DNA from: a virus
DNA length: 64,000 bases
IMG/VR virus record: IMGVR_UViG_3300044624_003021
Coordinates: 17,666 to 81,665 of that record
Direction: 5' to 3' (one strand)
Below, one piece after another: positions 1 through 64,000 of the stretch; positions within the stretch are counted from its first letter, which is position 1, and every line of letters starts with the position of its first letter. A program made the translations under genes and the position numbers. The notes beneath the pieces were generated by a model. That model did not search any database and was not told the DNA's origin. It worked only from the letters and a program-made list of their open reading frames with translations.

Positions 1-1962
1 TCGGTTTGTAGGTAATCCTCCACCTGGTAAATAAATGAATTGACCTGGAAGTAATGGACCTTGCCAAGAACCTGGAAAACCTCCATTTGCAGGCATAGGC
101 CAAGTTCTAGGTGCTTCAGGAATATTCACCCACATTCTGTCCCAAGTAAATGATGTAATTGGAACTGTACCTGTATTTGTAACCTTCCATTGGAAAGTAA
201 TTTGAGTTTGTGTTGGTGAAATTGTTGCAGTTGGTGTTGACGGGATAGTCAGAGCAACTGATAAGTCACCACCTGATACAACAGGTTGAGTAACATTGAA
301 ACTTGTTTGTCTTGTATTATCATTTGTATTAGTTTCAGATATAGTACCCATATAATTAACTCTACTTATAATATATCTGAGTCCTGTAATGTTACCAACA
401 TTATAAGTTATTGTCTCAACGTCAGTTGCAACTCCACCACCAAGATTGCCACTTGTTGTTCCTATAACAATATCATCAGAGTCACCCCAAGTTGTGTTGG
501 TTGATAATCTGTGTTGAGTCATTACATTCACCGATGGATATGTAGGATTTTGTGTCGCGACATTTGCAGTAATTGTAATATTAGAACCTACTGTAACCGC
601 CGCAGGACTTACAGTTAAAGTATTAATTACAAAGTTATGAATGAGCGTCGGAGGAGGTGGAGGAGGAATTACACCACCTGGGTTTGGTGTTAGATTAATC
701 GCATCTTTTAAATTAATTCTTCCATAACCAAGTTCATTACTTCTTGTTGATAACGGCCAAGTAGGATTGTTAGAGTAAACATATCCACCTACTTTTTCAG
801 CCGATTGAGCTAGTATCTGTAGTACTTGGTCGTCAGTAAGTTCCCAATTCTTGTAGAATACAAAAGCCGCAGCGGCTGCCGTAATAGGACAAGAGAATGA
901 GGTTCCGTTTATAGAAGTGTAGTCACCTGCGTTATAACCCGCAGCTCCCAATCTATCAGTAGTTCTAATACCAACACCAGGTGCCGATATGTCACAAATT
1001 TGACCGAAGTTAGAGAAACTTGCTCTAACATCTGATTGTGATGTTGCCCCAATTCCCCATACAGCTGGGTAATTAGCCGGATATTGATTTGCAGTACCTG
1101 AAGCTCCATTTCCTGATGATGCTACTACCACCATACCTTTTCCACCTCTTGCGGTTGTTCTTGCCGCCTGAAACGAAGCGTCAAGAGCCGCAGAGTATGA
1201 TGACCCACCATAAGACATTGCAATTGCAACACAAGTTGGATTAGCCATCGCAGCATTTACACCATTAATCTGAATTACGTCCGATGTTCGGAAACTACCT
1301 CCAGCAAAAACTTCGGACATAATGTTAACCGGCATTACCTTTACTTTGTTGTTACCAACACTACTAACACCAATACCATTATTTGTAACGGCCGCAATAG
1401 TTCCCGAACAAGTTGTTCCGTGTTTGTCCTCAGCGTTTACATAAGGAATATTTGTTGTGCTATTAACCGCATTGAATGGACTGTTTGTATTCCCAACGAG
1501 GTCAGGAATAGTTAAATCCAATCCTCCGTCGAACATTGCAACACTAACAAATGGATTGTTTGCCGGAACTAAGTCCCATGCTTCATCGGCATCAATATCT
1601 TTATCAGTAGACTGACGTAGATGCCAACAAGATGCAAATTCAGCGTCGTTTGGAAGATAGTCCAACTTCATTTCTCTTGTCTCATCCTTGTAAAGATTTT
1701 GTACGAAACTTAAACTTTTGTTTCGATTAATAAATTCGTCTTGGCTCGCACCATTCGGAATCAGGACAACATACCACCCAAGTTGGTCGAACTCGACAAC
1801 AACTTTTGTATCACCTTGGTTAAAGTGATTTTTTGCTTGTAGTTCCATTCCTTTTTTTGGAACCACAATAATTTGTCTTTCAATATTCTTGGATAAGTCA
1901 TATTGACCGTATCCGAGAATAAAGGATAGACAAAGTGTAAGTAATAAAACGATTTTTTTCAT
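1..1962 (-). CDS. Secreted subtilisin-like serine protease (S8) with CARDB-like domain, 3' end outside window
   Basis: The frame is open for 654 codons from the ATG at 1962 to the left edge, so the C-terminus is missing. Residues 1-20 form a signal peptide ending GYGQ. The subtilase triad is visible: Asp145 (VAMFDGG), His181 (KHGTTCSG) and Ser355 (NGTSFSCP). After a proline-rich linker near residue 440, a beta-rich segment resembles CARDB/Ig-like adhesion domains. The gene lies 26 bp downstream of a secreted nuclease and probably shares its transcript. Family knowledge says an extracellular endopeptidase; export by the host is inferred. Such a product is unusual for a phage and could act on the host envelope, on extracellular matrix or in virion release. 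Confidence 0.88.
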   Translation of the reverse strand, partial: MKKIVLLLTLCLSFILGYGQYDLSKNIERQIIVVPKKGMELQAKNHFNQGDTKVVVEFDQLGWYVVLIPNGASQDEFINRNKSLSFVQNLYKDETREMKLDYLPNDAEFASCWHLRQSTDKDIDADEAWDLVPANNPFVSVAMFDGGLDLTIPDLVGNTNSPFNAVNSTTNIPYVNAEDKHGTTCSGTIAAVTNNGIGVSSVGNNKVKVMPVNIMSEVFAGGSFRTSDVIQINGVNAAMANPTCVAIAMSYGGSSYSAALDASFQAARTTARGGKGMVVVASSGNGASGTANQYPANYPAVWGIGATSQSDVRASFSNFGQICDISAPGVGIRTTDRLGAAGYNAGDYTSINGTSFSCPITAAAAAFVFYKNWELTDDQVLQILAQSAEKVGGYVYSNNPTWPLSTRSNELGYGRINLKDAINLTPNPGGVIPPPPPPTLIHNFVINTLTVSPAAVTVGSNITITANVATQNPTYPSVNVMTQHRLSTNTTWGDSDDIVIGTTSGNLGGGVATDVETITYNVGNITGLRYIISRVNYMGTISETNTNDNTRQTSFNVTQPVVSGGDLSVALTIPSTPTATISPTQTQITFQWKVTNTGTVPITSFTWDRMWVNIPEAPRTWPMPANGGFPGSWQGPLLPGQFIYLPGGGLPTNR

Positions 1963-1988
1963 TTTTTTATTGGTTTAATTGTTTATTA

Positions 1989-2564
1989 TCATTTGACCTT
2001 GTAATTGTTGTAGTCAGACGATTTCGGCTCTTCATTTTTGAAGAAATATTTTTCTTTTTTATTTCCGTAAGTTATAATTTTTGTAAAAGAATCGGGTATA
2101 GTTGCTCCCGTAGGTAAGATTTTTGAATTTTTACTATAATTCATCCTGATTTCAACTGAAACTGTGTTAGTTTTTGCGAGTTCTCTCTCGTAAGCCTCAA
2201 GAAGTCTCCATGTGCCTCGATTTAGTTTCTCGTGTTGTAGTGTACAATTAAGATATGAGAAACTTTGTTTTAAATTTTCTTTGTCACAATTAAAGTCAGC
2301 TGCCGGAGCCAAATGACCTTTATCGTATATATTATTTTCATAGTCTTCCTCAGTTGAGGTGACAATTCCCTTTACAGGATAAAAATCAAGACCTTTACGG
2401 GATATTGTACCGTCAGTACATAACACCCTATATTCAACCCATTTTGGTTGTTGTAACTTTTCAGAATATACTACATTAAAAATAGAAGTTGTTACATAAA
2501 CCGAATCCCTAAGTTGTGCATTTGTTAGTAATGGTAGAAAAAACAATAAAAATAAAAACCTCAT
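1989..2564 (-). CDS. Secreted DNA/RNA non-specific endonuclease (NUC1 family)
   Basis: A 191-aa protein with an N-terminal signal peptide ending TNAQ. The signature of the Serratia-type nuclease family is present as DKGHLAPAADF (His84 catalytic; the usual DRGH has Lys for Arg), followed by the metal-site block N106-x3-Q110-x4-N115-R-G-x-W. The family cuts DNA and RNA with Mg2+. With a signal peptide it would act in the periplasm or outside, where it could scavenge nucleotides, degrade host DNA after lysis, or destroy incoming competitor DNA. An ATATTTAT-type motif lies upstream (minus strand about 2581-2590). Confidence 0.85.
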   Translation of the reverse strand: MRFLFLLFFLPLLTNAQLRDSVYVTTSIFNVVYSEKLQQPKWVEYRVLCTDGTISRKGLDFYPVKGIVTSTEEDYENNIYDKGHLAPAADFNCDKENLKQSFSYLNCTLQHEKLNRGTWRLLEAYERELAKTNTVSVEIRMNYSKNSKILPTGATIPDSFTKIITYGNKKEKYFFKNEEPKSSDYNNYKVK

Positions 2565-2671
2565 ATGTAAAAAACATTTACATATAAATATCGTTGTTTA
2601 AGTTTGATGCCTGTCCTATCAAACTAATTTATGTCGAATCATAATGAGGTTTCGTCTACATATTAAAATAA

Positions 2672-2740
2672 GATTAGAGTGAAACAATTCTAATCAATAA
2701 GGTGAGATGGAAGACGATTAAGATACAAGTCTCACCTTTA
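2672..2740 (-). other. Stem-loops in the capsid-nuclease intergenic region
   Basis: Between the capsid terminator and the nuclease gene two perfect 7-bp inverted repeats are visible: GATTAGA/TCTAATC around 2673-2696 and GGTGAGA/TCTCACC at 2701-2707 and 2730-2736. They may be part of a processed 3' or 5' UTR. No gene is seen here. Confidence 0.4.
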
Positions 2741-2746
2741 TAAAAT

Positions 2747-2775
2747 AAAAAAGGTCAGATTTCTCTGACCTTTTT
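2747..2775 (-). terminator. Intrinsic terminator after the major capsid gene
   Basis: GGTCAGA (2753-2759) pairs with TCTGACC (2764-2770), flanked by an A-run and a T-run, 20 bp past the capsid stop codon. Confidence 0.85.
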
Positions 2776-2794
2776 AATATTACTAAGATATTGA

Positions 2795-4660
2795 TTATCT
2801 CAATTCTCTTAAATCAAATGTACGAACACCATCAATTGTAATTCTGCCATAGAAGCGGTTGTTGACCATCTTCTTCGCGTAACGTGTCATGATACCTTTG
2901 ATTGGTGTGAAGTTGAATGGATTGTACATAGTTGGAGTTAATTGAAGTGGTACATACGGTGCGTAAATGTAACCAGTATCAAGTAACGATGTACCTTTGT
3001 GACCAATCAATATTTGGTTCGGTGGGAAGTATGGGTCACGATAAACCTGGTAACGACCAGCTAAAGTACCCACTCTTTCAATACCCATGTTGTATTGGTC
3101 TTGCTCAGGAGACGCATTTGAAACGTGGAAATATTCCAAGTCATCAAAGATTGCAGAAACCTCAGATGATACAACAATCCAGTTAGCACCACCACGAAGA
3201 GTTGACTTGTGGATTTGAGCTGACAATTGGTTGATTGCAGTAATCAATGTTTGGTTCCAATCTTTCTGAGTGTAAGAAGTAGTTTGAGAAATTCTTCTCC
3301 AACCGTTGTAGTCCCAACGTAAGTTCCAAGCGGCACCCTTACGAAGGTCACGAAGAATTTCACGGTCAATTTCCGCAGCTACTTGCTCTGACAATAAAGC
3401 CGTCAATTCAGCTTCAGCGTCAATGTTGTGGAATGCCGCAACGTCTTGAGCAAGTTCTGGAGACCACTGAGCTCTTAACTTTCTTTCAGTTACAGAAACA
3501 GTTACAGACTCAAGGTCGAAAGAAACTTCACCGATTTGGTCTTCGAATTCTAAGTTCTTATAACGTCTGAATACTGCACTTAAGTTAGTTAAACCTAAAG
3601 TATCAATAGTCGTACCTGTATAACCATCTAAAGTGGTACCTGAACAAGTTGCACAAACAGGACAAGAAAGGTCAACTTCCAAATAAATGTCACCTGTTGG
3701 GCTACAAATATCGTTGAATGAACCTCCGTTACCTTGTGCTGGCCATGGAACTGGAGTGCGAGTGTTTAATCCGCTAACGATACCTTGACCATATTGTTGA
3801 GTCACAACTCTAAACAATAATGAATTTGGGTCTCCAGCATCGTCAAATACTACTGAACAAGGACTTTCTGCGTCAACGAAATCATTTGTTGCAAATACTC
3901 TTAAATCAGACAAGAAAGTTTCTGAATCGTATTCATTACCATCAGGTCCAATTAATTTACCATTACCAACATTAGCAAAACCGCTAATTTTAACGATAAC
4001 TTTTCTAACGTTCAAACCATCAAATTCGCCACCATAGTTAACCAATGAACCATTTGACCAAACTTGAACGTCACCGGGTACAGTAACTGCAGACCACTGT
4101 CCTTTTGAATAGTCAAACAAACCTGGAGGGTCTAATTGACCTTCATTACCTTCATAAAACAAATCATAAAGGTTCTTTTGGAATTGGTTACCAGTTGTAT
4201 ACCCTGATGTCGGTGAACCAGGATAAGCACCTGGTGACCCAACTGGACTCAAGTGACCACCTGAAGAACCATCGTAGTTATTTGATGGTAATTGTGGGTC
4301 AAAGTATGGATTACCCGCATTGTAAGCCTGAATCTTTGGTACGAAGTAGAACAACTTACCGATTGGTAAGTTCATAGCTTGTACTGATACGATTTCATTA
4401 GCAAGTAACTTAGAGAATACACGTCTAACGATTGGGAATACAACAGTTTCAAATGAACCTGAAGAACCGTCAGAAGTAGCTTCGTTAATCAAATGTGACG
4501 CTTGGTTTTCATATAACTGCGCTACATTTTCTTTTAGGTGGCCTTTAAGACCTTCAAGGAACCCTAATTTGTCCCATTTGTTGATAGTATCTTCTTTGAT
4601 AACTTTAAGGTGCTTAAGACCGATGTTACCAACAAGACCTGATTCTAATAATGCTCCCAT
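2795..4660 (-). CDS. Major capsid protein, T4 gp23-like
   Basis: A 621-aa protein with a gp23-type N-terminus: an amphipathic start, then the ESGLVGNIG and FPIVRRVFSKL regions. At residues 58-61 the sequence is INE-A, which matches the T4 prohead protease consensus (L/I-x-E then A/G/S) at nearly the place where gp23 is cut (after residue 65). Maturation by the window's own gp21 homologue is therefore expected after Glu60. It is the last gene of the cassette that begins with the terminase, and it is followed by a strong terminator. T4 gp23 forms the hexamers of the head. Confidence 0.93.
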   Translation of the reverse strand: MGALLESGLVGNIGLKHLKVIKEDTINKWDKLGFLEGLKGHLKENVAQLYENQASHLINEATSDGSSGSFETVVFPIVRRVFSKLLANEIVSVQAMNLPIGKLFYFVPKIQAYNAGNPYFDPQLPSNNYDGSSGGHLSPVGSPGAYPGSPTSGYTTGNQFQKNLYDLFYEGNEGQLDPPGLFDYSKGQWSAVTVPGDVQVWSNGSLVNYGGEFDGLNVRKVIVKISGFANVGNGKLIGPDGNEYDSETFLSDLRVFATNDFVDAESPCSVVFDDAGDPNSLLFRVVTQQYGQGIVSGLNTRTPVPWPAQGNGGSFNDICSPTGDIYLEVDLSCPVCATCSGTTLDGYTGTTIDTLGLTNLSAVFRRYKNLEFEDQIGEVSFDLESVTVSVTERKLRAQWSPELAQDVAAFHNIDAEAELTALLSEQVAAEIDREILRDLRKGAAWNLRWDYNGWRRISQTTSYTQKDWNQTLITAINQLSAQIHKSTLRGGANWIVVSSEVSAIFDDLEYFHVSNASPEQDQYNMGIERVGTLAGRYQVYRDPYFPPNQILIGHKGTSLLDTGYIYAPYVPLQLTPTMYNPFNFTPIKGIMTRYAKKMVNNRFYGRITIDGVRTFDLRELR

Positions 4661-4688
4661 TTTTTTTGGTTTTTTATTAATTTTAAGT

Positions 4689-6158
4689 TTATTTTAATTT
4701 TGCCATTAAATCTTTCATTCTAAGGAATTGAGGATTTTCATAAGTTTTTGATTCAATTAAGTTAACCGCAGAACCTGTAGCCGGAACTGATTCAATTTTA
4801 CGTTCGATTGACTCGTTCATTGGTTGACTTTGTACCGTTGAAAGCTCATCCTTGATTGATTTATACAAATTCTTCGATTCTTTAAGAGTTTCAACACCAT
4901 CAAATCTTTTCAAGATGTTAATTTTTTCTTGTTTAGATGTTGAATGTTCAGTAAACAAACGTGTTGCGTATGCCAAGTTTGAATTGAATACCGCTACCTC
5001 GTTTAATTTATTTCTGAACACGTTAAGTGCCTTTCTATACTCTTCGTTTTTCTCTCTAAGAATTTGTAACTCGTTTGAATCCACACCTTCAAAAGTTAGG
5101 TTTCTATTAGGAGTAATCCCTTTTCTTAGACCACGACCTGATTTAGAACCATTACCATATGTACGTGCGGCTTCTTTTGTTTCCGTTTTCTTAGCGCCTT
5201 TTGGTTTAATTTTGAATTCGCCATCAAGAGTTTCCTTATCTTTGTATACATTAACTTTTTTAGCGTTACCTGTACCCATAGTTTTGTTAGCACTCTTTTT
5301 AACAACTTTAAACCCTTCACCTTGATTTGGATTTTTATTATATGAGAATTTTGGTTTACCCATGTTCTTACCTTTTGCTTTGAACGTCTTTTTAGACTCT
5401 TCTAAAGATTCATTGTATTCTTCCTCTTCTTCGTCTTCATCAGGCGTTTCAATTTCGTACACCATACCTTCAGTTTCCTCTTCCTCCTCTTCTTCATCGG
5501 AGTCGTCAGACATTTCGATTTCGTACATAATTTCGTCACCTTCTGAATATTCATCGCTAAATTCCATGTCTTCTTCAGAATCCATTTCTTCTTCGTCTGA
5601 TTCTTCATCATCAAACATTTTAGAAACGATGTCTTCAATTGATTCGTCAGTAGAATATGATTTCTCCATTTCCATAGATTCTTCCATTTCTTCTGACTCA
5701 TAGAATTCTTCTTCCATTTCTTCGTCAGATTCACCTACAATCATGTATTCATTTTCTTCATCTTTGATATTGATGTTTCCAGCATCGTCTTTTGTTACGA
5801 TAATGTTATCATCAGGTCCCATAAGTTGAAATACACGAAGTACTTCTTCATCTGACTTGTCGGTAAGGTCGATAGGTTCTTCCATATCTTCCATTTCGTC
5901 ATCAGTATCCATTTCCATACCCATGTCCATTTCATCAGAGTCCATTTCGTCGTCTGTTTCCATTTCAGGTCCTTCCATGTCTACATCAGTCATTTCAATC
6001 TCATCTTCTTCTTGTTCAGATAGAGATTCCTTTACTAGCTCTTTGATTTCTTCCTTCATAGTAGAAGCAAGTATTCCTTTTGCATTTTCAGCAACCGCTT
6101 CTTCCAAATTTCTCATTTGGATGATTGCCTCTTCAACAATTGATTTTTCTTTTGCCAT
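4689..6158 (-). CDS. Prohead core scaffold-like protein (gp22 position), very acidic
   Basis: A 489-aa protein with three parts: a long Glu/Asp/Ser/Met-rich region (about residues 40-250), a basic stretch (about 255-345), and a helical C-terminus (about 355-489) with a coiled-coil look (LREKNEEYRKALNVF). It sits between the prohead protease and the capsid gene, the place of scaffold gp22 in T4. Several (L/I)-x-E sites near the ends fit protease digestion during maturation. The fold and position support a scaffold; sequence similarity to T4 gp22 itself cannot be judged by eye. Confidence 0.72.
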   Translation of the reverse strand: MAKEKSIVEEAIIQMRNLEEAVAENAKGILASTMKEEIKELVKESLSEQEEDEIEMTDVDMEGPEMETDDEMDSDEMDMGMEMDTDDEMEDMEEPIDLTDKSDEEVLRVFQLMGPDDNIIVTKDDAGNINIKDEENEYMIVGESDEEMEEEFYESEEMEESMEMEKSYSTDESIEDIVSKMFDDEESDEEEMDSEEDMEFSDEYSEGDEIMYEIEMSDDSDEEEEEEETEGMVYEIETPDEDEEEEEYNESLEESKKTFKAKGKNMGKPKFSYNKNPNQGEGFKVVKKSANKTMGTGNAKKVNVYKDKETLDGEFKIKPKGAKKTETKEAARTYGNGSKSGRGLRKGITPNRNLTFEGVDSNELQILREKNEEYRKALNVFRNKLNEVAVFNSNLAYATRLFTEHSTSKQEKINILKRFDGVETLKESKNLYKSIKDELSTVQSQPMNESIERKIESVPATGSAVNLIESKTYENPQFLRMKDLMAKLK

Positions 6159-6240
6159 TTTTGGTTTTAATTTTTTATATAAATATTATCGAGTTTTAAA
6201 AAATTTATTTATATTGACAAATCAAACCAAAATAAAATAA

Positions 6241-6265
6241 AAAAGGAGGTATAAAACCTCCTTTA
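6241..6265 (-). terminator. Intrinsic terminator between the small head gene and the scaffold gene
   Basis: AAAGGAGGT and ACCTCCTTT form a 9-bp hairpin with a 5-nt loop. T-rich sequence follows on the minus strand, and an ATATTTAT motif for the next gene comes right after it. Confidence 0.75.
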
Positions 6266-6286
6266 ATTTAATCATTGATATATAGA

Positions 6287-6496
6287 TTATTCTATCACCT
6301 CATCTATTTTACTTTCAACAATTGCGGTTATTCTCCAATCTTCAGAATAATTTTCAAAAACTTTAGTCACTTTTGCTTCTACATCTGTTGGTGAATAACC
6401 TTTAACTAATTTTTCTTGTCTTAGTTTTTTAATTTTACCTGTCTCGGGGTCAGGCATGTCTGTTGTAATTTTTGCTACAAAATATTTTTCGTCCAT
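6287..6496 (-). CDS. Small conserved protein between protease and scaffold genes (DUF4494-like)
   Basis: A 69-aa acidic/basic protein with no signal peptide or membrane segment. The pattern of an N-terminal beta strand, a kinked (KLVKGYSPTDVEAKV) middle and a C-terminal strand resembles DUF4494 proteins of Bacteroidota and their phages. This is a recollection, not a search result. Its place inside the head cassette suggests a head-assembly role, which is inference. Confidence 0.6.
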   Translation of the reverse strand: MDEKYFVAKITTDMPDPETGKIKKLRQEKLVKGYSPTDVEAKVTKVFENYSEDWRITAIVESKIDEVIE

Positions 6497-6507
6497 TTTA
6501 ATTATTT

Positions 6508-7233
6508 TTAGTACTTCAAATAATCGTTCAATTTTTTCATTAAGTCAAGCGATTTGTTTGAACTTTCACCTGAAACTCTTTGTGCTTTCATTTTGTTCTC
6601 CTCCTCCAAGTTTTCTTCAAAGTTAAATCTGTCATTTGGCTCCAAGAATAGATAAGCACCAGGTGTTGATGGTGACCATACAAGGTCAAAACAAATTAAT
6701 TCAAAATCGTCCTGTACTTCGTTTTGTTCTCCAATTTTTTTAAGTGACCCCACACCACGAGATGAGATACCAAGTGTTACACCTTGTCTTAAAAGATTTG
6801 CCGCTTGGTCTCCTTTTGTAGAAACAATTCCTCTTTCATGAAAACCTGGCGAAGTGAGTAATTTTAATTTACCCATCAAAACAGGACCTTCCCACCATAT
6901 ATCGGTAATTGCATGAGAAACTCTATCTAAATCGACAAGTGATGACTCAGGGTGATTTAATTCAGACAAAGCAATACCTTTACCAATCATTTTTTTATAA
7001 TTGTCGGCTTCTCTTTTTAATACTTTTTCAGGATATATTCTACCGTTTCTATTTGGAGTATTGTATTTTTGTAGTACCGCATAAAACTCAAATGGTTTTG
7101 AGTGGTCCAACATTCCTTTAGACTCACGGATTAAATTGGCGTTACGTTGTTCCGTAGGTGAAATATAACCCGCATCGTGTTCAACAAGTAATCCCTTACC
7201 TATTTGACCGGGTTGTATAATTTGATGATTCAT
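6508..7233 (-). CDS. Prohead core protease, T4 gp21-like (S80 family)
   Basis: A 241-aa protein with the features of the gp21 family: NRNGRIYPEKVL near residue 62, the catalytic His region ELNHP (His94), and the Ser region GISSRGVGS (Ser157 or Ser158). Lengths around 210-240 aa are usual for the family. It would cleave scaffold, capsid and internal head proteins after (L/I)-x-E. Matching sites occur in the capsid protein and at the N-termini of many small proteins of this window. The preceding ATATTTATAAA motif lies about 15 nt upstream of the ATG. Confidence 0.92.
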   Translation of the reverse strand: MNHQIIQPGQIGKGLLVEHDAGYISPTEQRNANLIRESKGMLDHSKPFEFYAVLQKYNTPNRNGRIYPEKVLKREADNYKKMIGKGIALSELNHPESSLVDLDRVSHAITDIWWEGPVLMGKLKLLTSPGFHERGIVSTKGDQAANLLRQGVTLGISSRGVGSLKKIGEQNEVQDDFELICFDLVWSPSTPGAYLFLEPNDRFNFEENLEEENKMKAQRVSGESSNKSLDLMKKLNDYLKY

Positions 7234-7254
7234 CTTTAATTTTCTTTATAAATA

Positions 7255-7725
7255 TTAAAGATTGTCGGTTTCTATTTTCTCTACCTTAGTTTTTTTGGTT
7301 TTTGTAAGTTGGAACTTGAAGTATTCGTTGTTTGTGAAGTTTTCCTGAAATAATTGTTTGCATATTTTTTTAAGTGACTCTTTGAGTCGTCTTGATTTAA
7401 AATCACCCTCATCTCCTGTCAAATAAAAATTTATTTCCAAATTTAAAAATGACTTTTTACCTTTTTGTAATCCGCTTGAACGTAAATCTAAATCAACAAT
7501 AAATTTATTATCAAATAATGTTTTGTCTAAAGAATCTAAGACCGAATGTTTTATAAACCGACTTAAGTTTAAAACTATTCTATTCCAATTTTCAGAATTT
7601 ATCTTGGGTTCGACCCATGTTTGAATGTTTAAATACAATGACTTGAAATTAACTGAATCTACCGTGCCATAAACTACTTTGGCCGTTTTAAACCCCTGAA
7701 TCTGTGAGGTCTTTCCTTTTTTCAT
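7255..7725 (-). CDS. Unknown head-cassette protein
   Basis: A 156-aa protein when started at the ATG at 7725; an in-frame TTG just before it is less likely. Basic and beta-rich, without signal peptide or membrane segment. It lies between the portal-side gene and the prohead protease, where T4 has gp67/gp68, but no similarity to those is evident. It runs divergently from the bS21 homologue. Confidence 0.75.
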   Translation of the reverse strand: MKKGKTSQIQGFKTAKVVYGTVDSVNFKSLYLNIQTWVEPKINSENWNRIVLNLSRFIKHSVLDSLDKTLFDNKFIVDLDLRSSGLQKGKKSFLNLEINFYLTGDEGDFKSRRLKESLKKICKQLFQENFTNNEYFKFQLTKTKKTKVEKIETDNL

Positions 7726-7767
7726 CAACTTTCCATATTATACAAGTTTATTTTTAAAAAAAATAAG

Positions 7768-7775
7768 TATATTTG
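7768..7775 (+). promoter_or_regulatory. Host-type -7 box (TATATTTG) upstream of the bS21 homologue
   Basis: TATATTTG fits the Bacteroidota -7 consensus TAnnTTTG; the -33 element is poor. A second, partial copy (GATATTTGTAAT) lies just before the start codon. Confidence 0.5.
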
Positions 7776-7820
7776 TACCGATAGTCAAAAAAAAACTTAT
7801 TTTAAAGATATTTGTAATAT

Positions 7821-8012
7821 ATGTTAATCGTTAAATTAGATAAAAATATTAATATTGAGAAGGCACTTAAAATTCTTAAGAGCAAAGTTATTAAAACAAA
7901 ACAAACCTCTGAGTTGGTTAATAGAAAAGAATATACCAAAAAATCTATTAGAAAAAGAGATATTCTTAAAAAAGCCAAATACGTTCAAAAAAGAAAAGAC
8001 TCTGAGGATTAA
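7821..8012 (+). CDS. rpsU: Ribosomal protein bS21 homologue
   Basis: A 63-aa, highly basic protein. It follows the bS21 pattern: an N-terminal beta strand (MLIVKLDKN), a helix with IEKALKILKSK, a break near TSELVNRKEYTK, then a second basic helix (SIRKRDILKKAKYVQKRK). Length equals that of bacterial bS21. It is the only plus-strand gene in the virion cassette and overlaps the convergent neighbour by 4 nt. bS21 sits by the anti-Shine-Dalgarno of 16S rRNA; in Bacteroidota it is part of the group that hides the anti-SD. Incorporation into host ribosomes is inferred from reported viral bS21 genes. Confidence 0.82.
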   Translation: MLIVKLDKNINIEKALKILKSKVIKTKQTSELVNRKEYTKKSIRKRDILKKAKYVQKRKDSED

Positions 8013-8731
8013 AGACTTTCGTTCAAGTTCTTTAATCTGAAGTATGACAATTTATTATACGTCTCAGAATCAACTTTTGTTATTGTTTCTTCAACTCTGT
8101 CTAAAGTGTCATTATCTTGTGTGCCTTCCTTCAAAGAAGTTAATTTTGTTTTAACCTCATTTTTAATTGACTCAAACTGAGGTTCCAATTCAGAGTCTTC
8201 GGTCTTTAAAAATTTAATTAAATCTTGTCTGTCAGACTCATTTAAATTTTCAACGTAATTTGAGAAAGTTTTATTTGCAATATTAATCATAGTTGAAATC
8301 GGCAAATTAACTGTTTCTGTTTTTTTGGTTTCAGTAGACTTAATTAAGTTTTCAGAAATAACCTTTTTACTTTTTAAACGAGACTCAATTGTTAAAACGT
8401 CAGTTGAAAACAAATTATCAATGTTCTCGTACTTATTATCACATTTAACATCAGAAACCCATTTCTTTAGATTGTTGATTGTTGATTCATCAATTTTATT
8501 TACGGTGTTCTCATAAATTGTAACACATTCATAGATGTAATCATTAACCAAAGATTCGTTTAAACCTTTATTTGAACTCATTTCATCGTATAGATAAAAC
8601 AACTTACTAATATTCTTATTACCCAAAACTAAAGACTTAAAATTCCTCATTTCAGATTTAAAAGTATTCTTAGAATAAGATTCAAGTAATTTTTCTTCAA
8701 TCTTTGATTTAATATTTCCGAACTTAATCAT
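8009..8731 (-). CDS. Unknown head-cassette protein
   Basis: A 240-aa, largely helical protein with many Lys, Glu and Asn residues, located directly after the portal gene. It ends in LNESL, a motif like the prohead protease sites, so it may be an internal or scaffold component. An ATATTTATA motif lies upstream of the ATG. Confidence 0.78.
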   Translation of the reverse strand: MIKFGNIKSKIEEKLLESYSKNTFKSEMRNFKSLVLGNKNISKLFYLYDEMSSNKGLNESLVNDYIYECVTIYENTVNKIDESTINNLKKWVSDVKCDNKYENIDNLFSTDVLTIESRLKSKKVISENLIKSTETKKTETVNLPISTMINIANKTFSNYVENLNESDRQDLIKFLKTEDSELEPQFESIKNEVKTKLTSLKEGTQDNDTLDRVEETITKVDSETYNKLSYFRLKNLNESL

Positions 8732-8752
8732 TTTCTTTTTTTATTATAAATA

Positions 8753-10594
8753 TCAATCTCTCAGAAGTTTTTCTAGTTGAGACTCCATTTGACCTAATGA
8801 ATTTTTAGCTTTAGATAAATCGATATAAGAATCCTCTTCAAATAATGAGTCCGATTCTAATAAAATATTTAAATTATCTCTATTAAACGATTCAGGAGTT
8901 ATTCCACCCTCTTCACCACCTGGTGGAGGTGGTGGAGGAGGTAATTCAGCTCCTCCAGGTTCAGGACCCAAACCTCCCATTTCACCTCCCATATCACCTC
9001 CTGGAGGTGGTGGAGGAGTTGCAGCGGATGAAGCGGTTGCTCCTGAACCAGGTCCTCCATATAATTTATCCACATTATCAAATATACCTGTGTGAGCAAT
9101 AATTGTGGCGGTGTTTGTTAACTCAGCTCCAACGGCCTTTTCAATACGTTGTTGTTGTAAATCAAGTTTAATTTCTTCATCACTGAATCCAAGAATATGT
9201 TTTTTAGCCCAAGACACAGACACTGGAGCAATACCTTCAATAGCCCCAACCGCATCTTTGTATAATAACATCTTTTCTTTCCAAACATCGATTTTAAGTA
9301 AGTCAGCTTGGGTCGATGGGTTAGTTAATCCTAAAGTAAAATTAGTTAACTCATCCTCAAAACCTAATAAGAAAAGGTGAATAATAGCAATTTTGTTCAA
9401 TTCGGCAATCATACACTTTTGGATTCTGTTTATTGTACGAGCAAAACGAATATCTTGTAAAGATAAATTTTTACCTTCCCCTACAACTTCCTCAAAGCCT
9501 AAAAACGCTTTTGGAACACGAAGTGCAGTTAAAAGTTTCTTTTGGATATATTCAATGTCAGCTATTTCCGATAAGTTTTTAGCCCCGTCTAATGTTTCAA
9601 TTGGTGACGCTTGAGCCGGGTCACGAACAGGAATAAAGTAATCTTGGTCAACCGCCATTTGATTGAATCTCAAATCGACATTACCTGTTTGGCTGTCAAC
9701 AACCTGACTACGTTTAAATTTATTTGCAACACGTTGTACATACGCCTCAACATCTTTATCGTCCATATTACCAACAAACACTTTAAACACACGTCTTTCA
9801 GGTGCTCTTGATGTTCTATATATCAACATCGCATCCTCTGATAACAATAATTGTTTCCAAATACGACGAGCTTTTTCCAACATAGAAGTACCGTAAGGAA
9901 GTTTTCTATCATCACCCATTAATCTAAAGTGAGCAATCTCCCATGAATTGAATTCCATGTCTTTTGCCTTCCACTTAAATCTTAAACCTCTATTTTCTTT
10001 TGGTTCCTCTACGTTTTGAGATTTTGCCGGCATACCTCGTTCCAAACGTTCAATCTCAATGTTTGGGAGTTGCATACAACCGACAACACCCTTGTCCGAA
10101 TCCAATTTTAAATAAACAAAATTATCACCATACTTACAAGTGTTTCTTGTCCACATTGGTAAGTTAGTATTTACGTCTAATGCGTTATTGAACAAATCCG
10201 CAAGTATTCCTTTTATTCTTTTTGACTCAGAATAAATCTGTAACATATAACCATATTGGTCAACAGTAGTTGATTCTTCCCCATAAATGTCCAAAGCTGC
10301 CGATATCTCAGGAGTATATTCCATAGATTCGTAATCGTAAAATGAAGCCAATCTTGTTGGTTCATAATATACCGCTTGAGTATAAAGATTACTTTCAATT
10401 TTTGTCCATTGGTTGGCAAGGTAGTATGTTTGTTGAGCTTGTAATAACTCTTTTTCATATTCCTGCTTGGACGTAGTTTTTAATAATTCTTCTTTATCAA
10501 ACTTATAGGTTGGATAGTCTTGGTTTAATAGTGCGTTTGGTCCAAACGCTCTTGTGAGTCTTTGCCAAACCGTAAATTGTTTATTATTTTCCAT
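8753..10594 (-). CDS. Portal vertex protein, T4 gp20-like
   Basis: A 613-aa protein, longer than T4 gp20 (524 aa). The gp20 core is recognisable: early WTKIESNLYTQA, then AALDIYGEES, the stem/wing blocks, IEYIQKKLLTALRVPKAFLGF and GKNLSLQDIRFARTI. Residues about 510-565 form a Pro/Gly/Met-rich low-complexity tail with two runs of prolines. This is unusual for a portal and may be an added or disordered extension. The protein forms the dodecameric DNA channel and terminase docking site. The gene follows the terminase directly, as in T4 once gp18/gp19 are removed. Confidence 0.92.
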   Translation of the reverse strand: MENNKQFTVWQRLTRAFGPNALLNQDYPTYKFDKEELLKTTSKQEYEKELLQAQQTYYLANQWTKIESNLYTQAVYYEPTRLASFYDYESMEYTPEISAALDIYGEESTTVDQYGYMLQIYSESKRIKGILADLFNNALDVNTNLPMWTRNTCKYGDNFVYLKLDSDKGVVGCMQLPNIEIERLERGMPAKSQNVEEPKENRGLRFKWKAKDMEFNSWEIAHFRLMGDDRKLPYGTSMLEKARRIWKQLLLSEDAMLIYRTSRAPERRVFKVFVGNMDDKDVEAYVQRVANKFKRSQVVDSQTGNVDLRFNQMAVDQDYFIPVRDPAQASPIETLDGAKNLSEIADIEYIQKKLLTALRVPKAFLGFEEVVGEGKNLSLQDIRFARTINRIQKCMIAELNKIAIIHLFLLGFEDELTNFTLGLTNPSTQADLLKIDVWKEKMLLYKDAVGAIEGIAPVSVSWAKKHILGFSDEEIKLDLQQQRIEKAVGAELTNTATIIAHTGIFDNVDKLYGGPGSGATASSAATPPPPPGGDMGGEMGGLGPEPGGAELPPPPPPPGGEEGGITPESFNRDNLNILLESDSLFEEDSYIDLSKAKNSLGQMESQLEKLLRD

Positions 10595-10630
10595 TAAGAT
10601 AATTTAATCACTTTATCAATAATATAAATA

Positions 10631-12391
10631 TTACCTACCTCCGAATAACCAATTATATTTCATATAATCGTCTCTGGTGACATTCTGTTGACCATATTGA
10701 TTGATTTTTTCATTGATATTTGGTAATACCGGATTAAACGCAAGTTGGTTAGTTACATTATCATTATTACTTACAGACCACGAATCAATCATGGCCTTTG
10801 TTTGTTCTGTAACTTTGGTTAATTGACTGAAAGATGACTCAGCAACATATGTTGCCATGGCGATTGACATAATTAAGTCATCGTGATGACCCTTTTGGTG
10901 GTCAGGTCTTCCGTTAATGTAAACAAATGTATTCATCTCATTAAACAAACGACTACTATAAATTTTAAAATCATGTCTCATGACTTCCTCAAACGAGGCT
11001 ATGATTTGAACTCTTTTGTTATTAAAATTAATACCCGGTATTTTTTCAGCGGCCTTTGGGTCCCACTTCCATTTGTTTGCAACATCAACACCATCAACAT
11101 ATAGATTTTTAAATCCAATCTCTTGCATTTTTCTTGCTGTTGATACCCCCATTCCTCCGGTTATATCTATTACGACAAAACAAGAATACATATTGGCCCA
11201 TTTATAACAAATCTCAGCCATTGTATCAGGAGGTAACTTACCAACGTACTCGGCAACTTGTTCTCTCTCATCAAAATCTATAATTTGAAATGAACTAAAG
11301 TCTTCACTATCTCCTCTACTAACGTCAACCCCCATAACATATTTGTGACCAACAACTGGTTCTTTCCAAATCCAAAGAGCGTTACCCATCATCTTATTTT
11401 GAGGTTCTCTTATATAATTTTCTCTAACTCTTTGTAACAAATTAGAATCAAATACGTTATCACCCGAACCCAAAAAGTTACATTCTAACTCTTGAGATAC
11501 TTTACGTTTATCGTATTTAAGTTTCTTAACCATACCCTCAAACCAAGCCGAACAAGGTTTATAACCTGTATCCATAATAAGTTTAAGTTCTTCGTAGTTT
11601 CTATCGTCAAAGGGTATACTCTCCCAACTTATAACATCGTCCTTACTATACTCTTCTTTGTTTAGTAAGTAATGAATAATATCTTTAGTTTTAACCAAAT
11701 ATAAATCTCTGGTATATCTTGGGTCTCTAAACCAATACATCTCAGAAATTTTGAAATCATTCATATTTCTTAATGCTTGGTCATAAATCTCATAATAGAT
11801 TGGGTCATATCCATTAGGTGTTGAAACTACAATTACTTTACCACCCGTAGATAGGGACGCCATACAAGCCGCCCAAAAATCAGAATCTGCGTCGATAAAC
11901 GCGGCCTCGTCAAATATAAGTATCGTTGGGGTGAATCCACGAAGTGCATCCTTTGATGTCGCAACCGCCTTTACTTCACATCCATTATTTAATTTATAGT
12001 GTTTTTGAGAGTCTTTCTCGACGGAAAATCCAACACCAACCCACTCAGGCCATTGTGTTATAAACGCTCTTATTTTATTTGCCATTTCTTGAGATGTGTC
12101 AAGTTTGTTGGCGATAATTAGAATTTTTTCAGGTTTGTTTTTCTTTGCGAAGGCTAACTTTTTTGATACCCAAGCAGCGGTAACCGTAGAAACTCCTGCC
12201 TGTCTATATTTTAATGCAATATTTTCGTTAAAGTTTTCATAGTCATCAAGTAACGAAATTTGGTCAGGAAATAGTTCTAATGGAACATACTTCGAAACGG
12301 TATTGTCATAAGTTTGTAAATAGGTACGTAGTGCGTATGGAGTATCCTTCATGCACTTTACGTACTCAAGCATTAATTGTTCTTTTGTCAT
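10631..12391 (-). CDS. Terminase large subunit, T4 gp17-like
   Basis: A 586-aa ATPase-nuclease. The adenine-binding/Walker A segment is RQAGVST (63-69), a variant of the gp17 type. Walker B is ILIFDE with Asp161-Glu162. Nuclease acids are Asp356 (GVDVSRG), Asp409 (VVIDITG) and Asp504/Asp505 (GHHDDLIMS), typical of the RNase H-like nuclease fold. It packages DNA into proheads through the portal. A terminator and then an AATATTTATA motif (12407-12416) precede the gene, so it likely starts its own transcript. Confidence 0.95.
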   Translation of the reverse strand: MTKEQLMLEYVKCMKDTPYALRTYLQTYDNTVSKYVPLELFPDQISLLDDYENFNENIALKYRQAGVSTVTAAWVSKKLAFAKKNKPEKILIIANKLDTSQEMANKIRAFITQWPEWVGVGFSVEKDSQKHYKLNNGCEVKAVATSKDALRGFTPTILIFDEAAFIDADSDFWAACMASLSTGGKVIVVSTPNGYDPIYYEIYDQALRNMNDFKISEMYWFRDPRYTRDLYLVKTKDIIHYLLNKEEYSKDDVISWESIPFDDRNYEELKLIMDTGYKPCSAWFEGMVKKLKYDKRKVSQELECNFLGSGDNVFDSNLLQRVRENYIREPQNKMMGNALWIWKEPVVGHKYVMGVDVSRGDSEDFSSFQIIDFDEREQVAEYVGKLPPDTMAEICYKWANMYSCFVVIDITGGMGVSTARKMQEIGFKNLYVDGVDVANKWKWDPKAAEKIPGINFNNKRVQIIASFEEVMRHDFKIYSSRLFNEMNTFVYINGRPDHQKGHHDDLIMSIAMATYVAESSFSQLTKVTEQTKAMIDSWSVSNNDNVTNQLAFNPVLPNINEKINQYGQQNVTRDDYMKYNWLFGGR

Positions 12392-12406
12392 AAGACTATA
12401 TTTGTA

Positions 12407-12416
12407 TATAAATATT
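12407..12416 (-). promoter_or_regulatory. AATATTTATA motif upstream of terminase (putative phage promoter)
   Basis: On the coding strand AATATTTATA lies 15 nt before the ATG. The same sense-oriented motif precedes most virion genes of this window (see findings). Confidence 0.55.
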
Positions 12417-12417
12417 A

Positions 12418-12440
12418 AACCCCCAACTAAGTGGGGGTTT
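12418..12440 (-). terminator. Intrinsic terminator before terminase
   Basis: Runs of five C and five G form a hairpin flanked by A and T runs. It ends the transcript of the upstream gene. Confidence 0.75.
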
Positions 12441-12443
12441 TTA

Positions 12444-13769
12444 TTATAGACCTAAACTTGAAAGGTCAACATCGTCGATATCATCGTCTTCCCATTTGGA
12501 AGACTCTTGTTCATATTCTTGTTTCTTTAAATCTGAAACAATCTCATCAACCATTCTTTGCATGGCCTTTGCTCCTGATGGGTCTCCGTTTAACACCGCT
12601 TTAGCGAATTTGAAGAAATCCTCGGCCGGTAATTTAGAAAATCTCATGAACAAATAATGTTGAATATGTTTCTTATCTTCATCAAATAACTCAATTGGGT
12701 ATGCTTCAGTGAATTTTTCCCAAAATATTGGACCTAATCTCATGTCCCATATTTCTGCGGGTAGAGTATCCTCAGACCCCATAACCATTTCGGCCTGACG
12801 TGGGTCATCTGGAAGTCCGTGAGTACCAAATATTTCATAAATACCCTTAATCAATTCGTGGATAAGAAGTGGGAATGTTGCGGCTCTTGCTTTTACAGTT
12901 GGTGGGTCGGTTTCAGGGTCAACACTTGTTTGTCCCATTTGACCTCCGCCACTTGCTGCCATACCTTCCATATCAGGCATTACCCAATAAAGGTGGTCCA
13001 TAAGTGATTGGTTAACACCGTATAGATTTACCAAATTAGGGTCAAGACGGTTTAGTTCATCTCTAACTAACTCAAACATATAGTGTCCTTTTTTAGACGC
13101 CCCTTGTATGAGTGAATTAATAAATCTTCTTTTTGATTTTTCTAAATTGAATTTCTCAAACTCATCAGCAAAATCCTCAAGTTCTTCTTTATGTTTAAAG
13201 GCCTGTTTAACTTCCTCTTTACTTGGTTTCTGAGGCGTGGACCTCATTCCTTCTGCAGATGACATCGGTCCTTGGACCAATTTTGCATCAAACTGCATTG
13301 CCCCGTCAGGAATTCCCATTTCTTTTTTAACCAAATCAACCGCCAATCTTTCGAGGTATTCTTTATTTTGAAATTCAATTCTCATTACTTGTTGTAACGA
13401 CTGCATTGCCATTCCCATAAGTTGCATGAGGGGATTACCTCCCTGTAAAGGTGCGGTAGTACCCAAATATCGTCTTACAGTGTCAACAGAATCTTTGAAT
13501 CTTTTTGACGAAACTAACTCAACAAAGTCTCGGTCACCCTTTGGTAATGCCGGATTTTCAGAATATGGAGTTTCTTTACTAGTTATTTTTCTCTCGATGT
13601 CACGACCCATCCTTTCAGGACCTTCGTAATCAATCGGAGCCTCGTTCAATTTTGATTTAAGGTTTTTCAATGTTTGTTTTTCTTTTGTCGTTAGACCCTC
13701 AGAAACCAATTTTTTTTCTAAATTGTTCCTTTCTGTAATAACTTTTTTCATATTAGGATTGAAACTCAT
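12444..13769 (-). CDS. Unknown large virion-cassette protein
   Basis: A 441-aa protein with no recognised domain. It has a helical N-terminus with (L/I)-x-E sites (VITERNN, KLNEAPID), a Met-rich segment near residues 115-130 (LMGMAMQSLQQVM), and an acidic C-terminus (EDDDIDDVD). It lies immediately upstream of the terminase, so a packaging or head role is plausible but unproven. Confidence 0.8.
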   Translation of the reverse strand: MSFNPNMKKVITERNNLEKKLVSEGLTTKEKQTLKNLKSKLNEAPIDYEGPERMGRDIERKITSKETPYSENPALPKGDRDFVELVSSKRFKDSVDTVRRYLGTTAPLQGGNPLMQLMGMAMQSLQQVMRIEFQNKEYLERLAVDLVKKEMGIPDGAMQFDAKLVQGPMSSAEGMRSTPQKPSKEEVKQAFKHKEELEDFADEFEKFNLEKSKRRFINSLIQGASKKGHYMFELVRDELNRLDPNLVNLYGVNQSLMDHLYWVMPDMEGMAASGGGQMGQTSVDPETDPPTVKARAATFPLLIHELIKGIYEIFGTHGLPDDPRQAEMVMGSEDTLPAEIWDMRLGPIFWEKFTEAYPIELFDEDKKHIQHYLFMRFSKLPAEDFFKFAKAVLNGDPSGAKAMQRMVDEIVSDLKKQEYEQESSKWEDDDIDDVDLSSLGL

Positions 13770-13770
13770 T

Positions 13771-14781
13771 TTATTTCAAATTAATACCAATGGACCCAAA
13801 TGTTAACCATTGTGGAACATCCTCGGCCTTTGGAGCTGGTTTATGTTTTGGTTGATATGGAGTTTGTGGTTTTGGTCTTTCAGGTTTAACGTCAGGTTTG
13901 ACAGGGGTTTCTACTTCTCTCTCACCGGCCTTTGGAGCTGGTTTATGTTTTGGTTGATATGGGGTTTGAGGCTTTGGTCTTTCAGGTTTAACATCCGGTT
14001 TAACAGGGGTCTCAACTTCTTTTCCGGCCTCATTAATCATATTTACTAAATCTTTTTTGCTCATCTTAGGTGGTAAATGTTTTTCTACTAAATTACTAAT
14101 TTTCTTTTCTAAAACACTTTCGCCAAATTTAACATCAGGTTTCATATTATACGCAGCTTTTTCTAAATTATTTGCTAACACTGATGATAATTTTTTTGTG
14201 TAATCACCCATTCCAAATTCTTCTTTTGTTTCTTTTTTCTTTTTTTCAGGTAATTTACTAAAATTTTTAGTAGAATCAGAAAATTCTTTTGCCATCTTAC
14301 ACCACTTTTTCTGTTCTTTTGTTTTACCATCACCACACTTGTACCAAAAATATTTTTGTTGTTTTTTTGATTCAAATTTTTCTCCTAAATCTTGAGCACC
14401 AAATGTAACCGCAATTTCAGGGTCATTCATTGCTAATAAAATATCACCATCATTAGATTCTTGTTCATTGGTTTCTTTAGATTGTAAAGCCAATGCAATG
14501 TCAGTATCATCATCCTCATTCATTTCGCTCTCAGCTTTAATTGCCATACCTGCGGAAGTTGGAGTCATAGTGACAGGTTTTCCCCCGATTGTAGTTGTTC
14601 CTCCTTTGGGTCCAACAATTTGAACCGTGGTTGCACTTGTTGTTATTTGTTCCTTATTTTCTTTTTTTGACTCTTCAAGTCTCTGATGTAAAGAATCAAT
14701 TTGTCTCTCATTAAGATTAGAAAGCAAAGAATTACTAAACCCGTGATTTAATAACTCCATTATTTTTTTATTGGCTTTCAT
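13771..14781 (-). CDS. Unknown virion-cassette protein with a Pro/Lys tandem repeat
   Basis: About 336 aa from the ATG at 14781. An ATG at 14760 that avoids overlap with the previous gene is also possible; a TTG at 14799 is less likely. The middle carries WYKCGDGKTKEQKKWC, a Cys-containing motif. Near the C-terminus a 34-aa Pro/Lys-rich unit (beginning EVETPVKPDVKPERPKPQ) occurs twice in tandem. The short spacing to both neighbours fits an operon. Confidence 0.75.
   Translation of the reverse strand: MKANKKIMELLNHGFSNSLLSNLNERQIDSLHQRLEESKKENKEQITTSATTVQIVGPKGGTTTIGGKPVTMTPTSAGMAIKAESEMNEDDDTDIALALQSKETNEQESNDGDILLAMNDPEIAVTFGAQDLGEKFESKKQQKYFWYKCGDGKTKEQKKWCKMAKEFSDSTKNFSKLPEKKKKETKEEFGMGDYTKKLSSVLANNLEKAAYNMKPDVKFGESVLEKKISNLVEKHLPPKMSKKDLVNMINEAGKEVETPVKPDVKPERPKPQTPYQPKHKPAPKAGEREVETPVKPDVKPERPKPQTPYQPKHKPAPKAEDVPQWLTFGSIGINLK
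13824..14027 (-). repeat. Tandem repeat, two units of 102 bp
   Basis: Two near-identical copies begin at 13824 and 13926 and differ at a handful of positions, mostly silent. They encode the Pro/Lys repeat of the surrounding gene. Confidence 0.85.
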
Positions 14782-15181
14782 AGAATATTTTTTTTTCAAA
14801 TTCTAATACGATGTCTCTTTCGTATAGTTTATTTTTTACAGTTTCTTCAGGTTCACCGAATCTAAAAACCAAACGCTTGTTTCTGTCAAAATCAATCGTT
14901 TCACTTTCATTTTCCCAACACAAAGCTATCACACCATCAACCGCATCAACCATTGAAAAATAATCAGAGTTTTGAATCACAGACATTGTTATTATGTCGT
15001 TTTTCAAAACTCCAACCTTTTTTATATGTTCTAAGTCAGGTGGGAGGGGGTATCCGTTTGATGGTTTTGATTCCCATGAATCCCCCCACACACCTTCCAA
15101 ATCGTCAGAAAAAATAAACTCGTATATGTTATCTCCCTTATAATTTGGTCCTAATTCATTTACAAATATCAAATAGCTCAT
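14768..15181 (-). CDS. Unknown virion-cassette protein
   Basis: A 137-aa acidic protein with several aromatic residues in its N-terminal half (YEFIFSDDLEGVWGDSWE). It starts inside the stop codon of the upstream gene (ATGA overlap at 15178-15181), so the two are probably translationally coupled. Confidence 0.75.
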   Translation of the reverse strand: MSYLIFVNELGPNYKGDNIYEFIFSDDLEGVWGDSWESKPSNGYPLPPDLEHIKKVGVLKNDIITMSVIQNSDYFSMVDAVDGVIALCWENESETIDFDRNKRLVFRFGEPEETVKNKLYERDIVLEFEKKIFYESQ

Positions 15182-16467
15182 ATAACATCACCCTTTGGAG
15201 TAATCTTAATTTTAGACTCATTTACTTGGAAAACCAAATTTTTGTTCTTTGTTTTTCCTAACAATTTAGCATCAGGGTATTGGCTAATAAGTTTCTTTGA
15301 TTTCAAATACTGAGTTTCACTTTCAGAAACATATTGAACTCTCTTAACTAATTTTTTACGTTCAACTTCTTCTGAAACCACTTTTGGTTTTTTATTTTGT
15401 ATTTCTCTTTTTTCCGCTTCATCAATTTGGAAGTATTTGGTTAAAATTTTGTCAATTTTAGATTCAGAGAAAATACCCTCAATCATTTCTTCCATTTTGT
15501 ATGCACGGTCATCACTGATTCTTCTATCTTTAATTTTCCTATGTCTTGGTTCAGAAGGATAATCAAAATCATCAGACTCTTCATCATCAAACATTGAACT
15601 AATATCATCCATTGACATTCCCATATCTCCCTCAGCCATTTCACCTTCAGGTGCTGGTGGCATAGGTTCTTCCGAAGTGTCAGGTTCCATACCCATGTCT
15701 TCACCACCCATATCAGGTTCCATACCCATATCTTCACCACCTTCAAACTTGGACATAATTTCTTCCTTGTCTTCGGGAGCTAAACCGTTTAAATCTAAAG
15801 CCGAAAGAATCGAATTTATAACATATTTTGTGTCATCAGATGTCATTTTTGTTTCTTCATCAGCATTCAGTGTTCTTAATTTTTGACCTAATTTTCCTGT
15901 CAATTTTTGAATTACTTTAAAAGTAACAACTTCATCATCAGGAGCCTCATCCGCCATGTCATCCATAGGGGGCATTTCCGCTTCAGGCTCAGCTGATGGT
16001 ACAGGAATGTCCGCCTCGGGTGCGGGTGCAGGTGCCGGAGCAGGTGCGGGAGCTGGTGCTGGTGCGGCCTGTTCGTTGGTATTCAATTTCAAATAATATT
16101 TCTTTTCAGATTCTTCACTCTCAGTAAACAAAGAAATATTTTTGTCTTGACCTTCATTGATATTAACTTCTTTAGCAATTAAATTAAGTCTTTTAAAGGC
16201 CGCAGAATATGAAGAATAATATTTTCTATTTTTCATTGGTTCAAGATAATCAATTGACTCATTAAGTCCTTTTTTAATTACATAACCATTCTTTTCTTTA
16301 ACTATTTGGTAATTAATACCATCAGCTAAAGTGATTTTATATTCATTTGATGAATCTTCATTTATTGGTTGTGGGATATGTTCGTTATAACGAGCAATCT
16401 CCATAATACGGTTAATTTTATCCATACCATCTAATTTTTCACTACCAATTGGTCTTAAGTTTCCCAT
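15178..16467 (-). CDS. Unknown virion-cassette protein with (Ala-Pro)n stretch
   Basis: A 429-aa protein. Residues about 134-150 are alternating Ala-Pro, followed by an acidic Met/Asp/Glu region containing a short duplicated block (GGEDMGMEPD twice). The C-terminal 100 residues are basic and helical. Motifs such as PINE, LFTES and VNES look like prohead protease sites. It resembles a scaffold or internal head protein in composition; no family is recognised. Confidence 0.75.
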   Translation of the reverse strand: MGNLRPIGSEKLDGMDKINRIMEIARYNEHIPQPINEDSSNEYKITLADGINYQIVKEKNGYVIKKGLNESIDYLEPMKNRKYYSSYSAAFKRLNLIAKEVNINEGQDKNISLFTESEESEKKYYLKLNTNEQAAPAPAPAPAPAPAPAPEADIPVPSAEPEAEMPPMDDMADEAPDDEVVTFKVIQKLTGKLGQKLRTLNADEETKMTSDDTKYVINSILSALDLNGLAPEDKEEIMSKFEGGEDMGMEPDMGGEDMGMEPDTSEEPMPPAPEGEMAEGDMGMSMDDISSMFDDEESDDFDYPSEPRHRKIKDRRISDDRAYKMEEMIEGIFSESKIDKILTKYFQIDEAEKREIQNKKPKVVSEEVERKKLVKRVQYVSESETQYLKSKKLISQYPDAKLLGKTKNKNLVFQVNESKIKITPKGDVI

Positions 16468-16537
16468 TTTTTTTTCTTTTTAAAAAATTAATTTTTTTAT
16501 ATAAATATACGGCGAAATATAAATATTTCATTTTAAA

Positions 16538-18214
16538 TTACGCAGCATTAATTCCAAGAACGTCATCTATCTTTCTTCCGCTCTTAGCAATCAAACTATT
16601 ACCACTATCAACTCTACTTCTTATTGCCTTTTTGGACAATACATCAGTATTAAGTTCCCCATTTTCAACCGCTTTATTAATAACTTTAGCAAATTTTCTA
16701 AACCATCCTGGTCCGTTCCAAACCGCATAAGCAAAATGGAAGGTCAATCTTGAATCACTATCAACTAATTTCTTTGCCGTTGGAGACAAGTATCTATTTT
16801 TAAATTCGTTATAAAAAGGTTGAATAATATCAACAACTAAATCTGTGAGTTCTCCTTCAAGTTGTCCTCCTCTGTAGTTATATTTCCAAACCTGTTGACT
16901 TTTATTTTTGTCTATAATACCCCAAAACTTAATACCTGCAGGACTTGTATTATAGTTACCTCCATGTCTTCTATCAATTCCAAACATAGTCTCACCTGAC
17001 CTACCCATTCCTTTTGTATTGTGCCATTTTGGATTGTAATAACCTCCTTCCAAATTATTAATGACACTTCTTGTGATTTGTCTAAAATCAACTGAACCTG
17101 ATGGTGATATAATTTTCGGTTCTTTTTTAACGATTAATTCAGTTTCTTTTGATTTTATTGGTTCTAAAGTTTTAACAGGTCTTCTTTTAAAAATAACTTC
17201 TGACATTTTTTTGAAGTCTTTAGAATCAACTTTACCATCGACAGTTAACCCATTTTCAGATTCGAAGGACTCAACTGCGGTTTGTGTTTCTTTTCCAAAT
17301 TTACCATCAACACCAAATTTAGGTAAAGGATAACCCATAAGTGTCAAAGCTGTTTGTAAAATTTCAGTATTTGGATTAAAGATTTTTTGACCTTTAGGTT
17401 TTGGTTCATTGATTAATGTCAGATTTTTATTTGATAATTCGGTTAAACTATCGACAATATTTGAGTATTCATCACTTTCAGCCTGCTCCTTGAGTGATAA
17501 TTGTTTATCAATGTGCTTGTCTTCAAAATTAAAAAGTTTTTCAATATACCCGTTTCTTCTAAGAACTTTAAATACCAAATTTTCATCTGAATATTCTCCA
17601 TCTTTTTCAAGACCACAAGTACGATATTTTTTTAACTTATCTTTGTATTTTTTAATTATTTTCTTAGCACTTTCAATTGGTTCATCTGAAGCATTTTCTA
17701 TAACACTATCAATAATGTCCATCCATTGTTGAGACTTGGTTTTGATTAATTCCTTATCAATTTTGACAGTTTCTTTTTCAGGTTTGTTACTCCATTCATC
17801 AAATAACACAGAATAAACACCACTACTAAAATGAATTTCGGTTTCGTTTTGGACGTATAATTCAACGTCATAACCAAAAATCTTTATATTGTGTTTGTCG
17901 TTATATAAAGTTTTTTTGAGTTTGAATAACTCTTCGTATAGTGGTAATTGTTCTTCTGAAAACTGAGAAAAATTCGCAACAATATGTAAATCAATGTCTG
18001 AAAATTTTGACCAATTGTAGTTGGCAAGTGAACCTGTCATTATTACATCAGTAACAATAACGTCAACACCCAAAAATTCTATAAAATCATTGGTTATCTC
18101 CAATAGTCTCTCACGGACCTTTGGATTCATTTTTTGTCCGTCTTTGGACCAAATTTTTGGGTTCAGTTCATCTTGTAGATGAAAACTCGAAAGAATATCT
18201 TTTAAACTACTCAT
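16538..18214 (-). CDS. Three-domain protein: nucleotidyltransferase, peptidoglycan-binding, muralytic domain
   Basis: A 558-aa protein with an unusual architecture. Residues 1-125 resemble a minimal nucleotidyltransferase: Gly61-Ser62, then Asp73-x-Asp75 (SDIDLHIV) and a possible third acid Glu118. Residues about 282-340 match the PG_binding_1 pattern (LQTALTLMGYPL, GVDGKFGKETQTAVESFE). Residues about 376-540 look like a lysozyme/transglycosylase-type domain, with Glu389 in NNLEGGYYNP and a GETMFGID block as in GH108-like enzymes. It lies at the upstream end of the head cassette and is probably a virion protein acting on the cell wall at entry. The substrate of the transferase is unknown. Confidence 0.78.
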   Translation of the reverse strand: MSSLKDILSSFHLQDELNPKIWSKDGQKMNPKVRERLLEITNDFIEFLGVDVIVTDVIMTGSLANYNWSKFSDIDLHIVANFSQFSEEQLPLYEELFKLKKTLYNDKHNIKIFGYDVELYVQNETEIHFSSGVYSVLFDEWSNKPEKETVKIDKELIKTKSQQWMDIIDSVIENASDEPIESAKKIIKKYKDKLKKYRTCGLEKDGEYSDENLVFKVLRRNGYIEKLFNFEDKHIDKQLSLKEQAESDEYSNIVDSLTELSNKNLTLINEPKPKGQKIFNPNTEILQTALTLMGYPLPKFGVDGKFGKETQTAVESFESENGLTVDGKVDSKDFKKMSEVIFKRRPVKTLEPIKSKETELIVKKEPKIISPSGSVDFRQITRSVINNLEGGYYNPKWHNTKGMGRSGETMFGIDRRHGGNYNTSPAGIKFWGIIDKNKSQQVWKYNYRGGQLEGELTDLVVDIIQPFYNEFKNRYLSPTAKKLVDSDSRLTFHFAYAVWNGPGWFRKFAKVINKAVENGELNTDVLSKKAIRSRVDSGNSLIAKSGRKIDDVLGINAA

Positions 18215-18244
18215 CAGAGATAAATATTTGAGTAGTGTTAATTG

Positions 18245-18487
18245 TTAAACTTTTCTATATTTATAAGTCTTTGAAATTTTTGTATTGAAAAATTTACCTT
18301 GAGACTCTGACATTCTAAATTGAGTATATAGTTGGTGGGGGACCTCACTATACTCATATTTTGCACCATTATTAAATTCAACCAACATTTTTTTGGTCTC
18401 AGTATCATATTCAGTTTTTTTCAAATTACTTGACTGAATTTCATTAATAATTTTTGTTCCAACAATTTCTTCTTTGATTATTCCCAT
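18245..18487 (-). CDS. KTSC-domain protein
   Basis: An 80-aa protein matching the KTSC pattern: SSNLKKTEYD, an LVEFNNGAKYEYSEVP strand-turn block, then a helix and GKFFNTKI. KTSC domains occur alone or fused in phages and bacteria; their function is unclear. The gene is divergent from the Clp ATPase, 47 bp away. Confidence 0.75.
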   Translation of the reverse strand: MGIIKEEIVGTKIINEIQSSNLKKTEYDTETKKMLVEFNNGAKYEYSEVPHQLYTQFRMSESQGKFFNTKISKTYKYRKV

Positions 18488-18534
18488 AACTTTTTTTTTT
18501 AAAAATAATTGTTATTATTAAAAAAAAAACAGTT

Positions 18535-20583
18535 ATGACTGAACCAATGGATAATGACGGAAAAAGCAAAAGCAAACCAAAAGGAGATTCGTCAACTCCA
18601 GTCCTTGATAATTTTAGTAGAGATTTGATAAAGTTGGCTGAAGAAGGTAAACTTGACCCTGTTATAGGTAGAGAAAGAGAAATAACAAGAATTGCCCAAA
18701 TTTTATCTAGAAGAAAGAAAAATAACCCAATTATTATTGGCGAACCTGGTTGTGGTAAAACCGCAATTGTTGAGGGTCTTGCCATTAAAATTTTTGAGGG
18801 AGATTGTCCAAGAAATTTGATGGACAAAAGAATTGTGTCTTTAGACATGACATCAATTGTTGCCGGTACAAAATACCGTGGTCAATTTGAAGAGAGAATG
18901 AAAGTTATTATTGAAGAACTACAATCCTCTCCAAACATTATTGTCTTTATCGATGAGATTCATACAATAGTTGGGGCCGGAAATTCATCGGGTTCTTTGG
19001 ATGCGTCCAATATCTTTAAGCCAGCACTTGCTAGAGGAGAAATTCAATGTGTTGGAGCAACAACATTGGATGAATATAGAAAGAATTTTGAAAAGGATGG
19101 TGCCCTCGAACGAAGATTCCAAAAAGTTGTTGTTGATTCGGCAACAAAAAAAGAAACATTTTTGATTCTTAAGAATGCTAAGGATAAGTATGAAACTTAC
19201 CATAAAGTGAAATACTCTGATGAAATTCTTAATCTTTGTGTTGATTTGGCAGAACGATATATAACCGACCGTGAGTTTCCTGATAAAGCTTTCGACATTA
19301 TTGATGAAGTAGGAGCTCGTAGTCAAGTTGAGATTAAGGTTCCTGAAATTATCGACCAATTGAAACAACAAGCAACCGATATTAAACAACAAAAAATTGA
19401 GGTTGTTAAAAAACAGAACTATGAAGAGGCTGCAAACTTACGAGATAAGGAAAAGAAAATTATTAGTAAGTTGGAAGATGAGAAAAAGAAATTCGAGGAA
19501 GAATTAATCTCACAGAAAAGAGAAATCACAACAGAATTGGTTTATGAAACCGTTTCTAACATGACCAAAATTCCAATTTCTAAATTAGATTCTGACGAAA
19601 CTAAGTTGTTAACTAAACTTGAGGAAAATTTATCCGGTAGGGTTATCGGTCAGGCACCGGCTGTTGCAAAAATTGCAAAATCTATCAGAAGAAATAGATT
19701 GGGTATCAAGGACCCAAACAAACCAATTGGTTCATTTATATTCTTAGGTTCAACAGGCATCGGAAAAACATTACTAGCCAAAGAACTTGCAAAACAAATT
19801 TTTGGTAGTGAGGATAACCTTATCAGAATTGATATGTCAGAGTTTCAAGAAAAACATACAATATCTCGTTTGATTGGAGCTCCTCCAGGATATGTTGGGT
19901 ATGATGAAGGTGGTCAGTTGACAGAACAAGTTAAAAACAAACCATATTCTGTGATTCTATTTGATGAAATTGAAAAGGCAAACAAAGACATTTTCTCAAC
20001 TCTATTACAGGTATTGGATGACGGTCACGTTACAGATGGTTTGGGTCGTAAAATTAATTTCAAAAATTGTGTGATTATTATGACATCGAATATTGGGGCG
20101 AAAAAATTACAAGATTTTGGCGCTGGTATCGGATTTAAGAGTGTTAACACTTACGTTGAGGAGGAGTATAAAAGAGACGTTTTGAAAAAAGAACTTCAGA
20201 AGTTTTTTGCTCCAGAATTCTTAAACCGTATTGATGAAGTTATTGTCTTCAATAGTTTGAAAAAAGAAGATATTCAACAAATTGTTAAACTTGAGCTTGA
20301 TAAACTTTGTAATAGATTAGTTGGTCTGAAATACAACATCACATATGAACAGAGTGTAACCGATTTAATTTCTGAGGTTGGTTTCGATGAACAATTCGGG
20401 GCTCGTCCTTTAAAGAGAGCAATCCAAGACAAGATTGAGGACTATATTTCTGAAGAAGTATTAAAAGGTAACATTGTAGAAAATGGTGATTACCAATTGT
20501 ATGTAGAAACCAAAGAAATTAAAATTAAACAGGTTACCACAATAAGTCCTGTGAAAAAGACAAGAAAGAAAAAAGGGGAGTAA
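18535..20583 (+). CDS. ClpC/ClpA-type AAA+ unfoldase without N-domain
   Basis: A 682-aa ATPase with two AAA+ modules: Walker A GEPGCGKT (69-76) with Walker B VFIDE, and Walker A GSTGIGKT (405-412) with Walker B LFDEIE. A short UVR-like middle segment (NYEEAANLRDKEKKI) places it with ClpC. The protein starts directly at module D1; the substrate/adaptor N-domain of about 140 residues is absent. An IGF tripeptide (532-534) lies where ClpA/ClpC carry the ClpP-docking loop, so pairing with host ClpP is likely. No ClpP gene is in the window. Confidence 0.92.
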   Translation: MTEPMDNDGKSKSKPKGDSSTPVLDNFSRDLIKLAEEGKLDPVIGREREITRIAQILSRRKKNNPIIIGEPGCGKTAIVEGLAIKIFEGDCPRNLMDKRIVSLDMTSIVAGTKYRGQFEERMKVIIEELQSSPNIIVFIDEIHTIVGAGNSSGSLDASNIFKPALARGEIQCVGATTLDEYRKNFEKDGALERRFQKVVVDSATKKETFLILKNAKDKYETYHKVKYSDEILNLCVDLAERYITDREFPDKAFDIIDEVGARSQVEIKVPEIIDQLKQQATDIKQQKIEVVKKQNYEEAANLRDKEKKIISKLEDEKKKFEEELISQKREITTELVYETVSNMTKIPISKLDSDETKLLTKLEENLSGRVIGQAPAVAKIAKSIRRNRLGIKDPNKPIGSFIFLGSTGIGKTLLAKELAKQIFGSEDNLIRIDMSEFQEKHTISRLIGAPPGYVGYDEGGQLTEQVKNKPYSVILFDEIEKANKDIFSTLLQVLDDGHVTDGLGRKINFKNCVIIMTSNIGAKKLQDFGAGIGFKSVNTYVEEEYKRDVLKKELQKFFAPEFLNRIDEVIVFNSLKKEDIQQIVKLELDKLCNRLVGLKYNITYEQSVTDLISEVGFDEQFGARPLKRAIQDKIEDYISEEVLKGNIVENGDYQLYVETKEIKIKQVTTISPVKKTRKKKGE

Positions 20584-20598
20584 AATCCCCTTTTTTTT
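20572..20598. terminator. Bidirectional terminator between Clp ATPase and a convergent gene
   Basis: GGGGA/TCCCC with loop GTAAAA, A-rich on one side and eight T on the other; it overlaps the Clp stop codon. Confidence 0.85.
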
Positions 20599-20974
20599 AT
20601 TTTAGTGTTTGTGAAGTTAATTTTTCGATTTTGTCAATCGCATTTGCATATGACGTAAAATAATTTACCGCATCGTCTATTTCATTTTCTAAGTCGAACT
20701 TACTTTGTGCGGGCATTTTCGAGGCCTGAACCTTACCTTTTAAATCGGAAAGTTGGGTCATTATTCTTGTATTCGGCTCGTCTAATTTTTTTAGTTTACG
20801 AGTAAGATTTCTTAAATTACTTGTGTATTTGTAGTAATCATAACCATATCCTCTCCATACACCTTTCAATCCTTGATACACGTCACTTATACCTTCTTGA
20901 GTTTCTTGTTCTTCAATAACTCTCTTAACTATTTTTTCTAAATCGGATTCTGTTAATCTTATAACTTTTCCCAT
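20597..20974 (-). CDS. Small protein with IRLTESDL N-terminus (possible capsid-targeted protein)
   Basis: A 125-aa, mostly helical protein. The first 20 residues (MGKVIRLTESDLEKIVKRVI) closely match those of the gene at 46653-47057 and contain L-T-E-S, a prohead protease-type site. The rest has no known domain. An ATATTTATA motif precedes the ATG. Confidence 0.78.
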   Translation of the reverse strand: MGKVIRLTESDLEKIVKRVIEEQETQEGISDVYQGLKGVWRGYGYDYYKYTSNLRNLTRKLKKLDEPNTRIMTQLSDLKGKVQASKMPAQSKFDLENEIDDAVNYFTSYANAIDKIEKLTSQTLK

Positions 20975-20996
20975 GATATTTTTTTTTATAAATATC

Positions 20997-21821
20997 TTAA
21001 AAAAGTAAAAACTGAGAATCTTTACGAGGGGTCAAATAATATTTTTTGTAACCCAATTCCTCAATCATTTTTTTACCAGTCTCAATCCCATTAAAGGTAT
21101 CCTCAATTACAACATATTCTTCGGGAGTATGATAATTGTAATACCCAATTGAAATGTTTATACAAGAGAAGTCAAATTTATTCTTTAATGCATAAACATC
21201 AGTATAAGGATGTGACCCATACTTTTGTCGTCCTTGGAAAGATTCATTTAGAACATTATCACATGTTTTAAAGAATTCGTCAGATTTTTCAAACAATTTA
21301 ACACCCATGCAATATTCAGAAACCATCCAATTAAACGGAGCATCGAACTGAATCACATAACCAACATCATAAAAGAAATTTGGGTCGGCCTTTCGTGACC
21401 CATGACAACCTGTTTCTTCTGAGACAAAAAACGCGGCTTTCAAAACCGGTAGTTCTTTAAGAAGTTCCAAACAAGCAAACACACCACATTTGTTATCACC
21501 ACCAATGCCGGTTGGTCTACCAAAATCATTGTAGGCTTTGAGTGATTGTTTTAATTCTCCTTGAAAGTTTTCCAGTTCCTCTTCTCTAATGTTAATAACA
21601 TCGATATCATGTACGGTATCGGTGTGAGCGACAACACATGGGTAAAATGAGTTTTCACTTATTTCACCCTTTGTTGCATAAACATTCCAATGTTCATCAA
21701 CAGAATATTCAATGTTATTTTTGGTTAACCAATCAATCAAAAACTCAATCATCAAATCTTCTTGATAAGTTTTTGTTGGTACGGATAAAACAGATTTAAG
21801 TAAATTTAGGTCTCTTTGCAT
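20997..21821 (-). CDS. M20/M28-type zinc aminopeptidase (PepT-like)
   Basis: A 274-aa protein with the metal-ligand order of the M20/M28 clan: His66-x-Asp68 (VAHTDTVHD), Asp109 (GIGGDNKCG), Glu135-Glu136 (SEETG), and a C-terminal His (YNYHTPEE). It is shorter than PepT (about 410 aa) because the dimerisation domain appears to be missing. It would hydrolyse short peptides in the cytoplasm. The -7 box TATCTTTG lies 5 nt before the ATG, suggesting a leaderless mRNA. Confidence 0.85.
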   Translation of the reverse strand: MQRDLNLLKSVLSVPTKTYQEDLMIEFLIDWLTKNNIEYSVDEHWNVYATKGEISENSFYPCVVAHTDTVHDIDVINIREEELENFQGELKQSLKAYNDFGRPTGIGGDNKCGVFACLELLKELPVLKAAFFVSEETGCHGSRKADPNFFYDVGYVIQFDAPFNWMVSEYCMGVKLFEKSDEFFKTCDNVLNESFQGRQKYGSHPYTDVYALKNKFDFSCINISIGYYNYHTPEEYVVIEDTFNGIETGKKMIEELGYKKYYLTPRKDSQFLLF

Positions 21822-21863
21822 ATTGACAAAGATAGGTCAAGTTTGTGAATAAATAAAATTAAT

Positions 21864-22928
21864 TTAAAATAATTCAGGGTGATACAAAAAGTTATAGAAA
21901 TCATCAACTTCTACATACATTTTTTCGACACCGTAATAATTGTTTTTGTCAGGTTTATGTAAGATTTTAATTTTTCCATCTTCAAACCCTTCAATTCTGA
22001 ATATTTTATTTTCGTTTTTCTTTCCAAAAGTTTTTTGTACTGGGAAATTATTCCACTGACCCGAACTGTAATTAAGTTTATCTAATAATTTGTAGAATTT
22101 TTGCATTTTTTCAAGTTCTTCAGGGTCAATATCTTCAACTAACCTATTATATAACCTATCCAAAATTCTGTTAACCTCTCTATTGAACCCATCTCCATCC
22201 CAATTCTCGTTGCTCCAATAATTGTAATAATCCTCATATAAATTTTCGTCAAACTCTAAATTATTTTGTCCAACGAAATTCTTAAACATGTCAATCAAAC
22301 TATCCTCGTGAGGAGTTTTGGTTTTGTCCCAAAAATAAATTAAACTACTTACAGTTGTAAGGTATACTTCTTTACACTCTTTTTCAATAATTCCAAAATT
22401 ATCAAATTTACCACATAAATTTTTATTGACATATTCTAAACAACCCGCCTTTAACGTTTCGTCATAATAATCAGCATAATAACCTCCAATTTCACTAGCC
22501 TCATTACTAAAATTCTGATAGAAAAATTCACCAACACCTTCATTATAACCAATTTGGAAATTAGCCAAAGGAGGATTAACCAATTTTATAATATTTTTAA
22601 ATAAAGTTAAATTTTCTTCATTAAAATAATGAATCGGATAACCACCTCTCATCTCATCATCACCCCAATAACTGTCAACAAATAAGTTACCCGAATATCT
22701 ACTCTCACAAGCGGCGATTATTGAAGCATTATTATTGTAATTGTCTTTGTCATCTATGAATATATTCATATATTCTTCCTCAGTAAATCTTAATTCAACC
22801 AAAGACTTTCCTCTATTTTTTTCATTTACTCTTGTAACCTTTACAATTCTATCATCATCGGCCTCTTTAACAAATATAGGGTTTAAATTTGAATCACGAA
22901 ATTGTAAAAGCGATTTATATAGTTCCAT
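21864..22928 (-). CDS. Unknown 354-aa protein
   Basis: A soluble protein rich in Asn, Tyr, Asp and Glu without known motifs, signal peptide or membrane segments. A GTATTTATAT motif lies upstream of the ATG. It is divergent from the tmRNA gene. Confidence 0.8.
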   Translation of the reverse strand: MELYKSLLQFRDSNLNPIFVKEADDDRIVKVTRVNEKNRGKSLVELRFTEEEYMNIFIDDKDNYNNNASIIAACESRYSGNLFVDSYWGDDEMRGGYPIHYFNEENLTLFKNIIKLVNPPLANFQIGYNEGVGEFFYQNFSNEASEIGGYYADYYDETLKAGCLEYVNKNLCGKFDNFGIIEKECKEVYLTTVSSLIYFWDKTKTPHEDSLIDMFKNFVGQNNLEFDENLYEDYYNYWSNENWDGDGFNREVNRILDRLYNRLVEDIDPEELEKMQKFYKLLDKLNYSSGQWNNFPVQKTFGKKNENKIFRIEGFEDGKIKILHKPDKNNYYGVEKMYVEVDDFYNFLYHPELF

Positions 22929-22950
22929 TAAAAAACTTTTTATATAAATA

Positions 22951-22982
22951 CTTGGAATACCGATAAACTATTTATATCTTTG
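22951..22982 (+). promoter_or_regulatory. Host-type promoter of the tmRNA gene
   Basis: CTTG (22951-22954), 20 nt, then TATCTTTG (22975-22982): the Bacteroidota -33/-7 pattern. Confidence 0.65.
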
Positions 22983-23002
22983 TATCACGTTATTTGATAT
23001 AT

Positions 23003-23379
23003 GGGGGTAACTTGGAATTGACTAGCATGGTTGATTACTCGGAGCATGTCGAGGCTGAACTAACCTTGTAAAACTGGTTCACACGATAAACGGCAACGTT
23101 ATCAACAAACTCTCTGCAGTTGGTCTTATCCGTACTGAGGAGAACATTTCAGTAGCCTAATCTAGGATTAGCCTACAAAACGGGTCGGTAAGCATACAAC
23201 CTTGGAACAGAAGCTCGTACTGTGGTGTGGTTTCTACCCGAAAAGAAGCACAACTCGTTTGTGGTTTTGAGAGCTCAAAAACCAATATTTCGGAACATTG
23301 AGAAGCGATGTTGACCTAAACATGTAGGGCTTAGTAGTTAAAATGAGTAGGAAGGGGTTCGACTCCCCATACCTCCACC
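23003..23379 (+). ncRNA. ssrA: tmRNA
   Basis: About 377 nt. The 5' end GGGGGTA pairs with TACCTCC at the 3' end, with the G-U pair at position 3 typical of tmRNA. GAGCATGTCGAGG and the T-arm GGTTCGACTCC are characteristic. The open tag frame that ends at TAA (23158-23160) finishes in EENISVA; the resume codon is not certain. That stop lies in a hairpin, as in helix 5 of other tmRNAs. The usual Bacteroidota tag ends in ALAA, so this tag end is unusual. The final CCA is not fully encoded (CC then G). Strong terminator follows. Confidence 0.9.
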
Positions 23380-23383
23380 GTAA

Positions 23384-23414
23384 ACAAAAATCCCCTCCGA
23401 AGAGGGGATTTTTA
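23384..23414. terminator. Terminator after tmRNA
   Basis: AAAAATCCCCTC and GAGGGGATTTTT form a 12-bp hairpin with a CGAA loop; it can serve both strands. Confidence 0.9.
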
Positions 23415-23429
23415 ATTTAATTTTATTAA

Positions 23430-23864
23430 TTATACTTTCTGTTTACAAAGATTAATAATTTCTCTAATCAAAGGAATTAATTTATCAGTTGGAAAGGATG
23501 TGTATGGGTTCAAATATAACCCACTATGGGTACCCATTTTTTTAACCGGAAAACCATATTTCTGAGTAAGGTCAAAAACTAATTTACCCTTTTGAGGGTC
23601 GTCACTTTGGAAACTGAATGTTCCTACTTTTGATATTGACATTCCCCAATCATTTCCTGGCCCTGAGTGTGAACCCCAATTTAAACTATGGTCCCCGTCT
23701 TTCATTTTGATTTGTTTAGGACTTGTAGTCACTAAAGAAGAAACAATTTTAGACCAATTTTCATCCATTGATTGTTCTTCTTCATTTATCAATGGTTTAG
23801 CGTCACCCATTGTTGATTCCATCAAATTATAAAATCTTTTTTTGTATTGTTCTATATTGTTCAT
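23430..23864 (-). CDS. Unknown phage protein with protease-site-like N-terminus
   Basis: A 144-aa protein. The first 35 residues contain NLMESTMGD and LINEEEQ, both matching (L/I)-x-E sites. The rest is Gly/Ser-rich (LNWGSHSGPGNDWG) with a helical C-terminus. ATATTTATAT lies upstream. It may be an internal virion protein; no domain is recognised. Confidence 0.75.
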   Translation of the reverse strand: MNNIEQYKKRFYNLMESTMGDAKPLINEEEQSMDENWSKIVSSLVTTSPKQIKMKDGDHSLNWGSHSGPGNDWGMSISKVGTFSFQSDDPQKGKLVFDLTQKYGFPVKKMGTHSGLYLNPYTSFPTDKLIPLIREIINLCKQKV

Positions 23865-23928
23865 TGTACTATTTTTTTATATAAATATATGAAAAATAAA
23901 AAAGGTGGGTTTCCCCACCTGTGATTTG

Positions 23929-24001
23929 TTGCAACTGAAGGATTCGAACCTCCGACCTTCAGGTTATGAGCCTGACGAGCTGGCCTCTGCTCTAAGTTGC
24001 G
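23929..24001 (-). tRNA. tRNA-fMet(CAT), initiator-like
   Basis: A 73-nt cloverleaf with acceptor CGCAACT/AGTTGCA, giving the C1 x A72 mismatch that marks bacterial initiator tRNAs. The D-stem is GAGC/GCTC and the anticodon arm TCAGG-CTCATAA-CCTGA-AGGTC is nearly that of E. coli tRNA-fMet. The anticodon stem has two G-C pairs at its base rather than the usual three. CCA is not encoded. It forms the 3' end of the transcript carrying the large structured RNA. Confidence 0.88.
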
Positions 24002-24892
24002 ATGTAATAGTTGAACTAAGCCTGAGATTACAGCTTTGAGTGAGAACCTTTTGAAGGATTATTGTTTCCCTTCTTATCCACTTCCTTTTGAGAAGTATTT
24101 CTCAGTCACGGTCTTTTAGGTTTACCACTCCTTGAGGTTTAAGTTACTCTCTTATTACTTAACTCTTTCCGAGGTTGCCACCCCAGTTCATCCTTGCGGG
24201 ATTAAAGGTTTTTCGTAAAACTACAGTTAGACTTGGGGTCTTTCTGTGCCACGGACAACCCGTGACTGTGTAGTGACCTTTCACTCAAACCTGATGGACA
24301 CTTTTCCTTTAATTATTGTTCATAATTTTAGATTTGTGTCGTGGATGTGTCAGAGTAGTGGTCCACCGTAAGCTCCGTCTCCTTTTGGGTGACGAAATAC
24401 TAAACTACTCCGTGAGATATCCCTATCTCCATACTTTCAGATTACTTCATAAAGAGACCTTGGTAGGTCATCTTTAGGGGTAGTAGCGACACCACTCGTT
24501 CTCTACCTTACCTTTCGGTTTTAAATCCCCTTCGGTATTGGAATCCGCAATTGTGTAGTTGGAGCTACGTTTCTTACTTGATTCCTATGGGTTATTCTTG
24601 TTGGTGTTCCCACCTCAACTTGACAATCCACTTTGCCAAGTCACCTGACCACTTTCCCTACAGTGTTACCCTCGGTACTAAAGGTCTTGTGATATCCCAC
24701 TTGTGTACTCGAGTTCCTTTCGAAACCGCAACCTCCTCAACACGGGGGAGGTCACTTTATCCTACTTTCGTAGTTTATTTAAGGACCATACACGGCCCAT
24801 TATCTTTTATCAGTTGTCATCACCCGAAGGTTACTTTCACTGAATGGATAATCTTACTTTTCAAAGAACTTCTTCGGTCATTCCCGAATTGT
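24002..24892 (-). ncRNA. Large structured non-coding RNA (about 0.9 kb), GOLLD/ROOL-like candidate
   Basis: No plausible gene lies here, GC is visibly higher than in neighbours, and the minus strand folds into a long series of short perfect hairpins. Examples (minus strand): TTCGG/CCGAA near 24873-24888, CTAC-GAAA-GTAG, ACCTCC/GGAGGT, GTTTC-GAAA-GGAAC, GGTG-GGAA-CACC, GAGATA/TATCTC, CACGG/CCGTG and TGTAAT/ATTACA near the 3' end. It begins at a TTTG-N20-TAAATTTG promoter, has a boxA-like sequence right after it and ends at the tRNA. Giant ornate RNAs of the GOLLD and ROOL classes are known from phages next to tRNAs; membership is inferred from size and context only. Confidence 0.75.
24858..24872 (-). 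promoter_or_regulatory. boxA-like antitermination element in RNA leader
   Basis: GAAGTTCTTTGAAAA on the minus strand, about 25 nt after the promoter. It resembles the boxA of Bacteroidota rRNA leaders. Related sequences follow two other stable-RNA promoters of the window. Confidence 0.5.
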
Positions 24893-24896
24893 TTTA

Positions 24897-24928
24897 CAAA
24901 TTTAAGTCAAATTTTTCGTTCTGTCAAA
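24897..24928 (-). promoter_or_regulatory. Host-type promoter of the large RNA-tRNA operon
   Basis: TTTG (24925-24928), 20-nt spacer, TAAATTTG (24897-24904) on the minus strand, an exact Bacteroidota promoter. Two more TATATTTG boxes lie upstream at 24995-25002 and 25097-25104, each followed by GTAAARGATTTGA, so promoters may be in tandem. Confidence 0.7.
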
Positions 24929-25143
24929 TTTTTCTTAAACTTTTTTTAAGATTCGAGACTTGTATCTTAATCGTTGTCCGTCTCAAATCCTTTACAAATA
25001 TATGGTGACTTTTTCAATCTACCAAATTTATTTGTATTTTTTTTTTGATTTAACTTTCCGAGTATCTTTCATCACCTGTAGGTGTCAAATCTTTTACAAA
25101 TATAAGGATAAATACTCACCAGACAAGCAAAATCGTAAAAAAA

Positions 25144-25827
25144 TTACAGATTCATCAAATTTTTAATTCTATCGACATCTTCTTTAACGATAGAATTCAT
25201 ACCAAATTGACCAAACGCCTTTTCAAACCCTTTCATTAAAGGGTCCAATTTTCCACCAAACACATCAAGACCTTTAGAGCCCGGAGTTAAAGTTTTAAGT
25301 GATTTAGATAATTCAGGGCTAATTTCTTCTGAATCATCATCAGGTGTTGGTAAATCTTCATCGTTGGTAGTTGTCGAATCTTTAGGAGGTTGTGTGGGTG
25401 ATACCCCTGACTTATTTGAAATATGAACATGATTATTATGATTTTTATAACCAAACCATAAAACAACTTTAGGATTACCTGATTCTTTAACATTCACCAA
25501 ATACCCCAAATTTTTCAATTCATCAACAAATCGTTTAATACTATCATAAATCCCTTTGGTTTTTGCAGAACTTTCATCGCTCCAACCTTTACCGTTAATC
25601 ATGGCAATATCAACAGCATTACCCGTTTGATGTCTAGTTCCTTTTCTATGTCCGGTCACTGCCGTAGTTACTGAAACTTGAACATTCGCCTTTTTAGCTG
25701 CAGTCTGAATGTCTGATAATAAAGAAATATTAATATTATCCTTAGATGGCGTTGAATTACCTACCACTCTATCTCTAAATTCAACATTTGAGTACGTATC
25801 AACTACCTCATTTAATTTTTTATTCAT
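25144..25827 (-). CDS. M15-type (VanY/D-Ala-D-Ala carboxypeptidase-like) peptidase, probable endolysin
   Basis: A 227-aa protein. Residues about 35-142 carry the M15/hedgehog-type zinc site: HQTGNAVDIA (His and Asp ligands) and NNHVHIS (final His). A Thr/Asp/Pro-rich linker and a helical C-terminus with DVDRIKNLM follow. It likely cleaves peptide stems of peptidoglycan. There is no signal peptide, so release by a holin is expected. The gene overlaps the stop codon of a membrane coiled-coil gene, as endolysin and spanin-like genes often do. Confidence 0.75.
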   Translation of the reverse strand: MNKKLNEVVDTYSNVEFRDRVVGNSTPSKDNINISLLSDIQTAAKKANVQVSVTTAVTGHRKGTRHQTGNAVDIAMINGKGWSDESSAKTKGIYDSIKRFVDELKNLGYLVNVKESGNPKVVLWFGYKNHNNHVHISNKSGVSPTQPPKDSTTTNDEDLPTPDDDSEEISPELSKSLKTLTPGSKGLDVFGGKLDPLMKGFEKAFGQFGMNSIVKEDVDRIKNLMNL

Positions 25828-26162
25828 TATCCTTTAGTTCTCAAAAATTGATTTTCCGCTCTTAACTTTTCGTTTTCTTTTCTTAAGAAATCCACCTCAA
25901 CTTCTAATCTTGAGAGTGAAGTGGTTAATACGATGATGTTTTCTCTCATCTTATCTTTTTCTTTGGATGATTCGTCAAGTAATGTTTCTAATTTAACAAT
26001 TCTTTCTCTTAAATCATCTCTATAAAGTTCCCCATCTTTGTGTTGATTCTCTTCTTGCCTTTGCTTCAACAACATTCTTTTCTCATAATATTTCCAAGCC
26101 GCGTTTGAAGTTAAAACCGTTATTAGTGTAACGAGAATTGTAACCAAGTGTTGCTCCATCAT
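25827..26162 (-). CDS. Membrane-anchored coiled-coil protein (spanin-like)
   Basis: A 111-aa protein with one N-terminal membrane segment (VTILVTLITVLTSNAAW) and a long Lys/Glu coiled coil from residue 30. Two ATG codons stand in tandem. The layout matches an inner-membrane spanin, and the gene is coupled to the peptidoglycan hydrolase downstream. The assignment is by topology only. Confidence 0.6.
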   Translation of the reverse strand: MMEQHLVTILVTLITVLTSNAAWKYYEKRMLLKQRQEENQHKDGELYRDDLRERIVKLETLLDESSKEKDKMRENIIVLTTSLSRLEVEVDFLRKENEKLRAENQFLRTKG

Positions 26163-26209
26163 CAGTTTTTATTAAGTCAGTTATTATATTAAGATAAATA
26201 TCAAAAACA

Positions 26210-26244
26210 AAAAAAAAGTATGACATAGAGTCATACTTTTTTAC
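26210..26244. terminator. Intrinsic terminator
   Basis: AAAAAGTATGAC and GTCATACTTTTT form a long hairpin between two minus-strand genes. Confidence 0.8.
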
Positions 26245-26262
26245 AAATATACGAATGTTTAA

Positions 26263-26715
26263 TTAAACCGTATGGTCAATATTAACCCTAATACAAGTTT
26301 GAGGTTTATTTTCATTCATCAAAAAATTATTAATATACCCCATAATATTTGCCGAGCCGATAGGATTGGCCGAGTGTACGACTACCAAAGGAAATTTAAT
26401 ACTACTAGCACCCTTTTTGGAACGGCTCATCTCAATCCTATCAGGATTCATTTCATAAAAATAATCTACAATCCATTTTGTACAATCATATCCGGTTTTT
26501 TCCTTAATATTATCGTAATCCAATTTGTAGTTTGGGGATACATTTGCAAAATACTCATTCACTGCGGTATCACCCAAATCATGGTCCAATGAGATTGTTT
26601 CAATTTCACCGAGACCAATCTCAGTTACTTTATTAACAAAATCGTCGTAATTTCTAACAACAATCCAATCGTTAGATAGAGGTGTACGAATGTCATCCAA
26701 ATAAATTCTTTTCAT
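26263..26715 (-). CDS. Cyclic-phosphate-processing receiver-domain (cREC) protein
   Basis: A 150-aa protein with MKRIYLDDIRTP at the N-terminus, ISLDHDLGD in the middle and VHSANPIGSANIMGYINNF near the C-terminus, the three marks of the stand-alone cREC receiver family linked to RNA-end repair systems. Known family members are predicted to process cyclic phosphates; a role in repairing cleaved tRNA is inference. TATCTTTG lies 4 nt upstream of the ATG, which implies a leaderless mRNA. Confidence 0.8.
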   Translation of the reverse strand: MKRIYLDDIRTPLSNDWIVVRNYDDFVNKVTEIGLGEIETISLDHDLGDTAVNEYFANVSPNYKLDYDNIKEKTGYDCTKWIVDYFYEMNPDRIEMSRSKKGASSIKFPLVVVHSANPIGSANIMGYINNFLMNENKPQTCIRVNIDHTV

Positions 26716-26733
26716 AGTACAAAGATAGGTGTT

Positions 26734-27858
26734 TTATCTAACTCTCACAAATTTTTTGTACTTATTATCTTTTCCCTTAATAACTCTCATTTGTAAATCA
26801 CTATTTGGTAAAATAGTTTGCCAATCAATTATCATTTCGGTACAAGGACCAAGATAATCTCCGTGATTTAGGTGTGCCTGAACCGCATTTTGATTCACAT
26901 AAATTGTATGATAAGAACCATTACCCGTTCCATGACAAATCGCAACTTTGTGACAATCATCGTCATCTTCATCATCTTCATCCTCATCTTCATCGTCCTC
27001 ATCTTCGTCCTCATCTTCATCGTCCTCATCTTCATCCTCATCTTCATCGTCCTCATCTTCATCGTCCTCATCTTCATCGTCATCGTCATCACCAGGTGGG
27101 ATAACAATATTGATTCCAATAATTTGTTCAAATGTTGACACATTACCACAAGCGTCAGTTGCGGTATAATTTCTTATAATGTTATTTGCTGAATATTCTA
27201 AATCGCTATAAATTAAATTTATTGATGAACAATTATCTGTCACAGTTACAAACGAAGTATCAATATTATCATCTTCATTAACCTCCAAATAAATTGGACC
27301 TGTAATAACCGGCGGTGTCATATCAATAGATGTTATTGTTTGTGACGAGATAGAAGTATTTCCACAAAAATCAACGGCCTCCCAAACCCTAGTATAGATT
27401 GTAGAACAACTATCAACATTTTGAATTATGTTATAATAAGTTAGTACAAAATCACTACAGTTGTCTGTGACTTGGGGGTCATCGAATATAATTGAGTCAC
27501 CACATTCCACTGTACGATTGACCAAAGGTACAAAAAGTGGCGAAGTTTCATCAACAACGTGAATTATTTGACTCTCCACTGATTGATTTCCAAAGTTATC
27601 AAAAGCTCGATATACTCTAAAAACATCATAATTGTTTTCACAAATACCGGTCGTAACTTCTTCATACCAAGCAATCTCAACACTATCATCACACTCATCA
27701 AGTGCTACAGGAAATACAACACTCAAATCAACATCACAAGAAATGGTAACTTCAGGTTCAAAGTTGATAAAATAAGGATTAATGGAATCATTTTCACACT
27801 GTGAAAATAAATTTATCGTTAAAAAAGATAAACTGAGAAGTAAAATTAGGTTTTTCAT
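26734..27858 (-). CDS. Secreted HYR/Ig-like repeat protein with Asp/Glu tract
   Basis: A 374-aa protein with a signal peptide ending LFSQ. Three repeats follow the HYR-like pattern (ending DNFGNQSVESQII, VDFCGNTSISSQTI and TDACGNVSTFEQII), each with paired Cys. Residues about 255-304 are almost only Asp and Glu. A C-terminal block with CHKVAICHGTGN and AVQAHLNHGDYLGPC is a known ending of secreted Bacteroidota proteins. It is probably exported and possibly calcium-binding; a cell-surface role is inferred. No T9SS sorting domain is obvious. Confidence 0.75.
   Translation of the reverse strand: MKNLILLLSLSFLTINLFSQCENDSINPYFINFEPEVTISCDVDLSVVFPVALDECDDSVEIAWYEEVTTGICENNYDVFRVYRAFDNFGNQSVESQIIHVVDETSPLFVPLVNRTVECGDSIIFDDPQVTDNCSDFVLTYYNIIQNVDSCSTIYTRVWEAVDFCGNTSISSQTITSIDMTPPVITGPIYLEVNEDDNIDTSFVTVTDNCSSINLIYSDLEYSANNIIRNYTATDACGNVSTFEQIIGINIVIPPGDDDDDEDEDDEDEDDEDEDEDEDDEDEDEDEDDEDEDEDDEDDDDCHKVAICHGTGNGSYHTIYVNQNAVQAHLNHGDYLGPCTEMIIDWQTILPNSDLQMRVIKGKDNKYKKFVRVR
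26955..27093 (-). repeat. Acidic microsatellite encoding Asp/Glu tract
   Basis: Irregular copies of a unit close to CATCTTCATCGTCCT on the plus strand, encoding the Asp/Glu tract. It is prone to slippage. Confidence 0.85.
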
Positions 27859-27943
27859 AGAATTTTAGTTTTAGAGTTAAATAATAATGTATAATTTGAG
27901 ATATATCAAACATACTCAAGATAAATATTTTTATAAAAAATAA

Positions 27944-27968
27944 AAACCACACCTATTGGTGTGGTTTA
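27944..27968. terminator. Intrinsic terminator
   Basis: AAACCACACC and GGTGTGGTTT form a 10-bp hairpin with a TATT loop; it follows the minus-strand secreted gene at 27990-28490. Confidence 0.85.
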
Positions 27969-27989
27969 ACTCCATCCCCGACCTTAAAT

Positions 27990-28490
27990 TTATTTTTTAC
28001 TCCCAAAGGTTTTAATGGTAAAATACCAACTTGGTTTTATATGTTTTGGGTCTTGTATGACCACATATATTCTACCATTTTCTAATCCCGTATAATCATC
28101 AGAAAACGCATCTTTACCAACAGTAACTGTCCAAATATATCCATCTTCATCCTTTACCATACTTTGAATATACATTGAGTATTTGCTGAACCACTTCTCA
28201 CCCATAAATCCATTATTGGGTAATCCTTCAGAACTTAACTTAACCTTATTTGGGTATTTGATTCCAATCAATGTTCCCTTTTTAGAGATGTCAACATATA
28301 TGGCATGTTTATTTGGCCTAACTTTTTTAATATCCCAAGTTATTGAGATAGTATCAGGAGCGACGAATGTGCCTTCCTCAAAAGTTTGAACAAGCCATAA
28401 ATCGGACTTAAAAGATACTGGGTCTTTAAAAGTTTGTGAAAAGGCATTGATACTCAAAATTGTACATAGTACAAAAAATACGTGTTTCAT
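27990..28490 (-). CDS. Unknown secreted protein
   Basis: A 166-aa protein with a signal peptide ending AFSQ. The mature part is beta-rich with many Lys and aromatic residues. No family recognised. It is followed by a strong terminator and preceded by the tRNA-Ile, so it forms its own unit. Confidence 0.75.
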   Translation of the reverse strand: MKHVFFVLCTILSINAFSQTFKDPVSFKSDLWLVQTFEEGTFVAPDTISITWDIKKVRPNKHAIYVDISKKGTLIGIKYPNKVKLSSEGLPNNGFMGEKWFSKYSMYIQSMVKDEDGYIWTVTVGKDAFSDDYTGLENGRIYVVIQDPKHIKPSWYFTIKTFGSKK

Positions 28491-28557
28491 TGTTAGGTTT
28501 TATAGTAAATATCTTGAACAAAACGCGAGTTAGATATGAACTATAGTTTTTCAGTTG

Positions 28558-28631
28558 TAGTCGGAGTGGGAGTTGAACCCACGACCATCACGGTATAAGC
28601 GTGCAACTCTAACCACCTGAGCTATCCGACT
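28558..28631 (-). tRNA. tRNA-Ile(TAT)
   Basis: A 74-nt cloverleaf with acceptor AGTCGGA/TCCGACT, anticodon loop CTTATAC (anticodon UAU) and T-arm GTGGG/CCCAC. The outermost anticodon-stem pair is G-A. It would read AUA, a codon favoured by this AT-rich genome. CCA is not encoded. Confidence 0.88.
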
Positions 28632-28843
28632 ATGTTTCCCCACCTTGAGATTATTGGTGAGTAGATTTATCGGTTTTCTATTTCTTAAAAACCTGCTGGT
28701 CTTACCCGTTAAAAACATCCAACACTACTGGGAGGGAATGTGTCTATCCCTTTATCCCACGATGTCCCACTCGCGCCGTAGACATTCTGCGGAATCATTC
28801 TTTAAGTCTTGATTCGAAGACTCTGAGTATCTCTTACTCATTG
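28632..28843 (-). other. Structured spacer between tRNA-Ile and a tRNA-like element
   Basis: No gene. Hairpins GAGTA/TACTC and AGTCTT/AAGACT and several G/C-rich helices are visible on the minus strand, suggesting a further stable RNA or a processed spacer. Confidence 0.45.
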
Positions 28844-28952
28844 TAGTCAGGACAAGAATCGAACTTGTATAGTCACCTCCTTGATTCACGTCCGATTGGG
28901 AGGATTACTGAACTCGTGATACAACTACTGGCGCCAATTCCGCCACCTGACT
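28844..28952 (-). tRNA. tRNA-like element without recognisable anticodon arm
   Basis: The acceptor AGTCAGG/CCTGACT and T-arm ACAAG-TTCGATT-CTTGT are perfect, and a D-like arm TGGCG/CGCCA is present. The span is 109 nt. Scanning the central 61 nt by eye finds no 5-bp stem with a 7-nt loop. Instead TCACG/CGTGA and CCTCC/GGAGG can pair in an interleaved (pseudoknot) order. It may be a tRNA-like stable RNA or a degenerate tRNA. Confidence 0.5.
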
Positions 28953-29050
28953 ATTGGGTTATTTAACGTCACTACTTTATTAAACCTCGGTATCATTGAG
29001 GTATCTACACCCCTCATTTAATAAATCGTCACCCATTTGACGAGCCTCTG

Positions 29051-29123
29051 TAGTCAGGACAGGAATCGAACCTGTATTCCCTAATTAAGCGTTAGGTACT
29101 TTACCAGTTAAGTACACCTGACT
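29051..29123 (-). tRNA. tRNA-like element, possible Lys(CTT), atypical
   Basis: Acceptor AGTCAGG/CCTGACT, D-arm with AACTGGTAA, T-arm ACAGG-TTCGATT-CCTGT. The best anticodon arm is CCTAA-CGCTTAA-TTAGG, with anticodon CTT but G at position 33 instead of the near-universal U. Either an odd tRNA or a tRNA-like RNA; its acceptor equals that of the element at 28844-28952. Confidence 0.5.
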
Positions 29124-29602
29124 ATGTTGGGTGGGTTAATGAGTGGTTTCCCCCACCTCTTTTTACTCTGTATCAATCTACTTGCGAAGTAGTATCAACC
29201 TGCGCCACTCTGTGAATTTTTAGGGTGAGAAACCCTATGTGTTGTAGTGATGACTCTAGTGTCACTAAGCTCTACTCCTTTCCTTTCTCAAGGGAACAAC
29301 ACATTAAGTTTAGGTAAGGGGAAGATGGTCGAGTGGACAACCCCTTTTACGATTGGCATTACTTCAGGTGAATACCTGCCAACTCCGATTATACCAGTCG
29401 GTATCCACTCTCAAACTATTGGTATAATCATTCCCCAATCAACCTATAATGTGGTCGGTGGGGGAGGAATAAGAGCGACTTATTCCCTTAAAGCTCTACT
29501 TGTCGTTTATCCATCGTGTTTTAAAAACACCGTAGCTACGTTTGACTTGGATATATCTAACTTTCGTCTGCCACCCCACCTTTTAAATATTTTTAAAGAA
29601 CT
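29124..29602 (-). ncRNA. Second structured non-coding RNA, about 0.5 kb
   Basis: No convincing gene. The minus strand shows GGTGGGG closing with CCCCACC over about 120 nt, GAGTGGA/TCCACTC, TTGGCA/TGCCAA with inner CAGGT/ACCTG, TGTGTTGT/ACAACACA, TAGGGT/ACCCTA and CTACTT/AAGTAG. It starts at a TATATTTG box (29607-29614) followed by a boxA-like sequence (29591-29604) and leads into three tRNA or tRNA-like elements, the same layout as the RNA at 24002-24892. Confidence 0.6.
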
Positions 29603-29606
29603 TCTA

Positions 29607-29614
29607 CAAATATA
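29607..29614 (-). promoter_or_regulatory. Host-type -7 box of the second RNA operon
   Basis: TATATTTG on the minus strand. GAAGTTCTTTAAAA at 29591-29604 follows directly and resembles boxA. No clear TTTG at -33. Confidence 0.5.
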
Positions 29615-29617
29615 CGA

Positions 29618-29950
29618 CTATTTTTCCAATTCACCTAATTCTTCTTTCAATCTTTTCAAAAAACTTTCTTCTCCATCATCGCCCGATAACAACCAATCAA
29701 TACGTTGAGCATAAACTGCGGCGACTCTAAGAACTTTCATACCCTCCTTGAATTTTTCAATTACCTCATCAGGATATTTGTAATGACTTAAATCTTCAGG
29801 ATATTTCTCATACCAATCATCCCCACGCCATCCTTCTTCTTTGAGTTCCTCTCGTGTTTTTTCACGACCATTTTTCTCAATCAGTTTCTCAACGTCATCG
29901 GCAATTTGTTCAATATGCCATTGTTTGTAGTCGAATGCTCCTCCTGACAT
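29618..29950 (-). CDS. Small conserved phage protein (MSGGAFDY family)
   Basis: A 110-aa acidic, helical protein. The start MSGGAFDYKQWHIEQIADDVE and the ending RIDWLLSGDDGEESFLKRL are typical of a widespread family of small phage proteins of unknown function. Confidence 0.75.
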   Translation of the reverse strand: MSGGAFDYKQWHIEQIADDVEKLIEKNGREKTREELKEEGWRGDDWYEKYPEDLSHYKYPDEVIEKFKEGMKVLRVAAVYAQRIDWLLSGDDGEESFLKRLKEELGELEK

Positions 29951-29951
29951 T

Positions 29952-30134
29952 TTATATTTCTTTTAATTGTGATTTAGAACATGCTTTACCGAAACTGAAT
30001 GCTCCTTGACTATCGTGACCACCAGGAATTTGATTATAGTATTTTCCATCGGTCATTGATAATTCAAGCCATACAGCCTTTGATGGGTTAAGTTTTTCAC
30101 CACATCTTTCACACCATATTGTTTCTTGTTTCAT
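29952..30134 (-). CDS. Small zinc-finger-like protein
   Basis: A 60-aa protein with CERCGEKL near the N-terminus and a later Cys. It could bind one metal ion. TAAATTTG lies 4 nt before the ATG, so the mRNA may be leaderless. Confidence 0.65.
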   Translation of the reverse strand: MKQETIWCERCGEKLNPSKAVWLELSMTDGKYYNQIPGGHDSQGAFSFGKACSKSQLKEI

Positions 30135-30157
30135 TGGACAAATTTAAGTATTTAATT

Positions 30158-30298
30158 TTAAACCACCAAATCTTTTTTTGAGAATTTCATAAACTCATAA
30201 CCTTCTTGAAACATTCTATCCAATAACTCAACGGTTATCTCGTCAAGGTCAATCATTCCAATCATTTTGTTTTTCTTGTATACTCCGATGTATTCCAT
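30158..30298 (-). CDS. Small unknown protein
   Basis: A 46-aa frame (MEYIGVYKKNKMIGMIDLDE...) with balanced composition, fed by a TATCTTTG box about 26 nt upstream of the ATG. It fills the gap between two genes. Confidence 0.55.
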   Translation of the reverse strand: MEYIGVYKKNKMIGMIDLDEITVELLDRMFQEGYEFMKFSKKDLVV

Positions 30299-30357
30299 AG
30301 TTTTTAGTTTTAAGTAGACAAAGATACAACAAATTAGGTTACGATAAGATTAAGTTA

Positions 30358-30840
30358 TTAACAAATTTTGAATGCGAAATTAATCACTCGTTTCTTCATT
30401 GTTGCGTCAGATGCGTTTCCAACGACTTGACCATCAATGATTGAAAATGCGTGACCACGAACAACCACAAGATACTTACCAACAGGATATTTCTTAATAA
30501 ACGTACTGGTGGTCATATTACGTTTAACCATTTGACCTTTGGACTTAACATCATATTTCATATGTCCGTACTGGTTACCCAAATTTGAGAATGATTTTCC
30601 ATTAATCAGAATTTTATTGTCAACCATATGACGCATACCACCGACAAAGTTTCTTGTTCCTTCAAAGTTTTTACGGAACCAAATCTTTGCAACAAACTTG
30701 TGAGCCTCATCATAATGCATTTCAAATGATGACGAGATGGCTCTTACGACACAATCATTTTTTTCGGTTTTGGCAATTGTTGAATCAGAGTATCCAATAA
30801 TCGCCTCTTTTGTGGGTATGTATTTGATTTCGTTATTCAT
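30358..30840 (-). CDS. Possible papain-like cysteine peptidase of phage type
   Basis: A 160-aa protein from the ATG at 30840; an upstream ATG at 30867 would place the promoter inside the gene. NDCVVRAISSSF provides a Cys at the start of a helix and VVVRGHAFSIIDG a His in a strand, the order of C39/papain-like folds common in phages. TATATTTG is 4 nt upstream of the chosen start. The catalytic assignment is tentative. Confidence 0.65.
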   Translation of the reverse strand: MNNEIKYIPTKEAIIGYSDSTIAKTEKNDCVVRAISSSFEMHYDEAHKFVAKIWFRKNFEGTRNFVGGMRHMVDNKILINGKSFSNLGNQYGHMKYDVKSKGQMVKRNMTTSTFIKKYPVGKYLVVVRGHAFSIIDGQVVGNASDATMKKRVINFAFKIC

Positions 30841-30892
30841 ACCACAAATATACGGCGAACAACTCATCCCACAAAATTAAGTTATTAACAAA

Positions 30893-30919
30893 AAAAATAC
30901 CACCCGAAGGTGGTATTTT
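30893..30919. terminator. Intrinsic terminator
   Basis: AAATACCACC and GGTGGTATTT with a CGAA loop, between two minus-strand genes. Confidence 0.85.
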
Positions 30920-30932
30920 CTTTTTTGGTCGA

Positions 30933-31961
30933 TTATTGGACCACAAATTTGTTTGTGGACGTTATTGTACCATTTCGGTCAACCGTGTTAAGAACGTAGA
31001 TTCCCGAAGAAAGTAATGATTTAACATCAATAACAACTTTACTTTGGTTTACATTTTCTTCATATACAATTTGACCTGACAAATTCATAATTCTTAGTTT
31101 TTGACCACTATAATCGTTCAGACCAGACAAATCAATATTAATAACATCTGTAGTTGGGTTGGGGAATACATCAATGTTTATAACTATGTTGGGGTTATCA
31201 GTATTAGTTGGGTTTTGGGAATTTGAATCTCTATAAAGTTTAAAAACTTCATCCTCATTCAAATCTCGATTCCACATTCCTACATCATCTAAATTACCTG
31301 ATAAAAATCTGTACATATTACCTTGGAAATTATCAGCTCCAAAAAATAAATTATTTTCAGATGGACAAATATCACCATATGTAGTTTGTTCACCGGTTAA
31401 TACTCCATTAACATACATTTTTCCACCATTTACAGGACTATGAGTAAAGACTAAGAAATGCCATTTATCATCAGCAGTACAAGTTCCACCATTAACATTA
31501 TTACCATTAATTGTATTCATATTAGTTGATGATATAAAGTTATTATCACCTATCAACATTGTATATGAATCAAAAGACCCTCCATTACATACATCAAAGT
31601 ATGAAAAAAACCATTTAGTAACAATTCCTTGGTAATCATCTACACTACTACCGACAGGTTTTTTTAACCATACAGAAATTGATAACGATGGGACGTTAGA
31701 AATACTTTCAGAATTATCGACCAAAATAAAATTATCAATTCCATTAAAATTATAGGCCATATCAGAATTACCAAATCTATCCATAGTTAAAGACGAACCA
31801 AAAACCTGTCCGTGGTTTTGATTTCCACTTTCATCATTGGCATTACCGTCAAACGGCCACCAACCGATAAGACCATTTGTTGGTAAATAATTTGGTACTT
31901 GAGATACAATCAAGTTGTAATAAAAAAGAGAAATTAATGTAAAAAAAATTGTTTTTTTCAT
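30933..31961 (-). CDS. Secreted LamG-domain protein with type IX secretion sorting domain
   Basis: A 342-aa protein: signal peptide ending IVSQ; residues about 30-245 are a LamG/concanavalin-like fold (GLIGWWPFDGNANDESGN, SISVWLKK, DDVGMWNRDLNEDE); residues about 262-342 form a type A Por/T9SS C-terminal domain (NIDVFPNPTTDVINID, LSSGIYVL, TNKFVVQ). In Bacteroidota this tail sends proteins through the type IX machinery to the cell surface. The ligand is unknown, perhaps a glycan. Presence in a phage implies use of the host's T9SS. Confidence 0.88.
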   Translation of the reverse strand: MKKTIFFTLISLFYYNLIVSQVPNYLPTNGLIGWWPFDGNANDESGNQNHGQVFGSSLTMDRFGNSDMAYNFNGIDNFILVDNSESISNVPSLSISVWLKKPVGSSVDDYQGIVTKWFFSYFDVCNGGSFDSYTMLIGDNNFISSTNMNTINGNNVNGGTCTADDKWHFLVFTHSPVNGGKMYVNGVLTGEQTTYGDICPSENNLFFGADNFQGNMYRFLSGNLDDVGMWNRDLNEDEVFKLYRDSNSQNPTNTDNPNIVINIDVFPNPTTDVINIDLSGLNDYSGQKLRIMNLSGQIVYEENVNQSKVVIDVKSLLSSGIYVLNTVDRNGTITSTNKFVVQ

Positions 31962-32130
31962 GTTATATATATTTTAAATTATTGAATACAAATTAAAGTC
32001 ATTTTTTTTAAACTGCCAAATTTTTTATGTGTTTGGTTAAATGTTGATTCCAAAGTAAGACGTAAATAAAATGGAATTATTCCATCTTTTCTTACATAAG
32101 TTGATATTACGATTGCTAATTTAATAATTA
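31962..32130. other. AT-rich intergenic region
   Basis: No gene, tRNA, terminator or clear promoter seen. Confidence 0.5.
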
Positions 32131-32916
32131 TTAATCTTGATTTTTTTTATAAAATCTATTTTCTTCAGGTTGATACCATTCATCTAATGAAGCCGGTACC
32201 CTTGAAGAATATCCCAGAAATTGTTGCATTTTAGGAGTAAAGGTGTTCATAATATCATACCCTAAAGCTCTTGGGTAATCAAGTAATTGTTTCATAAATG
32301 ACCTACTTATAGTTATTGGTATTGCTCGTCTATTTTTATTAGTTTTGTTAGGTGATGACGAATGCCATACATTAGAATTAAATATTAATATGTCTCCTCT
32401 ATTTCCTGTCGCCTGATATGAGTTTGAAAAAAATTCTGAATCGGATGGTTTTTCCTCACTTAAATGAGAACCTGATAGTAAAAAAGTTCCACCATTTTCT
32501 AAAGTAAAATCGTCAACCATAACTAAACAATTAATCATAATTGGGAAATCTCCCGAGTAAAACCTCAAATCTCTGTGGATAATTGATGAAAAATTTGGTT
32601 TAAATGGTAGGTTATTTAACGCACTAAATGAATTTAAGATACAGTTACTTTTAAAAAAATTATTTTGTAGTGAATCAATAAATCCATTGTCAAGTAATAC
32701 TTGTAAAAATTCAATGAAAATCTTACTGTCTAAAATAGCGTGGAGAGCAACTCCATCTGAGTTTATTTCATTATTATTACTTATTTGAATATTTCTATGT
32801 TTAACAAAAGATTTATCCATCTCTTCAGAAAGCATATCTAACCATTCTGTGCTAACTTGATTTTTAATTATAGTATGACCTTTCATACTTAATTCATTTA
32901 ATTGGTCAATTGTCAT
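32131..32916 (-). CDS. Phytanoyl-CoA dioxygenase-like Fe(II)/2-oxoglutarate oxygenase
   Basis: A 261-aa protein with the PhyH-family iron site: His114-x-Asp116 (IIHRDLRF), distal His185 (NVWHSSSPN), and a 2-oxoglutarate-binding Arg at 196-197. The segment TFLLSGSHLSEEKPS is also typical. It would hydroxylate a small molecule, a sugar or a protein. The start overlaps the end of the acetyltransferase gene by 4 nt, so it belongs to the three-gene sugar-type operon. Confidence 0.85.
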   Translation of the reverse strand: MTIDQLNELSMKGHTIIKNQVSTEWLDMLSEEMDKSFVKHRNIQISNNNEINSDGVALHAILDSKIFIEFLQVLLDNGFIDSLQNNFFKSNCILNSFSALNNLPFKPNFSSIIHRDLRFYSGDFPIMINCLVMVDDFTLENGGTFLLSGSHLSEEKPSDSEFFSNSYQATGNRGDILIFNSNVWHSSSPNKTNKNRRAIPITISRSFMKQLLDYPRALGYDIMNTFTPKMQQFLGYSSRVPASLDEWYQPEENRFYKKNQD

Positions 32917-33578
32917 TTTAAAAATTTTTCTCCTTTTATTCTTTTTCTAATTATTTTAGCCGGATTACCATACGCTAAAACATCGTCAGGTAAAGATTTA
33001 ATTACTAAACTTCCAGCACCAACAACAGTATTATCTCCTATTTCTAATCTATCTAAAACAGTGACTCCCAGAGTAATTGCCGAATATTTACCAATTTTTA
33101 CATAACCTCCAGTAATTGAACCCGCGGAAATACTTGCAAAGTCTGATATTATATTATCATGTTCAACCTGAGCCCCTGTTGCAAAAAAAGTAAAGTCACC
33201 AATTTTTGATTTTGGGTTAAATATACATCCGGCCATAGCCACAATCCCAACACCCATCTCAGTTGTATTACCAATGATTACTGATGGATGTATTGCGTTA
33301 ACAAATTTGAAATTAGGAACCATTGAAATTATTTTTTCATGTACGTAATACCTAGTCCAATTCTCACCTATTGATATTACACCTCCATAAACTTCATATT
33401 CATTTATTATTTGTTTTAAATTTTCTTCTCTTCCTAAAATTTTATATCCATATTTAATACTACCAATTTCATTTATCGAATCAATAATACCTACAATTTT
33501 ATATTTATTTTCTTTTTCAATAATGTCGATGGTATAATGAGATTGATTACCCCCACCAAATAAAACAATATTTTCCAT
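32913..33578 (-). CDS. NeuD/PglD-type sugar O/N-acetyltransferase
   Basis: A 221-aa protein with an N-terminal Rossmann-like part (ENIVLFGGGNQSHYTIDII) and a C-terminal left-handed beta-helix of hexapeptide repeats (SVIIGNTTEMGVGIVAMAG, ending VVGAGSLVIKSLPDDVLAYGNPAK). This architecture is that of NeuD/PglD acyltransferases acting on nucleotide-linked amino sugars. The upstream aminotransferase would supply the amino group. Confidence 0.87.
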   Translation of the reverse strand: MENIVLFGGGNQSHYTIDIIEKENKYKIVGIIDSINEIGSIKYGYKILGREENLKQIINEYEVYGGVISIGENWTRYYVHEKIISMVPNFKFVNAIHPSVIIGNTTEMGVGIVAMAGCIFNPKSKIGDFTFFATGAQVEHDNIISDFASISAGSITGGYVKIGKYSAITLGVTVLDRLEIGDNTVVGAGSLVIKSLPDDVLAYGNPAKIIRKRIKGEKFLK

Positions 33579-33580
33579 AA

Positions 33581-34225
33581 TTAATTAATTTTAGTGTAGA
33601 TTTTAAATTTAGATAAATCAGGATAAGGTAATTCTAAATCTTCGTTGATAATAGGAATTCCCTTCGAATCATAGAACTGACTAATTAAAAGTAATCCTCT
33701 TGCCGCAATTTCAGGCATCATGTAGAAATTCCATCCGATTACCGGATTTTTATCAAAATCATCATCATGATAACTACATTCATCACGACCGCTAAATCTA
33801 GCCTTTTTAAACCACTTGTAGGCATTTTCATCATCAGTTAAAATAGCACCACCTTTGCCCAATTTTAAATGTTTGTATGGTCCTGTGAAAGATACACACA
33901 TATGTGTGTTTGGAATGTACATGTTATGAGTAAATCTTAACGCACTATCCCAAACTTTAGTTGGATATAACTGATATGCCCCTTTAATCGTATCTCCTTC
34001 CACATTAAAGAATTTAACTTTACCTCCTGCGTGAATTATTTCACAAGGGACCGATGGATATGTCCTACAAGGAATTTCAATATCCATTCCCTTCACATTT
34101 TCATACATCAGAGATAAAAAAAGTGCATTACTTTGATTATCTACTGTAACTACAAACGGAGCTCCGGTATAGTCTGATAATTTTTTTTCAAATTCTTCAG
34201 TTATTTTATGAACGCCTTGTGCCAT
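33581..34225 (-). CDS. Short DegT/DnrJ/EryC1-type PLP aminotransferase
   Basis: A 214-aa protein. The PLP-site region SFTGPYKHLKLGKGGAI contains the expected Lys, and IEIPCRTYPSVPCEIIHAGG matches the family's N-terminal region. It is little more than half the usual 370-aa length; the C-terminal subdomain is missing although the frame is intact. It may be a compact phage form. It starts the operon aminotransferase, acetyltransferase, dioxygenase. Confidence 0.8.
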   Translation of the reverse strand: MAQGVHKITEEFEKKLSDYTGAPFVVTVDNQSNALFLSLMYENVKGMDIEIPCRTYPSVPCEIIHAGGKVKFFNVEGDTIKGAYQLYPTKVWDSALRFTHNMYIPNTHMCVSFTGPYKHLKLGKGGAILTDDENAYKWFKKARFSGRDECSYHDDDFDKNPVIGWNFYMMPEIAARGLLLISQFYDSKGIPIINEDLELPYPDLSKFKIYTKIN

Positions 34226-34310
34226 TTTTCTTATAAAAATCTTTTGTTATTAAGTACCCAAGTCCCATTCCGACCCAAATACCAATTAATAATAATTCTA
34301 ACCCATTCAT
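34206..34310 (-). CDS. Possible small membrane peptide
   Basis: A 34-aa frame with a single membrane segment (LLLIGIWVGMGLGYLI) and a basic tail. It overlaps the start of the aminotransferase by 20 nt. Confidence 0.4.
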   Translation of the reverse strand: MNGLELLLIGIWVGMGLGYLITKDFYKKNGTRRS

Positions 34311-34328
34311 AGTAAATTAAAAAAATTG

Positions 34329-34473
34329 TAGTCAAGGAAGGATTCGAACCTCCACGGGCTGCCATTATAGTGACCACACGCATTGTGCTTTTTTACCCCT
34401 AGTGCTATAACCATCTAGTACGTCTACCTTGAGAGTATGTTTCCGGAGACTCTCAATATTCCGCCACTTGACT
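34329..34473 (-). tRNA. tRNA-like element with inserted hairpin in the D-loop
   Basis: The acceptor AGTCAAG/CTTGACT and T-arm GGAGG-TTCGAAT-CCTTC are intact. The D-loop looks like a tRNA-Leu loop interrupted by a hairpin TGAGAGT/ACTCTCA (GAATAT...AGGTAGACG). The centre contains TTATAG/CTATAA and CACA/TGTG instead of a normal anticodon arm. Span 145 nt. No anticodon can be assigned. Confidence 0.45.
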
Positions 34474-34485
34474 ATGTTTAACTAG

Positions 34486-34559
34486 TGCACCCTGCAGGAT
34501 TCGAACCTGCCACCCAGTGATTATGAGTCACTTGCTCTAACCTAATGAGCTAAGGGTGC
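34486..34559 (-). tRNA. tRNA-Met(CAT), elongator (or Ile2 with modified CAT)
   Basis: A 74-nt cloverleaf: acceptor GCACCCT/AGGGTGC (G1-C72, so not initiator), D-stem GCTC/GAGC, anticodon arm AGTGA-CTCATAA-TCACT, T-arm GCAGG/CCTGC. The anticodon CAT also fits lysidine-modified tRNA-Ile2; bases alone do not settle it. Confidence 0.87.
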
Positions 34560-34564
34560 TTTGG

Positions 34565-34851
34565 TACTGGGTGTGGGACTCGAACCCACACGGACGCAAT
34601 GTCCACAGGATTTTCTTACCACTATAGTTTTCACTACCAACTAAAAGTTGTTTGTGGTCTGGACTATACCTTCACCATATCTTACGATTTAGGTGCTCCG
34701 TGTCTAGTCTCTACACCTTCCTTTTCAGGCTTGGCTCGGGGTTCCCACTTTCGGAGGGTTCACCGAATTTACGGAGTTCTACATTCTTGATTTCTCAAGA
34801 CGCACTCAAATAGTTAAAGTCCTGAATGTCTACCTATTCCATCAACCCAGC
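34565..34851 (-). tRNA. tRNA-Leu(TAA) interrupted by a group I intron
   Basis: Exon 1 is 34817-34851 (acceptor GCTGGGT, D-arm ATG/CAT with GAATAGGTAGA, CAGGA then CTT) and exon 2 is 34565-34614 (AAAATCCTG, variable arm GGAC/GTCC, T-arm GTGGG/CCCAC, ACCCAGT). Joined they give anticodon loop CTTAAAA, anticodon UAA, 85 nt. The split between U34 and A35 is the classic position of trnL group I introns. It is the first gene of its operon. Confidence 0.9.
34615..34816 (-). ncRNA. Group I intron in tRNA-Leu(UAA), trnL (IC3-like) type
   Basis: 202 nt. The exon ends in U and the intron ends in G, as group I splicing needs; ACTT of the exon can pair with GAGT in the intron (P1 with a U-G at the cut). 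CTTGA-GAAA-TCAAG forms a P2-like hairpin. Core segments AATTCGGTGAACCCTCCGAA, CCCCGAGCCAAGCC, AGGTGTAGAGACTAGAC and AAGGTATAGTCC correspond to those of cyanobacterial and plastid trnL introns. No homing endonuclease is encoded, so it is a minimal intron. Confidence 0.88.
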
Positions 34852-34852
34852 A

Positions 34853-34876
34853 TTTCAAATAACTTTTACAAATATA
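34853..34876 (-). promoter_or_regulatory. Promoter -7 box and boxA-like leader of the tRNA-Leu operon
   Basis: TATATTTG (34869-34876) on the minus strand with a GTTG about 20 nt upstream, followed by GTTATTTGAAA (34853-34863), which resembles the boxA-like leaders of the two large RNAs, directly before the tRNA. Confidence 0.5.
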
Positions 34877-34887
34877 CAGGTAAAACC

Positions 34888-35109
34888 TTAACCAATCAAC
34901 TTTAAAACCAAAATAATTAGATTTAAAGTAATCACAGTGATTCCAAAGACAACCGCAAAACGGTACATAAATTCTTCAAAAGGTGTATTGTTATTGTATC
35001 TCATTTTTGTAATTGGTTTTTTATTGGTGTTAAACATATCTCTAATTACCTGATTTCTTGTCTCATCAGTTTTATCGATATAAGGTTTTTTTAATTTGAT
35101 TTTTTTCAT
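34888..35109 (-). CDS. Small single-pass membrane protein
   Basis: 73 aa: basic N-terminal half and a C-terminal membrane helix (VVFGITVITLNLIILVLKL). Overlaps the upstream gene by 4 nt. Confidence 0.65.
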   Translation of the reverse strand: MKKIKLKKPYIDKTDETRNQVIRDMFNTNKKPITKMRYNNNTPFEEFMYRFAVVFGITVITLNLIILVLKLIG

Positions 35110-35474
35110 TGGAGTTCTATCTTCATACTCTCCAAAATCTCACTAATCATATTATCCATTTCATAAGTGCTCGGAGGCTCAACAAGACTTTCAATTTCAT
35201 CAGAAATACCAGTGGAATCAATTGAAGCAACGATTACATTGTCCTCAAGTTCTAATTGAACATAATCACTTGAAAATTCAATTCCAGAAATTGAGGAGTT
35301 TTGTAATTGAACAAAATTATCATACAGTGCGTCTGAAAATTCCTTGAGTTGTTGTTTCGTGAAGGAATAGGTTTGTTCACCCATAACTTCTTTCTTTAAT
35401 TGTTCTACTTGTTTTGCAATTAACATAGTTTGTTCATACAATGAATCAATAGAGTTCTTTTTTTCTTTAGACAT
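35106..35474 (-). CDS. Unknown coiled-coil acidic protein
   Basis: A 122-aa protein, helical at both ends, with no recognised family. A TACATTTG -7 box lies about 27 nt upstream of the ATG. It is coupled to the membrane protein downstream. Confidence 0.65.
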   Translation of the reverse strand: MSKEKKNSIDSLYEQTMLIAKQVEQLKKEVMGEQTYSFTKQQLKEFSDALYDNFVQLQNSSISGIEFSSDYVQLELEDNVIVASIDSTGISDEIESLVEPPSTYEMDNMISEILESMKIELQ

Positions 35475-35563
35475 ATTTTATCGTTTTAATTGTGATTACA
35501 AATGTAAGTGTGTTTTTCCGACTTTCAAAATATTTATAGTAAATAAATTTTAATTTTTAAACA

Positions 35564-35728
35564 ATGGTACAAAAAGAACAAATTTTGGGTTTAGTTAGAC
35601 ACGGACTTACTTTTTTAGGGGGAATTTTAGTTGCTAGGGGCTTAGCATCAGAAGGTCAAATTATGGACATAATTGGTATGACTGTAACTTTCGTTGGGAC
35701 CGTATGGTCAATTTTATCCAACAAATAA
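35564..35728 (+). CDS. Holin-like small membrane protein
   Basis: 54 aa with two hydrophobic segments separated by a short charged turn (GLTFLGGILVARGLASEG, MTVTFVGTVWSILSNK). The pattern matches a widespread family of small phage holin-like proteins. An AATATTTATA motif lies about 25 nt upstream and a terminator follows. Confidence 0.68.
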   Translation: MVQKEQILGLVRHGLTFLGGILVARGLASEGQIMDIIGMTVTFVGTVWSILSNK

Positions 35729-35749
35729 TATTTCAAATATTGGGAATTA

Positions 35750-35778
35750 AGGGGAGTTGTTAACTCCCCTTTTTTTGT
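35750..35778. terminator. Bidirectional terminator
   Basis: GGGGAGTT/AACTCCCC followed by seven T, between convergent genes; it includes the stop codon of the minus-strand gene. Confidence 0.85.
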
Positions 35779-35924
35779 ATATAGTCGTCGTAAACCTCCT
35801 CAACAGTGAAACACTTGGTCATTTCATCTGAATTTTTTGGATACCTATATTTCCAATCATGTTGGCCACATGGTTCATATACCGTCGGTATCCAATATGC
35901 AAAATCTTTAGCTTCTTTACTCAT
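35760..35924 (-). CDS. Small unknown protein
   Basis: A 54-aa frame (MSKEAKDFAYWIPTVYEPCG...) coupled by an ATGA overlap to the preceding gene. Aromatic-rich with two Cys. Confidence 0.6.
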   Translation of the reverse strand: MSKEAKDFAYWIPTVYEPCGQHDWKYRYPKNSDEMTKCFTVEEVYDDYIQKKGS

Positions 35925-36205
35925 AAATTAACTTTTAAAATTGGTTCATTATCGTATTTCTGAATTAAATCAGTGATTTCATGTTTGATTTGGTACCCTA
36001 AAACTTGGTCGGTTTCTTGAAGCATTATCATTTCTCCCATTCTGTCAAACACCGCAACTTCAAAAGTGTTAATACCATCTCCGTAAAAGAATTCATCTCC
36101 ACCAACTACTGAAATTTCGTATCCGTTGTTAAGGGTCATTAAAGCTTGAACTCCTCCTCTTAAATTGGGGTGGGGTTCAAATACCAAATCATTGAATGTT
36201 TTCAT
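35921..36205 (-). CDS. Small conserved phage protein, unknown function
   Basis: A 94-aa protein rich in Asp/Glu/Gly (SVVGGDEFFYGDGINTFEVAVF), typical of small phage accessory proteins. Overlaps the archaemetzincin gene by 17 nt and the next gene by 4 nt. Confidence 0.7.
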   Translation of the reverse strand: MKTFNDLVFEPHPNLRGGVQALMTLNNGYEISVVGGDEFFYGDGINTFEVAVFDRMGEMIMLQETDQVLGYQIKHEITDLIQKYDNEPILKVNL

Positions 36206-36860
36206 CTTGTTTCAATCTTTTTTTACATTTATCACAAAAATCCATAGTTACCTCGGCGTCATTATTAATGGCCATCAAACATTTTGGGTTATTACAGTGA
36301 ACAAGACCTAACGTATGACCAACTTCGTGTAAAACCGTAGTTTCATCGTAATCAGTATGTTCCACAATCACAGTATTACAACGTAAGAACGTACCCCCAC
36401 GAATTTGTTGACCTTTATTAACAACGTTTTCATTGGTCACATAAATTGTTTTAACTCCGTGACGATTAAGTTCAAATATACATTGGGAAACATCTAAGTT
36501 ATTTCCATTGTAATACATCTTACTTGTCGTTGGAACTCCTTCCTCAACTATACATCGATAACCAAAAAACTTGTTAACATATTCCGCAACTTTGTTAACA
36601 TCCTTTTGGTTGTAATTACCCAATCCTTTAATTCGGACCGCAGATTCAACTTTAGGTTGGACTTCGTCTAATTCTTTTTCTTTAAGAATTTTTACATAAT
36701 GCTGAGACAAAGTGTCGTCTATGTCAGGCATTTTTTCGAGTTTTCGACCAAGACTTTCAAGTTCAGGAATTCCACTTTCGGACCATGGAACGACTTTAGT
36801 TGGTTCGTTGTTACAAGAAAATAAAGAAATAATTGTGAGGGTTATAAGTATGTGTTTCAT
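36189..36860 (-). CDS. Lipoprotein archaemetzincin (M54 zinc protease)
   Basis: A 223-aa protein with a lipoprotein signal (LFSC, Cys16). Its zinc motif is HEVGHTLGLVH-C-x4-C-x-M: His178, Glu179, His182, His188, Cys189, Cys194, Met196, then CDKC (Cys209, Cys212), which matches the archaemetzincin signature including the structural-zinc cysteines. Family members are aminopeptidase-like zinc proteases; membrane anchoring is unusual. TATATTTG is 4 nt upstream of the ATG (probable leaderless mRNA). Confidence 0.87.
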   Translation of the reverse strand: MKHILITLTIISLFSCNNEPTKVVPWSESGIPELESLGRKLEKMPDIDDTLSQHYVKILKEKELDEVQPKVESAVRIKGLGNYNQKDVNKVAEYVNKFFGYRCIVEEGVPTTSKMYYNGNNLDVSQCIFELNRHGVKTIYVTNENVVNKGQQIRGGTFLRCNTVIVEHTDYDETTVLHEVGHTLGLVHCNNPKCLMAINNDAEVTMDFCDKCKKRLKQDENIQ

Positions 36861-36926
36861 GGTACAAATATACGGTAACTTTTTTGATTTTACAAAATTT
36901 ACTTATCAACATTGTCTTCAATCTTT

Positions 36927-37307
36927 TTAATATAAAACCTCATAAATTATACATACGTCATCATATTCAACCATAACAATGTCCCCACCTTTATAGTAAA
37001 GATAAACCTTGCATCTTTTCCTATCTTCGTCAACCGCATACCAATAAGAACCATTACCATCTTCGGTAAAATATTCAGGTTTAAGTGTCTGATAGAATTG
37101 AATATCTTCGGTGTATATTGTAATTTCCTGAGCGTCAAATTTGACAAGAATATCACCCGACAATTTTTTCGTTTCTCCCCACGTAAATTTGGAATAAGCA
37201 TCATCTCTAACACCAATTGTTAGACTGACGGCCCTTGCCCAAACTTGTGAGAATGAGATGATTGTCAAAAGTGATAGGACTAAAGTTAGGATTAGTTTTT
37301 TCATCAT
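36927..37307 (-). CDS. Unknown secreted protein
   Basis: A 126-aa protein with a signal peptide ending SFSQ and a beta-rich mature part with many Tyr and Asp residues. No family recognised. tRNA-Arg lies 11 bp upstream, so both may share one transcript. Confidence 0.75.
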   Translation of the reverse strand: MMKKLILTLVLSLLTIISFSQVWARAVSLTIGVRDDAYSKFTWGETKKLSGDILVKFDAQEITIYTEDIQFYQTLKPEYFTEDGNGSYWYAVDEDRKRCKVYLYYKGGDIVMVEYDDVCIIYEVLY

Positions 37308-37317
37308 AAAAAATTAG

Positions 37318-37391
37318 TACTCCCGAAGGGATTCGAACCCCTGGCCCACAGATTAGAAATCTGTTGCTCTATCCAACTGAGCTACGGGAGC
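37318..37391 (-). tRNA. tRNA-Arg(TCT)
   Basis: A 74-nt cloverleaf: acceptor GCTCCCG/CGGGAGT, D-stem GCTC/GAGC, anticodon loop TTTCTAA (anticodon UCU) on ACAGA/TCTGT, T-arm with GGTTCGAATCC. It would read AGA, the main Arg codon of AT-rich genomes. Confidence 0.92.
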
Positions 37392-37409
37392 ATTTGTTGT
37401 TTGTGATTA

Positions 37410-37440
37410 CAAATATAGGTAGAATTTTCGAATTGACAAA
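37410..37440 (-). promoter_or_regulatory. Host-type promoter of tRNA-Arg
   Basis: TTTG (37437-37440), 19 nt, TATATTTG (37410-37417) on the minus strand: an exact Bacteroidota promoter. Confidence 0.75.
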
Positions 37441-37498
37441 TAAATTATTTTTTTACAGGTTATTTTTTATGTGACTAAAATTTCGTATATTTGAATGG

Positions 37499-37990
37499 AT
37501 GGAGAAAGTTTTAGTTCTAAACTCAGATTTTACCCCCATTAATGTGACATCCGTTTATAAGGGGTTCAATTTGGTAAATAAAGGTAAGGCTGAGATATTA
37601 AAATCTCACGAAAAACCTATACTTGCTGGTTTACAAACATTTGTTAGACCTCTTATTATACGTCTTTTCAATTATGTCAAATTCAGATACCACAAATTAA
37701 AAATTAATCGTCATAGACTTTTTAGACGAGATGACTATCAATGTGTTTATTGTGGTAGTAAAAAAAATTTAACGGTTGACCATGTCATTCCTAAATCACG
37801 AGGTGGGGACAATACTTGGTTAAATCTTGTTACTTGTTGTTCGTCATGTAACCGTACAAAAGATAATTGTACACCTGAGGAAGCGGGTATGAAGTTTTTA
37901 AAAAAACCATACGAACCAACAATATTTTCAGATGTTGTTAACCCTCAGGTTGAGTTTGTGTGGGAGGAGTTCAGAAAATCCTTCATATAA
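37499..37990 (+). CDS. HNH endonuclease
   Basis: A 163-aa protein. Residues about 80-125 carry the HNH motif with zinc cysteines: CVYCGSKKNLTVDHVIPKS, then NLVTCCSSCNRTK. The N-terminal part (VLNSDFTPINVTSVYKGF) is that of stand-alone HNH proteins common in Bacteroidota and phages. Possible roles are DNA packaging help, homing or host attack. TATATTTG lies 5 nt before the ATG. Confidence 0.88.
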   Translation: MEKVLVLNSDFTPINVTSVYKGFNLVNKGKAEILKSHEKPILAGLQTFVRPLIIRLFNYVKFRYHKLKINRHRLFRRDDYQCVYCGSKKNLTVDHVIPKSRGGDNTWLNLVTCCSSCNRTKDNCTPEEAGMKFLKKPYEPTIFSDVVNPQVEFVWEEFRKSFI

Positions 37991-38022
37991 AACAAAAAGG
38001 TGTCTCTCGACACCTTTTTGTT
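37991..38022. terminator. Terminator after HNH gene
   Basis: AACAAAAAGGTGTC/GACACCTTTTTGTT, 14 bp with a TCTC loop, between convergent genes. Confidence 0.9.
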
Positions 38023-38087
38023 AGATTTGGAATACCCCCTTTCTTTTAGTGGTTTATCCCATTGCAGAAACTACTCTGCTAGGTTTC

Positions 38088-39770
38088 TTAAGAAAAAACT
38101 TTGTCCTTTAAACCTTGTTCTGTATCGGTAAATTTTTGTCTAACATCAGATAACATAGGACAAATTGAATTTGCTAATTTTTCTTCAACCGATTGGGCAA
38201 AATCACCCTTTTCAATCATATCAACTAAAGTGTTTGAAAGAATATCATAGAAACCTCCAGATACTCCAACACCTAATCTAACTTGGTTAACGGCTTCTTC
38301 AGCGATTGATTTTGACAATAATTTTGTTGTAAAACTACAATCGGTAAATACTTTAGGAATATCACTTAATGCCAAGTTACCAATAGTTGTTGATACTACA
38401 CCTCCAACCCAGCTATCAGGATTTACTCCCAAAATTGATAGGACCTTATCAACCAATTTTTCCTTAAAGAACTGACTCACACCTTCAGTTGAATGTCCTA
38501 AAACTCCACCTAAAAAGTCAAATAAACCTTCATTTAATATCGGAGAATTAAAACCTTGTGAACGAAGGTACATAACTTCCTCGAATAATTCTGAACCTAC
38601 CTTTTTTTGGTTCTCAACTGAATCTAAATTTATGTCTTCAGTTATGAATTTAATTCTATTTTTAATTATTTTGGTCTCGTTCTCGTTAACTTTTTTTTTT
38701 GACCCTTTATAATTCTTAAGCCCTTCTTTAATTGATTTTTTTAAATCAATCTCGTAACTATCAATGACTTCTTTTTGTTCGATACTTTCATTTTTTCCCT
38801 TAACCGGCATACATACTTTTAATTCGTTTAATTTGTATCCTGCCGGACATCTCAAACTATAAGAATTTCTATAAGGGTTCAAACCATATAATTCCTCATA
38901 TTTACTCTTGGCAAACATTGGAATCTTATCTTGAGCTGCACATCTTCTAACATAAATCTTCATGTTATTCTTCATAGTATCTTCCATCGCCTTATTTTGA
39001 GACATGTGAGTATATAAAGATTGAATATATTGTCTACATAAAGATTTTTCAACATCTTGACTTTGACTATCAATTTCAACTTGTTTAATGTCTTCGTCCG
39101 CAAGTTTTGTATCTTGGACTCTCTGATACATGAAAAATGGTGTTGAAAAATATTCTGAGTATTTACCATCTTCAGCGGTTCTTAAATTAATTGAGTTCCA
39201 AAATAAACTTTCGGTTGCAGGCGGTCTTTCAATTTGGTAACCTCTATCTTTATATGATTGTATAATTTGGTCTTGTTGTGGTTTATCAATATTAATTTCA
39301 CCTTTTTGTTTATAAACCATCGCAACTCCGACTTTAGGGAATAAAGTTGGGTTTTTAGAATTTAAATCTATAACTTCATATTTTCCTTGATTTGTTTCAT
39401 AATCAGATGGTTTTTCTCTAACAACACCTTCATACTTAACCAAATCTTCAATGTATTTTTGTTGGTCAGGAGTAAATTGTTCCATTGGTGCTTCAACACC
39501 AACTGTTTGTTCTAATGCCTGACATTTCCATTTTCCAGTTTTAGAAGGTTTATCTGTATCTTTGAACTTAACTTCTGCGGTCATATCCGCATAGAAGATA
39601 ACGGTATTTCCTTTATCGTTTGTGCCATACCAAACTTTTTTACCTTTATAGTTACCTAATCTTCCATTTTTTAACCATTTAGGATAACATCCATTTTCGG
39701 CAGCGGTTTTTAGTTTTGTTCTGTCATCCATGACAGCGGCTTGTTCCGTTATAATATTTCTTTTTTTCAT
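38088..39770 (-). CDS. Large virion-associated protein, unknown
   Basis: A 560-aa protein. The start MKKRNIITEQAA and later FITEDINLD and PILNEGLFDF contain (L/I)-x-E sites of prohead-protease type. The N-terminal third has paired Cys and Trp; the C-terminal third, after LNEG, is hydrophobic with Gly/Ser/Val (GGVVSTTIGNLALSDIP). Probably an internal head or ejected protein; no enzyme motif seen. It is followed by the glycine-zipper gene in the same block. Confidence 0.75.
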   Translation of the reverse strand: MKKRNIITEQAAVMDDRTKLKTAAENGCYPKWLKNGRLGNYKGKKVWYGTNDKGNTVIFYADMTAEVKFKDTDKPSKTGKWKCQALEQTVGVEAPMEQFTPDQQKYIEDLVKYEGVVREKPSDYETNQGKYEVIDLNSKNPTLFPKVGVAMVYKQKGEINIDKPQQDQIIQSYKDRGYQIERPPATESLFWNSINLRTAEDGKYSEYFSTPFFMYQRVQDTKLADEDIKQVEIDSQSQDVEKSLCRQYIQSLYTHMSQNKAMEDTMKNNMKIYVRRCAAQDKIPMFAKSKYEELYGLNPYRNSYSLRCPAGYKLNELKVCMPVKGKNESIEQKEVIDSYEIDLKKSIKEGLKNYKGSKKKVNENETKIIKNRIKFITEDINLDSVENQKKVGSELFEEVMYLRSQGFNSPILNEGLFDFLGGVLGHSTEGVSQFFKEKLVDKVLSILGVNPDSWVGGVVSTTIGNLALSDIPKVFTDCSFTTKLLSKSIAEEAVNQVRLGVGVSGGFYDILSNTLVDMIEKGDFAQSVEEKLANSICPMLSDVRQKFTDTEQGLKDKVFS

Positions 39771-39783
39771 TCGGTTAAATTTT

Positions 39784-40737
39784 TTAAATATTCAATGAAT
39801 CAATGTCATCTTCATCAGGTGTCGGTAAATCCATATCAGGTTCAGGCATTGTTTGAGTCTGACAAATTTTATCTACATCAGAATCTTTAAACCCTGAGCC
39901 AAATCCTGCCCCTTCTAAAGCTGCTTGTGTTTTAGGTCCATATTTACCATCCGGTACCAAATCTAAACATGTTTGAATTTGTTTGATAGCGTCTGAATAA
40001 CATCCTTGAGTGTAAGTACCTTCACACGCCTTATATTTACCAACAGAAGGTACGGGAACTACTTCTCCGCCTCCTGTAGTGTCTCCACCGTCAGTAGTTG
40101 TACTTGCCGATAATTTAGTTTCATCAATAACTTTAGTTCTTTTCATAACTTGTTTGAGAGGTGTATATATATATTCTTGCCAATCCCCTGGTAAATCAAA
40201 ATCACCATCCAACGCATCTACTAAAGTTTCATTATAATTATCTAAATAAATTTCAGACATCCTACAAAAATCAGGAAATGTATCACAAGATGAAATAGCG
40301 TTTTTGATAGCTTCCTCGTCAGTTCCAAGACCTTCTATTGCGGTATATATTTGATTTACAATTCCTTCTAATTCACTATCACTTTGTGAAGGGGAACCAA
40401 CACCACCAGATGTACAAGTTTTAATAATTTTTATTGTATTATCGGCAGAACCAGTGTTATTTGAGAGTGCTAGAACTATTCCAATGGTGGCCCCTACTGC
40501 GGCTCCAATCGCAGTACCTAATCCAGGTACGAATGAACCTGCGGTAGCTCCCGCTCCCATTGCTGTCGCTACAGCCCCTAAACCAACGGCGGTACCGGCT
40601 CCTGCAAGTCCCGCCCCTGTTAAATATCCTGTATCTACTTCATTTATATTTTCAGTTAATGTCTTTTTACTATCGTATTTCATCATAAGAAGGGCTCTTT
40701 TTAATTCCTCTTCTCCTATTTTTCTCTTATTATCCAT
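39784..40737 (-). CDS. Virion-type protein with glycine-zipper membrane segment, annexin-like repeat and PG-binding domain
   Basis: A 317-aa protein. N-terminal residues include TLTEN (protease-type site). Residues about 40-92 are Gly/Ala-rich and hydrophobic, as in membrane-inserting glycine zippers. Residues about 130-190 look like one annexin repeat (AIEGLGTDEEAIKNAISS, then YLDNYNETLVDALDGDF). Residues about 240-295 match PG_binding_1 (IKQIQTCLDLVPDGKYGPKTQAAL). This combination suggests a protein ejected to cross the cell envelope. The annexin match is by eye. Confidence 0.68.
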   Translation of the reverse strand: MDNKRKIGEEELKRALLMMKYDSKKTLTENINEVDTGYLTGAGLAGAGTAVGLGAVATAMGAGATAGSFVPGLGTAIGAAVGATIGIVLALSNNTGSADNTIKIIKTCTSGGVGSPSQSDSELEGIVNQIYTAIEGLGTDEEAIKNAISSCDTFPDFCRMSEIYLDNYNETLVDALDGDFDLPGDWQEYIYTPLKQVMKRTKVIDETKLSASTTTDGGDTTGGGEVVPVPSVGKYKACEGTYTQGCYSDAIKQIQTCLDLVPDGKYGPKTQAALEGAGFGSGFKDSDVDKICQTQTMPEPDMDLPTPDEDDIDSLNI

Positions 40738-40777
40738 AATTTAGTTTTTTAATAAATATATCTTAGTTATATTAAAT

Positions 40778-41026
40778 TCATAATAAAGTATTAGCTTTAC
40801 CTCTTGTTAATTTAACAATTTCACTCCACTTCGTAAGACCTATTTGATTAGCGGGTCCTGTTCTTGCAACACCACTTTCCCATTTTGTGACTGTGGGATA
40901 TGCGGGTTTTGCTCCTCCACCTCCAGAGGCAGGAGCTGCTGCGTCCTGTTCTCCCATTTCTTCTTTATCTGATGACGGAGTAAACGATTTCATCAGAGAA
41001 ATGATTGAATCAATGTCGTTTTTCAT
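40778..41026 (-). CDS. Small unknown virion-type protein
   Basis: An 82-aa protein with a short helical start, an Ala/Gly/Pro linker and a polar C-terminus. AATATTTATTT lies before the ATG; the gene precedes the two larger virion-type genes in one direction. Confidence 0.65.
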   Translation of the reverse strand: MKNDIDSIISLMKSFTPSSDKEEMGEQDAAAPASGGGGAKPAYPTVTKWESGVARTGPANQIGLTKWSEIVKLTRGKANTLL

Positions 41027-41082
41027 ATAAAATAAATATTTTGTTATTCAAAAATTTCCTATATTTGTAAAATATTACTATT

Positions 41083-41589
41083 ATGAGAAACATATTTTTG
41101 ATTTTTATATTATCAAGTGTATTAGTATCTTGTTATAGATACGAAGAACCTTCATTGGTTAGTCTAAGTGGTGAATACATCATCGATAAAATAGTTGTTA
41201 ATATTACTGAGGGTCCTAACACTGGGTCTGATACTACATACCTGCCTGGTGATGTTTTTGTAAACGAAACCGATAGTTTTCCTCTCAATTACATACATGT
41301 TGGTTATACCAAATGGCATTTTGACTATAGTGTGGTTTCTTTTTTACCTTATGTTAATCCTGTGGGTCAATTAGAATGGTCCGAACAATATTTTTATAGT
41401 TTGGTGCCAGCATATAATCAATATGACTTGGGTTATATTGATATTAATTTGATGGAACGAAAATTGGTTCTAAAAGTTGTGGACGATTCCGCAGAAAGTT
41501 TAACATTCAGAACCACAGGTCAATGGGTGTTTCCAAATATTTGGCAACAATCATCAATGACAATACATATGACAAGGGTTGGACCTTAA
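41083..41589 (+). CDS. Lipoprotein, unknown
   Basis: A 168-aa protein with a lipoprotein signal (VLVSC). The mature part is beta-rich with many Tyr and Trp, like small lipocalin-type lipoproteins of Bacteroidota. TATATTTG is about 15 nt upstream of the ATG. It converges with, and overlaps by 4 nt, the next gene. Confidence 0.72.
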   Translation: MRNIFLIFILSSVLVSCYRYEEPSLVSLSGEYIIDKIVVNITEGPNTGSDTTYLPGDVFVNETDSFPLNYIHVGYTKWHFDYSVVSFLPYVNPVGQLEWSEQYFYSLVPAYNQYDLGYIDINLMERKLVLKVVDDSAESLTFRTTGQWVFPNIWQQSSMTIHMTRVGP

Positions 41590-41924
41590 TAAATTTCAGA
41601 TTTTGGTAATCTAGAATTATAAATCAGATAGTATTCATTTAAGAATGAGACAATCTCGTGTTCATCGATTTCTGAGTCAGAAAATATATCTTCAAAAATA
41701 TCTGAATCAAACTCTTCTTCATCTTCGAAAGACTCATCTTCAAAAAGAGTTTTATATACATCTATTTTGTCGTCCAAAAAGTTATACCCAAAACCTTTAA
41801 TTTCATCAAACCCAATTTGGTCGGTTCTTACTTCATCATCTCTATCTGAATCTAATCTAAACGTAACATCTAGTGTGTGAGTAGATTCATTCACATAAAA
41901 TGAAACTAAATCTTTGATTTCCAT
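41586..41924 (-). CDS. Acidic unknown protein
   Basis: 112 aa from the ATG at 41924, which follows the preceding stop by 4 nt; longer upstream starts lie inside the neighbour. Very acidic (FEDEEEFDSDIFEDIFSDSE). Confidence 0.65.
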   Translation of the reverse strand: MEIKDLVSFYVNESTHTLDVTFRLDSDRDDEVRTDQIGFDEIKGFGYNFLDDKIDVYKTLFEDESFEDEEEFDSDIFEDIFSDSEIDEHEIVSFLNEYYLIYNSRLPKSEIY

Positions 41925-41928
41925 AAAT

Positions 41929-42480
41929 TTATAAATTCTTAAATCTCTTGAACATATCAAGAGTTTTATTAATCTGTTCTTGTAGTGGCTCGATTTTTTC
42001 TTCTTCAATTTCTTCAAACATTGAGGTTATATCAATCTCATCAAAATCATCTTTATCATTATCTACAAACATTTCCATTTTACCTTCGGGACTTACCAAC
42101 ATCTCCGTTTCATCATCCTCAAATGTTCCATGGTCTAAATCATCAGAACCGTCTCCAATCATATCTAATTGTTCACCTACACTAACCATGAATTCTTCAT
42201 CTTCAAATGTTTCATCAGGGCCACCAAAATCGAAAGTTCGTTCGGGGGTTCCCATCGAACCGGTAAAAACATCTTCATTAATATTCATATTTGTGTATCC
42301 CTTAACATTACCTTTATTACTTACAGTAATTCCGTTTTTGTCATTGGCAAAATCTTGAGTATATAATGGTTGTTCTTTTGGTTGACCATATTGTGTTGCA
42401 AACCCATCATAAATTGTTTTATGTTGGTCAAGAATATTATTTTTCTCGGCTTGGGTCATTTTGAAAAAATATGAATTCAT
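41929..42480 (-). CDS. Acidic unknown virion-type protein
   Basis: A 183-aa protein. The N-terminus (MTQAEKNNILDQHKTIYDG, QPLYTQDFANDKNGITV) looks like a conserved module of phage small proteins; the rest is strongly acidic. An ATATTTATTT motif precedes the gene. Confidence 0.7.
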   Translation of the reverse strand: MNSYFFKMTQAEKNNILDQHKTIYDGFATQYGQPKEQPLYTQDFANDKNGITVSNKGNVKGYTNMNINEDVFTGSMGTPERTFDFGGPDETFEDEEFMVSVGEQLDMIGDGSDDLDHGTFEDDETEMLVSPEGKMEMFVDNDKDDFDEIDITSMFEEIEEEKIEPLQEQINKTLDMFKRFKNL

Positions 42481-42540
42481 AGTTTTGTTTTTCTAAATAA
42501 ATATATTGATTGATGGGAAATTATTTTTTATATTTCGAAT

Positions 42541-43038
42541 ATGAAAACTCCAAAAAAATTCAATATTTCTGTTTTTAAAGATAATCGAGGTTCATTTACG
42601 CCAATTCAAATTGAAGACCGTTGGGTTCAATCAAATTTAAGTATTAATGATAACCCATTTACTTGGAGAGGACTTCACTTTCAAACAGAACCAAGAAAAC
42701 AATCCAAATATGTTTCAGTAATAAAAGGACGAATAGTTGATATTATAGTATGTTTAAAAGGTGAAAATATAGGTGAAGTTGAAGTGTATGAATTAAAAGA
42801 AGGTGAAGGCGTATTTGTTCCTAAAGGATATGCTCACGGGTTCTTAACTTTGGAGTCAGGAACTATCGTTAGTTATTTTGTTGATGAGATTTATTCAAAG
42901 GAACATGAGGTATCGATTCATTGGATGAGTATACCTGGAGTTAGAAAAAGAATTGAGTCACTACTTGGTAGTCACCAATTAATTATTAGTGACAAAGATG
43001 ATACTGCTATAGATTTTAACGAATATATTAAAAAATGA
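42541..43038 (+). CDS. dTDP-4-dehydrorhamnose 3,5-epimerase-like protein (RmlC family)
   Basis: A 165-aa cupin with the RmlC signature: FKDNRGSFTP, RGLHFQTEPRKQSK (His46), KGRIVDIIVCLK and VPKGYAHGFLTL. Length is near the usual 180 aa. It would epimerise a nucleotide-linked 4-keto sugar. With the distant aminotransferase and acetyltransferase it points to synthesis of a modified sugar. TATATTTC is just upstream of the ATG. Confidence 0.85.
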   Translation: MKTPKKFNISVFKDNRGSFTPIQIEDRWVQSNLSINDNPFTWRGLHFQTEPRKQSKYVSVIKGRIVDIIVCLKGENIGEVEVYELKEGEGVFVPKGYAHGFLTLESGTIVSYFVDEIYSKEHEVSIHWMSIPGVRKRIESLLGSHQLIISDKDDTAIDFNEYIKK

Positions 43039-43340
43039 CAATAGATATTAACGAATACGCCGAAGGTGCGGTAATACTTTCAGATTTAGATACCGCTATT
43101 ATTGGTATTGTTGAAGATTTTAACGGAAGAAGAATTTTATATTCAAAAGAAAAAATTTTGAATATTTTAATGGTCAGAGATGGTATGACTATGGATGAAG
43201 CCGAAGAATATTATGATTATAATATTTTGGGACTTTATGCCGGAGACCAAAATCCCGTTTTTTTGGATTTAAATATAACCCCTATTCCTGATAATGATAA
43301 AATAATTTATTACTCAGAATATATGCATGTAAACATCTAA
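43035..43340 (+). CDS. Small conserved phage protein, unknown
   Basis: A 101-aa acidic protein with GRRILYSKEKILNILMVRDG and EAEEYYDYNILGLYAG, a pattern common to many phages. ATGA overlap with the epimerase gene. Confidence 0.75.
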   Translation: MTIDINEYAEGAVILSDLDTAIIGIVEDFNGRRILYSKEKILNILMVRDGMTMDEAEEYYDYNILGLYAGDQNPVFLDLNITPIPDNDKIIYYSEYMHVNI

Positions 43341-43916
43341 AACTTTTTGAGAGTATCTTTGGAGATATCTGTTAATTTTATTTAACTCAACCTCTTTTCC
43401 TTCGCTTTCTAAAACCTTAATAACCCCTGATACCATTTCATGTTGTGCCATGTTTGCCATATCCAAAACTTCTTCACAAATATCACTTTCAATATCCTGA
43501 TAACGAAACATATGTTCCATTCGGTCTCTTCCCATGTAAAGAAAATGAGCCGCGGTAAACATATTTACGGCACCACACTCTCTAACTTTTTTTAAATACT
43601 CTTGTAAGTACCTCATTTTAAAATTGGTAAACACATCCATATTGCCATACAAGGCATTATGTCTTTCAATTTCACCCTGCTCAGTTATTTTTTTCTTTTT
43701 GAATTTACCTCTATTTTCTTCGGTGTCCCAAACATCGGAGGTTGATAAAATGTTTAAAGTTTTACCATTATCCCATTTAACACCATAAATGTCTTCGTCC
43801 ATTACATTAGAAACTCTTTCTACTATTCCCCATGTTCCCATAGGAATTATATCCATCTCATCCTCCATATGTAATATCTGGACCCTATCTCCGACCTTTA
43901 ATTTTGGATTTATCAT
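43314..43916 (-). CDS. Unknown protein with SH3-like N-terminus
   Basis: A 200-aa protein. Residues 5-60 look like a small beta barrel (KVGDRVQILHMEDEM, GTWGIVERV, YGVKWDNGK). The rest is helical. It converges with the preceding gene and overlaps it by 27 nt. ATATATTTATTG lies upstream. Confidence 0.72.
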   Translation of the reverse strand: MINPKLKVGDRVQILHMEDEMDIIPMGTWGIVERVSNVMDEDIYGVKWDNGKTLNILSTSDVWDTEENRGKFKKKKITEQGEIERHNALYGNMDVFTNFKMRYLQEYLKKVRECGAVNMFTAAHFLYMGRDRMEHMFRYQDIESDICEEVLDMANMAQHEMVSGVIKVLESEGKEVELNKINRYLQRYSQKVLDVYMHIF

Positions 43917-43960
43917 ATTTTGACTTTAACAATAAATATATTTCAAGTATTTATTATTGT

Positions 43961-44590
43961 ATGAAATTAACTGTAGTAATAAACGAAAGTCAAAAAAAAG
44001 TTTTAATCACTGAATCAATCGTTGATGAATTGATTGGTGTTTTAAAAACTAACTACGAAACTGTTAAAAATATTATTGAGGAAACCTCTAAGGAATTTGG
44101 GGGTCATTTTAATATTTTGATATCGTGGGGGGCGACTATTGGTGGTTTAATTGAGCCATTATCAAGATTTATACGTGGTAACTATTCAGGGCTATCTGAC
44201 ACAGAGTTGAGTATAGTATTACTTGGGGTTATTGCAATATACTTCCAAGACAATAAATCAAAAGTTAAAGAAGTTCTTAATGTTATTAAAGAAAAAGGTT
44301 TAGAAGAACCATTCAAAATGGCATTATATAAAAGTCAGGAATTTAAAACCGCTTTTATGGATTTCATGGGAAGTTTAAATTTACATTTATATAAAGTGAC
44401 AAACTTGATGTCATATGCGTTTTTAGCCCCGATTTTATTCTATTTGGCCCAATACGCCACAAGTGGTGAAATTGATAGTTCTACTGTTAAGGAAATTTCA
44501 GATAGATTGTTAACTTCAGGACTACTAACTGTATCATCAATAGGTCTTAGAAATTCAATTAGTAAAATAATTAAGAGATTTTCTTCTTAG
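43961..44590 (+). CDS. Unknown protein with INES N-terminus
   Basis: 209 aa from the ATG at 43961, chosen because GTATTTATTATTGT precedes it; an upstream in-frame start is unlikely. The N-terminus MKLTVVINESQKKVLITES holds two (L/I)-x-E-S sites. The middle and C-terminus have amphipathic or membrane helices (YAFLAPILFYLAQYA). It may be a head-internal or ejected protein. Confidence 0.7.
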   Translation: MKLTVVINESQKKVLITESIVDELIGVLKTNYETVKNIIEETSKEFGGHFNILISWGATIGGLIEPLSRFIRGNYSGLSDTELSIVLLGVIAIYFQDNKSKVKEVLNVIKEKGLEEPFKMALYKSQEFKTAFMDFMGSLNLHLYKVTNLMSYAFLAPILFYLAQYATSGEIDSSTVKEISDRLLTSGLLTVSSIGLRNSISKIIKRFSS

Positions 44591-45581
44591 GATAGTTCAT
44601 AATAGCGGATTTTATCTTTGCAACGTCCTTATCAGATAACCTAAATCTTTTTGCATTATTTTCAAACCAATCATCAACAACATCAATCATAGGTAATCCC
44701 ATAATCTTCGATTTTCTTTTGAGTCCTCTATATTGAGCCTCAATTTCATCTGGTTGTAAAAAATATCCAACATTTGACCCTTTATAATCGGTAATATCGA
44801 GTCTACCTTCAACATCCTGTCTCAAATGTTGTAGTTCGTGTGCAATATCGTCATTAAGATTTCCAACTATAGAATGTAATGATTTTTGTAGTCTCTCAGG
44901 TACATACTGAATTAAAATTTGTAATTGTTGCCCCTCAGACACATAACCTGACTGTATTAAAAAGTCAGCACCTGATTTAATCTCTTCAAAATCAACCTGT
45001 CTAACATCCAAAAAAACGTCAAACTCAGGAAAATTCATTATCTCATAACTTTCTTGACCATTTAAGTCATAAGGTAACATAATTTCATCAGTTTTACCTG
45101 ATTTTAAAACCGTTACAATATCTCTAATTACAGTTCTAACTGCCAAAGTGGGTACTTTTTGTTCCCTTAAATCCCTTACAAGTTCATCCTCGTCAATATC
45201 ATAATCAAAAACAAATTCATCAATAACAACATTTTCATAATTTTCTGTGTCGAAGAATTGGAGTACCGAAGATAAGTAATTTTGAACTCCACGTTTGAAC
45301 GTCCACATATTTCTATCTAAATGACGTAATATATCTTCCTTTTCTACTTTTTTAAGTTGTAAAAGAACAAGTCTACTAACTCTATCTTTGATATCGGTAA
45401 TAGTTATTTTTACCCTCATGTATGGGTATGGCTCACCAACTCTTATCATATTTCTATAACCCAATAACTCAATCTTGAAATTAATATTACCGTTTAAATT
45501 TTGTATAAGTTCCCCGGTATAATTGAAAGTATTATCTTTTAATAGACCATTAATCCTATCTATCGCTTTTTCACTTAACAT
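44571..45581 (-). CDS. Putative zinc metalloprotease (HExxH)
   Basis: A 336-aa protein with IAHELQHLRQ (His248, Glu249, His252) and a downstream Glu in QPDEIEAQYRG (279 or 281), as in gluzincin-type sites. The first residues MLSEKAIDRI carry a protease-type LSE. Two further genes (51178-52218 and 60006-60395) have similar sites. Substrate unknown; entry or processing roles are possible. It overlaps the convergent gene by 20 nt. Confidence 0.72.
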   Translation of the reverse strand: MLSEKAIDRINGLLKDNTFNYTGELIQNLNGNINFKIELLGYRNMIRVGEPYPYMRVKITITDIKDRVSRLVLLQLKKVEKEDILRHLDRNMWTFKRGVQNYLSSVLQFFDTENYENVVIDEFVFDYDIDEDELVRDLREQKVPTLAVRTVIRDIVTVLKSGKTDEIMLPYDLNGQESYEIMNFPEFDVFLDVRQVDFEEIKSGADFLIQSGYVSEGQQLQILIQYVPERLQKSLHSIVGNLNDDIAHELQHLRQDVEGRLDITDYKGSNVGYFLQPDEIEAQYRGLKRKSKIMGLPMIDVVDDWFENNAKRFRLSDKDVAKIKSAIMNYPKKKIS

Positions 45582-45644
45582 ATCAATAAATACTCTTTGA
45601 CCGATAATAATTTTTCACTTATATTTTAGTGTTAAACAAATAAT

Positions 45645-46652
45645 ATGGATAAAAAGTTCGATTTCAAAGATATCACATTGGTTCCTGAAACCATATCATC
45701 AATTTCGTCTCGTAGTGAAATTGATATTTTGACTGATTCGCGTCATTTACCCCTTATGGTATCACCAATGGATACTGTCATTGATTATACAAGTTCTATC
45801 GATTTTTGGCAAGAAAACATGGTTCTATGTTACCCAAGAGGTTTGGAACCAACTTATACAGGTTTCAAATCAATATCATTAGATGAATTTGAGAAATTGG
45901 TAAATACCAAGTGTTCGGTACTACCAAAAATACTGGTTGATATTGCCAACGGTCATATGGAAAAACTATACAATTTATCCAAAAAGTTTATGGAACAATA
46001 CCCATATGGTGAATTAATGATTGGAAATATTGCCAACCCAAAAACATATGAAAAATTTGCCGAGATTGGTGTTAAGTATGTTCGTGTTGGTATTGGTGGT
46101 GGTAGTGGTTGTTTAACATCGGCAAATACTGGTGTCCATTACCCAATGGCGTCTTTAATTAAGGAATGTTTTGAAATTAAAAAACAGTGGGGGTATAATT
46201 CTAAAATTGTTGCAGATGGAGGCTTCAGAAATTACGATGACATTATTAAAGCTCTCGCTTTGGGTGCTGACTATGTAATGTTAGGAGGTATGTTGAATAA
46301 AACTTTGGAGTCATGTTCAGACACTCTGTTGTTTGGTAAGTTTAAATTATCCAAAGAACGAGCAATTAAAATTTGGGAAAAGTATCCGTTTATGAGAAAG
46401 TATTTCTACAAAAAGTTTAGAGGTATGAGTACAAAAGAAGTTCAGAAAAAATGGGGCCGAGGTAAAATTAAAACATCCGAAGGTGTCCATCGGATGAATA
46501 AAGTCGAATACACATTAACGGGTTGGACTGAAAACTTTAAGGATTATTTGAGGTCGGCAATGTCTTATACCAATTCAAAAAATCTTGAGTCATTCAAATA
46601 CTCTGATTTTGTGTTCATAACAGAAAACGCCCGTAAAAGATACGATAAGTAA
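45645..46652 (+). CDS. IMP dehydrogenase / GMP reductase family protein
   Basis: A 335-aa TIM-barrel enzyme: DFKDITLVPETISSI and PMDTV at the start, the catalytic loop GIGGGSGCLTS with Cys156, phosphate-binding VADGGFRNYDDIIKALALGADYVMLGG, and the flap region FRGMSTKEVQKKWG. No CBS insertion. Length agrees with GMP reductase (about 345 aa) better than IMPDH (about 490 aa). It would shift purine pools during infection; the direction of the reaction cannot be decided here. Confidence 0.88.
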   Translation: MDKKFDFKDITLVPETISSISSRSEIDILTDSRHLPLMVSPMDTVIDYTSSIDFWQENMVLCYPRGLEPTYTGFKSISLDEFEKLVNTKCSVLPKILVDIANGHMEKLYNLSKKFMEQYPYGELMIGNIANPKTYEKFAEIGVKYVRVGIGGGSGCLTSANTGVHYPMASLIKECFEIKKQWGYNSKIVADGGFRNYDDIIKALALGADYVMLGGMLNKTLESCSDTLLFGKFKLSKERAIKIWEKYPFMRKYFYKKFRGMSTKEVQKKWGRGKIKTSEGVHRMNKVEYTLTGWTENFKDYLRSAMSYTNSKNLESFKYSDFVFITENARKRYDK

Positions 46653-47057
46653 TTACCAAGTACGACACGCCCAATATCTTGGTTTCCATCTTGGTCCAGG
46701 ATTGTCACAATTGTGTCTCGCTCTAAAAGATTTTCTTCTTTCAGGATTATTTTTCTTGATTGTCATTCTTTTTCCTTTTGCGGACTTACCACCAAAACCA
46801 AAGTTTACCTTAACAACTTTACCATTTTCATTCTTAACATAAACTTTAAACTTTTTAATATCACCTTGCATGATTTTACCAAGCTGTACTTTTCTACCCT
46901 TATACTCCGCTTCATTTAAAACGTCAGTTGATTCGAAATCAGTTTCAACAACACTTCCATATTCATCTTCATATATGATACCTTCATTCATCTGAGCGGT
47001 AACCATCTCAATAATTCTTTTCAAATCTGATTCTGTCAATCTTATAATTTTACTCAT
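46653..47057 (-). CDS. Small protein with IRLTESDL N-terminus and basic C-terminus
   Basis: A 134-aa protein starting MSKIIRLTESDLKRIIEMV, almost the same as the gene at 20597-20974. DVLNEAE is a second protease-type site. The C-terminal half is strongly basic (KRMTIKKNNPERRKSFRARH) and ends with CDNPGPRWKPRYWACRTW, a pattern known from phage proteins of unknown role. A DNA-binding internal head protein is plausible. Confidence 0.75.
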   Translation of the reverse strand: MSKIIRLTESDLKRIIEMVTAQMNEGIIYEDEYGSVVETDFESTDVLNEAEYKGRKVQLGKIMQGDIKKFKVYVKNENGKVVKVNFGFGGKSAKGKRMTIKKNNPERRKSFRARHNCDNPGPRWKPRYWACRTW

Positions 47058-47109
47058 GTGGTATGTTTTTTAAATAAATATCCCTATATTTGTATCAAAT
47101 AAATTTCCT

Positions 47110-47322
47110 ATGAAAAAATTTTTGATGGTATTTTTAGTTGTAATTAGATTATACGTATGTTATAGAGTAGTTGGTGGTTTAATTATGAACTCAATAAACC
47201 CCCAACAACACCCATTAGACAATATCACATGGTGGATTTATTATTTGATTTTTGACATTTGGTTACAGCAAATCATACCAAATAATGTTTCCGAATCTAA
47301 TGATGAATCAGAAAATAGTTAA
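47110..47322 (+). CDS. Small membrane protein
   Basis: 70 aa with an N-terminal membrane helix (FLMVFLVVIRLYVCYRVV) and a second aromatic-rich hydrophobic part. TATATTTG lies about 20 nt upstream of the ATG. Confidence 0.6.
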   Translation: MKKFLMVFLVVIRLYVCYRVVGGLIMNSINPQQHPLDNITWWIYYLIFDIWLQQIIPNNVSESNDESENS

Positions 47323-47323
47323 T

Positions 47324-47545
47324 TTATTTAGATGAATATTTTTGAGATAAAAAAGATAGACCAAAGAAAAAGGCCGAAATAAAATACAAAACCAAATTTG
47401 CGTTCCACAAACTTCCTGTTAGTAAAATAAGTTGATATTGAACCAAATCGAAACCGAAAGGGTTGAAGAACATCCCTAACTTCAAAAACTTTACCGACAG
47501 GTTTCCCACAAAAATTTTCCTCCAGGTTGATTTTGTTATCGCCAT
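47324..47545 (-). CDS. Small membrane protein
   Basis: 73 aa from the ATG at 47545, with two membrane segments (FDLVQYQLILLTGSLW, LYFISAFFFGLSFLS). It is preferred to an overlapping frame from 47552, whose product is less protein-like. AATATTTATAT lies upstream. Confidence 0.6.
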   Translation of the reverse strand: MAITKSTWRKIFVGNLSVKFLKLGMFFNPFGFDLVQYQLILLTGSLWNANLVLYFISAFFFGLSFLSQKYSSK

Positions 47546-47635
47546 CACTCATGTTTTGTAATTTACTTTTTATAGAACGAGTCTAAAATACTTTTAATAT
47601 AAATATTGGTATCGAAGAATAATTCACAGTCAAAT

Positions 47636-47645
47636 AATATTTATA
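47636..47645 (+). promoter_or_regulatory. AATATTTATA motif (putative phage promoter), plus-strand example
   Basis: AATATTTATA in sense orientation, 12 nt before the ATG at 47658. The same motif is found before 48313 and 35564. Confidence 0.55.
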
Positions 47646-47657
47646 AATAAAATTGTC

Positions 47658-48188
47658 ATGAAAAGAATTACGATAAACGAGGGTGAACTTAGAAAAATAA
47701 TTAGACAACACCTGAAAGAGGAAATGGGAATGGATTCTAAAGAAACTCAAGAATCTAAACCAAAATGTATGACCACCAATTCTATCCCATTGACTGAACT
47801 TGTTGGTGAGGCCGGTGATTATGATTTATATTCTCCAGGTGTGACAAAAAGAAAAAGAGGAGTAAACTCAATGGTGGACACTTTAGGTATTTTAAATAAC
47901 CTAAGATTATTTAAAGACGTTAATGACGGTGGTGCCCATCTTTCTTATGAAATGATGAATCATTTGAATAAATTTAAAAACAAAAACTACTACGATGAAA
48001 CATCAGGAGAATGTCATAAAGCCATGGATAAAGTAATCGAACTATATAAAGAAAATGAACACGGGACAGAACTAGTTAAAGACATTGAAAGGGTACTCGC
48101 TCTTCAAACTAAAGATGACGAGTATACCCCATCTCCAAGAGCGAAAGAATATTTAAAAAGATGTTTAATGTTAGTTAAAGAAAAATAA
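47658..48188 (+). CDS. Unknown protein with INEGEL N-terminus
   Basis: A 176-aa helical protein starting MKRITINEGELRKIIRQHL, the same kind of N-terminal module as the other (L/I)-x-E proteins of the window. No other motif. A structured segment and terminator follow. Confidence 0.75.
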   Translation: MKRITINEGELRKIIRQHLKEEMGMDSKETQESKPKCMTTNSIPLTELVGEAGDYDLYSPGVTKRKRGVNSMVDTLGILNNLRLFKDVNDGGAHLSYEMMNHLNKFKNKNYYDETSGECHKAMDKVIELYKENEHGTELVKDIERVLALQTKDDEYTPSPRAKEYLKRCLMLVKEK

Positions 48189-48189
48189 A

Positions 48190-48264
48190 CCTCGAAAGAG
48201 GAGTCTTAGGACCGTTATGTTACATAACAGGAAAAGGGGAAGTTCGCTACTGTCCCCTTTTTTG
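48190..48264 (+). terminator. Three-hairpin 3' region ending in an intrinsic terminator
   Basis: CCTC-GAAA-GAGG (48190-48201), GTTATG-TTA-CATAAC (48214-48228), then GGGGA/TCCCC with a T-run (48236-48263). It is more folded than a simple terminator and may release a small RNA. Confidence 0.7.
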
Positions 48265-48312
48265 TTGCCCTAATATTTATATAATAAATAAATTATCTAA
48301 AAAATAAAAATT

Positions 48313-48441
48313 ATGGCAAAATCAGGTAGCGCTGTTGGGTCTAAAGAAACTTTTGGTACACGTAAAAAAGGAAAGTCTAAAAGAAAGTACGGACCAAAAG
48401 AAGAAAAACCCAAAGCTTACAGAGGTCAAGGAAAAAAATAA
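48313..48441 (+). CDS. Small basic protein
   Basis: A 42-aa very basic protein (MAKSGSAVGSKETFGTRKKG..., ending KPKAYRGQGKK) of a type seen in Bacteroidota phages; possibly DNA-binding. AATATTTATAT lies about 40 nt upstream. Confidence 0.65.
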   Translation: MAKSGSAVGSKETFGTRKKGKSKRKYGPKEEKPKAYRGQGKK

Positions 48442-48462
48442 ACTCAAACTAAAACTGAAAAA

Positions 48463-48750
48463 ATGAAAAAAATTGTTGCTCTTTTTGGAGAAGCCCTTCT
48501 TTGGTTAAAAGGTATTTTTAACGACGAGAAAGGTAATCCCTCATCAAAAAGAATTGTGGGTATGGGTTGTGCCATAGCACTATGTTTAACCATGTATCAC
48601 AATAGCTTTTCCAATGTTGATGTTGCACCTGCAGAATACTTAGTTGACGCGGTTGCATTATTGGCGTTTGGTTGTCTAGGTCTTGCAAGTTTTGACAAGT
48701 TCACAGACAGAAGAGGTAGAAAGAAAAAGGATGAAGAAGAACCTAATTAA
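48463..48750 (+). CDS. Holin-like protein
   Basis: 95 aa with two membrane segments (IVGMGCAIALCLTMY, LVDAVALLAFGCLGLAS) and a charged C-terminus (KFTDRRGRKKKDEEE), the topology of small phage holins. It is the second holin candidate in the window. A terminator follows. Confidence 0.65.
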   Translation: MKKIVALFGEALLWLKGIFNDEKGNPSSKRIVGMGCAIALCLTMYHNSFSNVDVAPAEYLVDAVALLAFGCLGLASFDKFTDRRGRKKKDEEEPN

Positions 48751-48752
48751 AA

Positions 48753-48779
48753 TAACCCCCTTTTATAGGGGGTTTTTTA
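48753..48779. terminator. Intrinsic terminator
   Basis: AACCCCC/GGGGGTT with six T, between convergent genes. Confidence 0.85.
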
Positions 48780-48917
48780 TTTTCGTTTTTTCTTAACAGG
48801 TTCTGGTTTCTTATCAATTGTTTCAACTGATATTGGACCGTTCTTAAATTTGTCCAAGTCGTAAGTCCAAATTGAGATTGTGTCCTCGGTTTCGTATTTT
48901 CTTGTTATTTTACTCAT
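48777..48917 (-). CDS. Small unknown protein
   Basis: A 46-aa frame (MSKITRKYETEDTISIWTYD..., basic end KPEPVKKKRK) filling the gap between holin and the next membrane gene. Confidence 0.55.
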   Translation of the reverse strand: MSKITRKYETEDTISIWTYDLDKFKNGPISVETIDKKPEPVKKKRK

Positions 48918-48919
48918 TA

Positions 48920-49099
48920 TTACAATAAAAAATTAATTACTAAATTTGTTACTAACATTAAAGGAATACTCCAAAGGAATATATTTAATAGTTTTTTTAA
49001 TTCATCCCACAAAGATACAAATTTTTCATCTTCCAAGTAATACATTCCAAATCTTCTTGAAAAAGTAAAAATTAAACATTGTATGATGAAATAAATCAT
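48920..49099 (-). CDS. Small membrane protein
   Basis: 59 aa from the ATG at 49099, chosen because TATATTTG lies exactly 4 nt upstream; a GTG at 49126 would fall in the dnaK terminator. Two hydrophobic segments. Confidence 0.55.
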   Translation of the reverse strand: MIYFIIQCLIFTFSRRFGMYYLEDEKFVSLWDELKKLLNIFLWSIPLMLVTNLVINFLL

Positions 49100-49114
49100 T
49101 TGACAAATATAAAC

Positions 49115-49141
49115 AAAAATCCCCACCGAAGTGGGGATTTT
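49115..49141. terminator. Terminator after dnaK
   Basis: AAAATCCCCAC/GTGGGGATTTT with a CGAA loop, 16 bp past the dnaK stop codon. Confidence 0.9.
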
Positions 49142-49156
49142 AACATTTTTTTACGA

Positions 49157-51034
49157 TTACTTAGGTTGTACTTCTTCAAAATCTACGTCTGAAACTTCTT
49201 CATCCATAGTTTGACCGCCTTCACCTTCAGAACCAGACTGACTATAAATTCCTTGGGTAATTGTTTGAGATGTGATTGCAACTTTTGCAGTTGCGTCTCT
49301 AACCTTTTCAACTTCCTTCTCTTGTAGGGCTGTTTTTAATTCAGCCAAAGCATCGGTTAATTGAGTTTTTTGTTCATCGGTCATTTTTTCTTCTAAATCC
49401 TTTAGAGTTTTTTCAGCTTGGAACGCCATAGAATCTCCTTGATTTATTATGTCAGCATTTTCACGAGCTTTAGCGTCCGCTTCGGCATTTAACTCAGCAT
49501 CACGTTTCATTTGTTCAATTTCCTCTTTAGAAAGTCCTGTCGAACTTTCAATACGGATTGATTGCTCTTTGTCAGTGGCTTTGTCTTTTGCTGAAACATT
49601 GATAATACCGTTAGCATCGATGTCAAAAGTTACTTCGATTTGTGGAACTCCTCTCATTGCCGTTGGAAGACCATCAAGGAAGAAACGACCAATTGTTCTA
49701 TTGTCTTGAGCCATTGCTCTTTCTCCCTGTAGAACGTGAATTTCTACTGATGGTTGATTGTCAACTGCGGTTGAGAAAACTTGTGACTTTTTTGTCGGAA
49801 TTGTTGTGTTTGACTCAATAAGTTTTGTGAATACTCCACCCATCGTTTCAATACCGAGTGAAAGTGGTGTTACATCCAACAACAATACGTCTTTAACGTC
49901 ACCTGCGAGTACTCCTCCTTGAATTGCAGCACCAAGTGCTACAACTTCATCAGGGTTAACTCCTTTTGATGGTTCTTTACCGAAGAACTTTTTAACTGCC
50001 TCTTGGATTGCAGGAATTCTAGTTGAACCTCCAACCAAGATAACTTCATCGATGTCTTTTGGTTTCAAACCTGCGTTTTTCAAGGCCGATTTACATGGTG
50101 CAATTGTACGTTGTACCAAACTGTCAACCAACTGCTCGAACTTTGCCTTTGTCATTGTACGAACCAAGTGTTTTGGCATACCATCTACCGGCATAATGTA
50201 AGGAAGATTGATTTCCGTTGATGGTGAAGATGAAAGTTCAATCTTTGCTTTTTCAGCTCCTTCACGAAGACGCTGAAGTGCCATTGGGTCTTGATTCAAA
50301 TCCAAACCATTTTCATCTTTGAACTCTTGAACGAGCCAGTCGATAATTGCTTGGTCAAAGTCATCACCACCTAGGTGTGTATCACCGTCAGTTGACAAAA
50401 CTTCAAATACCCCATCACCAAGTTCAAGAACCGATACGTCGTGAGTACCACCACCACAGTCAAACACAACAACTTTCATATCCTGACCTTTTTTGTCAAG
50501 ACCATAGGCAAGTGCCGCCGCGGTTGGTTCGTTAATAATACGTTTAACAGTTAGACCTGCAATTTCACCGGCTTCTTTTGTTGCCTGACGTTGAGCATCA
50601 TTGAAATATGCTGGTACTGTAATAACCGCATCAGTTACTGTTTCACCCAAATAGTCTTCGGCAGTTTGCTTCATTTTCTGAAGAACCATCGCCGAAATTT
50701 CCTGAGCTGAAAACTTCTTGTCCTCAATTTGAACACGAGGAGTGTTACCCTCACCTTTAACCACTTTATAAGGAACACGCTTGATTTCTTTTTTACTTTC
50801 ATCGAAACTTGCTCCCATAAAACGCTTAATGGAGTAAACTGTTTTATCAGGATTTGTAACCGCTTGACGTTTTGCCGGGTCACCAATCTTTCTATCACCA
50901 CCATTTGCAAAACCAACAATCGAAGGGGTGGTTCTTTTTCCTTCACTGTTTGTAATCACAACAGGTTCGCCATTTTCCATAACGGCAACACATGAATTTG
51001 TTGTTCCTAAATCAATACCTATAATTTTACCCAT
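49157..51034 (-). CDS. dnaK: Chaperone DnaK (Hsp70)
   Basis: A 625-aa full-length Hsp70: [17 protein letters not shown] at the N-terminus, [18 protein letters not shown], phosphate and adenosine motifs ([12 protein letters not shown]), substrate domain ([16 protein letters not shown]) and a lid ending in an acidic tail ([14 protein letters not shown]). No DnaJ or GrpE gene lies in the window, so it would use host co-chaperones. Phages with a complete dnaK are uncommon. Confidence 0.96.
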
Positions 51035-51129
51035 AGTTTAAAAAATTATTTTTATTTTTTTAAAGTATATTAAAAAACTTTTATGGAGTCAACTCCAAAT
51101 CTACATTATTAACTAATGTGCCAAAACAA

Positions 51130-51158
51130 AAAAACTGACAAAATGTCAGTTTTTTATA
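51130..51158. terminator. Intrinsic terminator
   Basis: AAAAACTGACA/TGTCAGTTTTT with an AAA loop; follows the metalloprotease gene at 51178-52218. Confidence 0.85.
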
Positions 51159-51177
51159 AAAATATATGACAAATATA

Positions 51178-52218
51178 TTATTTTTCGAGTTCTAAAGTAT
51201 ATAATCTCATGAAATTTCTTTGCAGTTTGTCACCGGCCTTATTGATTCTTGGTTGGAAATTATTAATCAAATCTAACAAACCTTCAGTTTTTTCTATATA
51301 CCGTGCCGGTTTTTCACCGTAAACTCTCATCCATTTGTAATAATCGGTCATAAACCATTTATATAAATTGTTCAAAATAGACAGTAGTTTATCGGGGTTC
51401 ACTTCTTGAATTTTATTTGTCAACTTATCAAAAAACGTATCGGCATCAAAGTTTTTCATGACTGATGCGTTGGACCAAAGTTTAGTTTTTTTGAATTCTT
51501 CAAAGGGTAATATTGATGTTTGGCTAACCGCCTCTTGTGATTTTGCATTTACTTCATATGGTTCTGAATAGTATATCATATCCAAAAATTCTTGCCAAAC
51601 TTTGTAAATTTCTTTGTTTACGTTATAGTTTTTACCTCCAACCCAACTCAAGGTGGTATTAAATTGTTTTGCTCCTGATTCAGCCCTTCGATAACTCTCT
51701 AACATGTGATTACATTCGTGAATTATCGTATCTCTAAGGTCATATAGTGCTTTGTCTTTCAATTCTTCATTGAACTCAATCCCTATTTTAAAACTTATAA
51801 ATAATTTTACATACAAAGTTTGAGTAATCTCCTCCAAAATATACTTAGGTAACTCAAGTGTGGGTGATTTTAAATATGACCCACCAAATGATTTTTTGTC
51901 TATTGATTGAAATCCTCCTCCTGACGTGAATCTGTTTTCTTTTGTATTTTTTGGAATTTTCAAACAAGAAAAATCAATTTCAATTTTTTCCACGGGTAAC
52001 TCAATATAATCATCCATACTTGATTGAAAAATTTGTGAAATATCTTTCAAGTCTATAATGATTTTTTGTTTGGATGGAATTCTTGATTCCATAAATTCAA
52101 GGACCTTAGGTTCGAGTTTTTGGTATATCAAATTACTGTAGGACAAGGAAACCCGGGAGACTCCCAAATCTTCTTTAATAAGTGTTTTCAATTGGTTCTC
52201 AGATAACAAAACTTTCAT
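51178..52218 (-). CDS. Putative zinc metalloprotease (HExxH) with LSE N-terminus
   Basis: A 346-aa protein with DTIIHECNHMLESYRR (His167, Glu168, His171); a third ligand may be Glu180 or the later NAKSQEAVSQ Glu. The N-terminus MKVLLSENQLKTLIKEDLG belongs to the (L/I)-x-E group. AATATTTATA lies a few nt before the ATG. Probably packaged in the head; substrate unknown. Confidence 0.72.
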   Translation of the reverse strand: MKVLLSENQLKTLIKEDLGVSRVSLSYSNLIYQKLEPKVLEFMESRIPSKQKIIIDLKDISQIFQSSMDDYIELPVEKIEIDFSCLKIPKNTKENRFTSGGGFQSIDKKSFGGSYLKSPTLELPKYILEEITQTLYVKLFISFKIGIEFNEELKDKALYDLRDTIIHECNHMLESYRRAESGAKQFNTTLSWVGGKNYNVNKEIYKVWQEFLDMIYYSEPYEVNAKSQEAVSQTSILPFEEFKKTKLWSNASVMKNFDADTFFDKLTNKIQEVNPDKLLSILNNLYKWFMTDYYKWMRVYGEKPARYIEKTEGLLDLINNFQPRINKAGDKLQRNFMRLYTLELEK

Positions 52219-52289
52219 ATCTATAAATATTACAAAAAAAAATTAAAAAATATATTTAGTTTTCAACTTTATCTCGTATTTATTTCAAA

Positions 52290-52319
52290 ATGAACAAGAA
52301 TTTAATAAATAATAAATAA
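52290..52319 (+). CDS. Possible Asn-rich leader peptide MNKNLINNK
   Basis: A 9-codon frame with four Asn codons, ending 8 bp before a terminator hairpin that itself lies just upstream of a class II synthetase-like gene. This is the layout of an amino-acid attenuator. AT-rich DNA favours AAT codons by chance, so this is tentative. Confidence 0.35.
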   Translation: MNKNLINNK

Positions 52320-52323
52320 ACGC

Positions 52324-52350
52324 AAACCTCCTTCGGGAGGTTTTTTTTTA
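52324..52350 (+). terminator. Terminator hairpin in the leader of the synthetase-like gene
   Basis: AACCTCC-TTCG-GGAGGTT followed by a long T-run, on the plus strand, ending 13 bp before the start codon. No plus-strand gene precedes it for over 3 kb, so it is likely a regulatory terminator. Confidence 0.8.
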
Positions 52351-52362
52351 CCCTAAAGTAAT

Positions 52363-53220
52363 ATGAAAAACACAAAAATTTATCACGAGTTGGTCCAAAA
52401 GATGAGGACCTTTTTCCTAAACAAAGGTTTTCTTGAGGTTCCGACCCAATCAAGATTATCAATTCTCGCAGCATGTGAGAATCCACACTCAATCACAACG
52501 TTTGAGTATCAAGGTCAAATTTGGCCATTACCACAAACAGGTCAAATGTGGTTAGAGTATGAATTGTTACAAAATTCCGAATGGCCAGGTGTGTTCTGTA
52601 TCTCAACATCATACAGACAAGAAAAAGACCCAATCCCAGGTCGTCACGAATTAATCTTCCCAATGTTTGAATTCGAGTCAAAGGGTGGTATGAAAGAATT
52701 ACTTAAATTAGAATCTGAATTACTTGCGTTTTTAGGTTTTGATTCTCCTGTTGAAGTGAATTATGACGATGTTTGTGAAGAATATGGCGGAGTTCCGATT
52801 TTGGAAAACGAACACGAAACTAAAATGTGGAAAGAAAAAGGTGATGTGGTGTCATTACAAAATTTCCCTGTTAGAACTAACCCATTTTGGAACATGAAGT
52901 CAGGTGAAGGTGACAAATTCAATAAAGTAGACGTTATTCTTTACGGTCAAGAAACAATTGGTTCTGCTGAAAGAAGTTGTGATGTTGATGAAATGAGACA
53001 AATGTTCTATACTATAGAAAACGGTGGTTATTCTGCCAAATTGTTTGAATTGTTTGGTAAAGAAAGAGTTGAAAAAGAACTTGAAGAGTTTTTATCTCAC
53101 AAATTCTTTAAAAGATTTGGTGGAGGTATTGGTTTAACTCGTCTTGCCAGAGCATATCAAATGATGAAAGACTCTCACGATGAATTACACATGAATTATG
53201 GTGATGTAAACAAATTTTGA
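52363..53220 (+). CDS. Class II aminoacyl-tRNA synthetase catalytic core (Asn/Asp type)
   Basis: A 285-aa protein with class II motifs: GFLEVPTQSRL near residue 22, motif 2 as STSYRQEKDPIPGRHELIFPM (81-101) and motif 3 as GGGIGLTRLARA (253-264). GQETIGSAERS matches the AsnRS/AspRS active-site strand. The N-terminal anticodon-binding domain of AsnRS/AspRS is absent. Such cores include asparagine synthetase-like and tRNA- or protein-modifying paralogues, so true tRNA charging is uncertain. The terminator upstream suggests attenuation. Confidence 0.82.
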   Translation: MKNTKIYHELVQKMRTFFLNKGFLEVPTQSRLSILAACENPHSITTFEYQGQIWPLPQTGQMWLEYELLQNSEWPGVFCISTSYRQEKDPIPGRHELIFPMFEFESKGGMKELLKLESELLAFLGFDSPVEVNYDDVCEEYGGVPILENEHETKMWKEKGDVVSLQNFPVRTNPFWNMKSGEGDKFNKVDVILYGQETIGSAERSCDVDEMRQMFYTIENGGYSAKLFELFGKERVEKELEEFLSHKFFKRFGGGIGLTRLARAYQMMKDSHDELHMNYGDVNKF

Positions 53221-53388
53221 ATGAAAAATTTTAAGGTTAAAAATAGATATACCAAAGAAATGTCAGATAAATTTTTATCCGACTACAAATCTTCTGGTGA
53301 ATGTTCTGTTGAAAATCCCGACTTTTACGGTAATTGGAACTGGAAAAAATACGGAACCGAAGAATATAAAAATTCTTTCAAAAAATAA
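53221..53388 (+). CDS. Small unknown protein
   Basis: A 55-aa frame that starts immediately after the synthetase stop codon, with protein-like composition (MKNFKVKNRYTKEMSDK...). Probably co-transcribed. Confidence 0.6.
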   Translation: MKNFKVKNRYTKEMSDKFLSDYKSSGECSVENPDFYGNWNWKKYGTEEYKNSFKK

Positions 53389-53391
53389 AAA

Positions 53392-53631
53392 TTACTGAAT
53401 TTGACTCAAAGACATAATGGTGTCATTCGAAAGGGTGACACCATTTTTTGTTTCATAGGAAACATAACTTACCGATAAAACTTTATCTTCAGTTGGTATA
53501 AAAACTTCACCATCTAAGTTAGAAAAATACACACCCTGATTAGTTTCAACTTTAACACCTGTCAAAGTTTCATCTGTTTGTGAATCTAAAAAAATGATTC
53601 TAAAAAATACTGTAATAAGAATTGTCTTCAT
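53392..53631 (-). CDS. CarboxypepD_reg-like small protein
   Basis: 79 aa with a hydrophobic start and a beta-sandwich pattern (DETLTGVKVETNQGVYFSNLDGEV, SVSYVSYETK) typical of carboxypeptidase-regulatory-like domains in exported Bacteroidota proteins. The signal peptide is weak. Confidence 0.6.
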   Translation of the reverse strand: MKTILITVFFRIIFLDSQTDETLTGVKVETNQGVYFSNLDGEVFIPTEDKVLSVSYVSYETKNGVTLSNDTIMSLSQIQ

Positions 53632-53722
53632 ATTGCAATATGTATGTTAAATTTTTCAATTGTCAAAATTGATAATATTACTTAACATTTCCTTAATGTA
53701 TTTATAATATATCCTTAATACT

Positions 53723-54073
53723 ATGAAGCAGATTATATTTTTGGTGTTTATGTTCTTACAGGTTGTAGGACATTCACAAGTAGAAGAAGTTGTGTTTAAA
53801 AATGACAAAGGTCAAATCGAACAACGTGGTCATTTATCAAATAATCTAAAAACTGGTGAGTGGATTGCTTATTATGAAAATGGAAGCATATTTTCTGTAG
53901 GTTATTATGATAAAGGTAGAAAAGATGGAATCTGGACTACATATTCACCAGTTGGAATTAGAGTATCTCAAGTCAAATATTTTAAGGGTAAAAAATATGA
54001 AGGTTGGATGTATGATATGGAAGGAAATTTAGTTGAGAAAAGAATTTTTAAGGATTATATCACAAATGATTAA
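53723..54073 (+). CDS. Secreted MORN-repeat protein (YwqK-like)
   Basis: 116 aa: signal peptide ending GHSQ, then at least three MORN-type repeats (GHLSNNLKTGEWIAYYENG, GYYDKGRKDGIWTTYSP, KGKKYEGWMYD). Such proteins occur in the Bacteroidota envelope. TATTTATAAT lies upstream. Confidence 0.75.
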   Translation: MKQIIFLVFMFLQVVGHSQVEEVVFKNDKGQIEQRGHLSNNLKTGEWIAYYENGSIFSVGYYDKGRKDGIWTTYSPVGIRVSQVKYFKGKKYEGWMYDMEGNLVEKRIFKDYITND

Positions 54074-54753
54074 TTCTTCTTTGGTTTTTCTGACGCATAC
54101 TTAACACCCATTATAGTTCCGACAATACTGAATGCATTTGTTAATAATATACCAAACATATTACTCCAAGTTGAGCCAATTATTTGGGTATCTTGACCTG
54201 TGAACAATGCCACAGAATATAATGCCGTAGTAACTATTCCAACTCCAATAATTACAATTAAAGCAACTCTTACAATTGTATTTATTAACTCAAATTGAGT
54301 TTTCTTTTGTAACACATCCAAATCATTTTCGGCATGTTGTTTTGCCTTTTCAGCATCAACCCTTGCTTGTTCGGATTTAACCATCTCCACCGTTAATTCT
54401 TCCGTCAACCTCAAATTATCCAATTTCCACTCGTTTAATTCTCTGTTTTGGACTTCAAATGTTAATTTAGATTCTTCAACTTCATTTAATGTTGTTTGAA
54501 GTTCGTCTAATATCTTTTGATTTTGGGCGTTTAAGTCGGATAGTTCTTTGTTTTGGGTTTGAATTTGTTTGGTAATGTCAAGTCTCTTCTTTCTATTTGC
54601 AACATCTCTTTCACCACACTTTTTAAGGTATTCTTTAAAATATTCATCCCCATCAGAATTAATTACCTTAACTATATTTCCTTCCAAAAATAAGTTTTTG
54701 GTTTCTGATAAGATAATTAATTCTTGTTTTATTTCAGGGGTGAATTTTATCAT
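54070..54753 (-). CDS. Coiled-coil membrane protein of the two-component operon
   Basis: 227 aa: a long Gln/Asn/Glu coiled coil (about 60-150) followed by two membrane helices (NTIVRVALIVIIGVGIVTTA, MFGILLTNAFSIVGTI). It overlaps the response-regulator gene by 4 nt and may be the output or a partner of the signalling pair. Confidence 0.7.
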   Translation of the reverse strand: MIKFTPEIKQELIILSETKNLFLEGNIVKVINSDGDEYFKEYLKKCGERDVANRKKRLDITKQIQTQNKELSDLNAQNQKILDELQTTLNEVEESKLTFEVQNRELNEWKLDNLRLTEELTVEMVKSEQARVDAEKAKQHAENDLDVLQKKTQFELINTIVRVALIVIIGVGIVTTALYSVALFTGQDTQIIGSTWSNMFGILLTNAFSIVGTIMGVKYASEKPKKN

Positions 54754-55181
54754 TTGTAAATTTTAAACGGAGCGGTTCTGTTTTTGTAACCTTCATAATC
54801 TTTCTTAAACTCCTCCAATCTTGGTTCAATCTCATCTGATTTTATAATCCAAAATTGAGCACCTGACTGAATTGCCTTTGCCTGTTCTTCGGGTTCGTTT
54901 GAAGATGAAATAATTCCGATTACAACATTATTACCGTATTCAAAGTTAATCTTTCTAATTAACTCAATACCATCAAAGGAAGACCCAATGATATTCAAAT
55001 CAACAAACACACATTCAGGCTTATCAGAGCTATTTGATTGCCATTTTTCAAATAATTTGGCGGCCTCATCTGAACTATTCAAACTTTTTAAAGATAATGT
55101 TATATCAAGAAGCGAACAGCTATCTTCAAATACTAAATGGAATAAATCCTCGTCATCTACAAGTAAAATTGAATCAATCAT
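54750..55181 (-). CDS. Stand-alone response regulator receiver protein
   Basis: 143 aa with a complete receiver site: Asp9-Asp10, phospho-acceptor Asp61 (VDLNI), Ser92/Ser93 and Lys114 (WIIKSD). No output domain follows, so it acts by protein contact, as CheY does. It lies between the kinase gene (8 bp) and the membrane coiled-coil gene (overlap 4 nt). Confidence 0.88.
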   Translation of the reverse strand: MIDSILLVDDEDLFHLVFEDSCSLLDITLSLKSLNSSDEAAKLFEKWQSNSSDKPECVFVDLNIIGSSFDGIELIRKINFEYGNNVVIGIISSSNEPEEQAKAIQSGAQFWIIKSDEIEPRLEEFKKDYEGYKNRTAPFKIYK

Positions 55182-55189
55182 AGTTTTTT

Positions 55190-56443
55190 TTATTTTATTT
55201 TTATTTTCAGTTTAGTTCCTATCTCATTTTTCTCACATCTTACCAAAAACTTGTGTTCTTGTAATATCGCAACACATATGTTTAATCCGAGTCCAGTTCC
55301 TGACTCTTTTTGCCCTTCTTTTCTTGTGTATGGTTTTGATAAATGGTCAAAATCTTTTTGGTCAATACCTCGTCCATTATCCTGAACCATTAACTCATCA
55401 CCTTCCATATATATTTTTACAAATTTTGTTTCAGAATCATTATACTTCAATCCATTCCTAATTAAGTTGTCTATTGCCGTACAGAATAGAGCTTCATTAA
55501 CTTCTATGGTTGGTAGTTCCTCAATAATTACCTGACTATGATAAGCAGTTGATGATAAATAATCATTTAGTATCGCTCTTAAATCACATTCAGCTTTATT
55601 TAATACCACATCTTTTTTAACCAAATTGGTAAATTCATAAACACCTTTATAAACTTTTTGTGAGTGTCTTAATCCCTCCTTAATCATTTTAAGGGGAGCC
55701 TCAATCTTTAAAGTTTCTATGTCCTCAGGTTTTAATCTTCTTTCCAAAGAACTTATACCTCTCGGGATATAAGTATTAATTCCAGAGTGCATGTCGTGTC
55801 TCAATATTTTAGCCGCGTGCTCGAGATAAGTGTTTTGTTTTTCAATTTCTTTTGACTTTTCAACAATTTCAGATATGTCTCTTGCAATTTTTAATACTCG
55901 ATAGGTTTCTCCTGTTTCATTTATAATTGGATTGTAGGTGGCACTTAAATAAATCTTGTTACCGTCCTTTTTCTTTCTGATAATGTCCCCACTAAAATAA
56001 ACACCTGATTTAAGTTTGTTCCAAAAATTAATATACCCATTTGAATTTTTTTCATCATCAAAAACAAAAATACTATGATGTTTTCCTATAACCTCTTCTG
56101 ATTTATACCCCATTGCATCCAAAAATGAATCATTGGCAAAACAAACTATACCATTAGTATCAAATTCAATCACAGGACTTGAACGATTAATCGCATCCAT
56201 TCTATTTGCTAACGCTCTTTCTTTTTGTGTGATTTTTTCAGTAAGTTTTTTATTTTCCCTTTCATTCTTAATATATTGTCTGATAAAGGAATATAAAAAA
56301 TATGTTATTGTCAAAAATAGAATATATTCCGACCCCCTCGTAACTGGTGATGAAGGAGTGATATCAAGTAATACTGTAGTTTTCAGGATTAAGAAAACAA
56401 CTACTATTAATGAAATTAAGTTTAATTTTAATTTTAACGACAT
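55190..56443 (-). CDS. Membrane PAS-sensor histidine kinase
   Basis: 417 aa: two membrane helices (about 8-27 and 40-56), a PAS domain (about 82-195, GIVCFANDSFLDAMGYKSEEVIG), an H-box with His216 (ILRHDMHSGIN), and an ATPase domain with Asn326/Asn330, DNGRG (355-359) and GTGLGL (382-387). All catalytic boxes are intact. With the next gene it forms a full two-component pair. A GATATTTATTG motif precedes it. Confidence 0.92.
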   Translation of the reverse strand: MSLKLKLNLISLIVVVFLILKTTVLLDITPSSPVTRGSEYILFLTITYFLYSFIRQYIKNERENKKLTEKITQKERALANRMDAINRSSPVIEFDTNGIVCFANDSFLDAMGYKSEEVIGKHHSIFVFDDEKNSNGYINFWNKLKSGVYFSGDIIRKKKDGNKIYLSATYNPIINETGETYRVLKIARDISEIVEKSKEIEKQNTYLEHAAKILRHDMHSGINTYIPRGISSLERRLKPEDIETLKIEAPLKMIKEGLRHSQKVYKGVYEFTNLVKKDVVLNKAECDLRAILNDYLSSTAYHSQVIIEELPTIEVNEALFCTAIDNLIRNGLKYNDSETKFVKIYMEGDELMVQDNGRGIDQKDFDHLSKPYTRKEGQKESGTGLGLNICVAILQEHKFLVRCEKNEIGTKLKIKIK

Positions 56444-56511
56444 TCATCAATAAATATCAATATACTCTTTAAGTTAAAAAAAATATTACTATAATTAAGG
56501 TTTTTTTAAAA

Positions 56512-56538
56512 TAAAAAACCCGTCGGTTAGACGGGTTT
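56512..56538. terminator. Intrinsic terminator
   Basis: AAACCCGTC/GACGGGTTT with a GGTTA loop, after the metallophosphoesterase gene. Confidence 0.88.
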
Positions 56539-56542
56539 CAAA

Positions 56543-57232
56543 TTAAATAAACTCCAATTTATTCGTTACAGGGTCCCATTCTACCGTTAGTGGTTTTTGG
56601 GTGTATTGATACTGTTCGTCTAATACCGAGGCATTGATGAAGTGAGTATCTCCGTCAAAAACATAACCATACCCTGAATGTATGTGCCCGCAGACATGAA
56701 TTTTAGGTTTAATTGTTTTAATTCTTTTTGTCAGTAATTCACATCCAAGATTATCATACTGACCCATAATTGTATCCAAATAACCAAATGCCGGTCCGTG
56801 AGTAATTAATATGTCAGTATCATCAGGAATGTCATTCCACTTCTGTGTAAGTTTATGACCATTCTTTGGTAGATTAAACGCCCAATTATAGAACTCGGGC
56901 TGCCATGGACTACCATAAATCTTTACATAATTTTCCGTATCAACTCCGTAACCAAGAAAACTATCTTGAAGATAAACAATGTCATTATAAAAACCGACAA
57001 CCTCTTTGGCCATTTCGGGTTCCTTTTCAAACCCAAAGTCGTGATTACCGGCAATGAATGTCTTTACAGTATAATTTTCCAAACTGTCAAACCACTTGCA
57101 GAATTTTTGGATTTCATACTTATAACCCATTGATGAGATATCACCAGCGTGAATCAGTAAGTCACCTCCTGGCAAATCTTCAGTAATTTGCTTGTGTTTG
57201 TTGTGAGTATCTGATATAAAAGTTATTTTCAT
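56543..57232 (-). CDS. Calcineurin-like metallophosphoesterase
   Basis: 229 aa with the metal sites ISDTHNK (Asp8, His10), HAGDISSMG, AGNHDFGF, ITHGP and CGHIHSGYG. It would hydrolyse a phosphodiester or phosphomonoester; substrate unknown. Its start overlaps the end of the NusG-like gene by 4 nt. Confidence 0.9.
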   Translation of the reverse strand: MKITFISDTHNKHKQITEDLPGGDLLIHAGDISSMGYKYEIQKFCKWFDSLENYTVKTFIAGNHDFGFEKEPEMAKEVVGFYNDIVYLQDSFLGYGVDTENYVKIYGSPWQPEFYNWAFNLPKNGHKLTQKWNDIPDDTDILITHGPAFGYLDTIMGQYDNLGCELLTKRIKTIKPKIHVCGHIHSGYGYVFDGDTHFINASVLDEQYQYTQKPLTVEWDPVTNKLEFI

Positions 57233-57750
57233 TTTTTTACTTGGGTTTCCTCCAATTCAACAGATGTTGGTCTGCCAAAGATAAGAACATTTACTTTAAG
57301 TTTACCTTTCTCTTTATCAATAAATTCAATGTTTCCCTTAAAGGATGTAAATGGACCTTCAGTTACAGTAACTTCATCTCCAACACTGAATATGTCTGAA
57401 AAACTTTTTGTTTTGTTTTCTTCGTGAATTCCAATCATTCGGTTTACTTCTTGGTCTGATACAATTTGGATATTTCCAGCTCTGTCAGACAACAATCCCG
57501 TTGCTCCATCAATTTTTTTAACAACTTGTTTTAATTCCCCAATTGCGGATGTTTCAACAAAAACATAACCAGGAAACAAAACTTTTTCACGTTGTGTTTT
57601 TTTACCATCTTTCGTGGCAAATACTTTTTCCATTGGAACTACAACTCTTCCGATTACCCCATTGAGTTCCCCTTTGTCGGCTTCTTTTAAAATTCTTTCT
57701 GAGACTTTTCTCTCACGATTTGCTTGTGCTCTTACAATGTACCATTCCAT
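57229..57750 (-). CDS. NusG-family transcription elongation factor
   Basis: 173 aa: NGN domain with WYIVRAQANRERKVSERI and KVLFPGYVFVE, then a C-terminal KOW domain (FSVGDEVTVTEGPFTSFKGNIEFI). Length is that of NusG. It could change host RNA polymerase to favour phage transcripts and act with boxA-like leaders found before three RNA operons here. Confidence 0.92.
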   Translation of the reverse strand: MEWYIVRAQANRERKVSERILKEADKGELNGVIGRVVVPMEKVFATKDGKKTQREKVLFPGYVFVETSAIGELKQVVKKIDGATGLLSDRAGNIQIVSDQEVNRMIGIHEENKTKSFSDIFSVGDEVTVTEGPFTSFKGNIEFIDKEKGKLKVNVLIFGRPTSVELEETQVKK

Positions 57751-57762
57751 AATTTTAATTTT

Positions 57763-58308
57763 TTAGTCCCACCAACCATCAATATGTTTGGCGATAAATT
57801 TATATGCTTCTTTTTTATCTTTCATGTATTCCTTACGGGCGGCTTTCATTGCCGCTCTGAAATCCTCAGAATATTGTTCTTTATCTTCAGGAGTTTTAAC
57901 CTTCTCGGTTTTTGAAACCATTTCACTAACATTTGGTCGGTCTTCAAGTGGTATAAATTCAAAAGTTGTCTTACCCCACTTCTCTTCAATTATGTCGTGA
58001 GCCGGTTCTTCATAAAACTCCCAACTATCACGGGTCATGTGAAGACGGTCAATCGCTTCTTGGATTTCCTCAGCAACTTCTTTAGCGGAAGTTATGTGAG
58101 TCCTATCAGACAAGAAGAAATCTCGGGTATGTTCGAGTTTTTTGATTAATATTTCGTTAATGAAGTGACTATCATAGTCCTCATCCTTCCAAATTGTGGG
58201 AAGCCATCGAAAAACGTTCTTAATTTTTCGAATAAATCGCTTAACAGCGTATTTTATGTCTTTAAAGCTTTCCCCAACCATCTTTGTACTGTGTTTTATC
58301 GATACCAT
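57763..58308 (-). CDS. Unknown conserved phage protein
   Basis: 181 aa, helical, with Trp/Asp/Glu-rich segments (RWLPTIWKDEDYDSHFINEIL, EFYEEPAHDIIEEKW). An alternative ATG is at residue 10. No function recognised. It is 12 bp upstream of nusG. Confidence 0.72.
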   Translation of the reverse strand: MVSIKHSTKMVGESFKDIKYAVKRFIRKIKNVFRWLPTIWKDEDYDSHFINEILIKKLEHTRDFFLSDRTHITSAKEVAEEIQEAIDRLHMTRDSWEFYEEPAHDIIEEKWGKTTFEFIPLEDRPNVSEMVSKTEKVKTPEDKEQYSEDFRAAMKAARKEYMKDKKEAYKFIAKHIDGWWD

Positions 58309-58357
58309 CTGATACTGTTTTAAAAAATTTAACTAATTTATTCCAAAATTTTCTCAT
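58262..58357 (-). CDS. Possible small protein
   Basis: A 31-aa frame (MRKFWNKLVKFFKTVSDG...) whose ATG overlaps the upstream stop as ATGA, but it also overlaps the start of the next gene by about 46 nt. Uncertain. Confidence 0.35.
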   Translation of the reverse strand: MRKFWNKLVKFFKTVSDGIDKTQYKDGWGKL

Positions 58358-58593
58358 CGTATTAAATTATGAGGATTTATGTCGTGTTCTTCCATCAATT
58401 CACGTAGTTTTTCATAAACTGCGTCAACTCCTTTGTGATAACCGTCTTCTTCATCATATCCGTTGGTCAAACCGCGGTATGAGTTGGTCATTATCTCCCA
58501 AAGTACAAGTGCCATGTCGGTTGCCTTCACGCAACGCTCGTGAGCCATCTTATCATCGATGTCATCCAAATCAAATGTTAGTTTTGCTTTCAT
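58354..58593 (-). CDS. Small conserved phage protein
   Basis: 79 aa from the ATG at 58593, chosen because TATCTTTG lies 4 nt upstream. The pattern MKAKLTFDLDDIDDKMAHERC and MALVLWEI is common in small phage proteins of unknown role. Confidence 0.72.
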   Translation of the reverse strand: MKAKLTFDLDDIDDKMAHERCVKATDMALVLWEIMTNSYRGLTNGYDEEDGYHKGVDAVYEKLRELMEEHDINPHNLIR

Positions 58594-58621
58594 GGTACAA
58601 AGATAAGGCAAGTTTTTTAAT

Positions 58622-58658
58622 GAAAAAAGGGACTTAACAAAAATTAAGTCCCTTTTTC
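58622..58658. terminator. Intrinsic terminator
   Basis: AAAAAGGGACTTAA/TTAAGTCCCTTTTT, 14 bp with a CAAAAA loop. Confidence 0.9.
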
Positions 58659-58748
58659 TATATATAGGCTCTCTGATGAGAGTGATAGTTTTGATAAATA
58701 TACCTAAAAATCAAAAATATGTCAATTTTATGGTCAAAAATAGTGATT

Positions 58749-58961
58749 TTATTCGTTTTTACCTGAAACTATCTTACAAATTTGGTCTTTTTTTGAATCC
58801 TCAAATTTATTTATGTATTTTAACTTAATTTCTTCAGAAATTTCGTAATCCCACTTGTTTATAAACTGTTCAAACAGTCTTAATGAAGAATTCACCTGTT
58901 TTCTAGTCTCACAGGACTCTAAAACCGACAATACCCATTGAAACTCTATCAAAATATCCAT
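58749..58961 (-). CDS. Small unknown protein
   Basis: 70 aa, helical and charged, no known family. It is divergent from the next gene, which shares a 36-bp promoter region. Confidence 0.65.
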   Translation of the reverse strand: MDILIEFQWVLSVLESCETRKQVNSSLRLFEQFINKWDYEISEEIKLKYINKFEDSKKDQICKIVSGKNE

Positions 58962-58997
58962 ACTTTTAGTAAAATTAGGTTTATATTTATAAAATAT

Positions 58998-59279
58998 ATG
59001 AAAACTTGTCTTTCTGTTCTCTTAAATTATGTCTTTTCCAAAGATTTAGAGGCTTTATACGGTAAAGACAGTTATATTATCATAAATCATGTTAAATTTT
59101 GCACGGTTAACAAACATTATTTGATTGATTGTAAACTTTTTATGACCGATATCTCTCTTTTTGAAGAAAGTCGGTTGGATGGACTAAATTTTTTAATCGA
59201 GGAAAGTTTAAAATGGTCAAATTTTGACCACGATAAGTTCGCATTAGTTGCAACTTATGATTTGGTCAGTCAGTCTTGA
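58998..59279 (+). CDS. Small unknown protein
   Basis: 93 aa from the ATG at 58998, which follows ATATTTATAAA by about 7 nt; longer upstream starts would include the promoter. No motif recognised. Confidence 0.62.
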   Translation: MKTCLSVLLNYVFSKDLEALYGKDSYIIINHVKFCTVNKHYLIDCKLFMTDISLFEESRLDGLNFLIEESLKWSNFDHDKFALVATYDLVSQS

Positions 59280-59446
59280 ATCAAACCCCTATTTTTAAAG
59301 TCGTAGTACACTTGTGGAGCCGCGTCGTGAGTCGTGATACTCGCTCCTGACTTAATTTTCGAATCAATTTCTTCCATAAATTGACTAAAAACCCCGCTTC
59401 TGTGTGCGGAGTATAGTATTTCCTCTAAAAATTTTTCGTTTGACAT
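59270..59446 (-). CDS. Small unknown protein
   Basis: A 58-aa frame (MSNEKFLEEILYSAHRSG...) converging with the preceding gene by a 10-nt overlap; TATATTTG about 55 nt upstream. Composition is protein-like. Confidence 0.6.
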   Translation of the reverse strand: MSNEKFLEEILYSAHRSGVFSQFMEEIDSKIKSGASITTHDAAPQVYYDFKNRGLIQD

Positions 59447-59579
59447 TTTTACCTTAAAATTTAATGATATAGTAATAATAACTATACAAATATAGTAAAA
59501 AAATGATTAAAAAATTTTTTTTACAAAAAATATTTGATGAGTTATGGTTTTTCACTTATAATTAGTAAAAACATATAAA

Positions 59580-60005
59580 ATGAAAATAGTACAAAACGGT
59601 GACTCCGTAAAAGTTAACTACACAGGACGTTTAGAGGACGGTTCTGTATTCGATTCTTCACTAACTGAAGGTCGTGAACCATTGGCTGCGGTATTAGGAC
59701 AAGGTCAATTGATTAAAGGTTTTGAATCAGGATTGATGGGAATGTCAGTCGGAGATAAAAAGACAGTGGAAATTGACCCATCAGAAGCTTATGGTGATGT
59801 TGTTGAGGGTATGGTAAGTGAAGTACCTCTCGGGAATCTTCCTGAAAATGTTAAAGTTGGTGACCAACTACAGGGTATGACCGAACGTGGTCCAGTAATG
59901 GTAGTTGTTAAAGAAGTGAATGAAACCTCAGCTATGGTTGATGCAAATCATCCTTTGGCAGGTAAAAAACTTATCTTTGATTTGGAGTTGGTTAGTATCG
60001 ACTAA
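59580..60005 (+). CDS. FKBP-type peptidyl-prolyl isomerase (SlyD-like)
   Basis: 141 aa: FKBP core NYTGRLEDGSVFDSS, LGQGQLIKGFESGLMGM and GDKKTVEIDPSEAYG, with an inserted-flap segment and the C-terminal strand ANHPLAGKKLIFDLELV, as in SlyD. It lacks the His-rich metal tail of SlyD. It would assist folding of phage proteins in the cytoplasm. Phage FKBPs are rare. Confidence 0.92.
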   Translation: MKIVQNGDSVKVNYTGRLEDGSVFDSSLTEGREPLAAVLGQGQLIKGFESGLMGMSVGDKKTVEIDPSEAYGDVVEGMVSEVPLGNLPENVKVGDQLQGMTERGPVMVVVKEVNETSAMVDANHPLAGKKLIFDLELVSID

Positions 60006-60395
60006 TCACTCATACATCTTATCTTCGAGGTCGGGGTATATTTTCTCAAACATTTTCATGAGAGCCCCGGCCTCGCTATTTGCCATATCCTCATTTCTCC
60101 CCCCAATATCGGAACCGTGTTTCCATTTTAACACATCTCTTTGATACTCATGAACCCATTCATGAGACAAGGTCCTCAAAATATCCCGGTATATTCTACC
60201 TTTAGTTAAAACTTTTATTTCATTTTCTTCAGTACGACTACCAGTAGTCATATTACCAGTTCTTTCTGAAATAAAGAATATCTTTAAGTTGTTTTTTAAC
60301 GGATATTGTTTTTGTAAAAACCTCAAAAACAAATCAATCAATTTATAATCTTTTTGAGGTATTCCTGAATTCCTGTGCGTAATTATAACCTTCAT
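60006..60395 (-). CDS. Small HExxH zinc metallopeptidase
   Basis: 129 aa with LRTLSHEWVHEYQRD (His78, Glu79, His82) and a third-ligand candidate in NSEAGALM (Glu108). The start is preceded by AATATTTATA. Convergent with, and directly abutting, the FKBP gene. Confidence 0.75.
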   Translation of the reverse strand: MKVIITHRNSGIPQKDYKLIDLFLRFLQKQYPLKNNLKIFFISERTGNMTTGSRTEENEIKVLTKGRIYRDILRTLSHEWVHEYQRDVLKWKHGSDIGGRNEDMANSEAGALMKMFEKIYPDLEDKMYE

Positions 60396-60511
60396 TCTAA
60401 GTATAAATATTATCTAAACTTATTAGTGAGTTTTTTACAATAAAAAATTACTGTGAAAGGAATGTGGAATGATAAAAAGCTGAGTTTGTTTAATAACTTT
60501 TTCATGTTAAT

Positions 60512-60542
60512 AAAAAAAGGGACCCTTTCGAGTCCCTGTTTT
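60512..60542. terminator. Intrinsic terminator
   Basis: GGGAC/GTCCC hairpin with an A-rich left and T-rich right side, after the outer-membrane protein gene. Confidence 0.75.
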
Positions 60543-60560
60543 GTTAAAATTTATTTTTTA

Positions 60561-61346
60561 TTAGAATGTAATTTCTAAATTAGCAGTAATAGGTCTGTTA
60601 GCCAAACTTGGATTTGTAACAATAACAGTCTTATACATTGGATTAACCATAATTGTCAAACGAGAATTGGCGTCAGTTCCCTTAGAGAATGATAAAGTTC
60701 TCTTTAATACAACACCCACATTAGTAAATCCGTTTTCTTTTTGGAAGTTTACTTGTGATTCACCGGTTACGTACCCAACAAATATGTCAGCATTGTAATC
60801 CAAATGGTAAGTAGCTTCAAAATAAATTGAACCTCTCTTATATGATTCATTTTGATAAAACACATAACTTGTTAAGAAATCAATTCTTGATTTTGCATCA
60901 CCTTTATATTTCAATACCGCTTCCAAAAAGTGATTGGTAGTAGCCTTATTATAATGGAAATAATTTGTGTCAATCTGAGTTGGAGTGTTTTGACTAAAAT
61001 AAATGTCCTGAACTCCAATTGATGTGTTAAAGACATTAAACAAAGCTGAATTTTTCACAGTGTTTGCATATCCTTCTCTAAATTGGTTGTAAACAGCGTT
61101 AACCTCAGAGTTCAGTGTGAACCAACTTACTGGTTGATAATCCGCAGTCATTTTTATTACAGGTTGTTTTCCTACGTCAACACCTCTCCACAAATTAGAG
61201 GTTGAAAGTCCAAAGTCACTTGTAAACGGGCTCTCTTTTTTTGCCGGTCTAAAGAATAGTCCTTTAGTTTTTACAGTATCTGCTTGGGAGAATGATGTTA
61301 ATGTTGTTAAAACCCCAAGTAGAAAAAGAAATAATAATTTTTTCAT
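60561..61346 (-). CDS. Putative outer-membrane beta-barrel protein
   Basis: 261 aa: signal peptide ending SFSQ; the mature part has alternating beta strands with repeated aromatic ends (GLSTSNLWRGVDVGKQPVIKM, GSIYFEATYHLDYNAD) and ends in Phe (ANLEITF), as outer-membrane barrels do. The LWRG element is like TorF-type porins. It may alter the host surface, for instance to block superinfection; this is inference. Confidence 0.75.
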   Translation of the reverse strand: MKKLLFLFLLGVLTTLTSFSQADTVKTKGLFFRPAKKESPFTSDFGLSTSNLWRGVDVGKQPVIKMTADYQPVSWFTLNSEVNAVYNQFREGYANTVKNSALFNVFNTSIGVQDIYFSQNTPTQIDTNYFHYNKATTNHFLEAVLKYKGDAKSRIDFLTSYVFYQNESYKRGSIYFEATYHLDYNADIFVGYVTGESQVNFQKENGFTNVGVVLKRTLSFSKGTDANSRLTIMVNPMYKTVIVTNPSLANRPITANLEITF

Positions 61347-61401
61347 TTTAAAAATTTATAAGTTTATTATAAAGGTAAATATCTAGAAAAAGACATAAAA
61401 G

Positions 61402-61923
61402 TCAATTCAAATAGTATGTTAACCCTTTGCTCCAATAATCCCCATACTCTTTGAAAAAGGATAAATCTGTTTCGTTGTAAGTAAAATTCGTAATAATTTC
61501 AACCCTTTCCCCAATTTCAGTAACTATCGGTTTTAGTTTTTTTGAGTCGAATTCTTCATCTAATTCTATATCATATTGAAAAAATTGACCTTTGGTGTAG
61601 TCTTCGATTATTAAAGATTTGTCATCCTCAAAAATATATTCGAAATCATAATCCTCAAATTCATGGTCATTTTTAGATTCCCAAATTAAGTCGTCATTTT
61701 CGTTGTAAACCTGAATCATAAAATGTTCAGGGTTATTAAAAGGACCCAAAAAAATATCATCAGTTTCAAATATGTCATTTTTATTAACTATTTCACTAAT
61801 GACATCAGGTTCACAATCACCATTTTCAACTTCTGATTCAAATAATTTCTGTCTTTGTTCATCTTCTAATAAATGAACGTAACATTCTGCACCACGACCA
61901 CTTACAACTACCTTATACCTCAT
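61402..61923 (-). CDS. Unknown acidic protein
   Basis: 173 aa, rich in Asp, Glu and aromatic residues; no motif recognised. Overlaps the upstream gene by 4 nt. Confidence 0.7.
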   Translation of the reverse strand: MRYKVVVSGRGAECYVHLLEDEQRQKLFESEVENGDCEPDVISEIVNKNDIFETDDIFLGPFNNPEHFMIQVYNENDDLIWESKNDHEFEDYDFEYIFEDDKSLIIEDYTKGQFFQYDIELDEEFDSKKLKPIVTEIGERVEIITNFTYNETDLSFFKEYGDYWSKGLTYYLN

Positions 61924-62150
61924 TTCTCAATAATCATATTGGTGTTAGAAATTGGAAATCTTGCCACAGGAACTGATGAATACCCTGATGGTGCGGACTC
62001 ACTCGATAGTTTTTGCATTACTTCGTAGTAATCTTGTAATGGTTTTACCGTTGGTACATCTTCGAATTTGTAAATTAAGTTTGAGACCTCAGCCGTACCG
62101 TCATACACCCAAACTTTTTTTTCTGTTGTGTTAAAAACTAGTGTTTGCAT
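61920..62150 (-). CDS. Small unknown protein
   Basis: 76 aa beginning MQTLVFNTTEKKVWVYDG, with a short conserved-looking N-terminal beta hairpin and ending in PISNTNMIIEK. Coupled to the next gene. Confidence 0.7.
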   Translation of the reverse strand: MQTLVFNTTEKKVWVYDGTAEVSNLIYKFEDVPTVKPLQDYYEVMQKLSSESAPSGYSSVPVARFPISNTNMIIEK

Positions 62151-62195
62151 AAATTGTTAATATTTTTTAAATTATAATTATTATTTTTTGAATTG

Positions 62196-62648
62196 TCAAA
62201 TTTCTGAGCCAATTCTAAATTTTTCTTCAGGGGTTAGGAGACCCTTTCCAAATTTTTCTCTTCTATCCCAGTATCTTTCTTTAACATGCTGATGAATCGG
62301 TCTGGGTTTCCCGTCTTCATCAATTCTAACAAACACAATTTTTGTTTGGGTTACAATGTCTTGCTCACCTGTATAAACATTGTGTTTTCTAACTTCAATA
62401 TAAAGTGTAACAGAGGTGTTTCCAAATGAAACAACTTCACCATAAACTTTCAAAATGTTTCCAACCTTCACCGCTCGTTTAAATAACAACTCATCAATTT
62501 TAAGTGTTACAATTTTTTGGGTGTCACAGATTTGTGAAGCATATGAAGCCGCAGCATCATCAATAAGTCCGAGTATCAAACCTCCGAACATATTTCCGTG
62601 AACACCCTCGTCACCTTTCTTACAAATGTAGGTTGTTATTAATTCCAT
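62196..62648 (-). CDS. Hotdog-fold acyl-CoA thioesterase-like protein
   Basis: 150 aa with the YciA-type hotdog signature: GVHGNMFGGLILGLIDDAAASYA and VKVGNILKVYGEVVSFGNTSVTLYIEV. It would hydrolyse acyl-CoA or a related thioester; why a phage carries it is unclear, possibly membrane lipid change. Confidence 0.85.
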   Translation of the reverse strand: MELITTYICKKGDEGVHGNMFGGLILGLIDDAAASYASQICDTQKIVTLKIDELLFKRAVKVGNILKVYGEVVSFGNTSVTLYIEVRKHNVYTGEQDIVTQTKIVFVRIDEDGKPRPIHQHVKERYWDRREKFGKGLLTPEEKFRIGSEI

Positions 62649-62649
62649 T

Positions 62650-62850
62650 TTAGTTATTAAACTGACCGATGTTCATCAGATAATTTATATAATCTCTTTT
62701 GGATGCGAGTTTTTGAAGGCTCTGATTAACTTGAATGATATAATCATCCGTGTTCATTCTTCCTTTTCTAAATCTTTCCGTAATTAATTCAATTCTTTTA
62801 ATTGACTCTTGTTTGTCAACATAACTAACAGTTCCAGTATTATTTTCCAT
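62650..62850 (-). CDS. Small unknown protein
   Basis: 66 aa from the ATG at 62850, which starts 4 nt after the preceding stop. Helical, no motif. Confidence 0.65.
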   Translation of the reverse strand: MENNTGTVSYVDKQESIKRIELITERFRKGRMNTDDYIIQVNQSLQKLASKRDYINYLMNIGQFNN

Positions 62851-62854
62851 TGTA

Positions 62855-63202
62855 TTACTTATTTTCATCATTAAATTCTTCATCGTCAAGTCCATCCATT
62901 AATGTATTATCCCAATCTTCCATATCATCAGTGTATTCAAACGCACCATCTGGTCCAATCTGAAAATCATCTGATACATAAGGTTCAATATTTTCTTCGG
63001 CACATTCTTCTGCCATTTTCATCGCATAATCTTTTTTTCTTGCGAATGGTTTCTCGGGACATAGTTCTTCTTTTCCTCTATAAACCGCCCACCACCATTG
63101 TTGCTCCTCCATCTTTTCAACTCGGAGCCTCATATCACGATACTTGGCAACATAATCGTCCTCGTCAATTTGTTCCCACTTATGTTTTAAATCTTCCATC
63201 AT
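62855..63202 (-). CDS. Small acidic unknown protein
   Basis: 115 aa (two tandem ATG codons). Trp-rich middle (EEQQWWWAVYRGKEE) and acidic C-terminus. Confidence 0.68.
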   Translation of the reverse strand: MMEDLKHKWEQIDEDDYVAKYRDMRLRVEKMEEQQWWWAVYRGKEELCPEKPFARKKDYAMKMAEECAEENIEPYVSDDFQIGPDGAFEYTDDMEDWDNTLMDGLDDEEFNDENK

Positions 63203-63223
63203 ATTTTAGTTAACGTGTTTTTT

Positions 63224-63847
63224 TTAAGAATTACTTTCAACCTCTTCAAAAATACCTCTAACCATAACACCTTTTTCACCTTTGACTTGGTAATTTTCAG
63301 GATTATCCAAAATTTTATCTAAAGTTTCGTGAAGTTGTTTTCTTAATTGTTGTTCGTAAGTGTCTTCTATGTCATTAATCATACTCGGATTTCCATAGGC
63401 ATAGATTGTTTTGTCTTGTGATATTTCGGGTGAGAATTCCAAAACAATTTTCTTTTTTGGTTCAAACGTTTCAGGGTTATAAATTGTTGGAGTAATGCAA
63501 GCTCCATCTAAAACTGGTTCGTGAATTTTTTTAGGGTCAAACATTTCGGGAGTTAGTGCTAAAGATAGTAAATAACATTTTCCCTTAAATTTTTGATTTG
63601 GTACAACTTTATAAATTTTAGGTTGTATGGTGTTGTTATTTTCATCAAGTGTAACTGGATGTTTCATAACAAAAATTTCATCACAGTCAGAAAATTCTTC
63701 ACATTGTTTAATTCTTTCCAAATATGGTTCAAGTTCTTCACCATAAATCATGTTATCAGTAAGTCCTTGAACATTTACTAAATAACCTTTTTTATTTTCC
63801 AGTTCTCCCGAACTTAAAATTTCATTAATTAATTCTTGTAGTTTCAT
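63224..63847 (-). CDS. Unknown protein
   Basis: 207 aa from the ATG at 63847, which follows the previous stop directly; an upstream start would overlap that gene. A mixed alpha/beta protein with no recognised family. Confidence 0.68.
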   Translation of the reverse strand: MKLQELINEILSSGELENKKGYLVNVQGLTDNMIYGEELEPYLERIKQCEEFSDCDEIFVMKHPVTLDENNNTIQPKIYKVVPNQKFKGKCYLLSLALTPEMFDPKKIHEPVLDGACITPTIYNPETFEPKKKIVLEFSPEISQDKTIYAYGNPSMINDIEDTYEQQLRKQLHETLDKILDNPENYQVKGEKGVMVRGIFEEVESNS

Positions 63848-63851
63848 AATT

Positions 63852-64000
63852 TTATATTTTTTTCCACTTATTATCTGAATCCAATTCAAATGTTCCAATG
63901 TGTTCTTGTCTCCACTCGGTTGGTTTTATTAATGATAAGAAATATTCTCCACTTTTTCTACGATACAAATAATATTCTTGTCCAATAATTGGTTGAAAAT
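63852..64000 (-). CDS. Unknown protein, 5' end outside window
   Basis: An open frame of 48 codons enters from the right edge and ends at 63852 (FQPIIGQEYYLYRRKSGEYF..., ending DSDNKWKKI). The N-terminus is not visible. Confidence 0.6.
   Translation of the reverse strand, partial: FQPIIGQEYYLYRRKSGEYFLSLIKPTEWRQEHIGTFELDSDNKWKKI

Follow-up and report, generated by a model that had tools for sequence, protein, structure and literature searches.

A phage-borne operon of a sensor kinase, a lone receiver and a coiled-coil membrane protein, with a possible role in the control of host lysis

Three adjacent genes on the minus strand, at positions 54070-56443 of the DNA analysed, encode a membrane histidine kinase (HK; 55190..56443, 417 aa), a stand-alone receiver (RR; 54750..55181, 143 aa), and a coiled-coil membrane protein (CC; 54070..54753, 227 aa). 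The DNA, here called the window, is a stretch of 64,000 nucleotides (positions 17,666 to 81,665) of the 81,665-base IMG/VR record IMGVR_UViG_3300044624_003021. HK and RR are 8 nt apart, and the start of CC overlaps the end of RR by 4 nt (ATGA). An earlier note on this DNA had described one operon with overlaps; the operon and the RR/CC overlap stand, but HK and RR do not overlap. In its structural block the window has a major capsid protein of T4 type (phrog_138, 2e-66) and a portal (phrog_213, 4e-64), together with matches to the terminase large subunit; the record is therefore from a tailed phage. The host is probably one of the Bacteroidota, to judge from signal peptides of the '..FSQ' type.

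HK is predicted to have two transmembrane (TM) segments, followed by a PAS domain (residues 95-192, 55868..56161, minus strand; PAS_9, 9e-14), a DHp domain, and a HATPase_c domain (residues 320-416, 55196..55486, minus strand; 5.7e-13, above cut-off) with its N, G1, F, and G2 boxes. The predicted phosphorylation site is H216 (codon 55796..55798, minus strand), within the H-box RHDMHSGIN, and the remaining boxes are N326/N330, D355-x-G357-x-G359, and G382-T-G384-L-G386. When 40 relatives were aligned, H216, N326, N330, D355, G357, G359, G384, and G386 were invariant. The Pfam HisKA model did not match the H-box region in the window HK or in any of the 40 members. In the AF2 model (pLDDT 89) there is a TM hairpin, a PAS domain, a DHp helical hairpin around H216, and an ATPase domain. 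The closest PDB matches to this model are LOV/PAS histidine kinases, HK853-RR468 complexes among them, and the sequence profile of HK also matches HK853.

RR matches Response_reg (1.5e-8, above cut-off). Its D9, D10, D61, S92/S93, and K114 are likewise invariant in the alignment of 40 sequences, D61 (codon 54999..55001, minus strand) being the predicted phospho-acceptor. No DNA-binding output domain was found by family search and the receiver alone fills the 143 aa, as the earlier note had said; across relatives the length is 143-150 aa. Its description of a complete two-component system on a phage also holds, the kinase boxes and receiver residues being intact and invariant in 40 sequences and the contig being that of a tailed phage. 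The H, N, G1, F, and G2 boxes, the PAS sensor, and the DD/D/S/K receiver are shared with bacterial systems of the HK853-RR468 type. The operon differs from these in being phage-encoded, in a kinase with no HisKA match, in a receiver with no DNA-binding domain, in the constant presence of a third gene, for a coiled-coil membrane protein, and in that several kinases would feed one receiver.

The window also encodes a receiver-like cREC_REC protein (PF20274, 1.7e-19; 26263-26715, minus strand) that is unrelated to RR, and proteins resembling it (cluster c33) are found close to the operon in 11 loci. The cREC receivers of jumbo phages are not paired with histidine kinases and are part of NAD/cyclic-nucleotide systems (PMC7824862). 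They share with the present phages the occurrence of receiver-fold proteins in large genomes, although in the window the cREC gene is separate from, and additional to, RR.

CC, the presumed receiver-controlled effector, is predicted by AF2 to have a small N-terminal segment, a single long helix (37-185), and a TM hairpin. Residues 37-157 of the helix (54283..54645, minus strand) would form a long cytoplasmic coiled coil, and residues 158-221 (54091..54282, minus strand) the two-TM hairpin. TM2 has the highest conservation in the protein (mean entropy 0.29 bits). A polar stripe on TM2, by hydropathy or conservation moment, was not significant (p ~0.17); the conservation moment of TM1 was. Family searches gave no Pfam match and no PHROG holin match, and CC has no detectable similarity to a known holin or antiholin and no match to a PDB fold. 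Profile comparison with the small membrane-protein clusters c6, c9, and c27 found nothing. There is a single match in BFVD, to an uncharacterised protein of an uncultured phage (57 % identical).

The earlier note had proposed looking for the operon in related phages, and the order HK-(HK2)-RR-CC, HK2 being a second kinase, was found in hundreds of IMG/VR contigs, many of them of 100-320 kb. Scans of IMG/VR, confirmed by tblastn, gave at least 575 stretches with HK, at least 556 with RR, and at least 312 with CC. In all 92 non-redundant pairs measured CC comes directly after RR: 86 pairs have a spacing of -4 or -1 nt, five of 5 nt or less, and the last a 68-nt overlap of the ORF start. All three proteins are under purifying selection, with dN/dS of 0.07-0.26 for HK in like-for-like pairs, mostly 0-0.13 for RR, and mostly 0.03-0.2 for CC, one near-identical, uninformative pair being the exception. 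Because it is kept in hundreds of phage contigs and under purifying selection, the operon is not a chance arrangement. A CC homologue with no adjoining kinase or receiver was seen in one case only (L161:3150-3806), in a 74.5-kb record with no Response_reg match.

Among 84,980 bacterial and archaeal species genomes CC was found in one, on a 16.8-kb MAG contig, and RR was absent at E 1e-10 from 244 other genomes of the phylum of this MAG. With one of some 85,000 cellular species genomes set against hundreds of virus contigs, CC is therefore phage-specific, and the operon is not one confined to bacteria beside non-phage genes, the case that had been named against it. Bacterial origin or contamination was ruled out by these results and by the phage structural genes. 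In cultured phages (INPHARED) neither CC nor RR had a match, and HK gave only generic PAS or ATPase matches. Just three of the 17 large contigs in which a related capsid gene was found also have RR; the operon is therefore accessory, with the caveat that these contigs are fragments. No description of such an operon, or of lysis control by phage two-component systems, was found in the open literature, subscription papers and preprints lying mostly outside the search; a phage-borne operon of a kinase, a lone receiver, and a coiled-coil membrane protein is apparently undescribed.

The column identity of RR is about 89 % on average, whereas the sensor parts of the kinases differ (PAS, GAF, or a periplasmic second kinase). 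Kinases of relatives are between 359 and 712 aa long; they have a single PAS domain or two, and GAF is often present as well. In relative L007, RR is identical to that of the window, yet the kinase sensor is different and longer. HK2, present in many loci, begins with what resembles a signal peptide and has about 160 residues in the periplasm and a single TM segment; its usual neighbour is a secreted protein (c4). In all 16 large phage records with a Response_reg match there is exactly one such match, the operon RR, and RR is therefore seen as the hub of the system. In a few phages (L011/L012, L085, L112), a GIY-YIG-like endonuclease ORF (cluster c62; L130:3518-4240) so assigned by eye, lies between the last kinase and RR; it looks like a mobile element.

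A late-promoter-like element (56450..56457, minus strand; ATATTTAT) is present upstream of HK, with GATATTTATT just before the HK ATG. The motif ATATTTATA occurs 18 times in the window, where 3.6 occurrences are expected, and 14 of the 18 are 12-60 nt upstream of a same-strand gene, including those for the portal and terminase. Across the relatives, 47 of 75 loci have TATTTAT in the 100 nt that precede the first kinase, compared with 8.5 in shuffles. These placements suggest that the operon is expressed late. The form AATATTTATA, found 12-60 nt upstream of structural genes at 4689-18214 and elsewhere in the window, includes the T4 late promoter TATAAATA in reverse complement and is likely to be the late promoter of the phage.

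Clustering of neighbouring ORFs identified a PG_binding_1 and GH19 endolysin family (Pfam 1e-13, 3e-9; phrog_181, 1e-67) in 86 of about 157 loci. In 20 of the 27 records with both, the GH19 endolysin is within 2.5 kb of the operon, where 2.6 would be expected if genes were placed uniformly and relatedness and near-duplicate records are ignored; due to such near-duplicates and the non-random placement of lysis genes, the nominal tail of 3e-16 should not be taken as a real probability. The 20 endolysin genes are downstream on the same strand (12), upstream on the same strand (three), upstream and divergent (three), or downstream and convergent (two). CC directly precedes the GH19 endolysin gene in many phages, though not in the window, and in several records the endolysin starts 11-13 nt past CC. 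On the RR+CC tree the downstream arrangement requires at least nine changes on well-supported branches; the linkage is therefore not one inherited synteny and has been gained or lost repeatedly.

More broadly, an endolysin-type gene (GH19, phrog_3000-like, or M15-like, the last judged by eye from sequence) is within about 6 kb in 60 of 94 non-redundant loci. GH19 is missing within 2.5 kb in about 46 % of non-redundant loci, some of which are cut by contig ends. There is none by the operon in the 81.7-kb fragment that contains the window or in its nearest relatives (L007, L009, L010, and L085), and a search of the whole window record for a GH19 or M15 endolysin gave nothing beyond a weak peptidoglycan-binding match. 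Genes for small membrane proteins and spanin-like genes are recurrent near the operon, and one small neighbour protein has a weak holin match. A small putative holin-like two-TM protein (c9; 48463..48750, plus strand), the family of which has members close to the operon in 14 of the 94 non-redundant loci, has no database support as a holin and in the window may be unrelated to the operon.

The usual picture of lysis timing in lytic phages is a holin clock, to which T4 adds a superinfection brake. For the present operon, signalling by the HK and RR proteins is very likely. Coupling of RR to CC is likely, if with less assurance; the earlier note had suggested CC as the receiver's partner, and this gains from CC being always the next gene in phages with no other canonical receiver. 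That lysis is the output we would put at about an even chance, and the same balanced confidence applies to the reading favoured here as a whole, a phage two-component system with its own membrane effector that most probably controls host lysis, by timing or inhibition. The earlier suggestion of lysis timing is thus strengthened by the recurrent endolysin linkage and the late-promoter-like motif, but not by the window record, which has no endolysin near the operon.

In the scheme that we infer for phosphotransfer, RR-CC binding, the signal, and the direction of the lysis effect, the first kinase, with cytoplasmic GAF/PAS sensors on a TM hairpin, and HK2 where present, would phosphorylate the single RR on D61. 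HK2 would be a periplasmic sensor, encoded beside the secreted c4. RR, having no output domain, would act by binding the product of the next gene, CC, a coiled-coil protein presumably anchored in the membrane by its conserved two-TM hairpin. Binding of phosphorylated RR might alter CC assembly in the inner membrane, and this could either favour or restrain the formation of holin-type lesions and the release of endolysin, such that lysis would track the energy, redox, or envelope state of the host. The recurrent adjacency to lysis genes suggests that these phages sense cell conditions to time lysis. More tentatively, the operons may represent a widespread phage-specific class in which interchangeable kinases act through a near-invariant receiver on a dedicated holin-like effector, making lysis a signal-controlled post-translational decision.

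The alternative that survives best, although we think it unlikely, is that CC changes the host envelope, through superinfection exclusion or membrane stabilisation, and that the linkage to lysis genes reflects only a common late region. CC is a membrane protein with no similarity to holins, endolysin neighbours are missing in many loci, including the clade of the window, and any late function could use a late promoter. The linkage, however, is found in four gene arrangements, with the short CC-endolysin gap in several records, and the neighbourhood repeatedly includes genes for small membrane proteins and spanin-like genes. It is less probable still that the operon taps host signalling, RR being a phosphate sink, or binding a host target as CheY does, and CC being a mere membrane scaffold. 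A stand-alone RR conserved over its full length, as if it had several partners, and a DHp conserved in every kinase would fit this, but CC goes with RR in every pair measured and has a nearly invariant TM2, features that a passive scaffold could do without. A host-derived cargo operon with no phage-specific role, compatible with the patchy occurrence of RR among capsid relatives, was already disfavoured and is highly improbable given the near-absence of CC from bacterial genomes, the lack of RR in the 244 other genomes from the phylum of the one MAG, and the strong purifying selection over very many phages.

If control of lysis is the correct reading, lytic phages read host physiology by phospho-signalling and choose when to kill, a membrane coiled-coil protein is a new type of response-regulator output, and there is a defined set of genes with which to study how the environment controls lysis. 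A functional likeness may be drawn to T4 lysis inhibition, in which the antiholins RI and RIII bind the holin T directly (PMC11413866, PMC8385771); in both, a large lytic phage would tune lysis by envelope-side information through membrane and periplasmic proteins. The T4 system, unlike the operon, has no kinase or receiver, and the two are likened by function alone. In the CtrA-dependent 'lytic deferment' of alphaproteobacterial phages, a host DNA-binding regulator acts on phage promoters (PMC9437464). Phage output is there also tied to a response-regulator pathway, as a functional analogue and not a relative, whereas the operon supplies the phage's own kinase and a receiver with no DNA-binding domain. 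Histidine kinase genes are also present in phage genomes in the curli (T8SS) clusters of Pelagiphages, beside curli and FecR genes, the accessible part of that account reporting no operon of receiver and membrane effector (PMC9599517).

The window also has phage-encoded genes for a Clp-type ATPase, DnaK (625 aa), NusG, a class II aminoacyl-tRNA-synthetase-like protein, and FKBP (regions, given together, 18535-20583, 49157-51034, 57229-57750, 52363-53220, and 59580-60005), of which those for DnaK, the synthetase-like protein, and FKBP are recurrent neighbours of the operon in related phages. A 558-aa protein (16538-18214, minus strand) combines a nucleotidyltransferase domain with a peptidoglycan-binding domain, and a look-alike (c64) is near the operon in a few loci. 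Otherwise different proteins of the window (20597-20974, 46653-47057, and 51178-52218, minus strand; 47658-48188, plus strand) share an N-terminal motif like (R)LTESDLxxII or INEGELRKII, which may be a tag for packaging or targeting, for instance a capsid targeting sequence.
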